From NCBI RefSeq assembly GCF_963678975.1, contig NC_089279.1, forward strand, positions 35,283,297-35,347,296: 64,000 nt of DNA, written 5' to 3'. The notes beneath the pieces were generated by a model that did not search any database, was not told the origin of the DNA, and worked only from the letters and a program-made list of their open reading frames with translations. A program made the translations under genes and the position numbers. The DNA is from Dysidea avara (lineage: Eukaryota > Porifera > Demospongiae > Dictyoceratida > Dysideidae). The first letter of the stretch is position 1. Each line of letters begins with the position of its first letter. Below are positions 1 through 64,000 of this stretch, piece after piece.

Positions 1-583
1 AAGCAAGACTTAAATTTTGCTAGGGAGAGTCACTTAGTGCAATAATAGTTGACTGGATAATGGACAGAAGAACAGTGTTTATGCAGTAGACTATCTGACA
101 TGCCACAAAATGGTAGTAAGTGCTAGCCACCATTACTGATACTGCCATAATAGTGCTGTAGGTAAGGTGTGATATACTGCACAGTATAACAGATCATTAT
201 TTTACAACCTAGTGTTCATCATCAGATAACTGAATAGTCTGTAATTCTGAAGTTGTGCATTATTATGCTGTAAACATATGCATTAATTATGTTAATGAGG
301 ACTGAAACAAATACTGCAGATACTCAGGTATTACTGGTTAAGGATTTTGGTACTTGGATAGTAAAATTGGTCATAAATACAAATACAGTGCATTTCAAAT
401 AAATAAAAAGAAATCCTTTGCCTTGCTCAAACTGTGGGCAGAGAAGCAAACTCTGCCCAAGTTTAGATGTATCCTAAAAAAAGTAAAATTGGTACTCTGG
501 TACTCATTAAAATCATGTGACATGTAATCAACAAGTAATCATATAATAATACCATGAAGATAACATTTGATGCATATTACACT
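1..583. other. No gene seen; one SINE-like fragment
   Basis: AT-rich sequence without a credible coding region. About 395-470 holds a fragment with the core CAAACTGTGGGCAGAG, found again near 35.5 kb, next to an A-rich AAATAAAT run. I read it as a minus-strand SINE tail. Confidence 0.5.
395..470 (-). repeat. SINE-like repeat, copy 1
   Basis: Shares the string TTGCTCAAACTGTGGG and a following AAGCAAACTCTGCCCAA with about 35505-35550. In both copies the shared part is preceded on the plus strand by AAATAAATAAAA, which would be the tail of a minus-strand insertion. No clear pol III A or B box was found in it. Confidence 0.5.
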
Positions 584-927
584 AGGGCTGAGCGATAGTG
601 AAATTTTCACTGTCCGAACGATATCAAGACACTGTTCACGATAGACGATAGTAAAACGATAGTGATAATTCACCTATTTCCTATTAGTTGCCTTCAAAGA
701 AAGTTGTAAGGAGGGATGTACCCATGCATGTATTTTGCATAAGATATTAAACAGCCTTTTAGACTGATTCTTGTGCCAAAAAGTTATTATTTTAAAATAT
801 TTTACAGATATTTCTCCGTATTTTACTTGTTAATTACTGTCCGATAGTAAATTTTCAAGCGATATGGGCGATACCGATAGTGATACTATCCCGATATTCT
901 GATATGCACATACTATCCCCCAGCCCT
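584..927. mobile_element. hAT-like MITE with target-site duplication
   Basis: A 344-bp non-coding element. It starts AGGGCTGAGCGATAG and ends CCCCCAGCCCT, so its termini are inverted (AGGGCTG/CAGCCCT). It is flanked on both sides by the direct repeat ATATTACACT (574-583 and 928-937). A repeat of 8 bases or slightly more fits hAT-type insertion. Inside, GATAGT/ACTATC words recur and can pair. There is no transposase, so it would be non-autonomous. Confidence 0.75.
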
Positions 928-1808
928 ATATTACACTAACACAGGGACATAGGGAGGGGGAATTCAGGAACTCCCTGTAAAATTTAGACTTCTGAGACAT
1001 TTAAACACACCATTTAGTGTGGTAGGACAAAATGAGTGAGTAATAATAGTGTATGGCTTGGCACAACAATTAATATAAGAAGAATTTACTGAAAACTTGT
1101 TTAAAAGATTCATATACTCTAATAAAGCAGTCAGGCACATATTCTAATAGAGCAGCCAGGTGTACTCTAATAGAACATGTTTGGAGTTTTCAGACATTCT
1201 AATACTAAATGCATGACCTTATACTGCTATAGCTTTGGTGAAAAGATATAGAACTCCAGTAATTTATCACTTGGGCATGCAAAATGAATTCATGCTATGC
1301 GTATTTGTAGTTATAATGTTTTGATTGTAAGTCATTCCATTTGTATCAGTGGATTCATGTTCCTATACCAGTGGGATAACTATCACTTAATTATAGATGT
1401 CTATATGTGTCTCTATGTGTTATATGTTGTCTGTTTCCAATATGTATATGTAGTACTAGCTTCATCACAGGGGCACTTATACACATCATAGTAAATAAAT
1501 AATGTACCATTTTTGCATAAAATACAGAAATCTGCTGAGTTTTGATCCCTTAAAACATTGAAAGTCTCTTAGTGGCTGGGACTGCGTCCCCAGACCTCTG
1601 CTTCTGGTAACTCAAGCTCGATACTGCTGTTGGAACCCCCTTCAAAAAATCCTGGTTACACCCTACTAACATCATTATCATTCCTGTTACTTGAAAAATT
1701 TGTAAACTACTTTAGGTCCAGTAGCTAGTATTCATGCATAGTCAATTAGTTACTCTAGTGAGTAGCTACTTGAAGTCTTGAATACTAGCAATCCATGATT
1801 GTTTCAGT
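928..1808. other. No gene seen; dispersed TCTAATAGAGCAG units
   Basis: Non-coding. About 1112-1200 carries three diverged copies of the unit CTCTAATAGAGCAG that recurs throughout the window. A 64-codon open frame at 1297-1491 has no recognisable domain. Confidence 0.45.
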
Positions 1809-2213
1809 TAGCGTTGTACTGATTTTTAGGAAAAATCGATATCCGATATATTTTTACCCTGTTTTATCGATGCCCAATTGTAGGTCTCTACAAATTATAC
1901 TTGTGCATATTTCACTAAGAGTAGAGCTAGTAAAGCCAATGATGTGAGATTGTGCACTTACTTCAACTCAAAATTGCCAGTCAGACAAGTGGGCTAGGGC
2001 CTGAACCATCACTGTGTATTCATGTGGTTACCACAAAACATAAACAAATTACCTAATTACATGCCAGAGCCCAGCCCTCCAGTGGTACTGCAGCTGCTGA
2101 AGCTGTATAGACTGATAATCTGCTGGCCACAGCCCATTAAAACCAATTTCTGATTATGGTAAAAACAGCTAATTATCAACTTCTACCGATTACCAATTAT
2201 CGGTACAACTCTA
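1809..2213. mobile_element. MITE with TAGNGTTGTACYGAT termini
   Basis: Left end TAGCGTTGTACTGAT; right end is the complement of TAGAGTTGTACCGAT. This gives 15-bp imperfect terminal inverted repeats over about 405 bp. Subterminal words rich in TATCGAT/ATCGGT also pair. The flanks do not show a matching direct repeat, so superfamily is uncertain (hAT-like by terminal sequence only). No coding capacity. Confidence 0.5.
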
Positions 2214-2921
2214 ATTCATAATACTGCATATACAATGTTGCCGCATTTGAATAGTGGCTGTACTTTATCCTTAAATAAAAGTATAAACATTACCCCTTAG
2301 GTAAAAATGCTGTGGCTATTATTTTAAGTTGTGGCATTTATTACCTTTAATTAGTTCACAAAATTGATGTGACGACTATTCAAACTCAACCACTATTCAT
2401 TACTTAAAAATGATGTAGTCCTTATTTTCAAAATCAATTGTGGCACCACTCAAGTGTGCAGCAACTTAGTATTGAAGGTGCAGCATTTAGCCAAGGAAAT
2501 ACAGTATTTGATAAAAGAAATAATGTATTTACATAGAGTAATTCAATGGCTGCCTAATGTTAAAAAATCGATGTGCCACTATTCAGGGACAATGATTAAA
2601 GCATACATACATTAAGCAACTCTCACAAGTGCACTGACTGTTTAGATTATGTCAGATACTGTATTCAATACTGCCATCAAATTCCATAATTATTATGCAC
2701 AGCGCAAACTGTTTTGTAGCTATGGTAATGTTTTTGGTATATGCTTGTAATTGGCTGTGGTTACCATTAGGTAAAGTGCTAAGTCAACAACTATTAATGT
2801 ATCAATGTTACCATGGGATTTGGTACAAACACATTTGACATGAGCTATATGTGAAGTATGTAGTTACATACTACAGTACGTGCATAACATTATGTATTAG
2901 CAACATTTTCGGCATATTTTC
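2214..2921. other. No gene seen; 3' flank of the VWA gene
   Basis: AT-rich non-coding sequence downstream of a minus-strand gene. I see no structured repeat in it. Confidence 0.4.
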
Positions 2922-4269
2922 TTATTGTCTGTTAGGTGTTTCCTTTTGTAAATTCACTAGGCCTGCTAAGTTTTCCACGTCAAATATGTGTGAAGTAGCA
3001 GCATTGTCTCCCTTGATACACTCCAGTTCATCTAGGTTGATGTTGTCCCCAATGCCAATCGACACCACGCTAGCTTTACCTCCAAATTGGTTCAGGCACT
3101 TTGTGGCAGTGCATATATTTTCTCCTGAATTATACCGACCATCAGTGAGAAATATTACATCAATTAATGCATTGTCTTCATCATAATACCCACATGTACG
3201 CTGTAGTATTTTATCACAAGCACATCGGATTGCATCACCGGAACGGGTTTTTGGACCATCACGATATGAAATACTAGATATTGCTGCAAAGAGTTTACCA
3301 CGATCAGCTTGATTGCAATTGAAACAAATGTCCCTTTGTATCTTATCACCATATGTCATCACTCCAAACTTAGTGGACCCACAAAAAAGTGGAACCAGTG
3401 TACTTAATGTTGCTGTCATCAAATCAAAGTTTGCTTTCCCAATACTTCCTGATGTGTCCAATATAAGCAAAATGTACCATTTCTTCGTGCCTTGTCTTCT
3501 ATAATGATAGTGATGATAATTTCTAATGTTTATTAAGTGACCATCTATATCAAATGGCTCTGGGGTTTTGTTCTTGTCTAGTTGATCAACATTGTCTTCA
3601 AAAACTGATGATGTTGGGATTTTACTCACTGGAGTTTCTTTATTGCTGCTGTGATTATCTGTTGATAATGCACATTTTTGTTAGTTGTACTTATAACTAC
3701 TGTTTACCTTGAGGGCATATTTCTGTGCTTGGTGATCCACATATTGCCAATATGCTTCTACTACTTCTGTTTAGTGGAACTGCAATAGCATTAGTATATT
3801 CAGCAGTAACAACATCAGATAGATCACCATATCTTGGGTTAGTAGTTTGAAGCATTGATGAACCCAAATCCAGTGCCTCCCGGCAATGAAGAGCTTTGCC
3901 TGTTCTTGCAAGGTTGGTTCACCTTCAACAGATACATAGCATTCAATATTGTTTTGCACTTAAACAAGCAGATCATACTTTCAAACAGTTCTGCTTTCTT
4001 CCTGTGTGCACTTGTCGCCGTCTTTTCGAGTTCTTATTTCTCTGAAGCTTCTGCTAGTTGGACATTTGGAATTGCTTAGTGGTTTGCCAGTCTTAGTCCA
4101 GCTACTCCAGGAGCCATAGAAACATGAAGAGCAATGAGTGAACAATTTTGGTAGCACTGTTCTGAGAAAGGAATCACAAGGGAGTGGCTGTGACTCCACT
4201 GTACCAGTTAGTGTTACTAGTCAGTGATACAACAACTAGTAGTAGAGTAATCAGCCACATCTTGAACAT
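2922..4269 (-). CDS. Secreted VWA-domain protein with TSP1-like segment (multi-exon)
   Basis: Last exon 2922-3658 is the clearest. It encodes a von Willebrand factor A domain with the MIDAS motif DTSGS after a hydrophobic strand (YILLIL) and a later TDGRYNSG segment. Such domains bind divalent metal and mediate extracellular adhesion. Its acceptor (CAACAG at 3659-3664) joins in phase to an upstream exon, about 3708-3899, with donor CAAG|GTAAAC. Further upstream (about 3990-4200) the frame has GSWSSW and cysteines like a thrombospondin type 1 repeat. A plausible signal peptide begins at ATG 4269 (MFKMWLITLLLVVV). The signal frame and the TSP1 frame are offset by one base with no credible intron between them, and the TSP1-to-middle-exon join was not resolved. 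So a sequence error, an unusual splice or early decay is possible. VWA identity is firm; the full gene model is provisional. Confidence 0.65.
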
Positions 4270-5079
4270 TGACCAGCACTGCAGCTGTATCCGTCTATCT
4301 ATACTGTATAGCTATATCCCAAAGAAGCCACATGCAGAGTGCATGACTGGACAATAACTACATATACTTCATGCAGTAAAGTGTTGATATGAGCTAAAAT
4401 GAAAGCGTTAAACACACACAGCTTTTAGTAGAGGGATACCAGTCATAGAAATGAACAGCCATACGTATAACTTTTAGCAGAGTACTATTTGAATACATCG
4501 TCAATTTTCACTGTCACAATCAGTCAGAGATAAAAATAAAGTCTGCTTTTACAGATTGCTTTTTCAAAGCCTAGTGGTGAGCCAAACAAGCCTTGATGGA
4601 ACTCTGGCCTTCCTCAGGGATGTAGCTTAAACCAGTATTCCTACACAATTCCATATAGTAGCTATTTTCCCATACAATCTTTTAATGGAAGTTACTCAGT
4701 CTCTTTAATAGGACCTTTTTATATCCGAAATTATACAGAAACAGCTGATACTTCACAAGTGTAACTGATATCCTTTATTTTGAGATACGTATATACAAGT
4801 TATTTAATATGCTTTTCAACTACCTGATAGTATCATCAAGATAAAAAAAGAGCCTAGGTATTGAAAGTGACTATAGGTATTGCATCATAACTTTGAAATT
4901 TGTGTTTGTACAGGCTATACTGCAGTAGGACACTCTCTTCTCTATATTATGTTCTCTTGGTATCATACATAGCTAGTTATCAGTTGGTCCATCCTATAGG
5001 GTCTTCAAAGAAGAAGCAGATTATTTTGTAGTGTTACTGATGAATATTTTTCAACCTTCATTTGAGATAGGAGTGTTTC
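4270..5079. other. No gene seen
   Basis: Upstream region of the VWA gene. No coding frame, structured repeat or RNA gene recognised. Confidence 0.4.
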
Positions 5080-5560
5080 CATTGGATTGAGGTCTATCCA
5101 TCTTTGTTAATGATCTAATCGATGTTGTTAGAAGTGAGCTGTTTTTGTTTGCTGAAGATACCAAGTTGTTTCCTAAAATTGCTGACTTCAATAATGATTA
5201 TGTCAGATTGTAGTCTGATTAAAATAGTTTGTTTGGGTGGTCTTTTTCTTGGCAGTTAGCATTTAAACTACCAGAGTGCATGGTCATGCACATGGGTAAA
5301 TGCCATCCTTAATTCGGCTATACAATTGATAGCCAACACCTAGTGGAGGTTACTCGAACACAACGATTTGGGAGTTGTGTTTAATAATAACTTAAAATTT
5401 CACTCTCATATATTAATGATAACTGCAATGGCTAGAGAAGAGTTTTGTGTATAGTTTTACAGTAGTAGTAGTCCATGAATATTCAAAAAGTTCTGTAGCA
5501 TCTGAAATAAGTTACTGGACAGGCAGCTTACACTGATTTGTCCCAGGGACTATGTCAACA
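5080..5560 (+). mobile_element. LINE reverse-transcriptase remnant
   Basis: Translated by eye, the segment reads SIFVNDLIDV, then LFLFAEDTKLF, then MVMHMGKCH. This matches the order LYINDI - FADDTKLF - KCKVMHI in the intact copy at 24-26 kb. Frameshifts and stops break it. The catalytic FADD is altered to FAED, so it is dead. Confidence 0.7.
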
Positions 5561-5594
5561 ATATGATAAAGATGGTGAGTTTAAGTATAAATAT

Positions 5595-5935
5595 TATTAT
5601 TATTAACACTTTACAGTGACCAGCACTGAAGGTCTGACAGCAACATGTGCTGCAGCCTTAGGATTACCTAACCTATAGCTAATTTCAAGGACTTATACTT
5701 AATGGCTTATAGCTGATAAGGTGCAACAGAAAAGGGGCCAAAGTAAGGAAAAAAATACCTCCAACCCCAGGATTCGAACTGCAGGTCATCCAATGTCTAG
5801 TCAGGGCCACACTCAGTCTTCCTCCAGGAGGGATGGATTTTCTTCCTTAAACCTATATAAAGTATTTATTATTATTAACACTTTACAGTTACCAGCTCTG
5901 AAGGTCTGACAGCAACATGTGCTCCATAAGTTTTT
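5595..5935 (-). repeat. tRNA-derived SINE-like repeats, two joined copies
   Basis: On the minus strand the segment near 5770-5785 reads GTTCGAATCC, a good pol III B box. The 3' part (plus-strand AACACTTTACAGTKACCAG followed by CTGAAGGTCTGACAGCAACA) occurs twice, at about 5608-5650 and 5878-5922, each beside a TTATTATTATT run that is the complement of an AAT-rich tail. Related 3' ends lie near 28.26 kb, 44.2 kb, 44.64 kb and 45.06 kb. The A box is poorly preserved. Confidence 0.6.
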
Positions 5936-6989
5936 CAAAATTCTAGCTTATCACCCTTTGCCCAGCTTATTGTCATGTCCAAATTATATCCAAGGTTCTA
6001 CAAAGTGCTACAGTATTCAAGTAAGTGTTTATTCAATAAAAGCAAGCACATTTAAAACAACAACATTTTTATCAGTTTGTAACAGACAAATGGATTCCCC
6101 TTAATGTAGTTGAAGCAACCTTCATTTATTAACTTTGATAATCACTTTATGAACATGAGTTATTGTACTGATCTGTTTACCTTAATTGTATACCAGTATT
6201 AGTCTATTAGTAGCTGTTGCCATAGCAATAAAAGTGCTGAAACAAGAATTTTATTTCTGTACCTTATAGCTCACATTTAGTTAGAGTGAAGCCTCAGTAA
6301 AGGGTTAGGGTTATCCAGACCTGCACTTAGTGCTCAAAGTCCACAACTCTGAAAGTGTGTGCAAAAACAATGTACTGAACACTTTTGCAAACAAAAAATA
6401 TTTATAAAATTTGACTACCCTAATAGAACATACACTACTCTAATAGAGCAATCAATTACGAAGTTCTGTAAGTTTGGAAAACTGAGGTACCACTGTAATA
6501 TTTCAGTCATGCAATCATTGCATTATTGCATAGGGCAGGCAACTGTTTTGTGAATAGAAATGTGTCTTTATAATAAGAAACTGTCAGACTAGCAAGCATT
6601 CTCCATCACATTGTAGCACTTATGAGCTGCTGATAACACATGTTGTAGTTAAACCACTGTTTGATACAAATCTGAGTGGAAAGATCAAAGACACATACGA
6701 GCTATAGTGAGAATATCAAACACTGCTAAAATTGATTCTTGGTGAAGCATTGCAGTGGTTAGTCATGAGTATGTGATGATCTTTTTAAGTCCCAAAAGTA
6801 CATCCAAATTAAAATTTTGTGGAAGATATAATGAAGTCAACTACAAGAACTTTGTATGCAAATCCATGCATATAATCATAGAAAAAAAGCCGGTTTAGTA
6901 GTAAGTATGCATGCATGATCTTGCTAGTAAAACAGTGGGTAATTAGACCCGTATACTCACACTGTTATACGTAATAATCCTGTGTACTA
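5936..6989. other. No gene seen; pogo-like fragment
   Basis: Non-coding. About 6290-6500 has TTATCCAGACC and ends ACTGAGGTACCACTGTA, resembling the right terminus of pogo/Tigger-type elements. It contains CTCTAATAGAGCA units (6415-6450). Confidence 0.4.
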
Positions 6990-7232
6990 CAGTAGGACCT
7001 CGATTATCCTAATCTCGATTATGCGAACCCTCTATTATCCGACAGTATAAGTAACTGCTCTATTAGAGTATTTCGTCACTAGGTGAACGTTCTATTACAG
7101 TAAGTGTATGTTCTATTAGAGTAGTTGAACACTATAAATGAATGGGCTTCATTTATCCAAACAAATTCACTTTTCTGAACACTTTTATGATTTAACTGGC
7201 ACACAGGTGTTCAGATAATGGTGGTCCTACTA
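6990..7232. mobile_element. pogo/Tigger-like MITE
   Basis: Left terminus CAGTAGGACCTCGATTATCC is typical of pogo-type Tc1/mariner relatives. The right terminus GGTCCTACT is its complement except for the last base. TA flanks both sides (988-989 of the 6.9-kb block and 7233-7234). Inside are several copies of CTCTATTAGAG spaced 20-30 bases apart, the unit scattered elsewhere in the window. Non-coding. Confidence 0.7.
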
Positions 7233-8395
7233 TACCGCCAACTATTCTACTATATATATTAAGCTACCAGTACAATTACAGTACTATAGGTGTTTCAGTG
7301 TTACTGTATGGGTGCCCAAGTAAAGCTGACTATGAAGTAGGAAATTGGTTACAGTAACCAATAATACCTTTGATTGAACAGTTACTATATATATGCATTA
7401 ATTAGTGCAATGAAGTTACAAAGCTATGCATTCTTTAGGACAAATTGTGTACATTTTGAAAGCAATTTCAGTAAATCAAATCATCAGCAGCTATATGGGA
7501 TGCACACATGATTTGAAAAGTCACTATATGGGATATACTCTACACAGGTATTTTGAACACATCAAACCAATCATCTCAATTGTACTGCAGAAACTGACTC
7601 CCTTCACTTCGGGAATACATTACTCCATATTAACGTTAGCAAAATATGAGGTGAAGATCTTCACTCAGGGAGTGGGACATCAATAATTTTGGGTGAGTTG
7701 GTATATATATATATATGCCATGCTGATTTGTTGTCGATTGTATATCCAACTATAGTGCTTGACGATGTGTATGCTTTATTCATATGGATGATGAATTGCA
7801 TAATTATTCATCACGGAGTTCTTGTAACTTTTTTTGATGTTTGACTTGGATACAGTAGCTATATGGCTAAGTTCATTTGCTAACTTTTTGTAGAGCTGAA
7901 TTGAATCAAGATAATTCAAGCAGAGTTACAAGGCACTGATTCAGTCATGGATTGAGATGATGCCAAAACTTAATGGCTTGATCAACTACATCAAAGGATA
8001 CCCAACAACCCAAGCTGTAATTAAAATTTATTCAATTAACTGATGTTAGATTTCAATCAGAGTTTTCCTTTACAGAACAGTCTTATTATTATTATAATTA
8101 CTAAATATTATTAGTGTAGTTGGTATGTACAAGTCAAGCTGAGTCCTCAAAACTATTTAATATATATATTAATACCATACCTGTTTCACTGCCCATACAA
8201 AAGTCTCAATAGTAGCAGTGAAATTTATCCCGTATTTCACTGGTAGCAGTGAAAAAGTTGTAATTGCAATTTCATTGGCTAGAATTTATGTTAACAATTA
8301 GTGTTGACGCGTGTTTAGTACATAGTGACAAATTGCGTACATGGCAACGCTAATGCACAGCATGCGCATATGCAGCGAGTATGGTATTAACTGGG
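7233..8395. other. No gene seen
   Basis: An 86-codon open frame at 7426-7686 has no recognisable domain and unremarkable composition. The rest is AT-rich with short TATATA runs. The words GCAGTGAAATTT/AAATTTATCCC near 8170-8260 are a partial copy of the hairpin that follows. Confidence 0.4.
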
Positions 8396-8549
8396 AATAG
8401 CATGGGTAGCAGTGAAATTTGGGATAAATACCACTCTTGTTGTATTGGAAATGGTAAATTTCACTCGGCTTCGCCTCGTGAAATTTATCCCCATTTCCAA
8501 TACAACACTCGTGATATTTATCCCAAATTTCACTGCTACCCATGCTATT
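8396..8549. repeat. Foldback hairpin, ~70-bp arms
   Basis: Arms 8396-8464 and 8478-8549 are near-perfect inverted copies, from AATAGCATGGGTAGCAG outside to AAATTTCAC inside. They are separated by a 13-base loop (TCGGCTTCGCCTC). Small indels separate the arms. A single-stranded copy would form a long hairpin. Likely a foldback transposon or MITE; no target-site duplication was found. Confidence 0.75.
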
Positions 8550-9625
8550 ACTAGTACTAATATATATAAATCATGATCACGGATGGAATCACACAACTTC
8601 TTGAAATTTGACTCATTTGTAGTACTGCTTGATCCACTAAAACTATTTCAAAATCATTTCATTCAAAAATGAGTGGCTAGTGAACTGATTTCACCAATAT
8701 AATTTTCTGCTACTATACTCACTATTTTTGTATAGTGACATTCACTACTCTTGTAGTGATTTTGTAGTAACGTTCAATGTTCTTTTGTAGTAACCCTCAC
8801 TACATAGTAGTGAACATCATTGACAGTCACTGCAAAATTAGTTGTGAACGTCGTCACTGCACAAAAATAGTTAGCATTGTAGCAGAAATTAGTAGTGGCC
8901 TTCACTGGTTTTTACTGTGAATCTCTGATATTAATTAACCAATGAAAGCCTCCACCATTCATTTCTTATGAAAAGCCATATTATGCTGTGAAATGTGCAA
9001 TAGAACTAAACCACACATGATATCTTTCCTGTCACCACTAATCATCTGGTTGGCTGAAATGTTTATTGAAACACAACTTTTTAGCTATAGTATAAAATAA
9101 TATGCTAGCACATTAACCTTGAAGGCCAGTCAGTCTGGCATGGAATTGGTCGGTTGGTCAGTCAGTCAGTCAGTCAGTCAGTCAGTCAGTCAGTCAGTCA
9201 ATGTGAAAAATGCTTACTTCTACTAAATACTGCTATGGGCTTACAGGGATAGAGCTTGTTTATAGGAAACTTGCTAGCTGCATGGAGTTTACGGATAGGT
9301 AAGATGTTTATGAGTTTGACTATCAACTGTTACCAATGACAACAACCAAACAAAACAATGAATACCTGTCAAATATCCCGGCCCAAATTATGTAATGCTG
9401 CATCATCAATAATTTTATATTGCCAATCTGTGCATTTATTTTGTGAATGTTATAATCAACATGATGAAGTAATGCTTGCATAATACTTGCTGTATAATGA
9501 TAATGATATAGTTTTATTACATGTATACACTCAAGATGTTTATACAAAGATCATAAAAAAGGTTAAAATGGATATAAACAATCCCAAGATAATTTAATAG
9601 TGTGAAATTTTTAATTATGTGTTGC
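8550..9625. other. No gene seen; GTAGTGA-rich repeats and a microsatellite
   Basis: About 8700-8890 repeats the words CACTAC, GTAGTGA and GTAACGTTC in both orientations. A GTCA microsatellite follows at 9157-9200. No coding region is supported. Confidence 0.4.
9157..9200. repeat. (GTCA)11 microsatellite
   Basis: Eleven uninterrupted GTCA units. Confidence 0.95.
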
Positions 9626-10735
9626 TTATACTGGTGTCCCCAGGGATATTAGTTGCACTGAGCGTTCCAGCCTGGTCATAATGCTGTGAAAGTCACTCTC
9701 CTCAACAGTGGATTCTTTTTGCTTCTCAACCACACGAGTGTTTAGGTAAGCAAAATGTTCAAACATTTTTTGTAAAATTTCTGACCGGTATAGCCATGCA
9801 CTTTCAGTCTGACCATAGCTAACATTGGAATCAATATCTTCTTGAAGATCAATGATATCAATATTCAGCCGGCTAATACAGGTCTCAATTGTCTTGATGT
9901 CAAGTTGAAATTGAGTCAGTTGCTTGAAGAATCCAGTGAGGCAACGGCACACATCAGTAACACTGGATTCAATCTTGTTCTTCAGCTCTACTGAAAGCTT
10001 TGATGCATCCATCACTGAGCCCAGGCCTTCCATGACACTTCCAGTGTAGAATGAGAGTGCTTCAGATCCAGCAGACATCATCACCTTGGTAATCTCTGAC
10101 CCTTCTACTGGGACATGAGAAGCAACTATCATGCTCGTTGCAGCTCCAGCCATTGTATAGATGAACGTGGACATGCCCAATTTGAACAACTTGTGTTGAG
10201 AGTCAGAGACTTCACTTTCCTTTTGCTTCGTAGCACCATCAGTAAATGCATTCTCTTGTAAGATCTTTCTCTTCACTGCATCTGGTTCCGGACAATTTTG
10301 TTGCAGTGCGTCGATGTCACCTTGGACCCTCTTGATTAGTTTCTTTAGGTAATGAAGAAACCCTTTTATTTCTTCCTCGGCTTCAGGATATCTTTTTTCC
10401 TCAATAAGGCCTCTGATGTGCGGTATGATCTTTTGACTGCTGCCGTAGTCCACGACCGTCTTTGTGCTAGCGATAATTACGTCGTAATAGTCACGAATAC
10501 AACAAATGTCTTTCTCAAATTCACACAGTTTCATCGCAAATTCAGCATTTTTCCTCGCTATTTCGCTGTTCAGTTCGGTAATCTTGGCTAAGTGCTGTAC
10601 TAGTTCCTTCTGAAAATCAGCCAATGATGTGAAAACTTCCTCGGCGGCATCGAAAAAGCTTCTTTTGATTGTTTCGAACAAAACTCTCAGCGATACAACC
10701 TGAGGGATACCCACAATGACTGCGTCTTCAGCCAT
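9626..10735 (-). CDS. Coiled-coil protein with central hydrophobic segment, function unknown
   Basis: Single-exon 369-residue frame starting MAEDAVIVGIP. No signal peptide. Residues ~15-150 and ~245-350 are charged heptad-like helices; between them (~187-243) lies a weakly hydrophobic, Ala/Gly/Ser-rich stretch (STFIYTMAGAATSMIV, then a second one around EALSFYTGSVMEGLGSV). The order helix bundle - hydrophobic hairpin - helix bundle recalls the alpha-helical pore-forming fold of the ClyA/Hbl type. This is a shape argument only; an ordinary cytosolic coiled-coil protein is equally possible. It is transcribed divergently from KMO with 166 bases between the start codons, so the two may share a promoter. 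I recognise no named family. Frame length and codon quality make it a confident gene. Confidence 0.8.
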   Translation of the reverse strand: MAEDAVIVGIPQVVSLRVLFETIKRSFFDAAEEVFTSLADFQKELVQHLAKITELNSEIARKNAEFAMKLCEFEKDICCIRDYYDVIIASTKTVVDYGSSQKIIPHIRGLIEEKRYPEAEEEIKGFLHYLKKLIKRVQGDIDALQQNCPEPDAVKRKILQENAFTDGATKQKESEVSDSQHKLFKLGMSTFIYTMAGAATSMIVASHVPVEGSEITKVMMSAGSEALSFYTGSVMEGLGSVMDASKLSVELKNKIESSVTDVCRCLTGFFKQLTQFQLDIKTIETCISRLNIDIIDLQEDIDSNVSYGQTESAWLYRSEILQKMFEHFAYLNTRVVEKQKESTVEESDFHSIMTRLERSVQLISLGTPV

Positions 10736-10901
10736 AGTATAATAATCTCTGAATCTAGTTACTTGGTTTACTCAAGGGGAAAAATACGGGAAACCCCCTT
10801 CCTTTGCATCACCTTATGTCCTTATAAGATACGAAATCGCGTGATCGAACACGTGTGAATAATCCTTTTGTAGTTTTTGAAGGAGCCGGTTTTATCGTCA
10901 A
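10736..10901. promoter_or_regulatory. Bidirectional promoter region, coiled-coil gene / KMO
   Basis: The only sequence between two divergent start codons. It contains a palindromic E-box-like ACACGTGT (about 10849-10856) and no clear TATA box on either side. A shared CpG-type or TATA-less promoter is inferred from the arrangement. Confidence 0.5.
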
Positions 10902-12281
10902 ATGGAGTCATCAAGGGGACCGGCAGACGTTGTAGTGGTTGGCGGAGGGTTAGTGGGACCACTTCAAGCCATCTTCCTCGCGAAACACGGGCATCGCGTA
11001 CGTCTGTATGAAGCTAGGGATGACATTAGAACAAATAAACAAATAGGAGGTCGAAGTATCAACCTCGCCTTGTCCGTACGTGGACGGGAGGCCCTCAAGG
11101 CAGTTGGAGTAGAAGACATAGTGATGGAGAAAGCAATACCAATGTATGGTCGTATGATACACTCCATTGATGGCAAACAGTATTCATTAGCGTACGGAGT
11201 GGGCGATCAATGCATCTACTCAGTGGACAGGCGTGCCTTGAATATGTTGCTCCTTGATGAAGCTGAAAAATGTGATAACGTTGAACTACACTTTTCTCAC
11301 AAGCTAACACGTGTACATTTCTCCAAGGATGATAAAAAGAGTACGCTGGTATTTTCAGAAGGTAAAAATGAAGAGAAAATAAACACAGATTTTTGTTTTG
11401 GTTGTGACGGTGCTTATTCAGCTGTAAGAAGACAAATGGATCGTCAGAGTGGCTTGGATTACAGTCAGGAATATATTCCACATGCCTACAAGGAGTTAAC
11501 TATCCCTGCAGATCCTAATACTAATAAATATGCATTAGAGAAAAACTATCTTCACATTTGGCCAAGGCAAGAGTTCATGCTAATAGCATTACCAAACCTT
11601 GATGAAAGCTTCACAGTAACTTTGTTCATGCCAAGAAAAATATTTGCTGGTTTAAATACCTCAGATGATATATTACGGTTTTTTGAAGAGCACTTCCCTG
11701 ATGTCATCTCAAAGATTGGACGAGAGAGATTAGTTAAAGATTTCCTCACAAATGAAACAGGTAAACTGATGTCCCTGAAGTGCTGGCCTCATTATATCGA
11801 AGAAGGGGCTCTGCTATTGGGTGATGCCGCACATGCAATGGTCCCATTTTATGGTCAGGGGATGAACGCAGGATTTGAAGATTGTCTTGTGTTTTCAGAA
11901 CTATTACAACAAAATGGTGATTTACACAAGACTGCCAGACTGTATTCAGAAGAACGGTACAAGGACTCTTATGCTATCTGTGATCTTGCCATGTACAACT
12001 ACTTAGAGATGCGTTCACATGTTAACAATCCTATGTTCCTCTTGCGACGGCAGCTTGATCGATACCTACACCACCTGTTTCCCCGGCACTTCATTCCTCT
12101 CTACACTATGGTGTCGTTTAGTAGGATCCGGTACAGTAAGGTAGTAGAACGGGCAGCCAAACAAGATAAACTGGTTCGACGAGGTATACAAACCGTTGCT
12201 TTATTAGGATTTGGTACAGTGTTGTCTTACTTGTTGTACAGGTACCATCAGAATATCACAGAACTGATATTCACACCATAG
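10902..12281 (+). CDS. KMO: Kynurenine 3-monooxygenase
   Basis: FAD-dependent aromatic hydroxylase. It turns L-kynurenine into 3-hydroxykynurenine with NADPH and O2 in tryptophan catabolism, at the outer mitochondrial membrane. The 459-residue frame has the N-terminal dinucleotide fold GGGLVG (14-19), the family motif GRSINLALSVRGR (50-62), GCDGAYSAVR (167-176) and the FAD-ribityl motif GDAAH followed by PFYGQGMNAGFEDC (307-328). A hydrophobic anchor lies at ~430-446, where KMO has its membrane-targeting tail. Length is close to the animal enzyme (about 480). The whole gene is one exon, unlike the multi-exon vertebrate gene. The start is the first ATG of the frame and precedes the Rossmann strand by the usual few residues. 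Identification is firm. Confidence 0.97.
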   Translation: MESSRGPADVVVVGGGLVGPLQAIFLAKHGHRVRLYEARDDIRTNKQIGGRSINLALSVRGREALKAVGVEDIVMEKAIPMYGRMIHSIDGKQYSLAYGVGDQCIYSVDRRALNMLLLDEAEKCDNVELHFSHKLTRVHFSKDDKKSTLVFSEGKNEEKINTDFCFGCDGAYSAVRRQMDRQSGLDYSQEYIPHAYKELTIPADPNTNKYALEKNYLHIWPRQEFMLIALPNLDESFTVTLFMPRKIFAGLNTSDDILRFFEEHFPDVISKIGRERLVKDFLTNETGKLMSLKCWPHYIEEGALLLGDAAHAMVPFYGQGMNAGFEDCLVFSELLQQNGDLHKTARLYSEERYKDSYAICDLAMYNYLEMRSHVNNPMFLLRRQLDRYLHHLFPRHFIPLYTMVSFSRIRYSKVVERAAKQDKLVRRGIQTVALLGFGTVLSYLLYRYHQNITELIFTP

Positions 12282-12329
12282 GGTTATTTAGTATTTCTGT
12301 ATTTATTGTGTAGGAGTTAACATATATTA

Positions 12330-12335
12330 AATAAA
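12330..12335 (+). terminator. Polyadenylation signal of KMO
   Basis: Canonical AATAAA 49 bases after the KMO stop codon. Confidence 0.7.
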
Positions 12336-12492
12336 ACTTTTCTGTTTGATAACATAAAATAACTCTGTCAGTATTAGCAGGTAAAACATACTGTACAGAA
12401 AATAATATTGTTATTCTGTGTACTTATTCAAAATTACAGAAATAATAACTCTGTATATAAATAAAATAAAAGCTCTCTTATATTTTGTCAAT

Positions 12493-14432
12493 TCAAGGGA
12501 CAGCATCATGTGGCCATTTGAGGTGTTTGTGAATACTCTTGTTCCCCCTTGCCTGACGACCATACACTTCAAGATTCTGTCCTGACCTCCATCCGACCTC
12601 CCTGGCAGTTGTGATTGGGAATGGATTAGTGTCATCTTGTTTGGGTAATGGTAGAGGGGGTAGTTTGAGTGGTGACTGCTCTGGACTCTTTTGGTCGCCA
12701 TTTTTCATCACTTCTGCTTCGTCCTCATTAGTGTACCACTGTTGTCTAGTGTCCAGTATTTCTCTGCGTAACTATCATAAACATAGTTATTACCTGAACG
12801 TTGTAGCAGATCACAATTGATTCAAGAGGCTTATTTTGTACAAAATCATGATAAAAACTACAGGCTTTTATCCTACTAACCAGACTGTGTTTTTATATTG
12901 GGGCTGAGAAAAAGGTCCAGTGAATATGGCTTGGTTCGGCTTGTTTTTGGACACTCAACAAGCACATTAAGTACAAGGGTAGCTATATCAAACAGGCAAG
13001 GTTTATAATTAATGATCACTCAGTGGGCGTGGCTCCATGTAAGCAGCAATGGGCATAGATTTGTGATAAATGGGTGTGGCTGTACGTATGCCTGTAGACA
13101 CAAATCCCAATACATGGGTGTGGCTCGCAAAAGAAGCTGTGACTAGGCTATGATGCGTTAAGTTGCAAAAAAAGGAAGCAATTTTACATACAATGAAAAC
13201 AGTGGCCACCTGTTTATAACACCACCTCTTTCTCTCTATAAAGACAAAAGAATTTGTACACTAACTCACCCGTCTAAAGCAGCATTCTGCCAGCTTAGAT
13301 GAGTCCATTGCATGTGGAAGGTGTGAATGTTCTTGCTAATGAACAAGCCTTTCCTGCAGCCTAACACCAATCAGACACTGCGCAATGGAATCCCCAAATT
13401 TCAGGAGAATACATAGTGGTATGTTTCTGACCCAATCACAAAAGAAAATAATGCACTTACCAACGGGCAGATGTGGGGGTTAGGTATGATTAGTGGGGAA
13501 TCGACTGCTAACCTTGGCCCAGGTAGTGGGGTATTTGACCAACAAAGCTGATATCTTGTTGAGCTTTAACACTCTCAGTCTTTTCTTTCAAACACTGAGA
13601 TCTCTCACATTAAGGTCTTCAGTATGTATCTCTTCCACTCAAGGTTCACTACTAGATCACGTGCAAAAGCAAGCTGTTTGGTATTATTATAATGATTGCA
13701 AAGCCTCATAAGAGAGTATAAAATGTAATATGGGTACAAAAACACTAAGTAGGTCAGTTTCATTTGGTAATTTGCTCCATGATATAATGGTAGCCAGAAA
13801 GAAACTGAATTTATTATATACATCAATCCGTGTAAATCATGGCCTCTGGTAATTCCACGAGACACGTTGAGTGATGTAGCTCCAAGCCGAGCATGAAAAC
13901 TGAAAAGTGCTTTAGTGTCACTTGGTAGCTACGCCTTCTGGTCATGGTAGTAAAATGAGAGTTGTTGTCTTGCTATCCCCTACCATTCCCGTGGTCTTTC
14001 ACTGGGGGATAAGTGGGGATTATGGGCATGAAAAATGGCTCCAGGTAATGGGGGTTAGAACTTTATAATGTTCAAATCCCCACCTCTGCCCAAGTCGTAG
14101 TAGTGGGGCAAAACATTGATAAGTGCATAATACAGTCTGGCTACACAAGACAAGCCAGCTAGCTTGCAAGTGTTTATACAATTGGCTAGTCACTATTATC
14201 ATACAGCTGCGGATCACTACGTTTACCTGTTTGTAGTATTCTGATACAAATCCCCAAGTCTGTGGCCAATTTTTGGAGGCAACATATTCGTGATGCACAT
14301 GGGACTTCCTACACAAAACACCAGAAAGTATATATTGTCACCTTTGTTTCGTCTTGGCACTCACCAAATTTCATTGTTGTGTACCATGTTACATTGCGCT
14401 GGCGTTAATTTCAAATTCGCAGCAGCGGCCAT
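12493..14432 (-). CDS. CIMIP1: CIMIP1/LLC1-like ciliary microtubule inner protein (3 exons)
   Basis: Built from three phase-matched exons. Exon 1 (14365-14432) starts MAAAANLKLTPAQ and ends NEIW, with donor TG|GTGAGT. Exon 2 (14227-14308) contains the hallmark KNWPQTWGFVSEYYKQ, between acceptor TGTGTAG and donor CAG|GTAAAC. Exon 3 (12493-12771), after acceptor GATAG, contains NPFPITTAREVGWRS and ends LKWPHDAVP. Total 142 residues; human CIMIP1 (C20orf85, LLC1) is about 137. The shared marks are an N-terminal NEIW-type segment, NWPQ-WGF, TT---GWRS and a terminal WP. The family comprises ciliary proteins, CIMIP1 being annotated as a microtubule inner protein of axonemal doublets. The gene is convergent with KMO. 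Each exon alone is short. The ~1.4-kb intron 2 carries GTGTGGC-rich repeats. Confidence 0.85.
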
Positions 14433-15219
14433 GCTGCGTGGTTAGTAGAAACACTTTCAACCCGACTTGACACTACGTTTGCTCCACGGTCTACGCCTCA
14501 GGCCTAGTTCGATGTTTCCATAGCAACAAAAATACTCACGTGAACTACAGACGTAAACCGAACAAGATTTTAATTCGCGTAAGTATGCAGCAGCATTGTA
14601 TAGTACTGGTACTGTGTCAGTTTGCGATTCAAAATGTTATTTTTGTTCGAGTTTTTATAGCAGACACTGACTAGTCTGGCGGCGCCCGCCCCTTCGCATA
14701 GTATATTCGGAGGGGCGGGCGCCGCCAGACTAGACACTGACTACGCGTCAGTAATATATTTAGAAGCGCGACGTCCGCAGCTCCTTTGAAATCTCGTACC
14801 CCTCTTTGAACTGTAGTTGTAGCTAGATAAGGCCGTGCAAAGTTAATTATGTGTTTCTGGTTCTACCAATTCTCCAAAATTGACCAGGCTTGGTTTTTTT
14901 TTTTTTTACAACTTTTATGTGATGCACTACATTTAGCTAACATGGAATTATAAAACCAAATTTATGGTGTAAAGTTAGTGCATCTTTGTAAGAAAAGAGT
15001 GTTTACAAGACATTAAAACTTTCAAAATATTATAAATTATTGTATGGTGATTGCACAATTCATTCAGCAAAAAAATTACCAGGGAAGGGAACCAGAAACA
15101 CTAATTGTAATTGTAAATTTTGGATAGAGGCATAGCCTGTACATCCAAATCATACGCACAATAAAGTAGCTATACCCATTAAAAATCATACATTATATTA
15201 CTATAGTGTCTGTCCAGCA
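14433..15219. other. 5' flank of the CIMIP1-like gene; no further gene
   Basis: Contains the GC-rich 63-bp foldback listed separately, a short T tract near 14890-14905 and no coding frame. Sequence nearest the gene is relatively CG-rich, as expected of a promoter. Confidence 0.4.
14671..14733. mobile_element. 63-bp GC-rich foldback micro-MITE
   Basis: Perfect 23-bp arms (14671-14693 and 14711-14733) starting CTAGTCTGGCGGCG and separated by 17 bases. Directly flanking both ends is ACACTGA (14664-14670 and 14734-14740), which looks like a 7-8-bp target-site duplication. The arms are almost pure G/C in an otherwise AT-rich region. It lies ~240 bases upstream of the CIMIP1-like start codon. Alternatively it is a regulatory palindrome, but the flanking direct repeat favours insertion. 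Confidence 0.7.
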
Positions 15220-17110
15220 GATTCTTAAATTGATTAGGGGAGTTGGAGTCAATCACTGATTGGGGTAAAGAATTTCAATCATTAATCACTCTAACTGAAA
15301 AGAAGGATGATCTTAATAAACAATTTGTATGTGGCTTGAATAATTTCATGTTGTGTCCTCTTGTTGTTGTGATTGTGGAGAATGACAATAAGTTCTCTGT
15401 ATTTATGTTATAGAAAAAGGTCGTAGATCTCCTCTAAGCCTGCAAAGATGGTAAATTTATTGATCATAAGACAAATAACGACAGGTGGTAATCATTCTAG
15501 TGGCTCTTCGCTGTATAGCTTCTATCTTATGTTTATCCATGATGTAGCATGGCTCCCAAATTGCATTATTATACTCAAACAGTGAGATTTGTATAGTTTA
15601 AGCATAATGTCTGAGTCCTTACATTCAAATACTTTAGAAATGAGACCTAAAATACGGTTTGCCTTATTTGTAGTCAAATCTGTGTGAGTGTGGAACTTAA
15701 GTTTAGAGTCCATGCAAATTCCCAGATCACATATGTCCTCCAAAAGTTCAAGTGCAACACCATGTAGGGTATACTTGTGGTTGCGGTTAGCAGCAGGATT
15801 ACCAATATGTAAGATTTTACACTTAGTGACATTAAAAGACAAAAGCCATGTTTCAGACCACTGTTCAAGAACATCTATATCATGTTGTAACTGCACAAAC
15901 AGTCCTCAGGAGAGCAAATAATCCGATAAAGCTTAATGTCATCGGCAAACATTCAAAGGGAACTGGAAACTAGAGATGGCAATTCATTCACATACAGGGC
16001 AAACAAAAGAGGGCCTAGTGCCAATCCCTGTGGGACACCACTACTTACTCTTGCCCATGACAACAAAAATCCATTAACATGGACACATTGGTGCCTGCCA
16101 ACAAGGAAACATCGAAACCATTTGAGAAATTGGCCATCCACACCGTATCCTTTGAGCTTGCTCAAGAGTCTACTATGAGGCACACTATTGAAGGCCTTAG
16201 AAAAATCTAAATATATGACATCAGTTGGGAGTCCCTAATCCAAAGCAGAAGTCCAATCATTTAAAACATATAAAAGCTGAGTACAACATGACCTATGAGG
16301 AATAAACCCATGTTGTTTGTCTGATAATAAATTATGGTCGAAGAGGTGAGATAATAGTGTCTTTGACTATTGATTCTAATAATTTAATAATCACTGAAGT
16401 TACGCACACCGGACGATAGTTATTAATTTTACTTTTGCTCCCTTTCTTAAAAATTGGCGTGATGTGTCCGATCTTCCAATTGTTTGGCAGCAATCCACTA
16501 TCAAGGGATTTGGTAAACAACATAGACAAAGGAACACATAACTGGTCAGCACAGTTTTTTTAGAATTATAGGAGGCCATCCATAAGGTCCAGGTGATTTG
16601 TCACACTTCAGAGACTGCAATTTCTCAAGCACTATAGCTGGGGTGACTTCAACCGAAGACAAAGAGGGAAGGTCATCTCTGTATGTAGCAAAAATTGGAA
16701 CAGTATTAGGGTCTCCATCAACAAACACACTAGAAAAGAAATCATTGAAAGCATTTAGTAGTCAGAATGATGAAGCTGACCATCAATTCCTTCCACACAC
16801 CCAATACTCGCATGAGTTTTAACCCTGCTTTTAACATAACTCCAAAATACCTTAGGATTCTGCTTGACATTGTTGGCAATCCCACATTCAAAGTTCCTAT
16901 GGAGGTTATGTGTCAAAGTACACAAAGCATTGCGAGTGCTAGTATATGCAGTATAGTCTGATTGAGAGCGGGATCTAGTGTATTTCCTCCATCAGTGGTT
17001 TCTTCTGTTTTTAAGAGATTTGGCCTCATGTGTAATATAAATGTTGTTATTTTTGTGTTACAGGAACAGTTTCGTGCAAGAAACTATTGAAGGTATCAGA
17101 GAAATAATCC
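15220..17110 (-). mobile_element. Degraded LINE (CR1/L2-like) reverse transcriptase
   Basis: Minus-strand pieces in the correct order but different frames: FWSYVKSRVKTHA, then SLKCDKSPGPYGWPP, then IGHITPIFKKGSKSKINNYR, then SSGVPQGLALGPLLFALYVN, then WLLSFNVTKCKILHIG, then near 15245 the complement of a DWNSLP-type C-terminus. This is the palm and thumb of a non-LTR reverse transcriptase. Several frameshifts and stops make it inactive. No endonuclease domain was seen, so it is 5'-truncated. Confidence 0.85.
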
Positions 17111-19104
17111 CACACATCCAAAACACATATAATTAACTTTTCGTGGCCTAATGTAAGTATAGCTAGATAATGTATGTACCTTTGCTATTATAGCAATTTA
17201 TAGTTTGGGCATGCGTTCATAATAAAGGTGAGTGTATTCTTTCTGTAGTATATCATAGACATTGTCATACAATATGGGGGGGAGACACAAAAAAAATTCA
17301 CTCTACTACTACAAATACACTACTACCACCACTACCACTACTACTACTACTAACTAACTAAGGGTAAAGGGGATTGTCATTATCAGACCCCTGCAGAGCC
17401 CAATATCTGAGGATCATTCCGGCATTGTTAGTCCATAACGCAACAGACAGTTGCTGGAAGAGATTTTTCGAGCTAACTTGGGAGGAACACCACTACGGGG
17501 AGTGGTTCAGTCAGCAATGATGTTTAAAGATCACAAAGCAAATGGGATCCAGGCTCCAAAAGTTTCCACTACTAAGGGAATAAAATCTGCTCCTACACCT
17601 GTACCTTCACTACAGCTACCAGATGTTTCTTGTCCTTGGCCAACTCTCCAGCTGCAGCAGCCACCCAAGCACAAGAAGTAGATGAGGAAATATAAGCTAG
17701 CTGAGTAGTACTGCACACGGAGACATCAAAATAGACAGAGTGACCATGCTGAAAGTCAGGATGGAAAATATCACCTGGCATAAACCATCATTATAGGAAG
17801 CACGCTGCTCCTTAAGAACACCAGGGTGATCTTGTGATAAAGTATTATAAAGGATGTCAACCAGGGAATCATGACGACGGATTCTCATCAGAGCCTAACA
17901 AATGATCGCCAAAGCAACCTGTAGGTGAGAGGCAAGTACACAGTGGAGAATGAGGAAATAAAGCAACTCCCAGCCACAGACGTAGGCCTACAACAAATTC
18001 AGGTTCAGAGATGACTAATCCAAGACAGGCTCAAGGAATAGCCTTAAGCCAACCACTACTGGTACCAGAGGAATGTACCAGGGCAGTCAAACAAGCCTGA
18101 TCCCTAATACTGAAATAAGCATACAAATCATCAAATAAAAGGTGGGTGTATTTATATTTTACGTACACTTTAGTATATTCAGCATTACGTGTACTACATC
18201 TTACATTGGTCCGGAACTCTTGCATGGCTTCTACAAATTCTGAAATCTTAACTCACAACAATTTTCATATACCAAGCACTTCGTGATCTGATCATTCAGG
18301 ATACCACAAATTTTTTCTCTGAAATATTGCCAAAAAAATCTTTGAAATCTTATACAGGGTTTTTACAAGTTGTGGACCCCTCGACTAGGCCCACGGCCTT
18401 GGGAAAGAAACCCCAGAGCCCGGTTCTGTATGTACGAGATACTCGTTGAAATACTCTAAAGAACAGCTATTACATGCAGGACTTGTGTTAATGTCTACAG
18501 TTTCTGGGGTTTCAACCCTTGACTCTTTTCTTGTGCCAAGTTTCCTCATTGTATTAATAATAGATCAGCCACAAAAACACTCTCTGTGCTACCAGTAAGT
18601 CAGTTTGGCTAATAATTTTGCTATCTGCTGAGTGACAATATGATTCTATTGATAGAATTCGAGTCAAGTCTTTACACATCAATATATAGCAGTGTGCAGT
18701 TTATGTATTATTTCTCCTTGCATTCATTCGTAAACCTGTGGAATGGTCCAGATCCTACTTGCTCTTGTTACCTAGTAGTAGCTCTGTGCACTTCCAAATT
18801 AGATACCCCAGAGACAACACTTCCCCTTCACAGGAGTGGTGGAGAAAGCTAAAGAGTGAGGGGGCCAACTTTGAGGTATACAACAGCTATACCATTTTGT
18901 GGGGTCTGGAAGCAAGCCCCCAGGAAAAATTTTCGACTACGATCACCCTTGGTTAATTAAGTAGCCACCAAAGATGTAAAATTCAACTGTTCTATTAGAG
19001 TGGTTGTCTGCTCTATTAGAGTATCTCAATCTTTTGTTATTAGCATTGACCAATAGAGAAGTACTTCCAAATTTACAGTGTATTAAATATAAAGGCATCA
19101 ATGG
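17111..19104. other. No gene supported
   Basis: An ACT/CCA trinucleotide run lies near 17300-17352. A 76-codon frame at 17451-17681 has protein-like composition but no recognised domain, and could be an old transposon piece. Near 18720 FVNLWNGPDPT resembles a LINE C-terminus (RVVNIWNLLP in the 24-26-kb copy). Two CTCTATTAGAG units sit at 18990-19025. Confidence 0.35.
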
Positions 19105-19282
19105 TCACTCACTCACTCACTCACTCACTCACTCACTCACTCACTCACTCACTCACTCACTCACTCACTCACTCACTCACTCACTCACTCACTCACTCAC
19201 TCACTCACTCACTCACTCACTCACTCACTCACTCACTCACTCACTCACTCACTCACTCACTCACTCACTCACTCACTCACTC
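19105..19282. repeat. (TCAC)n microsatellite, ~44 units
   Basis: About 178 bases of uninterrupted TCAC. It is open in several frames (Thr-His-Ser-Leu repeats), which is an artefact of a 4-base period, not a gene. Confidence 0.97.
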
Positions 19283-20909
19283 GCTGATCACCTCACTTAA
19301 TTTCTGCTTTATAAATGAAAATTCTAGTGTAAATGCTGCTTGCATATAAACATTTGTAATTTCATAGATCTACCAATAGAAGTACAGACCAGTGGCATAA
19401 CTGTAGGTGGATCTAGTAAGGCCTATGTCCAAATAAAAAACCCAGTGCCATACCACTACCAGAGGTTTGCATGCCACAAAAAGTGGAATGTGTATCTAGT
19501 TTGGTAAGGCACAGAGCTCTGCCAGGCAGCCAGGAACATCTTTATAGATTTTTGAATACTAAGCCTGTCTTAACCCCCAACTATCTCTATTAGAAAATTT
19601 AGTTTCTATATAACTACACACTGCATTAGGTGATGCAATATACACATGTGTAGCCAGTGGAGCAACTACCATTGAGATAACCGAGGCTTGAATGAAGAGA
19701 ATTTAGTACTGCAAAAGATTGATATACTCTAATAGAGCAGTTACTTTTGCTCAATTCTAATAGAGCATTCAGGTTTGCAATTTACTTGCTATATGCCCTT
19801 GGTAGCCAAAGACTTGAGATACATGTAACCTCAATGTGTGGAAAGATTATGATGATAAGAATCATATTGTCACTTATATACATCAGCAGCTAGCAAAATT
19901 ATTAGGATCACAAACAAAACTATTGTCTAAAACTTTTCTCAATTGATCTAGGACCACTAACATGAAATATTGACCAAAATAATATCTTTATGACACCTTG
20001 GCAGTGATAGCCAACCTTCAGTGCAATACAAATTGCCTCCAATATAGTTATAATTATATATTCTTAATTTAATGAGTGACTGACTTATTGACTGATTGAT
20101 GCAACCACTAATGCTACGGGCTTGAGTTTTCACTGTTAGATGTCACTTCAGCCCAACAGTATGTACAATGTGTGCATTATGGACTTACCTTCTGTGTTCT
20201 ATTTCTTTTCACTGGCAGGCAAGGTATTGATCCATGACAGTTCGAAATAACTTCCCTGTAGCTGACTATCATACTTATTTTACCATTTTAAAGTGACTGC
20301 AGTGGTGCTTCTCATTCTTTTCTTTTGTAATCTGCTGAATGTACCTGAAAACGATGTGTAATGGCCACTTAACTTCTCAGTAATTGATGGTCGAGGCACA
20401 CACTCAGATGCAAAACCTTGCACCATTCTTTCTTTTGATGTGGTAAATGTGAGTAAACAATCAAAAAATTATGATTTTAAGTTCCATTAGGGATCATAAA
20501 AATAGAAAGTAGGGAAACAAGGGAGGTCGCCTACACCTGCAAATATATTAAAGGAAATTTAATTCCTTATTTAGAAACTTGAGTAAAGTGTTTAACTCGC
20601 TGGAGTCCGTGGTATGTAACTAGCTACTAGTATAATCATGAACTGTTCTCATGACCACATCCTATCTCTAACACAAGAGTGATGGTGGGGTGGGTGGGAT
20701 GCAATTGGTGAATGAGATTAAGATTATGTGGCCTTACTAGCAGTCTTGACTAAACATTTAAAAGGCGAACATGTATAGCATTATAAAATAACAATAATGT
20801 GATGTATAAAGGAAAACTACAACATTTTACACCACAATATGTATGCCTACTACACTAAAAGCTATATGTCACTTCACAACTCATATCAAACTGCATCTTC
20901 TTTTTGTGT
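19283..20909. other. No gene seen
   Basis: Non-coding. Two TCTAATAGAGCA units at about 19725-19770. The rest shows no structure I can name; the end may contain 3' untranslated sequence of the EGF gene remnant. Confidence 0.35.
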
Positions 20910-21717
20910 TTAGCTAAGTGTAATTGTGTATGAATTACTCCTCGCAATATTGTGAAACTTTTGATCTTGAGATGGAGTTACATGTTGCTCTGGACTTTTA
21001 CTATGTCGTACTTGAGTCTTCCTTATTGAAGTAAAGTAGTACCATGTAAATGCTATTCCCAAAATTATTAGCAGAACAACAATAACTGCACGTAAAACAA
21101 CAGAAACTGCTATAGTAGCAGTTGACTCATCTGATGACAATGACAACTGTACACGATTACAGGTGTGATCATTTCTATCAAGGGCATAACTGGAGTTACA
21201 AGAACATCTATAGGATCCTGGCTGGTTGATACACACTTGACTACAATTCCCATTACTTCACTGACACTCATCAACATCAAAGCAGCTAGTACCATTAGAT
21301 GATACGATAAGTTGTACCCTGGGTAACAATAACATTGATAAGACAGCATTTAATAAAACCCCCTTGATGGCAAGAAGTCAAAGATTAAGTAGAGGTTGAA
21401 TGTAGAGAAGATCACAGATCCTGGCTGTTGTGGCTCCTACAGTGTGTGCCTAAACTGCATGTTGCGGGGGACCAAATCACCACTGGGTCTGGGATTTTTT
21501 TTCTGAATTCTTCAACGTTTTAGTTACATGTTTCAGACTCCCTGTATTCACAGGCTTTAGCCTTCTCACAAGTCCCTAATGGGATAGCATTTAATAAAAA
21601 TAAAGAAGTGGTACCACTGACACATAGCTGTTCACAGGGAATATTGGCACAATAATCTGGAGAGATGCATTTGTTAGTGGTGGGATCGTATGTAAACTGG
21701 GTGGAATGACTTGCCAA
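20910..21717 (-). pseudogene. EGF-domain transmembrane protein, broken copy
   Basis: The 3' part (20910-21236) reads as a calcium-binding-type EGF C-terminus (CINQPGSYRCSCNSSYALD, then a final Cys), a single transmembrane segment (VVLRAVIVVLLIILGIAFTW) and a ~45-residue cytoplasmic tail ending SYTITLS. Upstream the EGF homology continues (TSCFDVDECQ) but hits an in-frame TGA at 21258-21260 and a frame change near 21310 (CYCYPGY in another frame). A cysteine-bearing segment at 21520-21717 (NKCISPDYCANIPCEQLC) may be the preceding EGF unit. Type I membrane receptor or adhesion protein by architecture. The stop and frameshift suggest a pseudogene or a decayed duplicate; sequencing error is the alternative. 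Confidence 0.65.
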
Positions 21718-23835
21718 ATTACATTGCTACTTCTTCCACCTTCTGTGGTGTTTTATGTAATAGTTATACCATGGCTGCTATACCATGGCTGCAGAGATTT
21801 TGTTGATATAATACACCCAAAATCCCAAAAACCACAGGTAGGCCTGCGCTGATTATGCCATCATAATTGGGGCAAATAGGTAGCCAAAAAACAATGAGCT
21901 TAATGCCAGCATAATAGGTACAATTTTTGTGCAGTGGTTATCAGAGAAGCTGAAACTCTGCCTATTTAGCATGATGCCGATTGGAATGGTGTACAAATAC
22001 AGTAAAAATCAGATTTAGCTATGTCGTGAAGAAAAGATTAGCTAAAGATCGATATACACTCTAATAGAACAGTTACCGCATGTTGAAATGTCCTAATAGA
22101 ACGTTTACAGTTGCATTAAATACTCTAATAGAGCAGTCAAGACACAATTTTATATGAGCATATTTGGGCATAATTGGAACATATAATAGGGGACACTGCT
22201 CAAAAGCATAATAGGCTTAGGCCTAGCCACAGGCCTGAATGTATGTACCAGCAAAACCCGGCACTGTTGTGGTATAAGTGATATATATCACTCTAGGTAT
22301 TTCTTTTGTATATCAGTATTTGATGATCGATAGTGGTTTTAATAGCATGGGCTAATAGCCCTCAGAACATTTTTCATTTTCATACGTCATTATGCTCGTT
22401 CTACACACAATGCCAGAAAATTGCAATTGTGGAATCTATGGTGCAAGATGTTAGAAATGACTGAAACACAACCCCCCCTCCTCCCCACACACACACATAC
22501 ATACAAACAGTTAAGAACAACTCCAGTTGTGGTTTGTAAAAATGCCACCTAATTTTCACCAGTTGTAAATATATTGAAGATCAATAACTTTTAAAATCAA
22601 ATTCTAATTCCCCTAAGTTTGGGAGAGCATAATGTATGCTTTATTAAAGTATTATGTTTTAACACTTTTTTAGAAATTTGGTTTACAGGGGCGTATACCA
22701 TGCCCTCACATTTTGGTGCAGAAACATATCACAAGGTATGTGAAATCTGGTAAGACAGATTTCTATGATTTTGTTTCATTATTTGGTCATTTCTAATGTC
22801 TCACACTATAGCTTTTTTTAGTTTTGCCATTTTGTGCTACGTAACTTAGCTAATTGAGACAGTAAGTAGCTAGCTAGTTGTCCTCTTTGTGCTGTTCCAT
22901 GGTCTGCTCAATGACTGATCATGACACGTAGTGGGTAGAAGTATGTATCCACGTATTACCCAAACAATTGTTTTACTGATCATTTTATAGTTTTGTAACT
23001 ATCAACTAGTTGAAACTTAGCAACTACACTGAGCCTAGCCTAACCTGTAAACCCAAACCCACAATTTAATGCTTTGTGTCACTCAATATAACAAGTCAAA
23101 GTGCATCATAACTGGGCATTAAGGTCATGAGCAAACCTTGTTCCCATGATATATATTGCCTAGGAAATATGTGAGTAAAAACCTCAAATGGTGCCTTTGA
23201 GCACCTATGGTGGTATACGTATATTAATAGCTATATATTTTATTTATTGAATTGTTTTGATTTTGCTGCGATATATTGTAAGTATCTAATTGTGTCTGTA
23301 TGTATGTATATTGCATGTACTTGTGCTTCTGCATGGATAAATGGTTTTAGTTTAAGTCAATTTGAATCAATAAAATCTATATATATAGCATTCATTATTA
23401 ATTTGAACAAATATAGTCAAAGTTAACATTCCTTAGTAATTGTCATTCATGTTCTATCACATCATGCAGTATCTCCCAGAGTTTGGTAAGATGAGTGGGA
23501 CAAGGAAAAATCCTATATATCTCCAAGAGCTTGATGTGATCACCTGTGACATGGTTATTTATATTATATAGCTATATCATTACTAGACATAATCCAGCCT
23601 CTTCCAAAACGATGATATTAAGACTATTTAGCGGCTAAATATTGGGTGCTCACCTATTTGTCCAAGAGATAAAAGGTATGCCAATGTAATTATTTTCCTG
23701 TAATATTACTGTGTCTCTTGTTTCAGGGCATGGGTATTTACTTCAATATTAAGCGTTAGCTAGTAGTTAATCCATGCATATTTGCACAAGAATTAACAAT
23801 GAAACTAGATATTAACACTTCAACTATTTACTCTT
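21718..23835. other. No gene seen
   Basis: Non-coding. Three AATAGAACAG/AATAGAGCAG units at about 22055-22140, followed by a GCATAATAGG word also seen near 33.1-33.5 kb, so the two loci share a repeat. A C-rich/CA tract lies near 22470-22500. Confidence 0.4.
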
Positions 23836-24113
23836 GCAAGTGGTAGTGTTGGGAGTAACGCGCTACTTATGTAACGCGTTACGTAATATTATTACTTTTG
23901 TGGTAACAAAGTAATATAACGAAATACGCTATGAAAACTGGTAATATAACGAAAGATGCTTTACTTACAAACGTAACGCGTTACCTAAGTAATATAATTA
24001 CTGTAACGAGTCTAATATGACGTAATATTATTATTAAAAGTAACGAAGTTACTAATCTCGTTAGTAATCCTCTGAGTAATGCCTAACCACAACGAAGTAA
24101 CGAGGCCTACTGA

Positions 24114-25994
24114 ATGAAGCTTATTCACCAGCTTCTTACTTATAACCATTATAGTAAATATACTTCCCAACGAAACCATGTGAAATATTTGATAAGGTCT
24201 GCTAAAGTCAAGCACGATGAACTAATGATGCAAAGGTTTAAATCTAATCCTAAGATGTTGTACAGTTATGTGAGAAGCAAAAGTAAGGTGCGATCTAGAA
24301 TTGGTCAACTGGAAAAAAGTGATGGAACTCTCACAACTAATGACAAAGAAACTGCTGGTGTTTTGAGTTCTTTTTTCAAATCTGTATTTACTGTTGAAGA
24401 TACCTCTGCTGTTCCAAACTTTCCTACTAAAGTAAACACTACACTGAATGATATTTCATTTACTGAATCTGATCTATATAGTGTGTTAAAATCTTTGAAC
24501 CCCAACAAAACTCCTGGTCCAGACAATGTGCACCCCCAGCTTTTAAAGAATTGCGCACATAGCCTGACAAAACCACTTTTTCTGTTGTTTGTCCAATCAT
24601 TGAATAGTGGTAAACTTCCTAAGGAATGGAAAATGGCGAATGTTACACCTATCTTCAAGAAAGGTTCCAAAACTAGTGCAAGCAACTACAGGCCAGTGAG
24701 TCTAACATCACAGGTTGTCAAAATCCTAGAATCTTTAATACGCTCAAGGATAATGCAGTACTTAGAAGATAACAACATTGTCACACATTGTCAACATGGT
24801 TTTGTTACTAAGAAATCTTGTTTCACAAATCTTTTGGAGACATATGAAAACTGGACTCTTGCACTAGACTCGGGTCATGGTATTGATGTCATCTACCTTG
24901 ACTACAGAAAAGCTTTTGATTCTGTGCCTCACTGCAGACTCGCTCAGAGGTTGGCTGGCTATGGTCTTGATGGTAAGATTTTAACATGGTTGACTGATTT
25001 TCTTTCGGATCGTTTGCAAAGAGTGGCTTTAAATGGAGAGGTTTCTGAATGGCTGGAGGTGACTAGTGGAGTACCACAGGGTTCCGTACTTGGGCCGCTT
25101 CTTTTTGTTTTGTATATAAATGACATAGCTGAGGCCATACAATGTGACTTGGAAGTCTTTGCTGATGACACCAAACTATACTCGATTATTGAGACTATTG
25201 AAGATATTCTTAGGCTTCAGCAGGACTTGAATAATGCCCAGGAATGGTCAACACTGTCTCTTCTAAGCTTGAACATTGACAAATGCAAAGTAATGCACAT
25301 CAGAAATACATTAGCTTCTAATTACTATGTGTCAGATTCAGCTAGCCTTACAAATCTAAGTGTAGTCGAAAATGAGAAGGACCTGGGTGTTTGGGTGACC
25401 AACAAGCTGGACTCAAGTCTCCACTGTCAGAAGGCTGTAGCAAAGGCGAACATAGTTATTGGGATGATAAAAAGAACTTTCCCGAGTATGTCAAAGGATC
25501 TTTTTCTGTTTCTATACAAAACTTATGTGAGGCCTCATCTGGAATACATTGTGCAGTTGTGGAGCCCTTATTTACTTAAGGACATAGACATGCTAGAAAA
25601 GGTGCAAATGAGAGCAACTAAGCTAATTAAAGGATTCAACGGGCTTCCATATTCAACTAGATTACAAAAACTAGAATTGTATTCACTTTACTGCCGACGC
25701 GAGCGAGGAGATTTGATTGAAACTTATAAGATATTAAAAGGGTACTATGACATTGAATGGTCTAAACTGTTTACGTTGAATACATCAAATACCAGAGGAC
25801 ATTCTTTGAAACTCTTTAAGAAGCAGTGTAGAACAAAACAGAGATTAAATTTTTTTACCCAACGAGTTGTCAACATTTGGAACTTACTCCCACACCATGT
25901 AGTATCCTCACCCACTATAGCTCTTTTTAAACAACAATTGGACTGTTATTGGAAACAACAAGGACATGGATATGAACAAAGGCCTAGTGCCTAA
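24114..25994 (+). CDS. Non-LTR retrotransposon reverse transcriptase (CR1/L2-like LINE)
   Basis: A 626-residue uninterrupted frame, the best-preserved LINE here. Reverse-transcriptase blocks in order: NKTPGPDNVHPQLLK, then ANVTPIFKKGSK...NYRPVSLTS, QHGF, DVIYLDYRKAFDSVPH (catalytic Asp), SGVPQGSVLGPLLFVLYIND, FADDTKLY (catalytic Asp pair), then a thumb ending RVVNIWNLLPHHVVSS. There is no endonuclease domain, so the 5' end is truncated; the nominal start ATG is probably not the native one. An AAT microsatellite (about 26033-26064) follows the stop by ~40 bases and is the 3' tail. It sits inside the hAT-like element. The open frame suggests recent insertion, though truncation makes it non-autonomous. 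Confidence 0.92.
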   Translation: MKLIHQLLTYNHYSKYTSQRNHVKYLIRSAKVKHDELMMQRFKSNPKMLYSYVRSKSKVRSRIGQLEKSDGTLTTNDKETAGVLSSFFKSVFTVEDTSAVPNFPTKVNTTLNDISFTESDLYSVLKSLNPNKTPGPDNVHPQLLKNCAHSLTKPLFLLFVQSLNSGKLPKEWKMANVTPIFKKGSKTSASNYRPVSLTSQVVKILESLIRSRIMQYLEDNNIVTHCQHGFVTKKSCFTNLLETYENWTLALDSGHGIDVIYLDYRKAFDSVPHCRLAQRLAGYGLDGKILTWLTDFLSDRLQRVALNGEVSEWLEVTSGVPQGSVLGPLLFVLYINDIAEAIQCDLEVFADDTKLYSIIETIEDILRLQQDLNNAQEWSTLSLLSLNIDKCKVMHIRNTLASNYYVSDSASLTNLSVVENEKDLGVWVTNKLDSSLHCQKAVAKANIVIGMIKRTFPSMSKDLFLFLYKTYVRPHLEYIVQLWSPYLLKDIDMLEKVQMRATKLIKGFNGLPYSTRLQKLELYSLYCRRERGDLIETYKILKGYYDIEWSKLFTLNTSNTRGHSLKLFKKQCRTKQRLNFFTQRVVNIWNLLPHHVVSSPTIALFKQQLDCYWKQQGHGYEQRPSA

Positions 25995-26032
25995 GCATAT
26001 TTTTGTATTTTAGTGTTGTGTGTATCCATTAT

Positions 26033-26033
26033 C

Positions 26034-26064
<31 letters not shown>
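26033..26064 (+). repeat. (AAT)n LINE tail
   Basis: Short AAT array ending the LINE; complementary ATT runs end other members (for example 50371-50400). Confidence 0.8.
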
Positions 26065-26066
<2 letters not shown>

Positions 26067-26292
26067 CAAGGTTTGCACATTGTCCAACAACGCAATGATG
26101 TCACGTGATAAGGTGGTAGTTTCACACGTGACAGCTTAAGGCTGTGGACACAAAGTAATATAATATGTAATATTATTAGTTACTTTATTTTATGGGTAAT
26201 ATGTAACTGTAACTAAATAGTTCTGTTGCAAGTAATATGTAATATGTAACTAGTTACTTTTACAAAGTAACTTGCCCAACACTGGCAAGTGG

Positions 26293-26973
26293 TGTGTGCT
26301 ACGTATGTGTATGCACACAAGTATGTAACACATAGTAGAGCAGTGTAGTGCGAACAGTTTATATTTGTGATACAAAACGAAACTTTCCATGTAAATTGCA
26401 CTCCTATGACATTTATAATGCCATTGCAGATTTGACCTTTGGTGAACTCTATAACCATTCTACATTGAAAATTCATCATTTTTGTCTTTTTATTCCTGCT
26501 GAGGCATCTTTAAACATGTATGGTTTCTGAATGAATTAATTTTATATAGGATTCTATAAAGTTATTAACCTATTGGTATAATCAGGGCAGATAAAATGAA
26601 ATTTGCCTTTTGCTTCAAACAAAAAGTAGTTTCACCAAAGGTCAAATCTGCAGTGGTACTATATCAAAAAAAATGCCATAAGGAGTGTAGAAATTTTCGT
26701 AGTTGTATCACAAAGTGCATAAAATACTCAATTTTATGCTATACCATGCACTCTACTACCATGCACTCTTGGCAAGTTTTTGGTCACAGGCTTACAGCTT
26801 TAGATCATGCAGTTACTTCTGTATTACGGACTAGCATGCCCTTTATAAAGATCAAGTTGTTTATGCACAGAATACACATCATATGTACAAGTATTATATG
26901 TATCAAGCATTAGAGTCTGCAAAGGAACAATTTTAATTTGTGCATTACAAAATTTATCCTGAATAGCTATACA
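26293..26973. other. No gene seen between the hAT-like element and TMEM165
   Basis: Non-coding, downstream of the TMEM165 stop codon. Two short open frames (26348-26530, 26596-26913) lack recognisable features. Confidence 0.4.
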
Positions 26974-29900
26974 CTATTCACTATCAGGACTATGCAATAG
27001 TGCTGTGAATGAAAACAATAAGAACACTAGTCCTCCTAATAAAGTGACATTCTTTACTGATATCTTCTGAGCAATCAACTGTCCACCAATTACTGCTAAT
27101 GCCGTACACAGAGCATGTCCAATTGTACCACCAATTGTAACTCCATAAGGATCCTATAAAGGTATAACATGTAAGAGTATAAGATGCATGAGGTTATATA
27201 CACTGCTCACAGTGCTCAGGGGGAACCATGCAGAATTTTAGAAAGGTGGGGCTAGCAAAAGTGAGAGATCTGATAGGCTAAATATTTCCCCCTGAAGCTA
27301 AACTAATGTCACACAAAAGGGTTAAAGGAATAGCTGTTTTGGTTTAGTTGCAACAACCAACTGCAAAGTAGTAACAACATTTATACAATGACTTTCTTCT
27401 TGCTAAAAGTAACCTTGTGCTGAAGGTACTGTTCCGCAGTGTATACAGGAGAAGAACTTTAAAGTATAGTTATTTTATGCAATACAGCATCAGTACTTTC
27501 AGTGCACATTACTTTCATTCAGTTTATGCAGTGCACATTCTAATAAAATTTAACATCATTTTAGTTAACAAGGCTACAGCATCTCTAGACCTCTTACTTT
27601 AAGAGCTATGGTAGCACCTCTAGGTGCTACTATATAGTTTTAACAGCATGACTGCTAGATCACTACTACTTTTTTCTTGCATGGATATATACTAGTGCAA
27701 AGTATTTAGCAGATGTACCCCTGCAGACTTGTACTGCTGCATGATTTTTAATATGCTGTATATCACATTAATATCAAAAGTAAAAATGGTGCATTGCATG
27801 TTGTGTCCTAACATATTATATGTGTTCAAATGTATAGTAACTCCCCCTCCCCCCACCTGCATATGATCAAATAAGTTAAAATAACATACTTCACGAGCTG
27901 CTAGTATGATAGTAGCAAATTGAGACCGATCTCCCCACTCAGCCAGGAATGTTAAAGTGAAAGCTTGCAAAACAACTGCAGGTAGTTGTCGGAGGAGCCA
28001 TATTCTTCTCCTGATTGGTGGAGTAGAGTTCACTACACCCTTCTCTACATCGTCCTATAAAATTTACCTCTACATTAATTGTTCAATAAAAGTAGTACAA
28101 AATGTTCTATAGTGACTGCTACATGAACTATATTTTTGTATCACAAAACCTACCATTATACTTCTATACATTATGGAGTTGGGGTAACTATGTAGTTACG
28201 TTTGTAGCTGAGTTATGTAGATTATTTGGCACAGCTACAGGGTAAACTGCTTCAAGGAGTAGGGTTATAGCACTTTACAGTGACCAGCTCTGAAAAATTA
28301 GTTTGTAGGTAGATTTTCCATTGTAGGAGTGCCTTTTGGTGGTTTGAGAAGAATTGAGATAAAGGCTATTGAGATACATATAACAAAAATGCCAACTGTG
28401 CACATGTGTATTGGGCATGCTACCTAGTTCATAAATAAGCTGCTAAAAGGGATGAGCTGAAAATTAAATGTAAGTAGATTACTCATCATAGGAAGGCCTG
28501 TCAGTGGAATAGACAATCTGGGTTTAGTTATAATGCGAAAACCAACTACCTGCAGCAAGTGTGTGATCAAAACACTCCACAATAGAGCAGTCACAGTCAT
28601 CTACAAATTCAATTAGAGGTGTCACAATGTATAGAGTTCAGCTGTGTAGCAAATCATCCTGCAGAGAGCTCAGTTACAAACAAGTCACCCTGTAGAGAGT
28701 TTAGCTACATATCACGTCACCCTATAAAGAGTTCAACTATACATATACATTTTAAGCTACTCTGAAGAGAGTTCAGCTACTTTCAAATTATGCAAATCAC
28801 CCTGGAGAGTTTAAGTACAAATAGGTCACCCTGTATAGAGAGTACAACTCATCCTGTAGGAGAGATTACCTACATTACAAGTCACTCAGCAGAGAGTTCA
28901 GCTACATTACAACAAGTCACCCAGTAGAGAGTTCAACTATATACTTTACAAAAGTCTCCCTATAGAGAGGTCAGCTTTAGCTATGTGATATAATTATTTA
29001 GTTTTATAAGTAACTACAATTTAATTTTTCTTTTTGTCTTGCCAGGGCTCCAGTTATTATTACTTTTCTAGTAACTTGGTTAGACTCCTGACCCCTTATA
29101 ATTATTGTACATGTAATTGTCAAATTATGATGTCATCATTATCATGAATAATAATAATAAGATCACGGTCACCAAATGGCTCTACAATAATTATTAAGAC
29201 TTGGTATTGACTAGCTACCCTTTGGCTAGCTACTGGCTCAATCTTAATAGTTATGCTGTCAGGATAGGTCAAACTGCATCCGGCACTGTGACCCTCAGAC
29301 TGAGATGGTGAATGTAGAATGCCTCTGCACTGGCAAGCTAATTATAGTTTGTCTGGATGCTCCCAGTATTGCATCACTGCATGCACAAATCAGTTAATTA
29401 CTCTGGTGCATTGAGCTTCACGTAGTGTCACTAGGCTATAGCTATCATCTGAAAAGGGTCAGAACTTTCTGCTCATGTACGCCCATGCTGATAGATGTCA
29501 GACATAAAACTGCCAGAAGGATGGTGAGTGTTCTCTATCTGCTTCTGTCTTGTCGGGTGTCCCACAGGGAACAGTTTTAGGACCATTGATGTTTCTTATT
29601 TATATTAATGACATTTCAGAACAAGTATTATGTCTCTTTGCTGACGACTGTTTACTATACAGAATAATTAGCACAGAAACTGATGCACAACAACTACCAT
29701 CAGATCTAGACTGTTTATCTCGATGGGCTGAAATCTGGCAAATGTCTTTCAACGTTAATAAATATGTGGTCATGAAATGTAGCAAGTCACTATCTATCAT
29801 CTCTTTTAACTATTCACTTAATGGGCATGTATTAGACATAAAAGCTGAACACACTTACCTACGGATCATCTTACACAACATATGTCATGGGATTTTCATG

Positions 29901-32900
29901 TAAATAACACTGTTACTAAAGCTTCCAGGGTACTAAATTTTTTAAAGCAAAATTTATCAAGTTGTTCTCAAAAAGTCAAAGAACATATTTTACAATTGTT
30001 TGTCCTATTTTAGAATACGCATCTGCTGTTTGGGACCCTTACCAGCAAGTACATATCAACTCATTGGAAAAAATACAGAGGAGAAGTGCAAGATGGGTAT
30101 GTAACAACTATAGCACATATAGTAGTGTAACTACTATGATAGAATCTCTAAATTGGGTCACTCTAAGAGAACACCGTAAAATTGCTAGATTGTCCTTCTT
30201 TCATGAAATTGCTAGTGTAGTAAATATACCACAACATTTTTTAGACACACTCGCCACCACCATCCACTTCATTTTATCCACTTCATTTTATCCACCCAAG
30301 CACAAACACCACAGCAATATTGAAACAGCTACTTCCCAAGAACTATTGAACTCATTATCAACCTCATTAATTAAATGGCTGATAAGAAATTATTTCTAGC
30401 TAACATTTGTAGCTAACTAATACTGATTATGTCCAGGGGGAAGAAAATTACAAGGAGGAGGGGGGAATTTACAAGGGAAGAACATAATGTACAATTAACT
30501 ATTTACAAATGACAAACACTGCCTGCCCAGTAATAATAATAAAATACAAAATTTTCCCAAAACTCTGAGGTCGATGTATAAATGATTCCAGGAAACCCAT
30601 CTGCACATAGCTATAGCTCCACTGGTAAGCAAATGATTTCTCTGAAATACACATGGTCAATGTTACACAAACAGATTTAGGGAATAATAAGGCACTTGTG
30701 GTGGTAAAAATTACCTGTGTTGCAGATATTTTTTCTTTAAGTATATATATATATATAGCTATAGTCCATGTATGTGCTATCTCATGAAATACCTACAGTA
30801 TAATATTATTAGCTATGGCTTATTCATGAAGTGAAATAACGTCCCATGAAAATTATTTAATGCATTCATGGTATAAGATATAACATGCCCATGAATTGCT
30901 AAATTTTCATAGGTACCTGTAGGCAGTGTCCATGAAAACTACATGATATTTCATGACATATCATCATCGGCATTTTCATAGGCTGTTCAAGAAACTTACT
31001 TACTTATAACCATAATTATAGTAATTAGCTAGAAATTGTATGCATATATGATTGTACCATTTGGGGTTTTCACTCCCTGGGAAAACCAACTGAGCTGACT
31101 GCCCAGTACCTAATCTTAAGTCATCTTTGGGTTTCTATTAAGCACAACCCTGTGACAAGGCAGGGTATAATTTTGCATGTATATATGCTCCTGAAGCCTG
31201 ATCCTTCCTTGCCTATAGAGTATAAAATCAACGGTATTAGCTACACAGTACATATCTTACACATATAAACAAACCTGCAGTAAGCTACATATATTTGACT
31301 TGAAAAGTAATTAAAGAATATTAGCTTTGATAGTACAAATAGGTAATGAGTTCCAATCATGAAAGGTAATGATAAGGTAATGGTAATAACAGTGGTTGTT
31401 ATGATAATGATTAGTTCTAGTTGCTGATACAGTATTTCCAGTTTATTCAGTTTATATACATTCATATGCCTCCAAATATGTTATGCTGACCACTAAGCAG
31501 CAGATTTTACCAATTCATCTTATTTAATTTGTTTAGATTATATCGCATAAAGTTTAGCAACTTTATTGCACTATATACGTATAGCAATGTTATTAATGTA
31601 TGGAGAGAATGACATTAATTTATGAATGGAATATGTAGGACTCCAATTAAGATATAGCTGTAGATGTTGATTTGTATCGCTGTATGAGTACTGATTGTCA
31701 ATGTAATACTGGAACTCAGGTGGTGAGATAGATCTTGAGCAGGTAGATAAGTACGACACGTTTGTTGATGTTTAGGCTCATCAGCCATTGTTTAGTCAAT
31801 TGAATAATGTGATTTAAATGCTGCTGTACATGATGACAATCCTGTTTATGAATGACGCTGTATAGTACACAGTTGTCTTCTAATAATGCAGAAATATTAG
31901 TAGTATTGTAATTGCTGGGTGAAAAATAAAAACATTAGTGGGGCTAGGAACACCTGAATCAGCATGAAGGCAAGTTAAACTGTGACCCTTGATGACAACT
32001 GGTTGTAATCTCTTGGTAAACCAGCTGAATATCCAGTTGTAGACATTACCTTGAATTCCATAGTTCTCAGCAAATGCTGGTGTGGTATAGTATCAAATGC
32101 TTTGTGAAAGTCAGTAAATGTTATAGGTCAACTGAAAGGTGCATGCATGACAACCCAGTATTAGTTGAATTTCAACATTAAGTAACTGGGTCTCGCATGA
32201 ATGATTGGATCTAAAACTGCATTGTTTGTCACTAATAACTGTCCCATTATTTGCAGTGATAGAGGATGTGTTCTAACAGTTTACAACATCATGAATTGAT
32301 TTTAAAATTTGCAAGTATTACAGCTTTTTTCTATTATTGTTAACCAATAAAATGCTTTGGTTGCTTAAAAAATATTTTCTGCAATTGTTTTTAATGCTGC
32401 TATTATTCTCTGTCAGATTACAAAGGTCAAACACAATGCGGCATTTCCAAGTCTAGGGAATCAATATTTTGTGTTGGATTATGTATGTATCCCCTTTTTT
32501 GAATGTTGGTGCGACATTGGATGTTAGCCAGTCTTTTCCTAAGTTAAAAGATTGAGTAAATAATATTTTTTAAAATTGGATCACAACAGTGCTTGAGAAT
32601 AAGCTAGAGCTGATATGTTATCAGGTCCGCACGATTTGGATGACTCTAACTCAATCAACTGAGGTTGGAACATTGAGCAATGGTATTATTGGAAGTGCAG
32701 ACCTTTCAGGAGCATTAGATAGATTTTCTTTAGTAAAAACAGATTGAAGTTGTTTGTTGAGGATCTCAGCCCGATCTTCAGAATGGTACACGTCAAGTGA
32801 ATATTTTCTACTTTGAGTGGTGCTATTCTGTGAGTATCTTTACAAATAATTTTGACATCAATTTCTTATACATAGTTTACACCACTATTTTCAAAATGTT

Positions 32901-35900
32901 TTGTATACTGTTTCATCTGTTTCTTGATATAATGAGTTACCCATGATAATTCTTTGGCAGGTCTAGACATTGTTTTTAGTTATGGCATTATTAATGGCCT
33001 GCTTCCAGTTTTCTTGCACGTTATTGGAATAGGGGTCTAAGAAACGAAATTCATCAGATTTATATATGTAAGTTGAGTCATGTTACCCCTGTTGTATGTA
33101 TAGAAATATTTAGAGACCAGCCGATTATGTTGGCATAATTTTGAGCATAATAGGTGTCTGAAAGCATTGAGCATAATGCCAGCATAATAGGTAGAATATT
33201 TGTGTAATAGTACGAATTCTTGCTTATCAAAATAGCTATCGCAGAAAGTTCGATATACTCTATAGAACAGTCAGTAACTCTAATAGAACAATCTCATAGC
33301 TGAATGTTCTATTAGAGTATATCGATCTTTTCTGTGATATGCACTTTGACAAGTAAGTTTGTGCTGCAGCCACTTATTATTTATCCATAAATTGGAAATT
33401 ATTAGCAGAGCATGAGAACTGAGGCGTAAATAATTGGGCATAATTTGAGCATAATGGGTAAGTATTGAGCATAAATTTAAGCATAATAGGTAAATTTTTG
33501 AGCAGTGCAGCATAGCATAATAGGTAAAATTATGATCATAATCGGCGGGTCCCTAGAAATATTGGATTTCCAATATCGGTCTAGTGTGACTTTACCCGTA
33601 CACGTACATGAGCGAGTAGTCTAAAACTGTGCTCTATTTATGTATGTGTGACAGGACGAACACCTCAAACTACAGATTCTTTTTTGTGAACAATGTTTCT
33701 AGCTTCCCAACTCATTTCAGTCATAATCAAGCGTATGCATTCATTATATAGCCTTTTAGTTTCTTATCCTCACCCATGTCACCACATCAATGATATGGAA
33801 TGCAGCCATTAAGCAACCTTCTGAGTTAGTATTTAGCTAGCTAGCAGACTAATTATAAATGTGTGAACTACTAAAATTCAGCCATCTATATAATACATAA
33901 TGAATCCATCCTCCCACATTACTATTTAAGATGAAAAAGTAATAAGTTCATGTGGCCTAATCTCAATAATTTCTGTACAGTAGCTAATAATACCTCGAAT
34001 ATTATATAGTCATGTATAGCTAATAAACATGTATACAATTAGCTTATTGTTTGTACCTCATTTGCCTTGTTTATCTCTTCACGAGTAGCTTCCATTTCCT
34101 CTTTTCCTTCATCAGGACTCATCTTATAGCCATCATAAAGCATTTTAATACCAAGTATTGCTAATAAAATTGTACCAGCACAATACGTTAAAGTTTTTGG
34201 TATGATCACAGTAGCAAATCCCAAGAACACTGATAAAACTGTCATAAATCCTAGTGCAGAGAGTGCACCTGAGAATACTAAACATCGTGAATGCTGCATG
34301 GCAAGAACTACAGCAATGAAGAAGGTCTTATCACCCAGCTCTGTTACAATTATGACTGATAAGGAAGCCACAAATGCATGGACAAATCCAAAGCTCTGTA
34401 TCAGAACATCTCCGTTTTCTTCATTTTTCTATGGGTATAGCAGATTGTTGACCACAGAGTTTTATAACATTACAATATGACGTTACAGTACATACAGAAA
34501 AATTTAACTAAGAAGCGTTATACCTACTTTAAGTGTCTCAGTACAGAAACTGCACAGTATAGCTATTGCCTGTAGTTGATAATGAACAAATATTATAAGA
34601 AGCCATTTAATTTGCGCAAGACTGAATTCTTAGTGGGATAAAAGTCATGCAGTTTTATCACATAGTTATATTCATAGAATATCATAGTTATTGACACTTG
34701 TTCCTGTGTTTTTACCTCAGACTCATGTCAAAAATTGGATAGACACTTTGCTTAAACTATATGTGACCGGATTTGCGAAAAGGTACCTTTTTTCACACAC
34801 AAAATTTGACCCATTTTTGAACTTTAAAGCTTCATAACATTTTGATCATGGCATATACATGCTTGCAATTTTCACTGAATGTGGCTACAGTATCTGGCTA
34901 CAATTTGATACTAACAGCAAGTTAATCAGTGTAAGGAGTCAAGTGTTACATCATTTTGTTTGTTGGTATGTCAAATGTGTGGAAAAGGTACCTTTTCGCA
35001 AATCCGGTCACATATACTGAGTCATTTAACATTCAATGCATGCATGCAGGCAATGATATATGATATACTCAAGTGTATTATATGGGCACACATACATGAT
35101 ATTACATATGGTTTACAGTGAGGTATACCGTGCTTATTTATACTATGTTATAGCATTAGCCATGCCTGACTTATTGAATTATATGCTGGTGTTTTTCTCT
35201 ATTCATCTACCATAATATACTCAAATCTACACTAAATTATGAAAAAATACTGAAAAACTGATGAATGCATGGAGTCACAGATTAGGTAACTCTAACAAGA
35301 TAATGAGTTAATGTAGTTGACATGGCTCAGACTATATAGCTATGATTGCATTGGTGAGGCATGACACAAACAGTGGATGAGATAATATTATTGTAGTGGC
35401 AGTTTTAGTAATGCTGCTATTTAAAATTTTCAAGGTTAATACAAGCACCATCTATTTTACAGCATTTCAATAAATAAAAGAAAAAAGAAGAGTGTCTTTG
35501 CATGTCTTGCTCAAACTGTGGGTAGACTCGGAAGCAAACTCTGCCCAATCCTGTTATGACTGATGCATGGAATTGTCCCCACTCCTGATGCAGCATTCAC
35601 CATGTCGAACATCAATAGCAACCTTCCGTATCCGGCAAAAAATGAGTGGCCCTATTATCTCCAGACTGTTCCATGACTCAGGAACTTATCCGCCGCACCA
35701 ACGAACACTGATGTATGCACAAAATCCCCAAGCACCCATGGTCTCAACAAACAGAAGGGAGAAGTAAAAAAGATGGAGTTAGCAGTTCGCACTTATCGCC
35801 ATCTAAACCTCAACACCACCACACCATTTCTATTTTAGGCCCCTATTTGGTGATTATTAGTTTCTCATCCACCGCCCACATCCTTCTTAAGCTACCGCAT

Positions 35901-36593
35901 GGTAAGCCATTATTTACTCTGTGCATGCTCAGGAGAACACGTGATACCAAACTGTTATAATTGTTTGTTGATGAACGTAATCTTAGTAGTTGCTCACAAA
36001 GAGTTAAGAAATCTGCATACATCACAATGGTGAGGCCACAAATGGAATATGCATCAGCTGTGTGGGATCCATACTACAATTCACAAATTCAGCAATTAGA
36101 GAAGGTACAACGTCGTGCAGCCAGATGGATTTATAATGACTATAGTAGATTTAGCTCAGTTTCAGCAATGTTAAACGAATTATCCCTGCCATCTCTTGAG
36201 ACTCGTCGCAAGATATCTAGATTACAAGTCCTGCACAAGGCACTCCATCACCAGCTTGCCATCTGCATACCATCATATTACTTACCATCAACGAGAGAAA
36301 CTAGATCATACCATCCATTGCATCTCATAATTCCATCATCATCCACCAGATCATATCAGAGCAGCTACTTCTCAAGAACTGTTAAAGAATGGAACACCTT
36401 GCCTGTTAACATTATTGAAACGTCTGATCCAGATTCGTTCACATCACTTTTACAATCATATTACCACACTAGTACTAGCTTGTAATTAGTTGAACAATTG
36501 GTTTACTGTATGTTAAGTTAGAACTGTTTTTTGTTGTTGTTGTTTTTTTTTTCCTGAGCATACCAGCAGGGCTGACTGCTCATGCAGTACAAA

Positions 36594-36624
<31 letters not shown>

Positions 36625-38021
36625 ACGCTACAATGCGCTAAATATCGCCAGGAGAACTGTTGTTTCCTTAGCAAATTGCTGTAGTGCCAGTTGCAATCGT
36701 GTTTTATCGACTTCATCAAAGCAGGCTTTCAGTTGACTGTCGAAAAACAGTTGGCGATCACGAAAAGTAGTGAAGGAAATGTTTGTAGTAAGAAAGAAAG
36801 ACAATTTGGACAAGGTCTGTACATCAGTGTGTTAATTAAAATAATGGCATAATGGTAATACCCTCCCGCCCGCATCATAATAATTAGAAAGGCTGGATGA
36901 GAAACTAATAATCACCAAATAGGGGCCTTAGTACAAAGCTATTTTAATTATGTGATCTTGCTAGCAATATTAAATAAATAAATAAATAAATGAAAGTTAA
37001 AGAAGAACGAGTACATTGAAAAAATTATTAATTTAAAAATGAAGTATAGGAATCCAGCGAAAGTGTAGAAAAACAGTACCGTATATATACGTATACTGAG
37101 CCTAGCTAAATATTTCGAGGGGGGAAATTTTTGCCGATTTCGCGGTTTTGGGGGTTGGTTAACTATAGCTACCAGCGAAAATTTTATATGCTTGAAATAT
37201 TTGGACCTCCATACAGTTTAATCTTGGGAATGTTTGAAATCTGCGAAAAGTTTAACTTATAGGTAGCTATAACATTGCTTAACCTCAAAAAAATTTCCCC
37301 CTACTATAGCTTAGTTAGGGTCCGCAACGCGAAAAATCGATATCCTCCAATCAACTACCTAACTATTGTCATGTGTTAGGCTAAGTGTAACTTGAATAAC
37401 ACCAGCGTGGCAGCCAAGTTTGTCACTTTCTTCTGGTAGAAAAGGATACAAATGTCTTAAAATCACGTGAGTTTTCGTTCCAGCAGTTCGTAGGGTTCTT
37501 CGTATGCCACGATATTCACTCTCAACATTGTTCAAGTAGTCTATCATCAACTCAAAGTATTGGTGGTTTGATTTTATTGGTCAGTTTCCGGTGGCAGCAC
37601 GATCTGTGCAGCTTTTTGGCGACAGACAAAATGTTTCTTGCTCTGGAGCACAGGAAGAGATAGCTAGACACACCTTTAATATAAAAATCAAACCGCTAAA
37701 AATAGCTATCTATCTCATGCACGATTGTAGTAGACCAGTCCAAGTTAGGCCACCCTATACTTTAAATGTGCGCGTTAGTTACATGCATGGCATGCGGCAT
37801 TGGTACAGTGTTGACGACTAGCTCACTCTGCCGTAGCACTGCAGCGTTTTTTGTATCGATGCTATAACTATAACTAGCTATAGATGATACTTTCTCACCT
37901 TTTCGATTGATAGTTGATTAATGCTCGTGTTTATGTGAGCATCGTCCTGGCTCAAAATGACCGTCACGCATTGACCAATAAAAATAATACTTATTATGAT
38001 GAAGTAGACTGTCTTATCCAT
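26974..38021 (-). CDS. TMEM165: TMEM165/GDT1 family Golgi cation transporter (4 exons)
   Basis: Predicted Golgi membrane Ca2+/Mn2+:H+ exchanger (UPF0016 family) that supports glycosylation. Exon 1 (37899-38021) encodes a signal-like MDKTVYFIIISIIFIGQ and ends AAAG|GTGAGA. Exon 2 (34057-34428) carries the first family motif ELGDKT in VIIVTELGDKTFFIA, two further membrane helices and the MSPDEG linker. Exon 3 (27890-28054) carries the second motif EWGDRS in LTFLAEWGDRSQFA. Exon 4 (26974-27153) reads DPYGVTIGGTIGHALC and ends LLHSPDSE. All joins are phase 0 with GT-AG borders, giving about 279 residues. The two E-x-G-D-[KR]-[ST] motifs are the ion-binding signature. Exons 2-4 are firm. Exon 1 is assigned by position, phase and signal peptide and is less sure. 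Introns of 3.5 and 6 kb are filled with repeats. Confidence 0.9.
28255..28300 (-). repeat. SINE 3'-end fragment
   Basis: CACTTTACAGTGACCAGCTCTGAA matches in part the 3' end of the SINE at 5.6-5.9 kb (split here: CACTTTACAGTGACCAG, CTCTGAA). Within TMEM165 intron 2. Confidence 0.45.
28618..28997 (-). repeat. Diverged satellite cluster related to the 46-49.5-kb array
   Basis: About ten copies of AGAGAGTTCAGCTAC, spaced ~30 bases, often followed by AAGTCACCCTGTAG. This is the complement of GTAGCTGAACTCTCT, the core of the large array, so the cluster lies in the opposite orientation and is more diverged. In TMEM165 intron 2. Confidence 0.8.
29500..30400 (+). mobile_element. LINE fragment (reverse transcriptase C-terminal half)
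   Basis: Starts at the SGVPQGTVLGPLMFLIYIND block, has LCLFADDCLLY, then after a frameshift near 29890 continues ILEYASAVWDPY, LEKIQRRSARW, and ends near 30400. It is 5'-truncated and frameshifted, in TMEM165 intron 2 on the opposite strand. Its thumb (EYASAVWDPY, IQRRSARW) is closer to the 35.9-36.5-kb copy than to the 24-26-kb copy, indicating a second subfamily. Confidence 0.85.
31310..33060 (-). mobile_element. Heavily decayed LINE
   Basis: Minus-strand matches in order: near 32600 SCGPDNIS (the K-x-PGPDN-type block), intermediate fingers/palm traces near 32000-32250, and near 31320-31380 HDWNSLP (C-terminal block). Frames are broken throughout. In TMEM165 intron 2. Confidence 0.65.
33100..33550. 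repeat. Repeat region with AGCATAATAGG words and TCTATTAGAG units
   Basis: GAGCATAATAGG/GGCATAATTTGAGC recur 6-8 times, with CTCTAATAGAACAAT and ATGTTCTATTAGAG arranged head-to-head near 33270-33320. The same combination occurs at about 21900-22210, so both are copies of one repeat family. Confidence 0.55.
34762..35012. mobile_element. Tc1/mariner-type MITE, TA-flanked
   Basis: 251 bp with ~40-bp terminal inverted repeats, outer part TGTGACCGGATTTGCG, inner part AAAAGGTACCTTTT, itself a palindrome around GGTACC. TA dinucleotides (34760-34761, 35013-35014) flank both ends. Non-coding. In TMEM165 intron 1. Confidence 0.8.
35470..35550 (-). repeat. SINE-like repeat, copy 2
   Basis: AATAAATAAAAG followed by TTGCTCAAACTGTGGG and AAGCAAACTCTGCCCAA, the same order as at 395-470. 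Confidence 0.5.
35838..36927. repeat. 34-bp inverted repeat bracketing a LINE fragment
   Basis: GGCCCCTATTTGGTGATTAT plus TAGTTTCTCATCCA at 35838-35871 recurs inverted at 36894-36927 without an obvious mismatch. Between them lie a LINE 3' part and the candidate small gene's last exon. Either two oppositely oriented copies of one short repeat, or ends of one composite unit. Confidence 0.6.
35961..36624 (+). mobile_element. LINE 3' fragment with AAAT tail
   Basis: The 174-residue frame (35961-36485) has RPQMEYASAVWDPYY, LEKVQRRAARWIYND and, near the end, RTVKEWNTLPVNI, the thumb/C-terminal part of a CR1-like reverse transcriptase. An (AAAT)n tail occupies about 36592-36624. It is 5'-truncated, opposite to TMEM165, and its tail ends only four bases from the stop codon of the candidate gene on the minus strand. 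Confidence 0.85.
36628..37547 (-). CDS. Candidate small two-exon gene of unknown function
   Basis: Exon A (37392-37547) starts MIDYLNNVESEYRG and ends GCHAGVIQ before donor GTTACA. Exon B (36628-36816) follows acceptor GTACAG, reads TLSKLSFFL... RDRQLFFDSQLKACF and ends LLAIFSAL. Both joins are phase 0, giving 114 residues with an alpha-helical, non-repeat composition and balanced charge. It would be nested within TMEM165 intron 1 on the same strand. The donor is weak (GTTACA), and I recognise no family. Alternatives are that one or both frames are chance, or that exon A continues further than drawn. Protein-like composition, not homology, is the evidence. Confidence 0.45.
37118..37307. mobile_element. 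Possible MITE with GAGGGGGAAATTTTT termini
   Basis: GAGGGGGGAAATTTTTG on the left and CAAAAAAATTTCCCCC on the right form ~15-bp inverted termini over about 190 bp of GCGAAAA-rich non-coding sequence. No target duplication confirmed. Confidence 0.35.
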
Positions 38022-40128
38022 TTCCACTGATGCGAAGTTCTTTTTTGAAAGTTTTGGGTATAGCTACGTATACTGTAAAATGCAAACAGTGACTATATAG
38101 TTATAGCCAAAAGCCAAGGGAGATACGTCGTTGCTAATTGTCTATATCATATGATGTATTATTATGCATGCATGTCATGATGCATGCACGATAAGATGCA
38201 TGCTATGGTCACGTGTTATAGGCTTAGCTACGTATACTGTATATTTTATTTTTAATTCAGCAAGTCTGGGTACGCATACAGTAATTACAACTATATTGTT
38301 TAACTATCCATCTAGGGACCTGCAAGGAGGCAACAAGTTAGCCTGTGGCACAGGGAATCAACCACCTGAACCTGAAAACTATGTTGAATGCAGAAAAAGC
38401 TCCCAGACCAGGTGGTGACTTGATCCACATGTAGACAGCCTGCAGTCCAGGCAAGTGCCTGAGGGTCAAAGTGCCTGAGGAGCCACACAGCCTGGGATCC
38501 ATGCAGGATTCTCTCCGGCGCAATTACAGTACTTATAGCTACACATACATTTAAAATTAATTACAACTAGCTATATCTATACTTATACGTAACTTAAAAG
38601 TTTCTACTTATGTTATCAAAGTTGTGAGGAGATGGGAATGGCACTTTAAACACGGGCACAGAAATGTAGACTGCATGAATTATTAGGATCAAAGTAGATG
38701 AGAAAATGATTGAGCATGAATGATTTCAATGATGGTGTCCAATTGAGATTGATAATTGGTAGGGTATTCCATAGGTGAGGAATTGTACTGACGGAAATAA
38801 GAATGTCTTGTGGCATTGTTCAAAGATAGCATGTGTTTCAGTTCAGTTCCTAGTTTTAAAAGTTGGGTATTTCCATGCAGAGAAAAAGATAATGTAATTG
38901 TTAATGTTGAAACTGACAGTTGGATTTTTCAAGGATTTGATGAATAATAGCATGTCAGTGATCTCATATTGATACATAAGCGGTAAAAGTTTGAGTTTGA
39001 TTAGTCACTGTCGATATAATCATTGGTAAAGTCATTCAGAATATATTTGGTTGCATGTCACTGAAATCTCTTAAGAGTGTTGATATCAGTAATAAGATAA
39101 GGGAGAATAGTAAGATACAAATTAATGATAAGCAAAGCTAGTTTTTAATTCTAATGCATGAGATGATCTAAAAATACGATGGATGAGACCTTAGATTCTA
39201 CATCTATACACTTTGGCTGAGATGTGAATGTAGATGATTCCAAAGGTTATGGTGACTGTCTAGCTTGGGGATTTCATCCTAATCAATATGGTAGTTGGCG
39301 TTCATTATAGATCTGAAAGAAAAGTGTTTCCAGGTACTCTGGGCTCATACAGATATATATATATACATTAGTAACAACCATCATCATGCACATGACTGGT
39401 CAGCAAATTTTACTGCCATGCCATTGTGGAAAAAATAACCTTTGTGGTAACAAATATAATAATAATAATAATTAGTACAATGCATATATGGTATAGGGGT
39501 AATATTTCAGAAACTATGCAGAATTATTGTAAAATTATAATGTAAACCACAACAACAATGCTTTTATATAATTCCAAGAAATTATATGGAAACCACAATG
39601 ACAATGTGCCATGTAGACACATAAAACATTATTCACTCCCAAAGTTTGGACTAAAAGTTGAATCTTTTACTCAAAATCAGAATGAATTTAATCAATCTGT
39701 TTAGTACAATGAACAAAAGGTCAATCTAAGGTAATTCCAATTTTGCATGCATATCAGCATAGCATATGTAAGTGCAGTATATGTGATATAGATGCACATT
39801 ATCCATACACACATACATATACATTTGTTGCACACTTTTGATGTCTACTGAAAATGTTTTATGCACAGATTCCAATAATTATACACTGTGAAGCCAAAAT
39901 GGGCTGATTTCAATAACAACAAAAGAATCACCATGTATATATTTAAATATTACATGACTGTGTAATATCAAAATTAAGGGATTGCATAAATCCAAGCTGA
40001 GGAGTCAAAACCTCATGGCTAGTAATAGTTCACATAACATACCGTGGGGGCTCATAGCAGAAAATTCCTTATTAACCACATGTACACCACATGACATAAT
40101 GACCAAAAATAAACAATCAACAATGTGC
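38022..40128. other. Intergenic, TMEM165 to MPEG1; LINE tail inside
   Basis: About 38290-38520 is less AT-rich and looks like an old repeat (CCTGAGG words), with no domain. About 38640-39130 contains the complement of a LINE C-terminus. TATATATA and AATAAT runs lie near 39350 and 39460. No gene recognised. Confidence 0.4.
38640..39130 (-). mobile_element. LINE C-terminal remnant
   Basis: Minus strand reads SVSTIPHLWNTLPIINLN, matching the [RK]-x-x-x-x-WN-x-LP block that ends the LINE reverse-transcriptase frames here. The rest is decayed. Confidence 0.5.
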
Positions 40129-40137
40129 TATATATAG
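40129..40137 (+). promoter_or_regulatory. Candidate TATA box of MPEG1
   Basis: TATATATAG, 75 bases before the preferred start codon. Its place favours the ATG at 40212 over the upstream in-frame ATG at 40125, which would lie before the transcription start. Confidence 0.45.
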
Positions 40138-40211
40138 CAGGGATTATACGTTTATTAGTAAGGGTCAGCAAATCTAGTTATAGTTGTAAGAAATTACAAA
40201 TAACTTTTATC

Positions 40212-42209
40212 ATGGATACTAAGGTAGCCCTTCTCCTATTATTAGCTGCATCACACACAGCAAAGTGCAGTACATACATGTCTCAGTGTGAAGTTGATAG
40301 CAGTGAAGAATTATCTTTGAGCAGAATGGAAGTGCTGCCTGGAGTTGGTTGGGACAATCTGCGCAATATGGACATGAGTTTGGTATTTGAATATGACTAT
40401 ACTAACTGTCAGTTAACTAATGATAGGAAATTTCTACTCCCTGATGGATATTTTGCCATCCCCATCCAGCAAAGTGATGTTGAAACAATATCTGAATTGT
40501 TTACTTATTGGGACAATTACACTAGTTTAACATCAGCCTCCATTAATACAGAAGAAAGTACATACTCAAGGATTGCTGGCAAGTTCTCATATGACTACAT
40601 TAAGATGAAGGCGAGCATGTACAATGACAAATCATTTGTTGCTCGAACTCAAGTAAGACGCAAACTTTATACTATACGTTTAGTTACTGGCACAGCACTA
40701 CACCCTACTTTCAAATCACGATTATTGGACATTGCTGGTTATATGGCACAAAATGAAACTGAAATTGTTCAGTATCTGTCAGAACTGCTGGTTCGTGACT
40801 ATGGCACACATTACACATCAGTAGTTCATGTTGGAGCCATACTAGCACAAGAAGATTATATTAAAAGCACATTTATAGAGGATATTGAGGAAACAAAACA
40901 AACATTAACAGCCTCTGTTAGTGCTAATTTTATGAGCAAAATTGGATTTAGTACAGAGACCAGCCATACTACTGATTCAAATTCTACACAGTCTGAGTCA
41001 TACCTATCACAGCTAATGTCTTCTCATATAAGAACATATGGTGGACCTCCATATGGAGACAATTTCAGCATAAGCAATTGGGACAATGATTTGGATGATA
41101 ATTTAGCAGCAATTGACAGGGAAGGAGAGTTACTTCATTTTGCCATCACCCCAGAATCACTACATGAGCTCTCGCCCACACAGACACAAGAATTAGGGTC
41201 ATATGTTGAAAAGGCTGTTACCAGGTATTACAAGTACAACACACAATATGGTTGCACAAATCCTAGTTTTGAGGGGTTTTATTTTGGTGCTAATGTTGAT
41301 GATGGATCGTGCCAGGCCCCAGCAGCCAATTTTACATTTGGAGGTATCTATCAAACTTGTATGGATCAACAAAACAAGAATGCTGTGAAATTATGTCAAC
41401 AATGGCACCTTACACAGACAAATCCGATAACTGGTGACCATACCTGCCCACCCAACTATGAGCCTATCTTGCTGTATAGTGGAAAAAAGAGCATTGGTGC
41501 TGCTATAGTTTTCTACAAACTATTCTGGTGTGTGGCTACTGCAAAAGTTCCTGATCAATCTGGCTACCTATTTGGAGGTATGTATAATTCTATAATGATG
41601 AATCCACTTACTCATTCCAAGTCATGTCCCAATCAATTTTACTCCCTAAAATTTGGACAAGATACAAAAATTTGCGTGAGTAGAGATTATGAACTAGGCC
41701 TTGCTTTGTCTACTCCATTTGGTGGATTTGAAAGCTGTCATGCAGGAAATCCATTGGCGATGTCTTCTGGTTTCAAAGGATTAGATTTCCTCAAATTTGA
41801 GCCAAGTGATTGGCCTCACAGATGTCCTGGTGGTTACACACCACACTTAGCTGGCATAGAAAAATCCTGTGAGATCAACTATTGCGTGAAGGCAGGCTCA
41901 CTGAATGTGCCTAGTCTTGCACCTATTATGCGACCTCCTTTCCAGGCAGCACCCACTTACCCAGACTATCCTATTTCTCACCGCTTTGGTGGCAGCAACA
42001 CATCTCACAATAGAAGAGCTATTACTGCAATTATATTCATTTCCACTGCAGTAGTTGGCTATATCCTTATGGTGTCAATGTGTGGGATGTACTTGTTCAG
42101 CAATGCAACAATATGGAGAAAAGTACCAGCTCTTATTTTGCAGACTGTGTCTATTTGTGTTGTCAGTATTGTTGAGTATGCTGTATTAATTATGTGGTAT
42201 GATAATTGA
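40212..42209 (+). CDS. MPEG1: Perforin-2 / macrophage-expressed gene 1 (MACPF immune effector)
   Basis: A 665-residue single-exon protein of the MACPF pore-forming superfamily. In animals perforin-2 acts in phagosomes against engulfed bacteria. Signal peptide 1-19 (MDTKVALLLLLAASHTAKC). The MACPF signature YGTHY is at 197-201, with VGA in place of the more general GG six residues on, as in the MPEG1 branch. The cysteine-rich region after ~360 corresponds to the MPEG1-specific P2 domain (Cys pairs; GGFESCHAGNPL; CPGGY). Two hydrophobic segments follow near the C-terminus (about 604-627 and 638-661), where vertebrate MPEG1 has one transmembrane helix and a cytosolic tail. The start ATG at 40212 is chosen because the signal peptide begins there and a TATA box lies upstream. 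A single coding exon is also typical of vertebrate MPEG1. Family assignment firm. Confidence 0.93.
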   Translation: MDTKVALLLLLAASHTAKCSTYMSQCEVDSSEELSLSRMEVLPGVGWDNLRNMDMSLVFEYDYTNCQLTNDRKFLLPDGYFAIPIQQSDVETISELFTYWDNYTSLTSASINTEESTYSRIAGKFSYDYIKMKASMYNDKSFVARTQVRRKLYTIRLVTGTALHPTFKSRLLDIAGYMAQNETEIVQYLSELLVRDYGTHYTSVVHVGAILAQEDYIKSTFIEDIEETKQTLTASVSANFMSKIGFSTETSHTTDSNSTQSESYLSQLMSSHIRTYGGPPYGDNFSISNWDNDLDDNLAAIDREGELLHFAITPESLHELSPTQTQELGSYVEKAVTRYYKYNTQYGCTNPSFEGFYFGANVDDGSCQAPAANFTFGGIYQTCMDQQNKNAVKLCQQWHLTQTNPITGDHTCPPNYEPILLYSGKKSIGAAIVFYKLFWCVATAKVPDQSGYLFGGMYNSIMMNPLTHSKSCPNQFYSLKFGQDTKICVSRDYELGLALSTPFGGFESCHAGNPLAMSSGFKGLDFLKFEPSDWPHRCPGGYTPHLAGIEKSCEINYCVKAGSLNVPSLAPIMRPPFQAAPTYPDYPISHRFGGSNTSHNRRAITAIIFISTAVVGYILMVSMCGMYLFSNATIWRKVPALILQTVSICVVSIVEYAVLIMWYDN

Positions 42210-45200
42210 ATCCAACAATACTTTGATGAGATAGATAACAGGGTCGATGCATATAGCTATAGGTTTATGAAAACTTGATATGATTTTGGAAGCTGGCCCA
42301 TAAAACTAATACAAAATTTTATTGCTACCAAATTCTGTATATGTGTGCGGCTAAATTACAAAGGAGTGCACACATGAAATTGAAATGTTTGTGGCTTTCA
42401 ATTAAGGTTTTTGTTGATGAAGAAAGGTACATACGTACCAATGCAAATCCAGGCACCAATGTTTGCCATTGCAAGACAAGCCAAATGTGCATGTGTACTA
42501 TTTTTTAAATTGTGAAATATGAGTACTAGTATATATTTGTTAACAAAGGTCCCAGAGCTTCAAGTAAAATGGCCCTCAGACTTTCAGATTGCATGCTAAA
42601 AACTCATGCAGAGAATTACATTCACACTTCCCTCTACAGCTGTACTGTATTTTGTAGTAAGCACTTCTAGGTATTTGCCAACCACACCACAAATAACTTC
42701 CATCCAACACTTCATAAATGTATATCTTCTGCCAATTGAGGGGGACCTTTAATTTAGTTTTGCCTAGCCCAATAAGACCAGCCCTGGTCCACCTTTGATT
42801 TACAACTTCTTATTTTGAATAAAATTGCATCCCTTCTTGGCTGTTTTGGTATTAAAAAGTGAACTTTTAACATTTCTTTATTGGCTACATCTAGGTATCT
42901 GAAGGAGTACCTAGATTAATTTCTAGCATAAATGCTGACTACCTTTGGCAAATGGTAATTAAATGGATTTGGGCAGTTTAACATTTCTAATTGTTGCCTT
43001 TTGCCATGAACAGCCTATTATCTCATTGTTTACATATAGGGTTTTCGTATTCCACAAAGACAGTGGCAACCGATCAGTAAAGAAACAGCAATGCCATAAT
43101 GTTTGCTTTCAATATACACAGATTGCCTAGCTACTGAGCCTAATGGTAAGGTCGGTTCTGGGTGCAACCCGGCAAAACATGGCTACAACAAAACAAATTA
43201 TAATCTGACATGATGATGCTGTTATGCTGACATCATAATTGCAGCCATTTCTTGGCCATAACCTTTGATATTGCCTGTATGCTTAAACCTGGCTACATAT
43301 ATATATATATATACTTTGGCAATCCTCTAAAGAGGTCACCAGAGTCTTTAAATCCTCTAGAGGTCACCAGAGTCTTCTAAATGCTGCTAATTACTGATTG
43401 ATGTTTTGGACTAGTAAATTTTAAGCTATAAGAAACTAACAGTCCAGTCCAGTACACTCTGGCATGTTGCGGAACCACTACAATTCACACATTGCATGGA
43501 ATAGCACCACTGACCTTTCCACATTGACTATATAACATCTTTTTCAAAACAACATTCAGCTATATATTAATTTGTGAAAGAATTCATTGGGTAGAGCAGA
43601 TCAAGCCCATAAGAGCACCTTAAACTACAAACACAAAATACACACACGCTGAATAATTGCAGTTTTAAACTTTGCATATTATTCATTTATAATATAGTAG
43701 ATGTGTTTGTCTGCAATGGAAGTACACCTTGTAAAATTTTGTGCATTTAGGTGGATGATGTAATGTGACAATGGTTGCTATATTATCCAATATGGGACTC
43801 TTGACATGCAGGCCCTGGACACTTACTATATAATACCTACAGATTTGTATTTATAACCTTGCAAATGTTGTTTGAATTGATTGTGGACTTATGATTGCAA
43901 AATGTTGTTAGCTATGTGGGTTGCAGCACTTTTAGCTCTTTAAGAATTGAGTACTAAATTCACCAGCTTTATACCTGCTGAACATCACCATACTACCTGA
44001 ACATCACCTTGCTATCTTATTTCACAAGTTACTTCCCTGGGCATAGAACCAGTCAACTTACGTAAGCGTTCGAGTGTTAACCAGATGGCTGCAGGTTTGA
44101 GGCTGTCCAGGTCCAGTCATGGATTTTTTCTCCTTTCTCCACCTTTTCAAGCACACTTATGTAACAACTTTAAACAGGCTGTAGGACCAGGTGTCCTACA
44201 GACCTTCAGCACTTGTACTGTAAAGTCTTAATAAATAAAATATATAAATAAATTAATGATTTTAGAATGCTGCAATGCAGGAGAGGTAAGAAAAGATTTA
44301 ATACTGTGTACTGTATCAGGTTATGGGTTATAGCTATTAGCAAGTCTTCTGACAGTAAATAAGATTACTGAATCTAGTATTCACAATGCACTGTATAGTG
44401 CCATGGGTCAGTTCATTAATCTCTCACTGACATGCATAACAAGCCAATCTTTTAAAAATGCCCACACACCACAATCATAATGATGCATCCCATTCCACCA
44501 CGATCAATTCACCTGTGGAAATGAGCACATGCAATCCACATTATCTTCAAATATAGCATTCCATGCATATGCATATCACCTAGTCAGTAGCTACAGCAAA
44601 TTGAAAAATCTTTCTTGAATTTATGTTGCTGTAGACCTTCAGTGCTGGTCACTGTATAGTGTTAATAATAATAATAATATAACATGAGATGAGTAAGTTA
44701 TTCCTAAAAAGCTATATATTTCACAAAATAGCGATGAGCATTAATTCAGAATAGTTGGTCACAATTCTACAAGAGTGAATCATCAAATGTACCAAGTAAA
44801 CAGATAGCTATAGCTATCCCTGTAACATCACTTTACTGCATGATGTTACATAAACACTACTTTTGTGCTGCCAAACTTAATGATACATGTGTTTGATTTG
44901 CGCTGTTCATAATGTGCAGACTAAATTTCATAGGGCCTTGGAAACCTGCCCTATATACACACTCCTGGAAGCCAGTAAGTGAAAACCATTGCACCAACTG
45001 CAAAACAGTGCAAAACAACTGCCATTACAAAGATTAGTCAATGACAGTGGTTTAATTTAACATTTTACAGTGGCCCTAAAGGTCACAAAATGTACCATTA
45101 ACTATAAGCAACAATCTCAACAAAAATATCCATGCAATGACCGTGCACAGGAGAATGGCTACAGTTTTACAAGCATTTTGCCTCCCTGCTATCTGATAAG

Positions 45201-45563
45201 TGGGACTCAAAATACACAGTTGTAATGGAATGAGTATATAGTGCTGCTTGTTTTTTTTTTCACTTAAGGTCAGCAATTAGATGTTTAATTGGATCCAGAT
45301 CCTGAAGGGCAGCTTTTGTTACTCTTCAAGAGTAGCATTGATCTCATCCAGTCTGATCCACGTAGAGACCAGACTCAGTGCCATTATAATGCAATAACTG
45401 TTATAATCTTTGTTTTTGTACACTTTGAAATCATTTAAATTGTTTTGGTAATATTGTTTATTGTGCCCTTTGTCAGTTCAATATAGCAGTTACTTCATCA
45501 TTAAAAAAAACTGTGGACAATATTGATGCAATATGGTAGACAATAACTATATTAGCTAACTAT
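42210..45563. other. Intergenic; SINE fragments, no gene seen
   Basis: No coding frame of note. About 43315-43380 has a two-copy ~35-bp tandem (CCTCTAGAGGTCACCAGAG). SINE-like sequence at 44040-44240 and 44625-44690 (+) and a fragment at 45055-45085 (-). A short open frame at 45076-45276 is unsupported. Confidence 0.45.
44040..44240 (+). repeat. tRNA-derived SINE-like element
   Basis: Contains GGTTTGAGGCTG as a degenerate B box, then a body ending CTACAGACCTTCAGCACTTG, TACTGTAAAGTCTTAATAAATAAA, i.e. the 3' end and tail type of the 5.6-5.9-kb SINE in plus orientation. A second 3' fragment lies at 44625-44690. Confidence 0.55.
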
Positions 45564-45890
45564 ATCTAATCCAAAACAGCCAGCTGTAAAAAAAGTGTGC
45601 GGCCCTCAAAAAGGCTATGGTGAAAAAAGATGTGAAATCCAAGGTGGCGGCCAAGAAATGGCTGTGATGGTAGGTTAATGGTAAAAATTTTAATAACAAC
45701 AATTCAGGTGAATTTTTGTGCCGCTTGGTCTTGGCAAAAAATTCATCTAAATTGCCGTTATTAAAATTTTTACCATTAACCTACCATCACAGCCATTTCT
45801 TGGCCGCCACCTTGGATTTCACATCTTTTTTCACCATAGCCTTTTTGAGGGCCGCACACTTTTTTTACAGCTGGCTGTTTTGGATTAGAT
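45564..45890. mobile_element. Perfect foldback element, 134-bp arms
   Basis: Arms 45564-45697 and 45757-45890 are exact inverted copies as far as I can read, from ATCTAATCCAAAACAGCC outside to TTTTAATAAC inside, with constant coordinate sum 91454. The 59-base centre is itself partly self-complementary (GGTGAATTTTTGTGCC against GGCAAAAAATTCATC), so almost the whole 327 bases can fold to a small loop. No coding capacity; flanks show no obvious target duplication. Confidence 0.9.
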
Positions 45891-45918
45891 TTCACTTCTT
45901 TTTGTATTTGTATACCCC

Positions 45919-45950
45919 AAAGCCGGCCTATCCGGCCATAGGCCGGCTTT
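45919..45950. repeat. GC-rich 13-bp palindrome
   Basis: AAAGCCGGCCTAT, loop CCGGCC, ATAGGCCGGCTTT. Perfect arms in an AT-rich setting, 29 bases after the foldback element. Its stem is stable and could act as a transcription barrier; no known site recognised. Confidence 0.8.
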
Positions 45951-46069
45951 GTGACTTTTTTAACCTGTCTTTTTTTCTTTTCCACAGGAAGAGGAAAAGA
46001 TGAAGCAGATGTACTTTAAAATATTTCTGATTTTATCAGTAAATGTACAAATTATACATATATTTATTA

Positions 46070-49000
46070 CAGAACTCTCCATGGTGGTTTCTTTGTAACT
46101 GAACACTCTACAAAGTGACTTCTTCTTGCTGCTCTCTCTATAGGGGGAATTGTTTGTAGCTGAACAATATACAAGTAACTTCTTCTAGCTGATCTCTCTA
46201 CAGGGTGGTTTGTTTGTAGCTGAATTCTGTGCAGGTGATTTGTTTGCAGCTGAGCTCTTTACAGAATGGTTTTTTTGTAGCTGAACTCTCTACAAGGTAA
46301 CTTCTTCTAACTGATCTTTCTACAGGGCAATTTGTTTGTGGTTGAATTTTCTACAGGTTGATTTCTTTGCAGCTGAACTCTCTACATGGTGGTTTCTTTG
46401 TAACTGAACTCTCTACAAGGTAATTTCTTCTAGCTGATCTCTCTACAGGGAGATTTGTTTGTAGCTGAACTCTCTACAGGTGATTTGTTTGCAACTGAAC
46501 TCTCTACATGATGGTTTCTTTGTAGCTGAACTCTCTACAAGGCAACTTCTTCTAGCTGATCTTTCTACAGGGTGATTTGTTGTAGCTGAACTCTCTACAA
46601 GGAAACTTCTTCTAGCTGATCTCTCTACAGGGAGATTTGTTTGTAGCTGAACTCTATACAGGTGATTTGTTTGCAGCTGAACTCTCTACGTGATGGTTTC
46701 TTTGTAGCTGAACTCTCTACAAGGTAACTTCTTCTAGCTGATCTTTCTACAGGGTGATTTGTTGTAGCTGAACTCTCTACAAGGAAGCTTCTTCTAGCTG
46801 ATCTCTCTACAGGGAGATTTGTTTGTAGCTGAACTCTATACAGGTGATTTGTTTGCAGCTGAACTCTCTACGTGATGGTTCTTTGTAGCTGAACTCTCTA
46901 CAAGGTTACTTCTTCTAGCTGACCTTTCTACAGGGAGATTTGTTTGTAGCTGAACTCTCTACAGGTGATTTGTTTGCAGCTGAACTCTTTACATGATGGT
47001 TTCTTTGTAGCTGAACTCTCTACAAGATAACTTCTTCTAGCTGATCTCTCTACAGAGAGATTTGTTTGTAGCTGAACTCTCTACAGGTAATTTGTTTGCA
47101 CCTTAACTCTCTACATGATGGTTTCTTTGTAGCTGATCTCTCCACAAGGTAATTTCTTTTAGCTGATCTCTCTACAGGGAGATTTGTTTGTAGCTGAACT
47201 TTCTACAGGTGATTTGTTTGCAGCTGAACTCTCTACATGATGGTTTCTTTGTAGCTGAACTCTCCACAAGGTAACTTCTTCTAGCTGATCTTTCTACAGG
47301 GTGATTTGTTTGTAGCTGAACTCTCTACAAGGAAACTTCTTCTAGCTGATCTCTGTATAGGGAGATTTGTTTGTAGCTGTACTCTATACAGGTGATTTGT
47401 TTGCAGCTGAACTCTATACAGGTGATTTGTTTGCAGCTGAACTCTCTACATGATGGTTCTTTGTAGCTGAACTCTCTACAAGGTGACTTCTTCTAGCTGA
47501 CCTTTCTATAGGGAGATTTATTTGTAGCTGAACTCTCTACAGGTGATCTGTTTGCAGCTGAACTCTTTACATGATGGTTTCTTGCTGAACTCTCTACAAG
47601 GTAACTTCTTCTAGCTAATCTCTCTACAGAGAGATTTGTTTGTAGCTGAACTCTCTACAGGTGATTTGTTTGCAGCTGAACTCTCTACATGATGGTTCTT
47701 TGTAGCTGAACTCTCTACAAGGTAACTGATGTCTCTACAAGGTCACTAGTTTGTAGCTGAACTCTCTACATGGTGGTTTCTTTGTAACTGAACTCTCTAC
47801 AGGATGACTTCTTTTAGCTGATCTTTCTAGAGGGTGATTTGTTTGTAGCTGAACTCTCTACAGGTGATTTGTTTGCAGCTGAACTCTCTACATGATGGTT
47901 TCTTTGCAGCTGAACTCTCTACAAGGTAACTTCTTCTAGCTGATCTCTACACAGGGAGATTTGTTTGTAGCTGACCTCTCTACAGGGTGATTTTTTTTTT
48001 GTAGCTGAACTTTCTACAAACAAAGTGACTTGTTCTAGCTGGTCTCTCTACAGGATGACTTGTTTCTAGCTGATCTCTCTGCAGGGTGACTTGTTTCTAG
48101 CTGAACTCTACTGGGTGATCTGTTCATAGCTGAACTCTCTACAGGATGATTTGTTTACAGCTGAACTATCTACATGGTGGTTTCTTTGCAACTGAATTCT
48201 CTACAAGGTGACTTCTTCTAGCTGAACTCTCTATAGGGTGATCTTCTCGTAGCTGAACTCTCTGCAGGGTGATTCGTTTGCAGCTGAACTTTCTACATGA
48301 TGGTTTGTTCATAACTGAACACTCTACAAGGTAACCTCTTCTAGCTTATCTCTTTACAGGATAACTTGTTTCTAGCTGAACTCTCTACATGGTGATTTGT
48401 TGGTAGCTAAACTCTCTACAATTCGATTTGTTTGCAGCTGAACTCTCTACATGGTGGTTTCTTTGTAGCTGAACTCTCTACAAGGTAGCTTCTTCTAGCT
48501 GATCTCTCGACAGGATGACTTGTTTCTAGCTGAACTCTCTACAGGGTGATCCTTTCGTAGCTGAACTCTCTACAGGGTGATATGTTTGCAGCTGAAGTCT
48601 CTACATGATGGTTTGTTTGCAGCTGAACTCTCTACAAGGTAACTTCTTCTAGTTGATTTCTCTACAGGCTGACTTGTTTCTAGCTGATCTCTCTACAGGG
48701 TGATTTGTTTGTAGCTGAACTCGGTACAGTTTGATTTGTTTGCAGTTGAACTTTCTACATGGTTGTTTCTTTGTAGCTGAACTCTCTACAAGGTAACTTC
48801 TTCTAGTTGATCTCTCTACAGGATGACTTGTTTCTAGCTGAACTCTCGACAGGATGATCTGTTCATAGCTGAATTCTCTACATGGTAGTTTCTTTGTAGC
48901 TAAACTCTTTACAAGGTGACTTCTTCTAGCTGATCTCTCTATAGGGTGATTTGTTTGTAGCTGAACTATCTGCAGGGTGATTTGAACTCTCTACAAGGTG

Positions 49001-49555
49001 ATGTTTTCTAGTTGATCTCTCTACTCAGTCTGGATGACTTGTTTCTAGCTGAACTCTCTACAGTGTGATCTGTTAAGTTTCTACCTGATCTCTCTATAGA
49101 GTTATATCTTGTTTGTATAGCTGAACTCTTTTACATGGTGGATTTTTGATTGGTTGCTGAACTCTCTCTCCACGGTGACTTGTTTGTACTACAGAGTGAC
49201 TTGTTTGTAGCTGAACTCTCTACAGAGTGACTTACTTGTAGCTGAACATTGCATAAAATAACTTGTTTGTAGCTGATCTAGATGAACTCTCTACTAGGTA
49301 GCTTTTTTTGTAGCTGAACCCTTTATGCAGTGACTTGTTTGTAGCTGAATTCTCTACAGAGTGACTTGTTGTAGCTGAACTCTCTACAAGGTGACTTGTT
49401 TATAGTTGAATTCTCTTCAGTGTGACTTATAATGTTCTGAATCTCTACAGCAACATATTTGTAGCTGAACTCTCTACAGGATGACTTGCTTGTAGCTGAA
49501 TTGTCTATAAGATTAACTGTTTGTAGCTGAACTCCCTACAGAATAACTTGCAATG
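46070..49555. repeat. Satellite array with ~30-bp subunits and higher-order periods
   Basis: About 3.5 kb of tandem subunits with core GTAGCTGAACTCTCTACA and variable linkers (GGTGATTTGTTT, AGGTAACTTCTTCTA, TGATGGTTTCTTT). The linker CTACRTGATGG recurs at about 46504, 46686, 46868, 46989, 47111 and 47233: intervals of 182, 182, 121, 122 and 122 bases, i.e. blocks of six and then four subunits. Subunits near the right end (after ~49000) are more diverged, consistent with homogenisation in the left and centre. No open frame. Confidence 0.95.
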
Positions 49556-50173
49556 CCAAAGAAATTCTATAATGGAGTAAGTTATTAACGTAGCTGAATG
49601 CTTTATTAGGGTGACTGTTCTATTAGAGTATCTCGATCTCACATATACTACACGTAGTTGGCTTTGGAATCATAACTCAGTGGTTTGTAATCCGATTCTT
49701 CTGTACTACTACAAGGACTTTCTATGATAATTATTCCAGCTACACACCGATTTTCAGCTCACTGTTCTAAGCGGTTTGGCTGGTAGGAGTGAAAACTAAT
49801 AGTTTTTTTATTCATAAAAGTCGATCGCGTAATTGTGACATAGGTTGGGTTTTGTGTCATATCTCGATGGCCTTTAACTGGATTCCTTTCAAACCACAAA
49901 AAGGCACTCCTACGATAGTTACTCCATCTACATAGCAATTTTCAGCTCATTCCTTCTAGCGGTTTACCCTGTGGGCGTGACAGACCTTCGACCTTATTTT
50001 ACGCAGATAATCGGTCATAACTCCGTGACTGTTCATCGGATTCCTACCAAACTTGGTACTGAGATTCGCCTTAATGAGCCCTTTAAGTGTGCCAAATTTC
50101 AGTCCGATCCAAGCACGCATTCGTGTTTTATTGCGGATTTTGCAAAGTGTGCGAAAAGAAGAAGAAGAAGAAG
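49556..50173. repeat. Repeat flank between satellite and inverted repeat
   Basis: Two related units: TTTTCAGCTCACTGTTCTAA with GCGGTTTGGCTGG near 49750, and TTTTCAGCTCATTCCTTCTA with GCGGTTTACCCTG near 49930. They are about 190 bases apart and each is preceded by a TCATAACTC/TCATATCTC-type segment. The GAAGAAGAAG run (50158-50172) precedes the inverted repeat. The 98-codon frame at 49971-50267 runs into the repeat arm and is not a gene. Confidence 0.5.
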
Positions 50174-50368
50174 TAGAGTAAGCGATCTATTGTCGGACAC
50201 CATCTATAATCGGACACTTTTTCTCAGAAAATACCAGGCCGAATCTTCTGAATTTTGCCACGGATAAACTTCACACTTAGCCTAGCAACATATCAAAATT
50301 TGGGCTGGAAAGCTTTTGTGGTTGCCTTGCTACAGCCGATTAAAGTGACAGTCCGAAAACCTCTAATA

Positions 50369-50370
<2 letters not shown>

Positions 50371-50400
<30 letters not shown>

Positions 50401-50680
50401 TGTTAATTGGTACAAGGAAGACAAAGTCTTATAAAAACCAATCTCAATACATCTAAATAAAATCAAACCGGCGGTCATATAAAAATACATCTACTTTAGT
50501 CTTAAAGATCAGTACATTAGGTGCAGATACAATTTCGTGGGGTAAGGTGTTCCAATCATTGACGATTCTCTGTGAAAAACTATGACCTCTAATAGCAGTG
50601 TTAAAGCGATTTTTGTAAAGTTTGAGTCCATTTGATCGGGTGGGGTTGGTATTAACAGTAAAAAAATAGTCTTTGTCCAC
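50371..50680 (-). mobile_element. LINE 3' fragment inserted in the inverted-repeat arm
   Basis: Starts on the plus strand with an ATT array (complement of the AAT tail) and encodes on the minus strand NTNPTRSNGLKLY and FSQRIVNDWNTLPHEIVSAP, the LINE C-terminus. It is flanked by ATATC on both sides (50366-50370 and 50681-50685). The other arm shows the uninterrupted target ACCTCTAATATCGGAAG (as complement), so the boundaries are exact. Confidence 0.9.
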
Positions 50681-51214
50681 ATATCGGAAGTTTACCTCTT
50701 TTATCGGACACCACCCAGCAATCCTCCACTAAAAGATGAAATTCCTCACAACCACCACTGATTGTTAGGGGAATACATGTACTTTCTAAGCTACTATAGT
50801 TTGTTTCATTCCTCCACTCGTAAGTGGAGCTACAACCATTAATATTCGGGTGTGTCGCGACCTCTATAATCGGACAGAGCAGAATTTCATTTCACGCTGT
50901 TTTATCAGTTCAAAGCTACCTTTTAGGTATAATTAGCCATGAAAATGAAAGGTGTGGTACAAAATCTAATTGGATTTCCAAAGAGTTGTAAAATTTTACC
51001 ATATTAGCGATCAGTATGCTACTATGCATGGGACTCCACAAAATGACTTATCGACTGTTCCAAAGAACTTTTAGCACTGAAATGCATGGGTGCAGCACAA
51101 AGGGGAGGGGCTAAGGTCCTTCCACCCCTCCACTTCCAATTATCAAGATATACTCTAATAGAGCAGTCAGCTACTCTACTAGAGCAGTCAGCTACTCTAA
51201 TAGAGCAGTCATGT

Positions 51215-52198
51215 GTCCAAACAAACATTTAAATGCAAGTTTTAGTAAAATTCAGTCACCTTTGTTACCAAAATCAATTTCAGAAGACTACTCTTCAACT
51301 TTCCTGTGGGGGTATTCCCCCAGACTCCCTTGATAGAGCATGCTTTGCATGGTAAAAATGCTTCTCAATCTCAACCAGCCATGCTACTTAAGCCCTTCAT
51401 GCACCTAATTAACTTTTGCTATCTGCTCTTACATCCATGCATGTCACACATGCTTTGCAACACGCTAAAAAAAGGTATATAGTTTGTACGAAATAAACAA
51501 CTAGTTACATGCATTCACTGTGATACAACCATATATACAGCTAGTGATTAGATAGAAGATATTACAGATTTTTAAAATGAACCAAAGAAAGGCATGACAT
51601 ATACACTATATAGATATAGCTGTGACAAGTATATAATGTAGGTTAAAAGCACACAATTAGCTCCAATCTGGATCATAATTAATTTAACTGCTGGTATGGT
51701 TGGTTGCAGAAATGGAAAATATACAGTGATAGTCATCCTTGCTAGTTGTTATTCTTGTTACTCCAGGACATGAACATGTGGTGTCATTCTTTGCATCTCT
51801 TATATGTGATCCAATTTCATGACTGGATGATAGGAGTTCTTAGCAATACACAAGTTTTGTTTTCCACCTCCAAATTAGCTATATACACATGCATGCACAT
51901 GTCTTATAGCAAAATCATACCTTTCATTGAGCACATTGCATAGTAGGTGTGACATGCATGCATGGTTGAAGGGATATAGCAGAAATAAGGTGCATAAGGG
52001 ATTTACAAGCTAGTCTAAGAATGGTAGCTGGTTCATACAGTTTACAATGTGATAGGTATGCACTTATCATTATCTAAAGCATGAGAGTCTGGGAGCATGC
52101 CTCTCCAAAGAAACTTTGAAAATTAGCCTTCTGAAATTCATTTTGATATACCAAGGTTGAAATTTTATACAAAAATGCATCTAAATACTGATTTGAAT
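51215..52198. other. Unique centre of the inverted repeat; no gene
   Basis: AT-rich, only short frames (a 65-codon one at 51746-51943). I see nothing that could be a transposase. Confidence 0.45.
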
Positions 52199-52899
52199 AC
52201 ATGACTGTTCTATTAGAGTAGCTGACTGCTCTATTAGAGTATATCTTAATAATTGTAAGTGGAGGGGTGGAAGGACTTTAGTCCCTCCCCTTTGTGCGGC
52301 ACCCATGCATTTCAGTGCTAAAAGTTCTTTGGAACAGTCGATAAGTCATTTTGTGGAGTCCCATAGTAGCATACTGATCGCTAAAATGATAAAATTTTAC
52401 AACTCTTTGGAAATCCAATTAGATTTTGTACCACACCTTTCATTTTCATGGCTAATTATACCTAAAAGGTAGCTTTGAACTGATAAAACAGCGTGAAATG
52501 AAATTCTGCTCTGTCCGATTATAGAGGTCGCGACACACCCGAATATTAATGGTTGTAGCTCCACTTACGAGTGGAGGAATGAAACAAACTATAGTTGCTT
52601 AGAAAGTACATGTATTCCTCTAACAATCAGTGGTGGTTGTGAGGAATTTAATCTTTTAGAGGAGGATTGCTGGGTGGTGCCCGATAAAAGAGGTAAACTT
52701 CCGATATTAGAGGTTTTCGGACAGTCACTTTAATCGGCTGTAGCAAGGCAACCACAAAAGCTTTCCAGCCCAAATTTTGTTATGTTGCTAGGCTAAGTGT
52801 GAAGTTTATCCGTGGAAAAATTCAGAAGATTCGGTCTGGTAGTTTCTGAGAAAAAGTGTCCGATTGTAGATGGTGTCCGACAATAGATCGCTTACTCTA

Positions 52900-53833
52900 G
52901 AAGAAGAAGAAAAAAACGAAGAAAAAAAAACCAAACTTTGGCCGCTCGTATCTCGGAAATGGCTGGAGCGATTTTCTTCAAATTTGGTATGTGGACTCCC
53001 CTACCTCGCCGGCATTTCTGTAGCAACTTTGGTTTTAATAGGATAAGGAATCACGGAGCTACAAAGGTGTGAAAATCGCGTTTACTTTCTTCCTGTAAAT
53101 ATACTCACGGTGTGGCGCGCCGGCTACTTGGGCCGCACGACACACTACCGTGTGTCTTGATATGTGACAGTAGACAATAGCTATAATAATACTGATGCGA
53201 CAGTCAACAATAATTACGATGATGTGGCAATCAATGATAACTATGTATACACAAGGCCACTGATACTAGTTGTCAAGACTTTGCACTGCTTGTTTGCTGG
53301 TCAGTGCTACAGCAGAAGTTTAAAAAAGAGCAAGCAACACAACAGAGCAGAGCCAGCAATTAAGCAACAGCTTTAAACAGTAACAAAATCCTCAACAGCA
53401 CATACACGTAATAGTAGTAGAAACCATAACGACAGCAGCATCAATGTCAGTAATATCATAGATACCGTATACCAACAGGGATTGGAAACGGAGATTCGCG
53501 CACTAACATATCCGTGTCTCGCATGACGGCTATCGTCGTGGCATATAGCTATAGGGCAACCCCAATTTTCCGTACAATAGGCTGACCGGTAGCTAAGCAA
53601 ACTTACGTTCCCTACATGGGTATTTTTCTTATGGAGAGTCTAGGGGATGCTGACAAACGTAATGTCTATACACAGTTTACCACTTGGCACCAGACCAGAC
53701 CCTTGCGGTCTGCTACTGCTATGGCTTGTCTAGTCTTGCCCCAGATGGCCAGACCGCAACACTGAGTCACGGCAGCAGCCGGTATAGCTATTCAGCATCA
53801 GCTATAAGAAAATTTGACGAGTATAGCTAAGTA
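52900..53833. other. Flank and promoter region of the kinase gene
   Basis: 52900-53110 is a repeat flank with GAAGAAGAAG runs. 53110-53833 holds no coding frame I can support. The last ~200 bases before the kinase start are the likely promoter; no TATA box is obvious. Confidence 0.4.
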
Positions 53834-56800
53834 ATGGAGATCGATGAACTTGGAGAGCTAAAAGACTGCCTAATTCCTAACATCCAGCTTGGCAGAGTCA
53901 TTGGACATGGAGCCTACGGTAGCATTATGGAGGCTAAATGGGAAGGTTCCGTGGTGGCCGTAAAAGAAATTCGTTCCATTTTCAAGGAAGTAGGCGAAGA
54001 ACAGTTTCAAGTGTTACAGGAGAAATTTGCCACCGAATGCAAGCGAAGTAGCCAGTTTCGTCATCCAAATATTGTTCGCTTCTTAGGTGTGTATCTGCCA
54101 CCCGGCACCAGGGTTCCTAGTTTGGTGATGGAACGGCTTCACTGCAGTTTAACTGATTTGCTTGGACAGAATCACACCATTCCACTCGAACTTAAGCTCT
54201 CTATTCTTCACCAGATTGTACTTGGCGTCCGTTACCTGCACAGTCGATCCCCAGCCATCATTCATCGCGATTTATCAAGCAATAACATCCTAGTCTCCAA
54301 AGGAATGGAAGCAAAAATTGCAGATCTCGGCACAGTGCGTTTCCTGCCGGATCCTACTACGCGCACACCAATGAGTCTGGCACCAGGAACTAAGGATTTT
54401 ATGCCTCCAGAAGCTCTTAATGCAGCCTCCAACCAACTGCTGAGATACAAGCAAGATATTGACATTTTCTCTTTTGGGTGTGTCATGTTACATGTGTTCT
54501 CGCATGAATGGCCTACCCCTTCAGAAAATGTACTTATTGATGCAACTAGCCGTACGCTTACTGCTCGATCAGAAGTTGAGCGACGTGCCAAATATCTTGG
54601 CAAAGTGCCCAAACCAATTGAAGACGTAGCAGTTCCTCTGATTGTGAGCTGTCTAGAAAATCTTCCTGATGATAGACCAAATGCTGAAGAAGTATGTGAT
54701 CAGCTGGAGACACTAATAGTTAACAGCAAACACACTAGTACATTACCTGAGGATATGTTGCAGAATTATTTGCTTCTCAACAAGTTGCAAAATGAGGTGA
54801 CAGAAAAAACCACAGAAATAGAGAATCTACAAAAGAAATTATCAAAGTTGGAATTGCAGTCTCAAGTATCAAGCACAACCACATCACAGGTAAGAAAATT
54901 TTAATATATGCTAAGGTACCATTGGTTATGTATATGGGTATCTGTCTGCCTGCATTCCATTTGTGCAAAAGCCTGCACAAGCACAGCTATATGTATACAT
55001 ACAGAGTAAGTCACCAGTTATCAACCACCTAAGGTTTATCACACTATATATAACTCAGCCATCCAACATTGCAGAACAGTGAATTTTCAACGAAGCTACA
55101 TTAATTATCTCCCAGCACTCACAACAAAAACTGACTCCATAATCAAATACATATATACAACAATGATGTTGATTATATATGGCATGTGTCCATCAATTGT
55201 CAACCATCTCTATCTATTATAAAAATTCAATTACTTATTATCAATTACCTATCATCGACCAATTCCAAGAAATGAAGCTACATATGAATTTCCACAGGTA
55301 ATACAACTATGCAAACAGCCTAACCACTAACATGACAAAGGTCTACACCTAAAAAATGAATCAAGTTGAACATACTGTTCAAGAGACACACAATTTTGTC
55401 AGATAATTTTTACATTCGCATAATACTTCACATATAGGCCATGATCAACTTATACACACTAGTAGTTGTACGTACATTCACTATAGTTCTCATTAGTCCT
55501 CTAACTCTCTTATCAACTTTCCAGTGTGATAGATGAGATATTATGGGTAGATATGTAGCCGTTGATGAATGGTAGCTAGGCTACTCAGGCAAGGATGACT
55601 CGCCTTAGCAAGTCCACTGTCTAGCACTGTAGTAGATATGAGCACAACTGATAAAAATGGTGTAGTTATAACATCAAAATACACAAGCGACACAAAGAGA
55701 CAAAGGCAGGAAATTACAACAGATGTTAGCTAGTTAATGTGTGTGCATGAAGTCTGAGTCAACAAGCTCTTGGCTGGCTTCTGTTGGTGCTGCTACAGAT
55801 ATAGTCCGAAGGATACTAGTAAATGCTATGTGTCTGCTTGTTTAGCGATCGATTCGCTATAAATATCAGCTCCTTCAACAACAGCTAAATGACTTTCAAG
55901 TCAAAAATGGTTCAGATAGCTATATAACACTGCAGTAGAGTCTTAAATTCTGTGAAAGATCTAATGCTTCTTTGGGTTCTGCTGTACTCTTTCTTTTCTT
56001 TTTTTGAATTCGTCTTTTTTCTCTGATCATCCCTCCTCTTTTCTTCTTGCTCCTCTTTCCTCTTCTCTAAAACATATAGAATGATTACAGCAATATGCAA
56101 TACCCCAAGTGTTTGATTGTTTTATTTGTTGTATACGTTACTGAATATTATATAGCACAAGGAGAACATGACAACAACACCCATGCATATACACAGTTAC
56201 ACACTACAAGAACAGCAAACTCTGACATCACAGAAGATTTACTTCCACAGGACTCAGAAGAGGAATTATAAGCAATTCAGTCCTAATACATACCATCACT
56301 GCTGACTCAACATCCCAACATTATGACCACAGCTTCTGAAACTGATAGAGTCACCACAGCCAAAGAAACTGTAATACTTTCATCCAATATTGTTTCTCAT
56401 AACCTGCAAGCTTTTCAAATAACTATTTACTGTAACATTATTCTGGTATTGAGCACAGCACGTTCACTGATTCTAATTTATTCAATCTGATCATCACGTG
56501 AGCCCATTGTACAATGTAACTACATGTTACATCTTCCCTCTTTTCAGGGAACCACACAAAAGAAAGAAAAAATAATCAAACACTAATCATGGCGATGATG
56601 CAGGTATACAAAAATCACACAACATATCCAACAATTAAGCGACTTTTAATAAAAAAATTTTATTGGCAAGATACACGCGTCTACACTGGAAGCAGGTTTT
56701 CAAGGCTCTGTTATGGATCGTCAGATAACTTTTAAACCCTTTCCAGGTTCTAGCAGGAATGGCCAGCATGACATCTACTTTCACGTAAAATGTAACAGCT

Positions 56801-57404
56801 TAATACGGCCTTCTTCATGGTACAAAGTAGGGGGTTTAACATTACACATAGAACCATTGGCCATGAAAATATTGGCTCACCTCAACAATCCAGGCGCGAA
56901 CTTTTTAACGATTCCAGGTTATACCAGGCTAGATCTATCCTTTCTTGAATACTTCAGCTAGCTATACCGTTCGTGATGAACGTTTTACACGGTACAAATA
57001 ATTTTATAAAAATCACTATCTCAATCCAATAGTCGCATACCCTGGCTGAGCACTGATTATTAATGACGCGCGCGCTATATTGCGTGGGCGAGTTGCAATG
57101 GAGAAGTATTACGTTCTTGAAAGTTTAATTCATCAACTTTTCAATGGTCAATAGTCCTTGTACATCATGCTTTTTTTGATCACGTGATACATCTTTGTAT
57201 TTTGTACATGTAATCAAATAAATATTTTGAAAAATGGTCATTATAAAAATTTCAAGTTACTTGTTGCAGTTCTCCAACGTATAAACCTGTGGAAAAACAG
57301 TCACATTTAAATTGGTGAATTTAAAAAAATCTTTATCACTACACACACACACACTACACACACACACACACTACACACACACACTACACACACACACACA
57401 CACA

Positions 57405-57468
<64 letters not shown>

Positions 57469-60400
57469 CACACACACTTCACTACATATTCACATAAAAA
57501 TAAAACACTACAAGGTATGGTAATGGTTGTTTACATTGGTTAATTTTGTGGTGTGCCACATATAGCAACAAGGGAAATGTGTATCTGTGATCAAGAATTT
57601 AATTTAGTTTGTAATATCAATCTTTGTCAACTAGAGAAGAACTGGCTATTGGTAAAAAGCGAGGGGTAGCCAATGCCTTGGGAATCTTGTATGCTATGTG
57701 AGAAATCCAATCAGAAATACACAAATACATTAGAAACCAAATCCTAAATCCAAAATCATGTAAAAATAAAGGAGAAAGTGAGTTTAACAAAGTAGACAAT
57801 GATCGATCATGAATAACTAGAACAAGATGTAGATCAACAACTGTACAGGTAGTCACTAGTTAGCAATATCACTAAATGCTTTTAAAAATACATAAAGATT
57901 GGGAGTCTCGTATACGCCAGTTTGGTGCTTTGCTTGGGCATTGGCAACCCCTCTGGTACACCATTTCTGTGTTTTGCGTGGGCGTTGGCTACCCCTCGGG
58001 AAAAATAAAATAATGAAAGACTATACAGAAGCTGATCTGTACAGAAGATGAGCCCTGCACAGCTACGTGGGCTTCTTTTTACAAAGCATACACTCACCTT
58101 ATTTGCACATTGCCCAATCATCATCATGGACGCTTCCACCTCCCACCGTGCACTAAAGTAATAGAAACAAACATTAAATAATATAAGCATTAATATTATT
58201 ATAGCATAACACAGCAGCACAATATTACAGCATGATAAACAAACCAAAGTATTTATACAGAAAACTATGTCATAGACATTTAATCGTCTTTGAGCAAGGC
58301 CATTTTAACGAAGGCGCAAATTGGGCGTGGGCGGGCAATTCATTACATTCTTTTCGCCGTTTATAACTATCACTGGCAAACTAATGCATATACTATATCA
58401 AAGAACGTATATATTTAAACAGTTGTATGATACTTATAGACTGTTTTTTCACTGTCAACCACTTCTTGCGTGTGGGCGGCCCACCACCCCTCCCCTTCGC
58501 ACCCACCCACCCCCTATATGATATACGTGCTATACAGCTGAGCATATAAAAGTTGCTAAAATTAACAGGTTTTTGTAGAATCAATTTTATTTTTAAAATT
58601 CTAATTGAACAAACAGTACATTTTCATACTGTAGCTGAATGACATTAAAATACATTGAATTGTCTGATATGATATATACTAAAGTGCACTCGTCCAGTTT
58701 AACTTGATGGCACATATACTTTTCTTGTCACTCTACCTGACCTCCATGGAGCTGGTGATGACTCTAGAAGTGTATAGTTCCTGGTGTGTTGTGCTCTTAT
58801 GGTATCAAGTTTTCAGCTTCATTTTGATTGTCAGAAGGGTTTGACACCTCATTTTCAGGTGAAGCCTGCCATTCTGGTATTACAGGTTCTTCAATAGGAT
58901 CTTCATTTGTTAGCATATAAGTTTATTTGTTAAAATCAAGTACCACCGATTGTGTCTCCTTCTACTTGGGCTTCACTCTGAATGGTGGGTATAGGTCTTT
59001 GCTTCTTTACATGACAATTATAGTGGGTCTGTTGTCGCTTTTGTTGCTTATGTTGTGCTTCTGCATCCTTGTCTGTGGGGAATACTGGTTGGAGCCTGGA
59101 AATTGTTATAGGTAGTAGAGTATTACACCATCTTCCCAAAAACGCTGTGCTGTGCTGGTGCAAATTCCCTCCAATGATGTATTCCTCCAGTCCAGTAAAG
59201 CCTGAAATTCTGATTAACCACTTTGAGAACAGTCGTTTAACCATCTTAACAGCATTTTCTGCTTTTTCCATTAGATTGTGGGTAGTATGGTGAGGATGTT
59301 GTATGTGCAGAACTCTACAGTTTCACAAATAAGAAAAACTCTTGTGACGTAAATTGGGGGCCATTATCCATGATCACTGTATTTGGTACACCGTATCTCG
59401 CATACATATTCTTCAAGGCCTTTGTGACTGCTCTGGTGGTTGTTTTGGGCAAATTTTCCACTTCAATGTAGTTACTGTAATAGTCATACACAATGAGTAA
59501 TGTACATTGTCTCAGCTCACAGATATCTGCCCCTATTTTTGACCATGGCATGGTCTGTCTGTAATATCATGTTATATTAGTGATTCTTCAGTTTCCTTGT
59601 GAAGGACGGTGAGAGAGGCAAACATCACGCTTCAGAATGTACTCACGTAGCTGTGTAGCCATTCGTGGCCAAAACATGATATCCCTATAGCTCTCCTTAT
59701 ACACCATTCAAACCCAGCATGGACAGAAGTCATCATTTCTCTGCGCAATGCTACTACCCTAATAGAACGGTCACTACTCTAATAGAACAGTCATTTCCGT
59801 AGTTTAGTTAACGGAGAATCTGGATAAGTGGGGTCTGGATAACTGAGGTTCCACTGTAGATATATTGGCAATTTTTGGTGTTTCATTGGATAGCCATAGT
59901 ATTCAGAAAAAAAGTGGAGCAAAAAGGATATTCTATAATGATTTTATGACAGGAATAAGGTTATTCATTGGTGCATGAAAGAATAGGAATATAAATGGCA
60001 ATTTATTGTTGTCTTGTATAAACAAGATCCTTATGTGGAATTTTATATTTCTAACCTTTTTCTATGAAGTTACTGAACTGATAAAAATGAGTAGTTTAGA
60101 CAAAATTAACACTTTCAAAAAACATTTCAATTAGATTCAAAAATGTATGGGAAAATAGATGCTGGGAGATTAAGGGTTAAATACTACGTAACTCATCTTG
60201 AGTAACTAGTTCATCTTGAAGGCCAAAAAATGGATGGCAGTCACTCACAGCTCTTTTGTTCTGGGGCCACCCATCCAGTATTGTGTGTTGAAGCTGTTGT
60301 AATACCAGGTCATCCCTTGATGCATGTTGTAGGCGTTCAGCTGCATGTTAATGATAAAGAGTGTATGATTGGTATTCTCTAAGCTGTGTGCTATATTTGT

Positions 60401-63400
60401 ACAACTAGTGTCCTTTGGGTAAGCCCAGCTCAATGTATCTGTTACATACATATGTTTGATTAGGACTAGTGGTTTGAGGTGCGTTTCTATTTGTATCTTA
60501 TCTCTTCCATATATGTAAGCATCACAATGCTGACAGGCAGAGACAATGGCTAGAAGTTCTTTTTCTATCTGGGCATAATGGGTCTCTGCTGACGTTAGGA
60601 CATAAGAGGAATACACTACTGGTTATCCATTCTTTAGCAGTACAGCACCCAAGCCAGTCTGGGATGCATCACATTGGATAGTGACCTCATCACAAAGTGA
60701 ATAATAATGCAACACTGTTGTGTTGGTGACCATTTGCTTCAGGGTGTCTAGAGCCTTCTGCTGAGGTTGCTCCCAGATCTAGACTGTCTCCTTTTGTGTT
60801 AACTCTCTTAAGAGCTTTGTGGCATCTGCCAAATGTGGAAGAAGCTCTGTGCAAACTGAGTAGACGTTGAACGCCTGGCTCATCATTTGGTATAGCATCT
60901 CCGCTACTGCTTAACTTTCTTTGGGTCCACACATAGACCATCTTTGGTAGTTACATGACCAATAAATGGAACCTTGTCTTGCTTGAATTGCACTTTGTCA
61001 GGGTTTTGCTTCAAATTATGCTGCTCACATCTGGATGACAACTCTCTTATTAATAAGTTCTTGTATCTTGTAGTACCCACACAGATCTCCATAATGGAAT
61101 TGATGTGGTTGTAGTCGCATGAGATTGAGGCCTCATCTTTATTGCGTTTATTTTGTACATACATTTACTCATTTAATAATGATGGTTGGTTTCACTACAT
61201 TTATTACAACAGGAACAGTTTTAGAAATCTTAGCTGTGAAAGTGCATGTGGTGTGCAAGTGTAAAATTATATGTGTTTACTATTATTTTACAGGCTAGCT
61301 ATTGTGGTAATTTATCTGGTGCTTTGACTGGCCCTGTTTCAGTCATTAATAACATGCCAATTTGGAAATCCCTTTGCCCTGCATGTGATCTAGATATTAG
61401 ACAACTAATTCAGCTGGTTGGTAGCTAACTGGAAGAATTGCTTTAGCCAAATGCAGGAGTTAAATTTAAAATCAAATTCTGTATATGTACAACTATGGTT
61501 ATATAATATGTATATGGGTAACTAGACTACTCTCTCAATCAAGTGGGTCACCTTATCTATTTTTGTAATTAGAATACAAACCTGTCATGGTGTTTTGGGT
61601 CACTGGATTTTGTTAGGTAGACACATGAGCAGTGATAAGCATGTGGTTGACATCTGACCCTGTATGCTTATAGGGCAGCCCTGTAGGCCTGAAAAGGTAT
61701 ACACATGTTATGGGCTGTCCCATATACAAACAGAACAAATAGCATTTGGATGGCGATTGCTGTTACTCATGTACATAATGTAACTATGTTGTGACTTCAT
61801 ATTAAGGCAAGTAACTTGCAATTATAATGTACAAGGTTTGATTCCTACTCCATGCAGTGCTATTTTTTTCTTACTCTGTACCTTTCTTACTGACCATATG
61901 GCAGGTTTTTTCAAGAGGAAAATTTTCAGTGGATTGGCAGCTATCACAAAATTTTTCCCCTCAAAATTTGCAGCTCAATCAAAATGGCATTATTGGAGTA
62001 TTGTAAATGCATAAAAGATCCAAAAATTCCCTTATGGATGATGGCAATCTGTAAAAAAATTCTCCCTCAAAAAAATCCTGCTGCATGGTACCTTTTCATG
62101 TGTGGTGTGCATTTTCATTAAACTTGTTATTTGCGTTTACCTATTTCTTTTAAAAATTTAAAGCACAATTCGGAATGTGTGACATATACTATGGGGCGAT
62201 GAAGTCCTGACTCACTTCCTTTATGGGCCACGGAATTCCATAGGCTGATGTATGCACCCTAGCACATTTTTTTAGTAGATTTGAAGTATATCTTACTGAA
62301 AATGATTCATAAGATTGATGAGCTTTACCCTCACCAGCTTGCAGGTGCATGCCTGATTTTAAAATGTTTGTTTTTATTGAAATCTGTGCATGATCTAGGT
62401 TGCTATCAATAAAACAAGTTTAGATTTCTGGAGCTCCCTTAAACTGACATGGCAACAATGTGATGACCTACCAAGACCAAGCTATATCACTTCTATTGCT
62501 GAACTGAATGAAAATGTTTATGTCTCTACAATACGAGCTGAAGGTGGGCTACCATATCCATTCAAATACAATTCAAAAGAAGACAAATGGTCAGCATTAC
62601 CAGCTCTTCCATGCATCCAGTTTACTTTGGCATCCATACCTGCTTTACAACAATTATTAGCCATTGGAGGGATTGAAGCTGAAGGTAATGGTGGAGTGAC
62701 ATCAAGCAATAAAGTGTTCTTATGGGATGAAAAGTACAGTAAGTGGCTCACTCCATACCCAAAGATGCCAACTGCACGTTACCACTGTGCTGCAGTATAC
62801 TACCGGTCAAAAGTCATTGTAGCTGGTGGCGTTGCAACCACTTCAGCTTTTAAAGTTATGACTAGGGCTGTTGAGGTACTTCATATAGATAAAAACCGTC
62901 TCTCCAACTCCTACTGGACAGAGGTTGAACGATTACCACACATCATAAATCAGCCAGGTCATCTGCTAGTAGATGACAAATTGTATATCACTGTTGGATT
63001 CGATAAGTTTGATTGCAGTCAGACAAGTATCGTGGTTGCTTCACTTCCATTTCTACTACAGAACAATACTGATGCAAATGCAGGTCAAGTCTGGGAAAAG
63101 CTGCCTGACTTGCCATATCCCTCACCATCAATTAATCTCTATCATAAGAGACTGGTCACGTTTGGAGGAATACGCTTAACTGAGCAAGCACCAGAAGCAG
63201 GTAATCCTGTGGCATGGAAACTGGTCCCTACGATTCTCCTCTACAATCCTGATACCAGATCATGGGACTGTGTTGGTGACATTCCTCATGGATATTACCT
63301 GGGCAGATCAGTCCACATTGGAGAGAATAAGATCTTTTTTGCTGGAGGAACGATAGGGAAGTTCATCACAGACACCAATGACGATTTAGTCACAACCTGC

Positions 63401-63427
63401 TCACTACTCACAATCACATCCCAATGA
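53834..63427 (+). CDS. TKL-type protein kinase with C-terminal Kelch repeats (2 exons proposed)
   Basis: Exon 1 (53834-54889) encodes a protein kinase: Gly loop GHGAYG (24-29), VAVKEI with catalytic Lys44, helix-C Glu68, IIHRDLSSNNIL (HRD 144-146), metal-binding ADLG (DLG in place of DFG), and MPPEAL as the APE block. All catalytic residues are kept. A coiled coil follows (~310-345, LQNEVTEKTTEIENLQKKL). It ends CACAG|GTAAGA, phase 0. Exon 2 (62399-63427), after acceptor ATCTAG, also phase 0, encodes Kelch-type blades (AIGGIEAEG, KWSALPAL, YSKWLTPYPKMPTARYHC, VIVAGG, WEKLPDLPYPSPSIN, FAGGTIG). Joined, 694 residues. The kinase resembles animal TKL/MLK-like enzymes; Kelch propellers bind partner proteins. 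The join is inference: with an intron of 7.5 kb, undetected middle exons or two separate genes remain possible. Confidence 0.75.
54890..56700. other. Kinase-Kelch intron, first part; nothing recognised
   Basis: AT-rich with no convincing exon. A Lys/Glu-rich minus-strand frame at 55912-56100 is low-complexity. Confidence 0.4.
56713..56961 (+). other. 82-codon open frame, unassigned
   Basis: Begins MDRQITFKPFPG and ends LDLSFLEYFS. Composition is protein-like and the region is less AT-rich, but no domain, splice logic or repeat relation is apparent. Could be a small gene inside the intron or an old transposon piece. Confidence 0.2.
57341..57478. repeat. (AC)n microsatellite
   Basis: About 138 bases of AC with interspersed CTAC interruptions that divide it into blocks. 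Confidence 0.95.
57480..58699. other. Intron sequence, no gene seen
   Basis: Two copies of a GGCGTTGGC/GGCATTGGCAACCCCT motif (57930-57995) suggest an old duplicated repeat. No coding region supported. Confidence 0.35.
58700..61170 (-). mobile_element. Ty3/gypsy-type retrotransposon pol remnant
   Basis: Minus-strand pieces in pol order from high to low coordinate: RT C-terminus (KVPFIGHVTTKDGLCVDPKK, near 60950); RNase H (SSYVLTSAETHYAQIEKEL, then LAIVSACQHCDAY, 60470-60616); integrase core (LLIVYDYYSNYIEV, VPNTVIMDNGPQFTSQEF, 59330-59551); post-core NAVKMVKRLFSKW near 59250; and a C-terminal RVTRKVYVPSS near 58720. Frameshifts and internal deletions break it; it is inactive. LTRs were not identified. 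A CTCTAATAGAACAG-bearing pogo-like fragment (59745-59860, ending GAGGTTCCACTGTA) is inserted. Lies in the kinase-Kelch intron, opposite strand. Confidence 0.85.
59745..59860. mobile_element. pogo-like terminal fragment inside the gypsy remnant
   Basis: CTACCCTAATAGAACGGTCAC then ACTCTAATAGAACAGTCA, GGATAACTGAGG and the terminus GGTTCCACTG followed by TA (spaced out here). Same terminal type as the element at 6990-7232. Confidence 0.5.
61171..62398. other. Last part of the kinase-Kelch intron; possible exon near 61293
   Basis: After TTTTACAG (about 61286-61293) a frame reads ASYCGNLSGALTGPVSV and later SLCPACDLDIRQLIQLVGS before a stop at 61428. The acceptor and Cys-containing frame would suit an alternative terminal exon of the kinase gene, but no homology is seen. 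Near 61830 GGTTTGATTCC is a B-box-like word, perhaps a SINE trace. Confidence 0.3.
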
Positions 63428-64000
63428 CAATACATTGTACAGTGTATATTATACAAGTGCATTATTTCTTATTAACACTGACATTTGAATTACAGTGTTT
63501 GTGTGCAATGGTATTGTATAAAAGTTAAATTCAATGAACTTGCAATTGGTAATTGAAAATGTTTTCTCTGTATATGTGACATGGTTGCATAAATGTTTGT
63601 CTATCAGAGTGTTTATTTATTTATTTATTTATTTATTATAACTTTATGGAGGGTCTGCAAGCAACTGGTGCTTGCAGCCTAAAAACACAAGTTATACATA
63701 CATTATAATTACTTTAACTAATTATAACTTAGCTATAGTGTTTGAAAGTTTGATGGTGGCGAGAGATCGTGACATTTGCTGCACGGACATAGATAATGGT
63801 AGGTACAGTGATTGTCATCGTCAAAATGAGTTACAAAATGAGTGTTGCTGTAGGTCATATACTCTTTAGAACATCTTGTTTAGATAACGTGCATGTATTA
63901 TATACAGATGAGGTTGGTTATGCATCACATCTCTGGAGTATATTGACACTACAGATTATACATTATACTGAGTTAATTCATTTTAGTTTAGTTTTAGTTC
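63428..64000. other. 3' flank of the Kelch exon; SINE/LINE tail
   Basis: A TTTA array (about 63608-63640) followed by TGGAGGGTCTGCAAGCAACT on the plus strand reads as the 3' end and AAAT tail of a minus-strand retroposon. No gene supported. Confidence 0.45.

Follow-up and report, generated by a model that had tools for sequence, protein, structure and literature searches.

A TKL-like kinase, a coiled coil and a Kelch propeller joined in one gene model of the sponge Dysidea avara, with a large family of relatives in the same genome

Introduction

RIPK1 carries an N-terminal kinase and a C-terminal interaction module, and the RIPK family is defined by a kinase combined with a Death, CARD or ankyrin C-terminus. 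In the catalytic loop motif of kinases, a lysine usually follows HRDL. Kinases associated with Kelch motifs have been reported in distant eukaryotes. According to the available part of its description, Entamoeba EhSrc unites a kinase with Kelch motifs in a single protein and has neither SH2 nor SH3 (PMC5648430), and Entamoeba kinases with kelch also appear in an excerpt of PMC2939887. A "unique" kinase of Leishmania major likewise has a Kelch accessory domain in the accessible portion of PMC1266030. For the Eph-like or TKL kinases of choanoflagellates and filastereans, the legend of figure 3 in PMC6993872 lists a Kelch motif, its bearer being unstated in the section available.

No description of a sponge kinase-Kelch family was found in the literature searched, most subscription journals lying outside its scope. 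In the parts of two further papers that were accessible, a Kelch-motif gene stands in each of two microbial-elicitor response tables, which we take to be those of Aplysina and Dysidea (PMC6208332), and Kelch-type propellers and kinases are among the families with changed expression in Mycale (PMC11000336).

Here, a 64,000-nucleotide stretch of DNA (hereafter the window; G000:C8:35283297-35347296 in a 550.8-Mb assembly) was analysed around a kinase exon and a Kelch exon, together with the relatives of both in the same genome.

Results

A kinase exon and a Kelch exon in matching phase

The kinase frame consists of 352 codons, ATG being the first (Table 1). A residue survey found the catalytic set complete, with K44, E68, H144-R145-D146, N151 and D164 (in DLG), so that Pfam and the K, E, HRD and DxG residues agree on a kinase fold. 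The best sequence matches of the exon in the PDB are CTR1 and TNNI3K, and TAK1, RAF and MLK1 are also among the top ones. Judged by these matches the kinase appears TKL-like, in a ranking in which an EGFR chain nevertheless lies above TAK1, and TAO2 stands among the RAF chains. The heptad score of the coiled coil, obtained with home-made weights, was equalled by none of 1000 shuffles of the tail.

Donor sites were ranked with a textbook-like donor matrix that we entered ourselves, and the donor at 54889 came 5th of the 7766 GT sites on both window strands. Without splicing, the kinase frame reaches a stop five codons on (54902-54904, after VRKF). At 62399 the acceptor is of middling quality, equalled or surpassed in score by 1153 of the 8085 AG sites. 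It opens a phase-0 Kelch exon of 342 codons, recognised by Pfam as Kelch_2 (7.8e-11) and Kelch_6 (2.1e-9). Because its earliest in-frame ATG is codon 123, within the propeller, an upstream exon is required. The preliminary description had seen a kinase frame ending at a consensus phase-0 donor just past a coiled coil, and a Kelch exon with no start context of its own, and both observations were borne out. Its phase-0 Kelch frame stands as well; its rating of the acceptor as good does not, nor was this the next good acceptor, since a stronger one at 61294, opening a phase-0 frame of 44 aa, had been missed.

Above cut-off, Pfam found solely kinase and Kelch families in the two exons, and no BTB, BACK, Death, CARD, ankyrin or Ras-binding domain. 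Inspection of the kinase-exon translation by eye revealed no transmembrane or signal segment, so the earlier term "receptor-free" fits. The protein is probably cytosolic. Scans of the window for tRNA and Rfam families gave no match.

Table 1. Features of the window (the slash marks an exon boundary)
Feature	Position	Strand	Remarks
Exon 1	53834..54889	+	ATG start, TKL-like kinase domain, coiled coil, Ser/Thr-rich linker; phase-0 end
Protein kinase domain	53882..54706	+	residues 17-291; Pfam PF00069 (Pkinase) 3.9e-41, PF07714 (PK_Tyr_Ser-Thr) 5.4e-34
Coiled coil	54776..54859	+	residues 315-342; four heptads, LNKLQNEVTEKTTEIENLQKKLSKLELQ; heptad score 1.02
Intron	54890..62398	+	phase 0, 7509 bp; donor CAG/GTAAGA, acceptor ATCTAG/GTT
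Exon 2	62399..63427	+	last exon; encodes the whole six-bladed Kelch propeller and the stop
Decayed LTR-type retroelement remnant, in the intron	59318..61164	-	fragments of integrase core and RNase H, weak RT fragments, broken frames; presumably Ty3/gypsy-like
FAD monooxygenase	10881-12281	+	single frame; FAD_binding_3 4.2e-25; presumably kynurenine 3-monooxygenase-like
Further RVT_1 piece	15956-16234	-	
Reverse transcriptase	24114-25994	+	open 626-aa frame; RVT_1 5.3e-30; assumed LINE-like
GDT1-family gene, two pieces	27692-28054 and 34039-34428	-	taken to be TMEM165-like
MACPF gene	40113-42209	+	single frame; Pfam MACPF 2.5e-20; presumably perforin-2/MPEG1-like

A sister copy nearby

A sister copy lies at G000:C8:35395435, some 58 kb downstream as measured between the kinase starts, on the same strand and in the same order. 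It is 92% identical to the window gene in the kinase and 91% in the Kelch exon, and its intron of 2219 bp uses the same phase-0 site, with the donor CAG/GTAAGG. Between the two genes, dS is similar in the kinase exon (0.27) and in the Kelch exon (0.23), dN/dS being 0.136 and 0.179, respectively; both exons of this pair are under purifying selection. By blastn, the exons aligned throughout, together with 15 bp at the beginning of the intron and its last 51 bp, and a single 63-bp stretch matched in the rest of the introns. Upstream, similarity ends 6 bp before the ATG: a comparison of window positions 52334-53833 with positions 1-1500 of the sister locus (L032) gave nothing clearly alignable beyond that point, despite the 92% exons, which indicates that the promoters differ. 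Between the two genes lies a decayed third copy of the Kelch exon (G000:C8:35384994-35386222, comprising L024 and the next match), in pieces of 86% and 80% identity with in-frame stops, a sign of local duplication and loss.

Contents of the intron

The retroelement pieces in the 7.5-kb intron, searched separately with Pfam, matched rve (1.3e-10), RT_RNaseH (3.8e-12) and RT_RNaseH_2 (6.8e-13), and RVT_1 at 0.04, under the cut-off. Simple repeats are also present. Elsewhere in the window, the two pieces of the GDT1-family gene are some 6 kb apart, probably separated by a long intron, so that an intron of such size is not odd here. The acceptor at 61294 scores 9.24, a value reached or exceeded by 54 of 8085 AG sites. 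Its 44-codon phase-0 frame was rejected as the main partner of the kinase exon, its counterpart being missing from the intron of the sister.

A family with a conserved join

The same genome holds dozens of related genes, in which the binding domain differs from copy to copy. Counts for the family are lower bounds, the best 118 of 348 Kelch and the best 115 of 981 kinase candidates having been scored; all listed matches of either kind are on contigs C1-C15. For 42 of these 118 Kelch matches, a kinase match lies upstream in the same orientation at no more than 12 kb; the corresponding numbers are 10 for downstream on the same strand, 4 for upstream on the opposite strand and none for downstream on the opposite strand. 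Taken from the kinase side (Kelch_6 places included), 43 of the 115 scored places are followed on their own strand by a Kelch match no more than 12 kb away, with 9 upstream and 5 on the opposite strand. Random placement gave a mean of 0.31 and a maximum of 4 such pairs (four contig sizes were guessed), and shifting the places by 50-200 kb left 1-4. For the other 72 kinase places no listed Kelch lies within 12 kb; either some of these kinases occur without a Kelch domain, or the Kelch list is incomplete.

Forty-three Kelch matches have at least 35% identity, and 31 of them are paired with an upstream same-strand kinase, representing 27 distinct kinase exons. A join was considered possible when a donor was present in the final 15 kinase codons and an acceptor at most 25 bases from the start of the Kelch match, both in phase 0. 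This was so at 23 of the 31 places (21 of the 27 distinct kinase exons), against 0 for phase 1 and 2 for phase 2 at the same places; with stricter site scores (donor 5, acceptor 4), the numbers for phases 0, 1 and 2 were 18, 0 and 0. The typical join reads PPKQ/VNKSSTDFW, and 11 of the joined relatives have introns of 45-66 bp. As for the eight places at which the two sites were not both found, three have phase-0 donors farther from the stop, one has an open intron, one is an intronless gene and three had no Kelch-side sequence in the comparison. At C8:7892543, both domains (with DFG) are found in one uninterrupted frame of 680 aa, and at C3:3874510 the short intron is itself open, giving a 781-aa frame that matches both Pfam families. 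In the more distant pair L063 on C6, a kinase is again followed by a coil-like linker and then by a Kelch domain. The earlier proposal that kinase, coiled coil and Kelch belong to a single gene is thus supported by the sister copy, by the 23 phase-0 joins and by these two long frames. It had also reported intact catalytic residues with DLG in place of DFG. The residues are indeed present, and DLG is no oddity: it occurs in 21 of 28 readable family members and, according to the part of PMC9554302 available, in RIPK1.

Over 20 gene pairs, the distance matrices of kinase and Kelch exons were correlated (r = 0.52, equalled in 0 of 5000 permutations), and remained so without the sister (0.485; 10 of 5000). 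The nearest neighbour by kinase was also the nearest by Kelch in 8 of 20 cases only, which leaves room for exon exchange or conversion.

Coil-like linkers are common among the relatives, 3 of 23 having little or no coil. In L034, L036, L037 and L038 (C9, C13) a coiled-coil unit, for example AEIQRKD or LQQEIQAKNNELQN, recurs along the linker, whose length differs between paralogs. The HRD aspartate is lost in L047, L048, L050, L052, L054, L056 and L060, and all six of these that have a paired Kelch exon keep its frame open, a pattern that suggests pseudokinase-Kelch proteins among them. On C3, a pseudokinase-like exon at 18765925 is followed by two intact Kelch exons with their own phase-0 acceptors (G000:C3:18760249 and 18762385; L010 and L013), possibly alternative terminal exons of one gene. 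Protein-pattern scans of viral contigs and genome contigs found nothing, nor did a tblastn search of plasmids with the Kelch exon.

Variation on the propeller

AlphaFold (AF2) models the Kelch exon as a complete six-bladed propeller with a pLDDT of 88 when 25 sequences are supplied, the exon alone reaching 31; the blades are four-stranded and the propeller is closed. Across relatives, the Kelch domain changes at roughly double the rate of the kinase: all 43 comparisons gave it the higher dN/dS (median 0.50, against 0.25 for the kinase). These comparisons are those with dS below 0.8 in both exons, out of 190 possible, and are not independent.

In solved Kelch domains, the ligand face is formed by the b-c and d-a loops. 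With loop classes assigned by DSSP on the model, mean entropy was 1.86 in b-c loops, 1.49 in c-d, 1.31 in d-a, 1.20 in a-b and 1.08 in strands. Of the 40 positions that vary most, 22 fall in b-c loops, where 10.2 would be expected; 3 of 327 circular shifts did as well. Similar variability is seen in the c-d loops of blades 1-3 (entropy 1.92-2.01), which counts against a single variable face. Pooled over 84 of 300 pairs, dN/dS was 0.76 in b-c loops, 0.53 in d-a, 0.50 in c-d and 0.32 in strands. Three comparisons inside the C9 cluster gave b-c dN slightly above dS (0.24-0.28 versus 0.20), a difference far from a formal test. The pair of window gene and sister lacks the elevated b-c pattern. Given the c-d variability, the pooled b-c value below 1 and the 0.18 of the sister-pair propeller, relaxation rather than diversification is possible.

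Discussion

We conclude that the two exons almost certainly form one gene, which encodes a 694-residue protein with a kinase, a coiled coil and a C-terminal Kelch domain and is one member of a large paralogous family, part of which is arranged in clusters. Alternatively, two genes could be adjacent, an intronless kinase ending at 54904 and a Kelch gene whose small first exon escaped detection. The stop just beyond the donor is real, the acceptor at 62399 is mediocre, and the intron does contain three short candidates running from an ATG to a phase-0 donor with scores of 8 or more. Against this, the sister has kept both exons and the same join, a phase-0 join is allowed at most of the 31 places in the family, one relative is a single frame with both domains, and the donor at 54889 is among the best of the window; we hold two genes to be very improbable. 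Even less credit goes to splicing of the kinase exon to the acceptor at 61294, by which a 44-aa tail would replace the Kelch domain. That site is strong and its frame is in phase 0, yet the frame carries scarcely any coding signal (0.7 bits), matches nothing in Pfam above cut-off and is missing from the sister's intron. Such a product may exist as a minor alternative isoform of the kinase-Kelch gene.

How this kinase-Kelch protein works is a separate matter. The coiled coil would likely dimerise the kinase, and the propeller may bind a partner or ligand through its b-c loop face. Binding would then gather the coil-paired kinases or release them, and the kinases could trans-phosphorylate and pass a signal on, the propeller setting where and when they act. 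The variable loops and the expansion of the family suggest recognition of something variable, and since relatives differ in binding face, coil length and catalytic residues, some may be pseudokinase partners or decoys. We give about even chances to this scheme, a coil-paired soluble kinase with partner recognition by its Kelch face. Its main rival, which leaves the gene structure unaffected, is that the Kelch domain is a fixed adaptor, for actin or one conserved substrate for instance, and that loop variation reflects relaxed constraint. This is a serious candidate, somewhat short of an even chance: the window gene and its sister have a conserved propeller, pooled b-c dN/dS stays under 1, the c-d loops of blades 1-3 vary similarly, and EhSrc, with its KELCH domains, co-precipitates with actin according to the accessible part of PMC5648430. 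The concentration of the most variable positions in b-c loops, at about twice the expected number, and the size and partial clustering of the family speak against it.

Going further with recognition by the Kelch face, the family might comprise germline-diversified intracellular recognition kinases, in which the kinase is constrained, the coil varies in length and the Kelch face has diversified among paralogs, pseudokinase-like members included, with a role like that of NLRs or plant receptor-like kinases in sensing microbes or self/non-self. We consider this speculative and rather unlikely. If the Kelch face did recognise microbial or self ligands, it would represent an animal immune-type receptor family beyond NLRs, TLRs and scavenger receptors. 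In any case, this genome contains dozens of modified copies of a single kinase-to-propeller exon join, and a large family of soluble kinases, each equipped with a variable propeller for binding, departs from the standard designs of animal signalling.

Among kinases of known structure, MLK1 (MAP3K9, 4uy9) aligns to residues 11-336 of the kinase exon, past the kinase domain. Compared with TKL kinases, the window protein has a Kelch propeller in Pfam searches instead of a Death, CARD, ankyrin or Ras-binding domain, and its catalytic loop, HRDLSSNN, lacks the usual lysine. It does not belong to the RIPK family, the corresponding C-terminal Pfam families being absent from both exons. EhSrc, which resembles the window gene by its description, comes from a remote lineage; in the part of PMC5648430 available, no propeller was identifiable in its authors' model and a coiled coil is not mentioned. 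The Leishmania major kinase is a single gene in the table of PMC1266030, the accessible text of which mentions no expansion. Pfam gives no BTB or BACK in either exon, and the window propeller differs from those of BTB-Kelch (KLHL) proteins, LZTR1 and KLHDC2 in being fused to a kinase.
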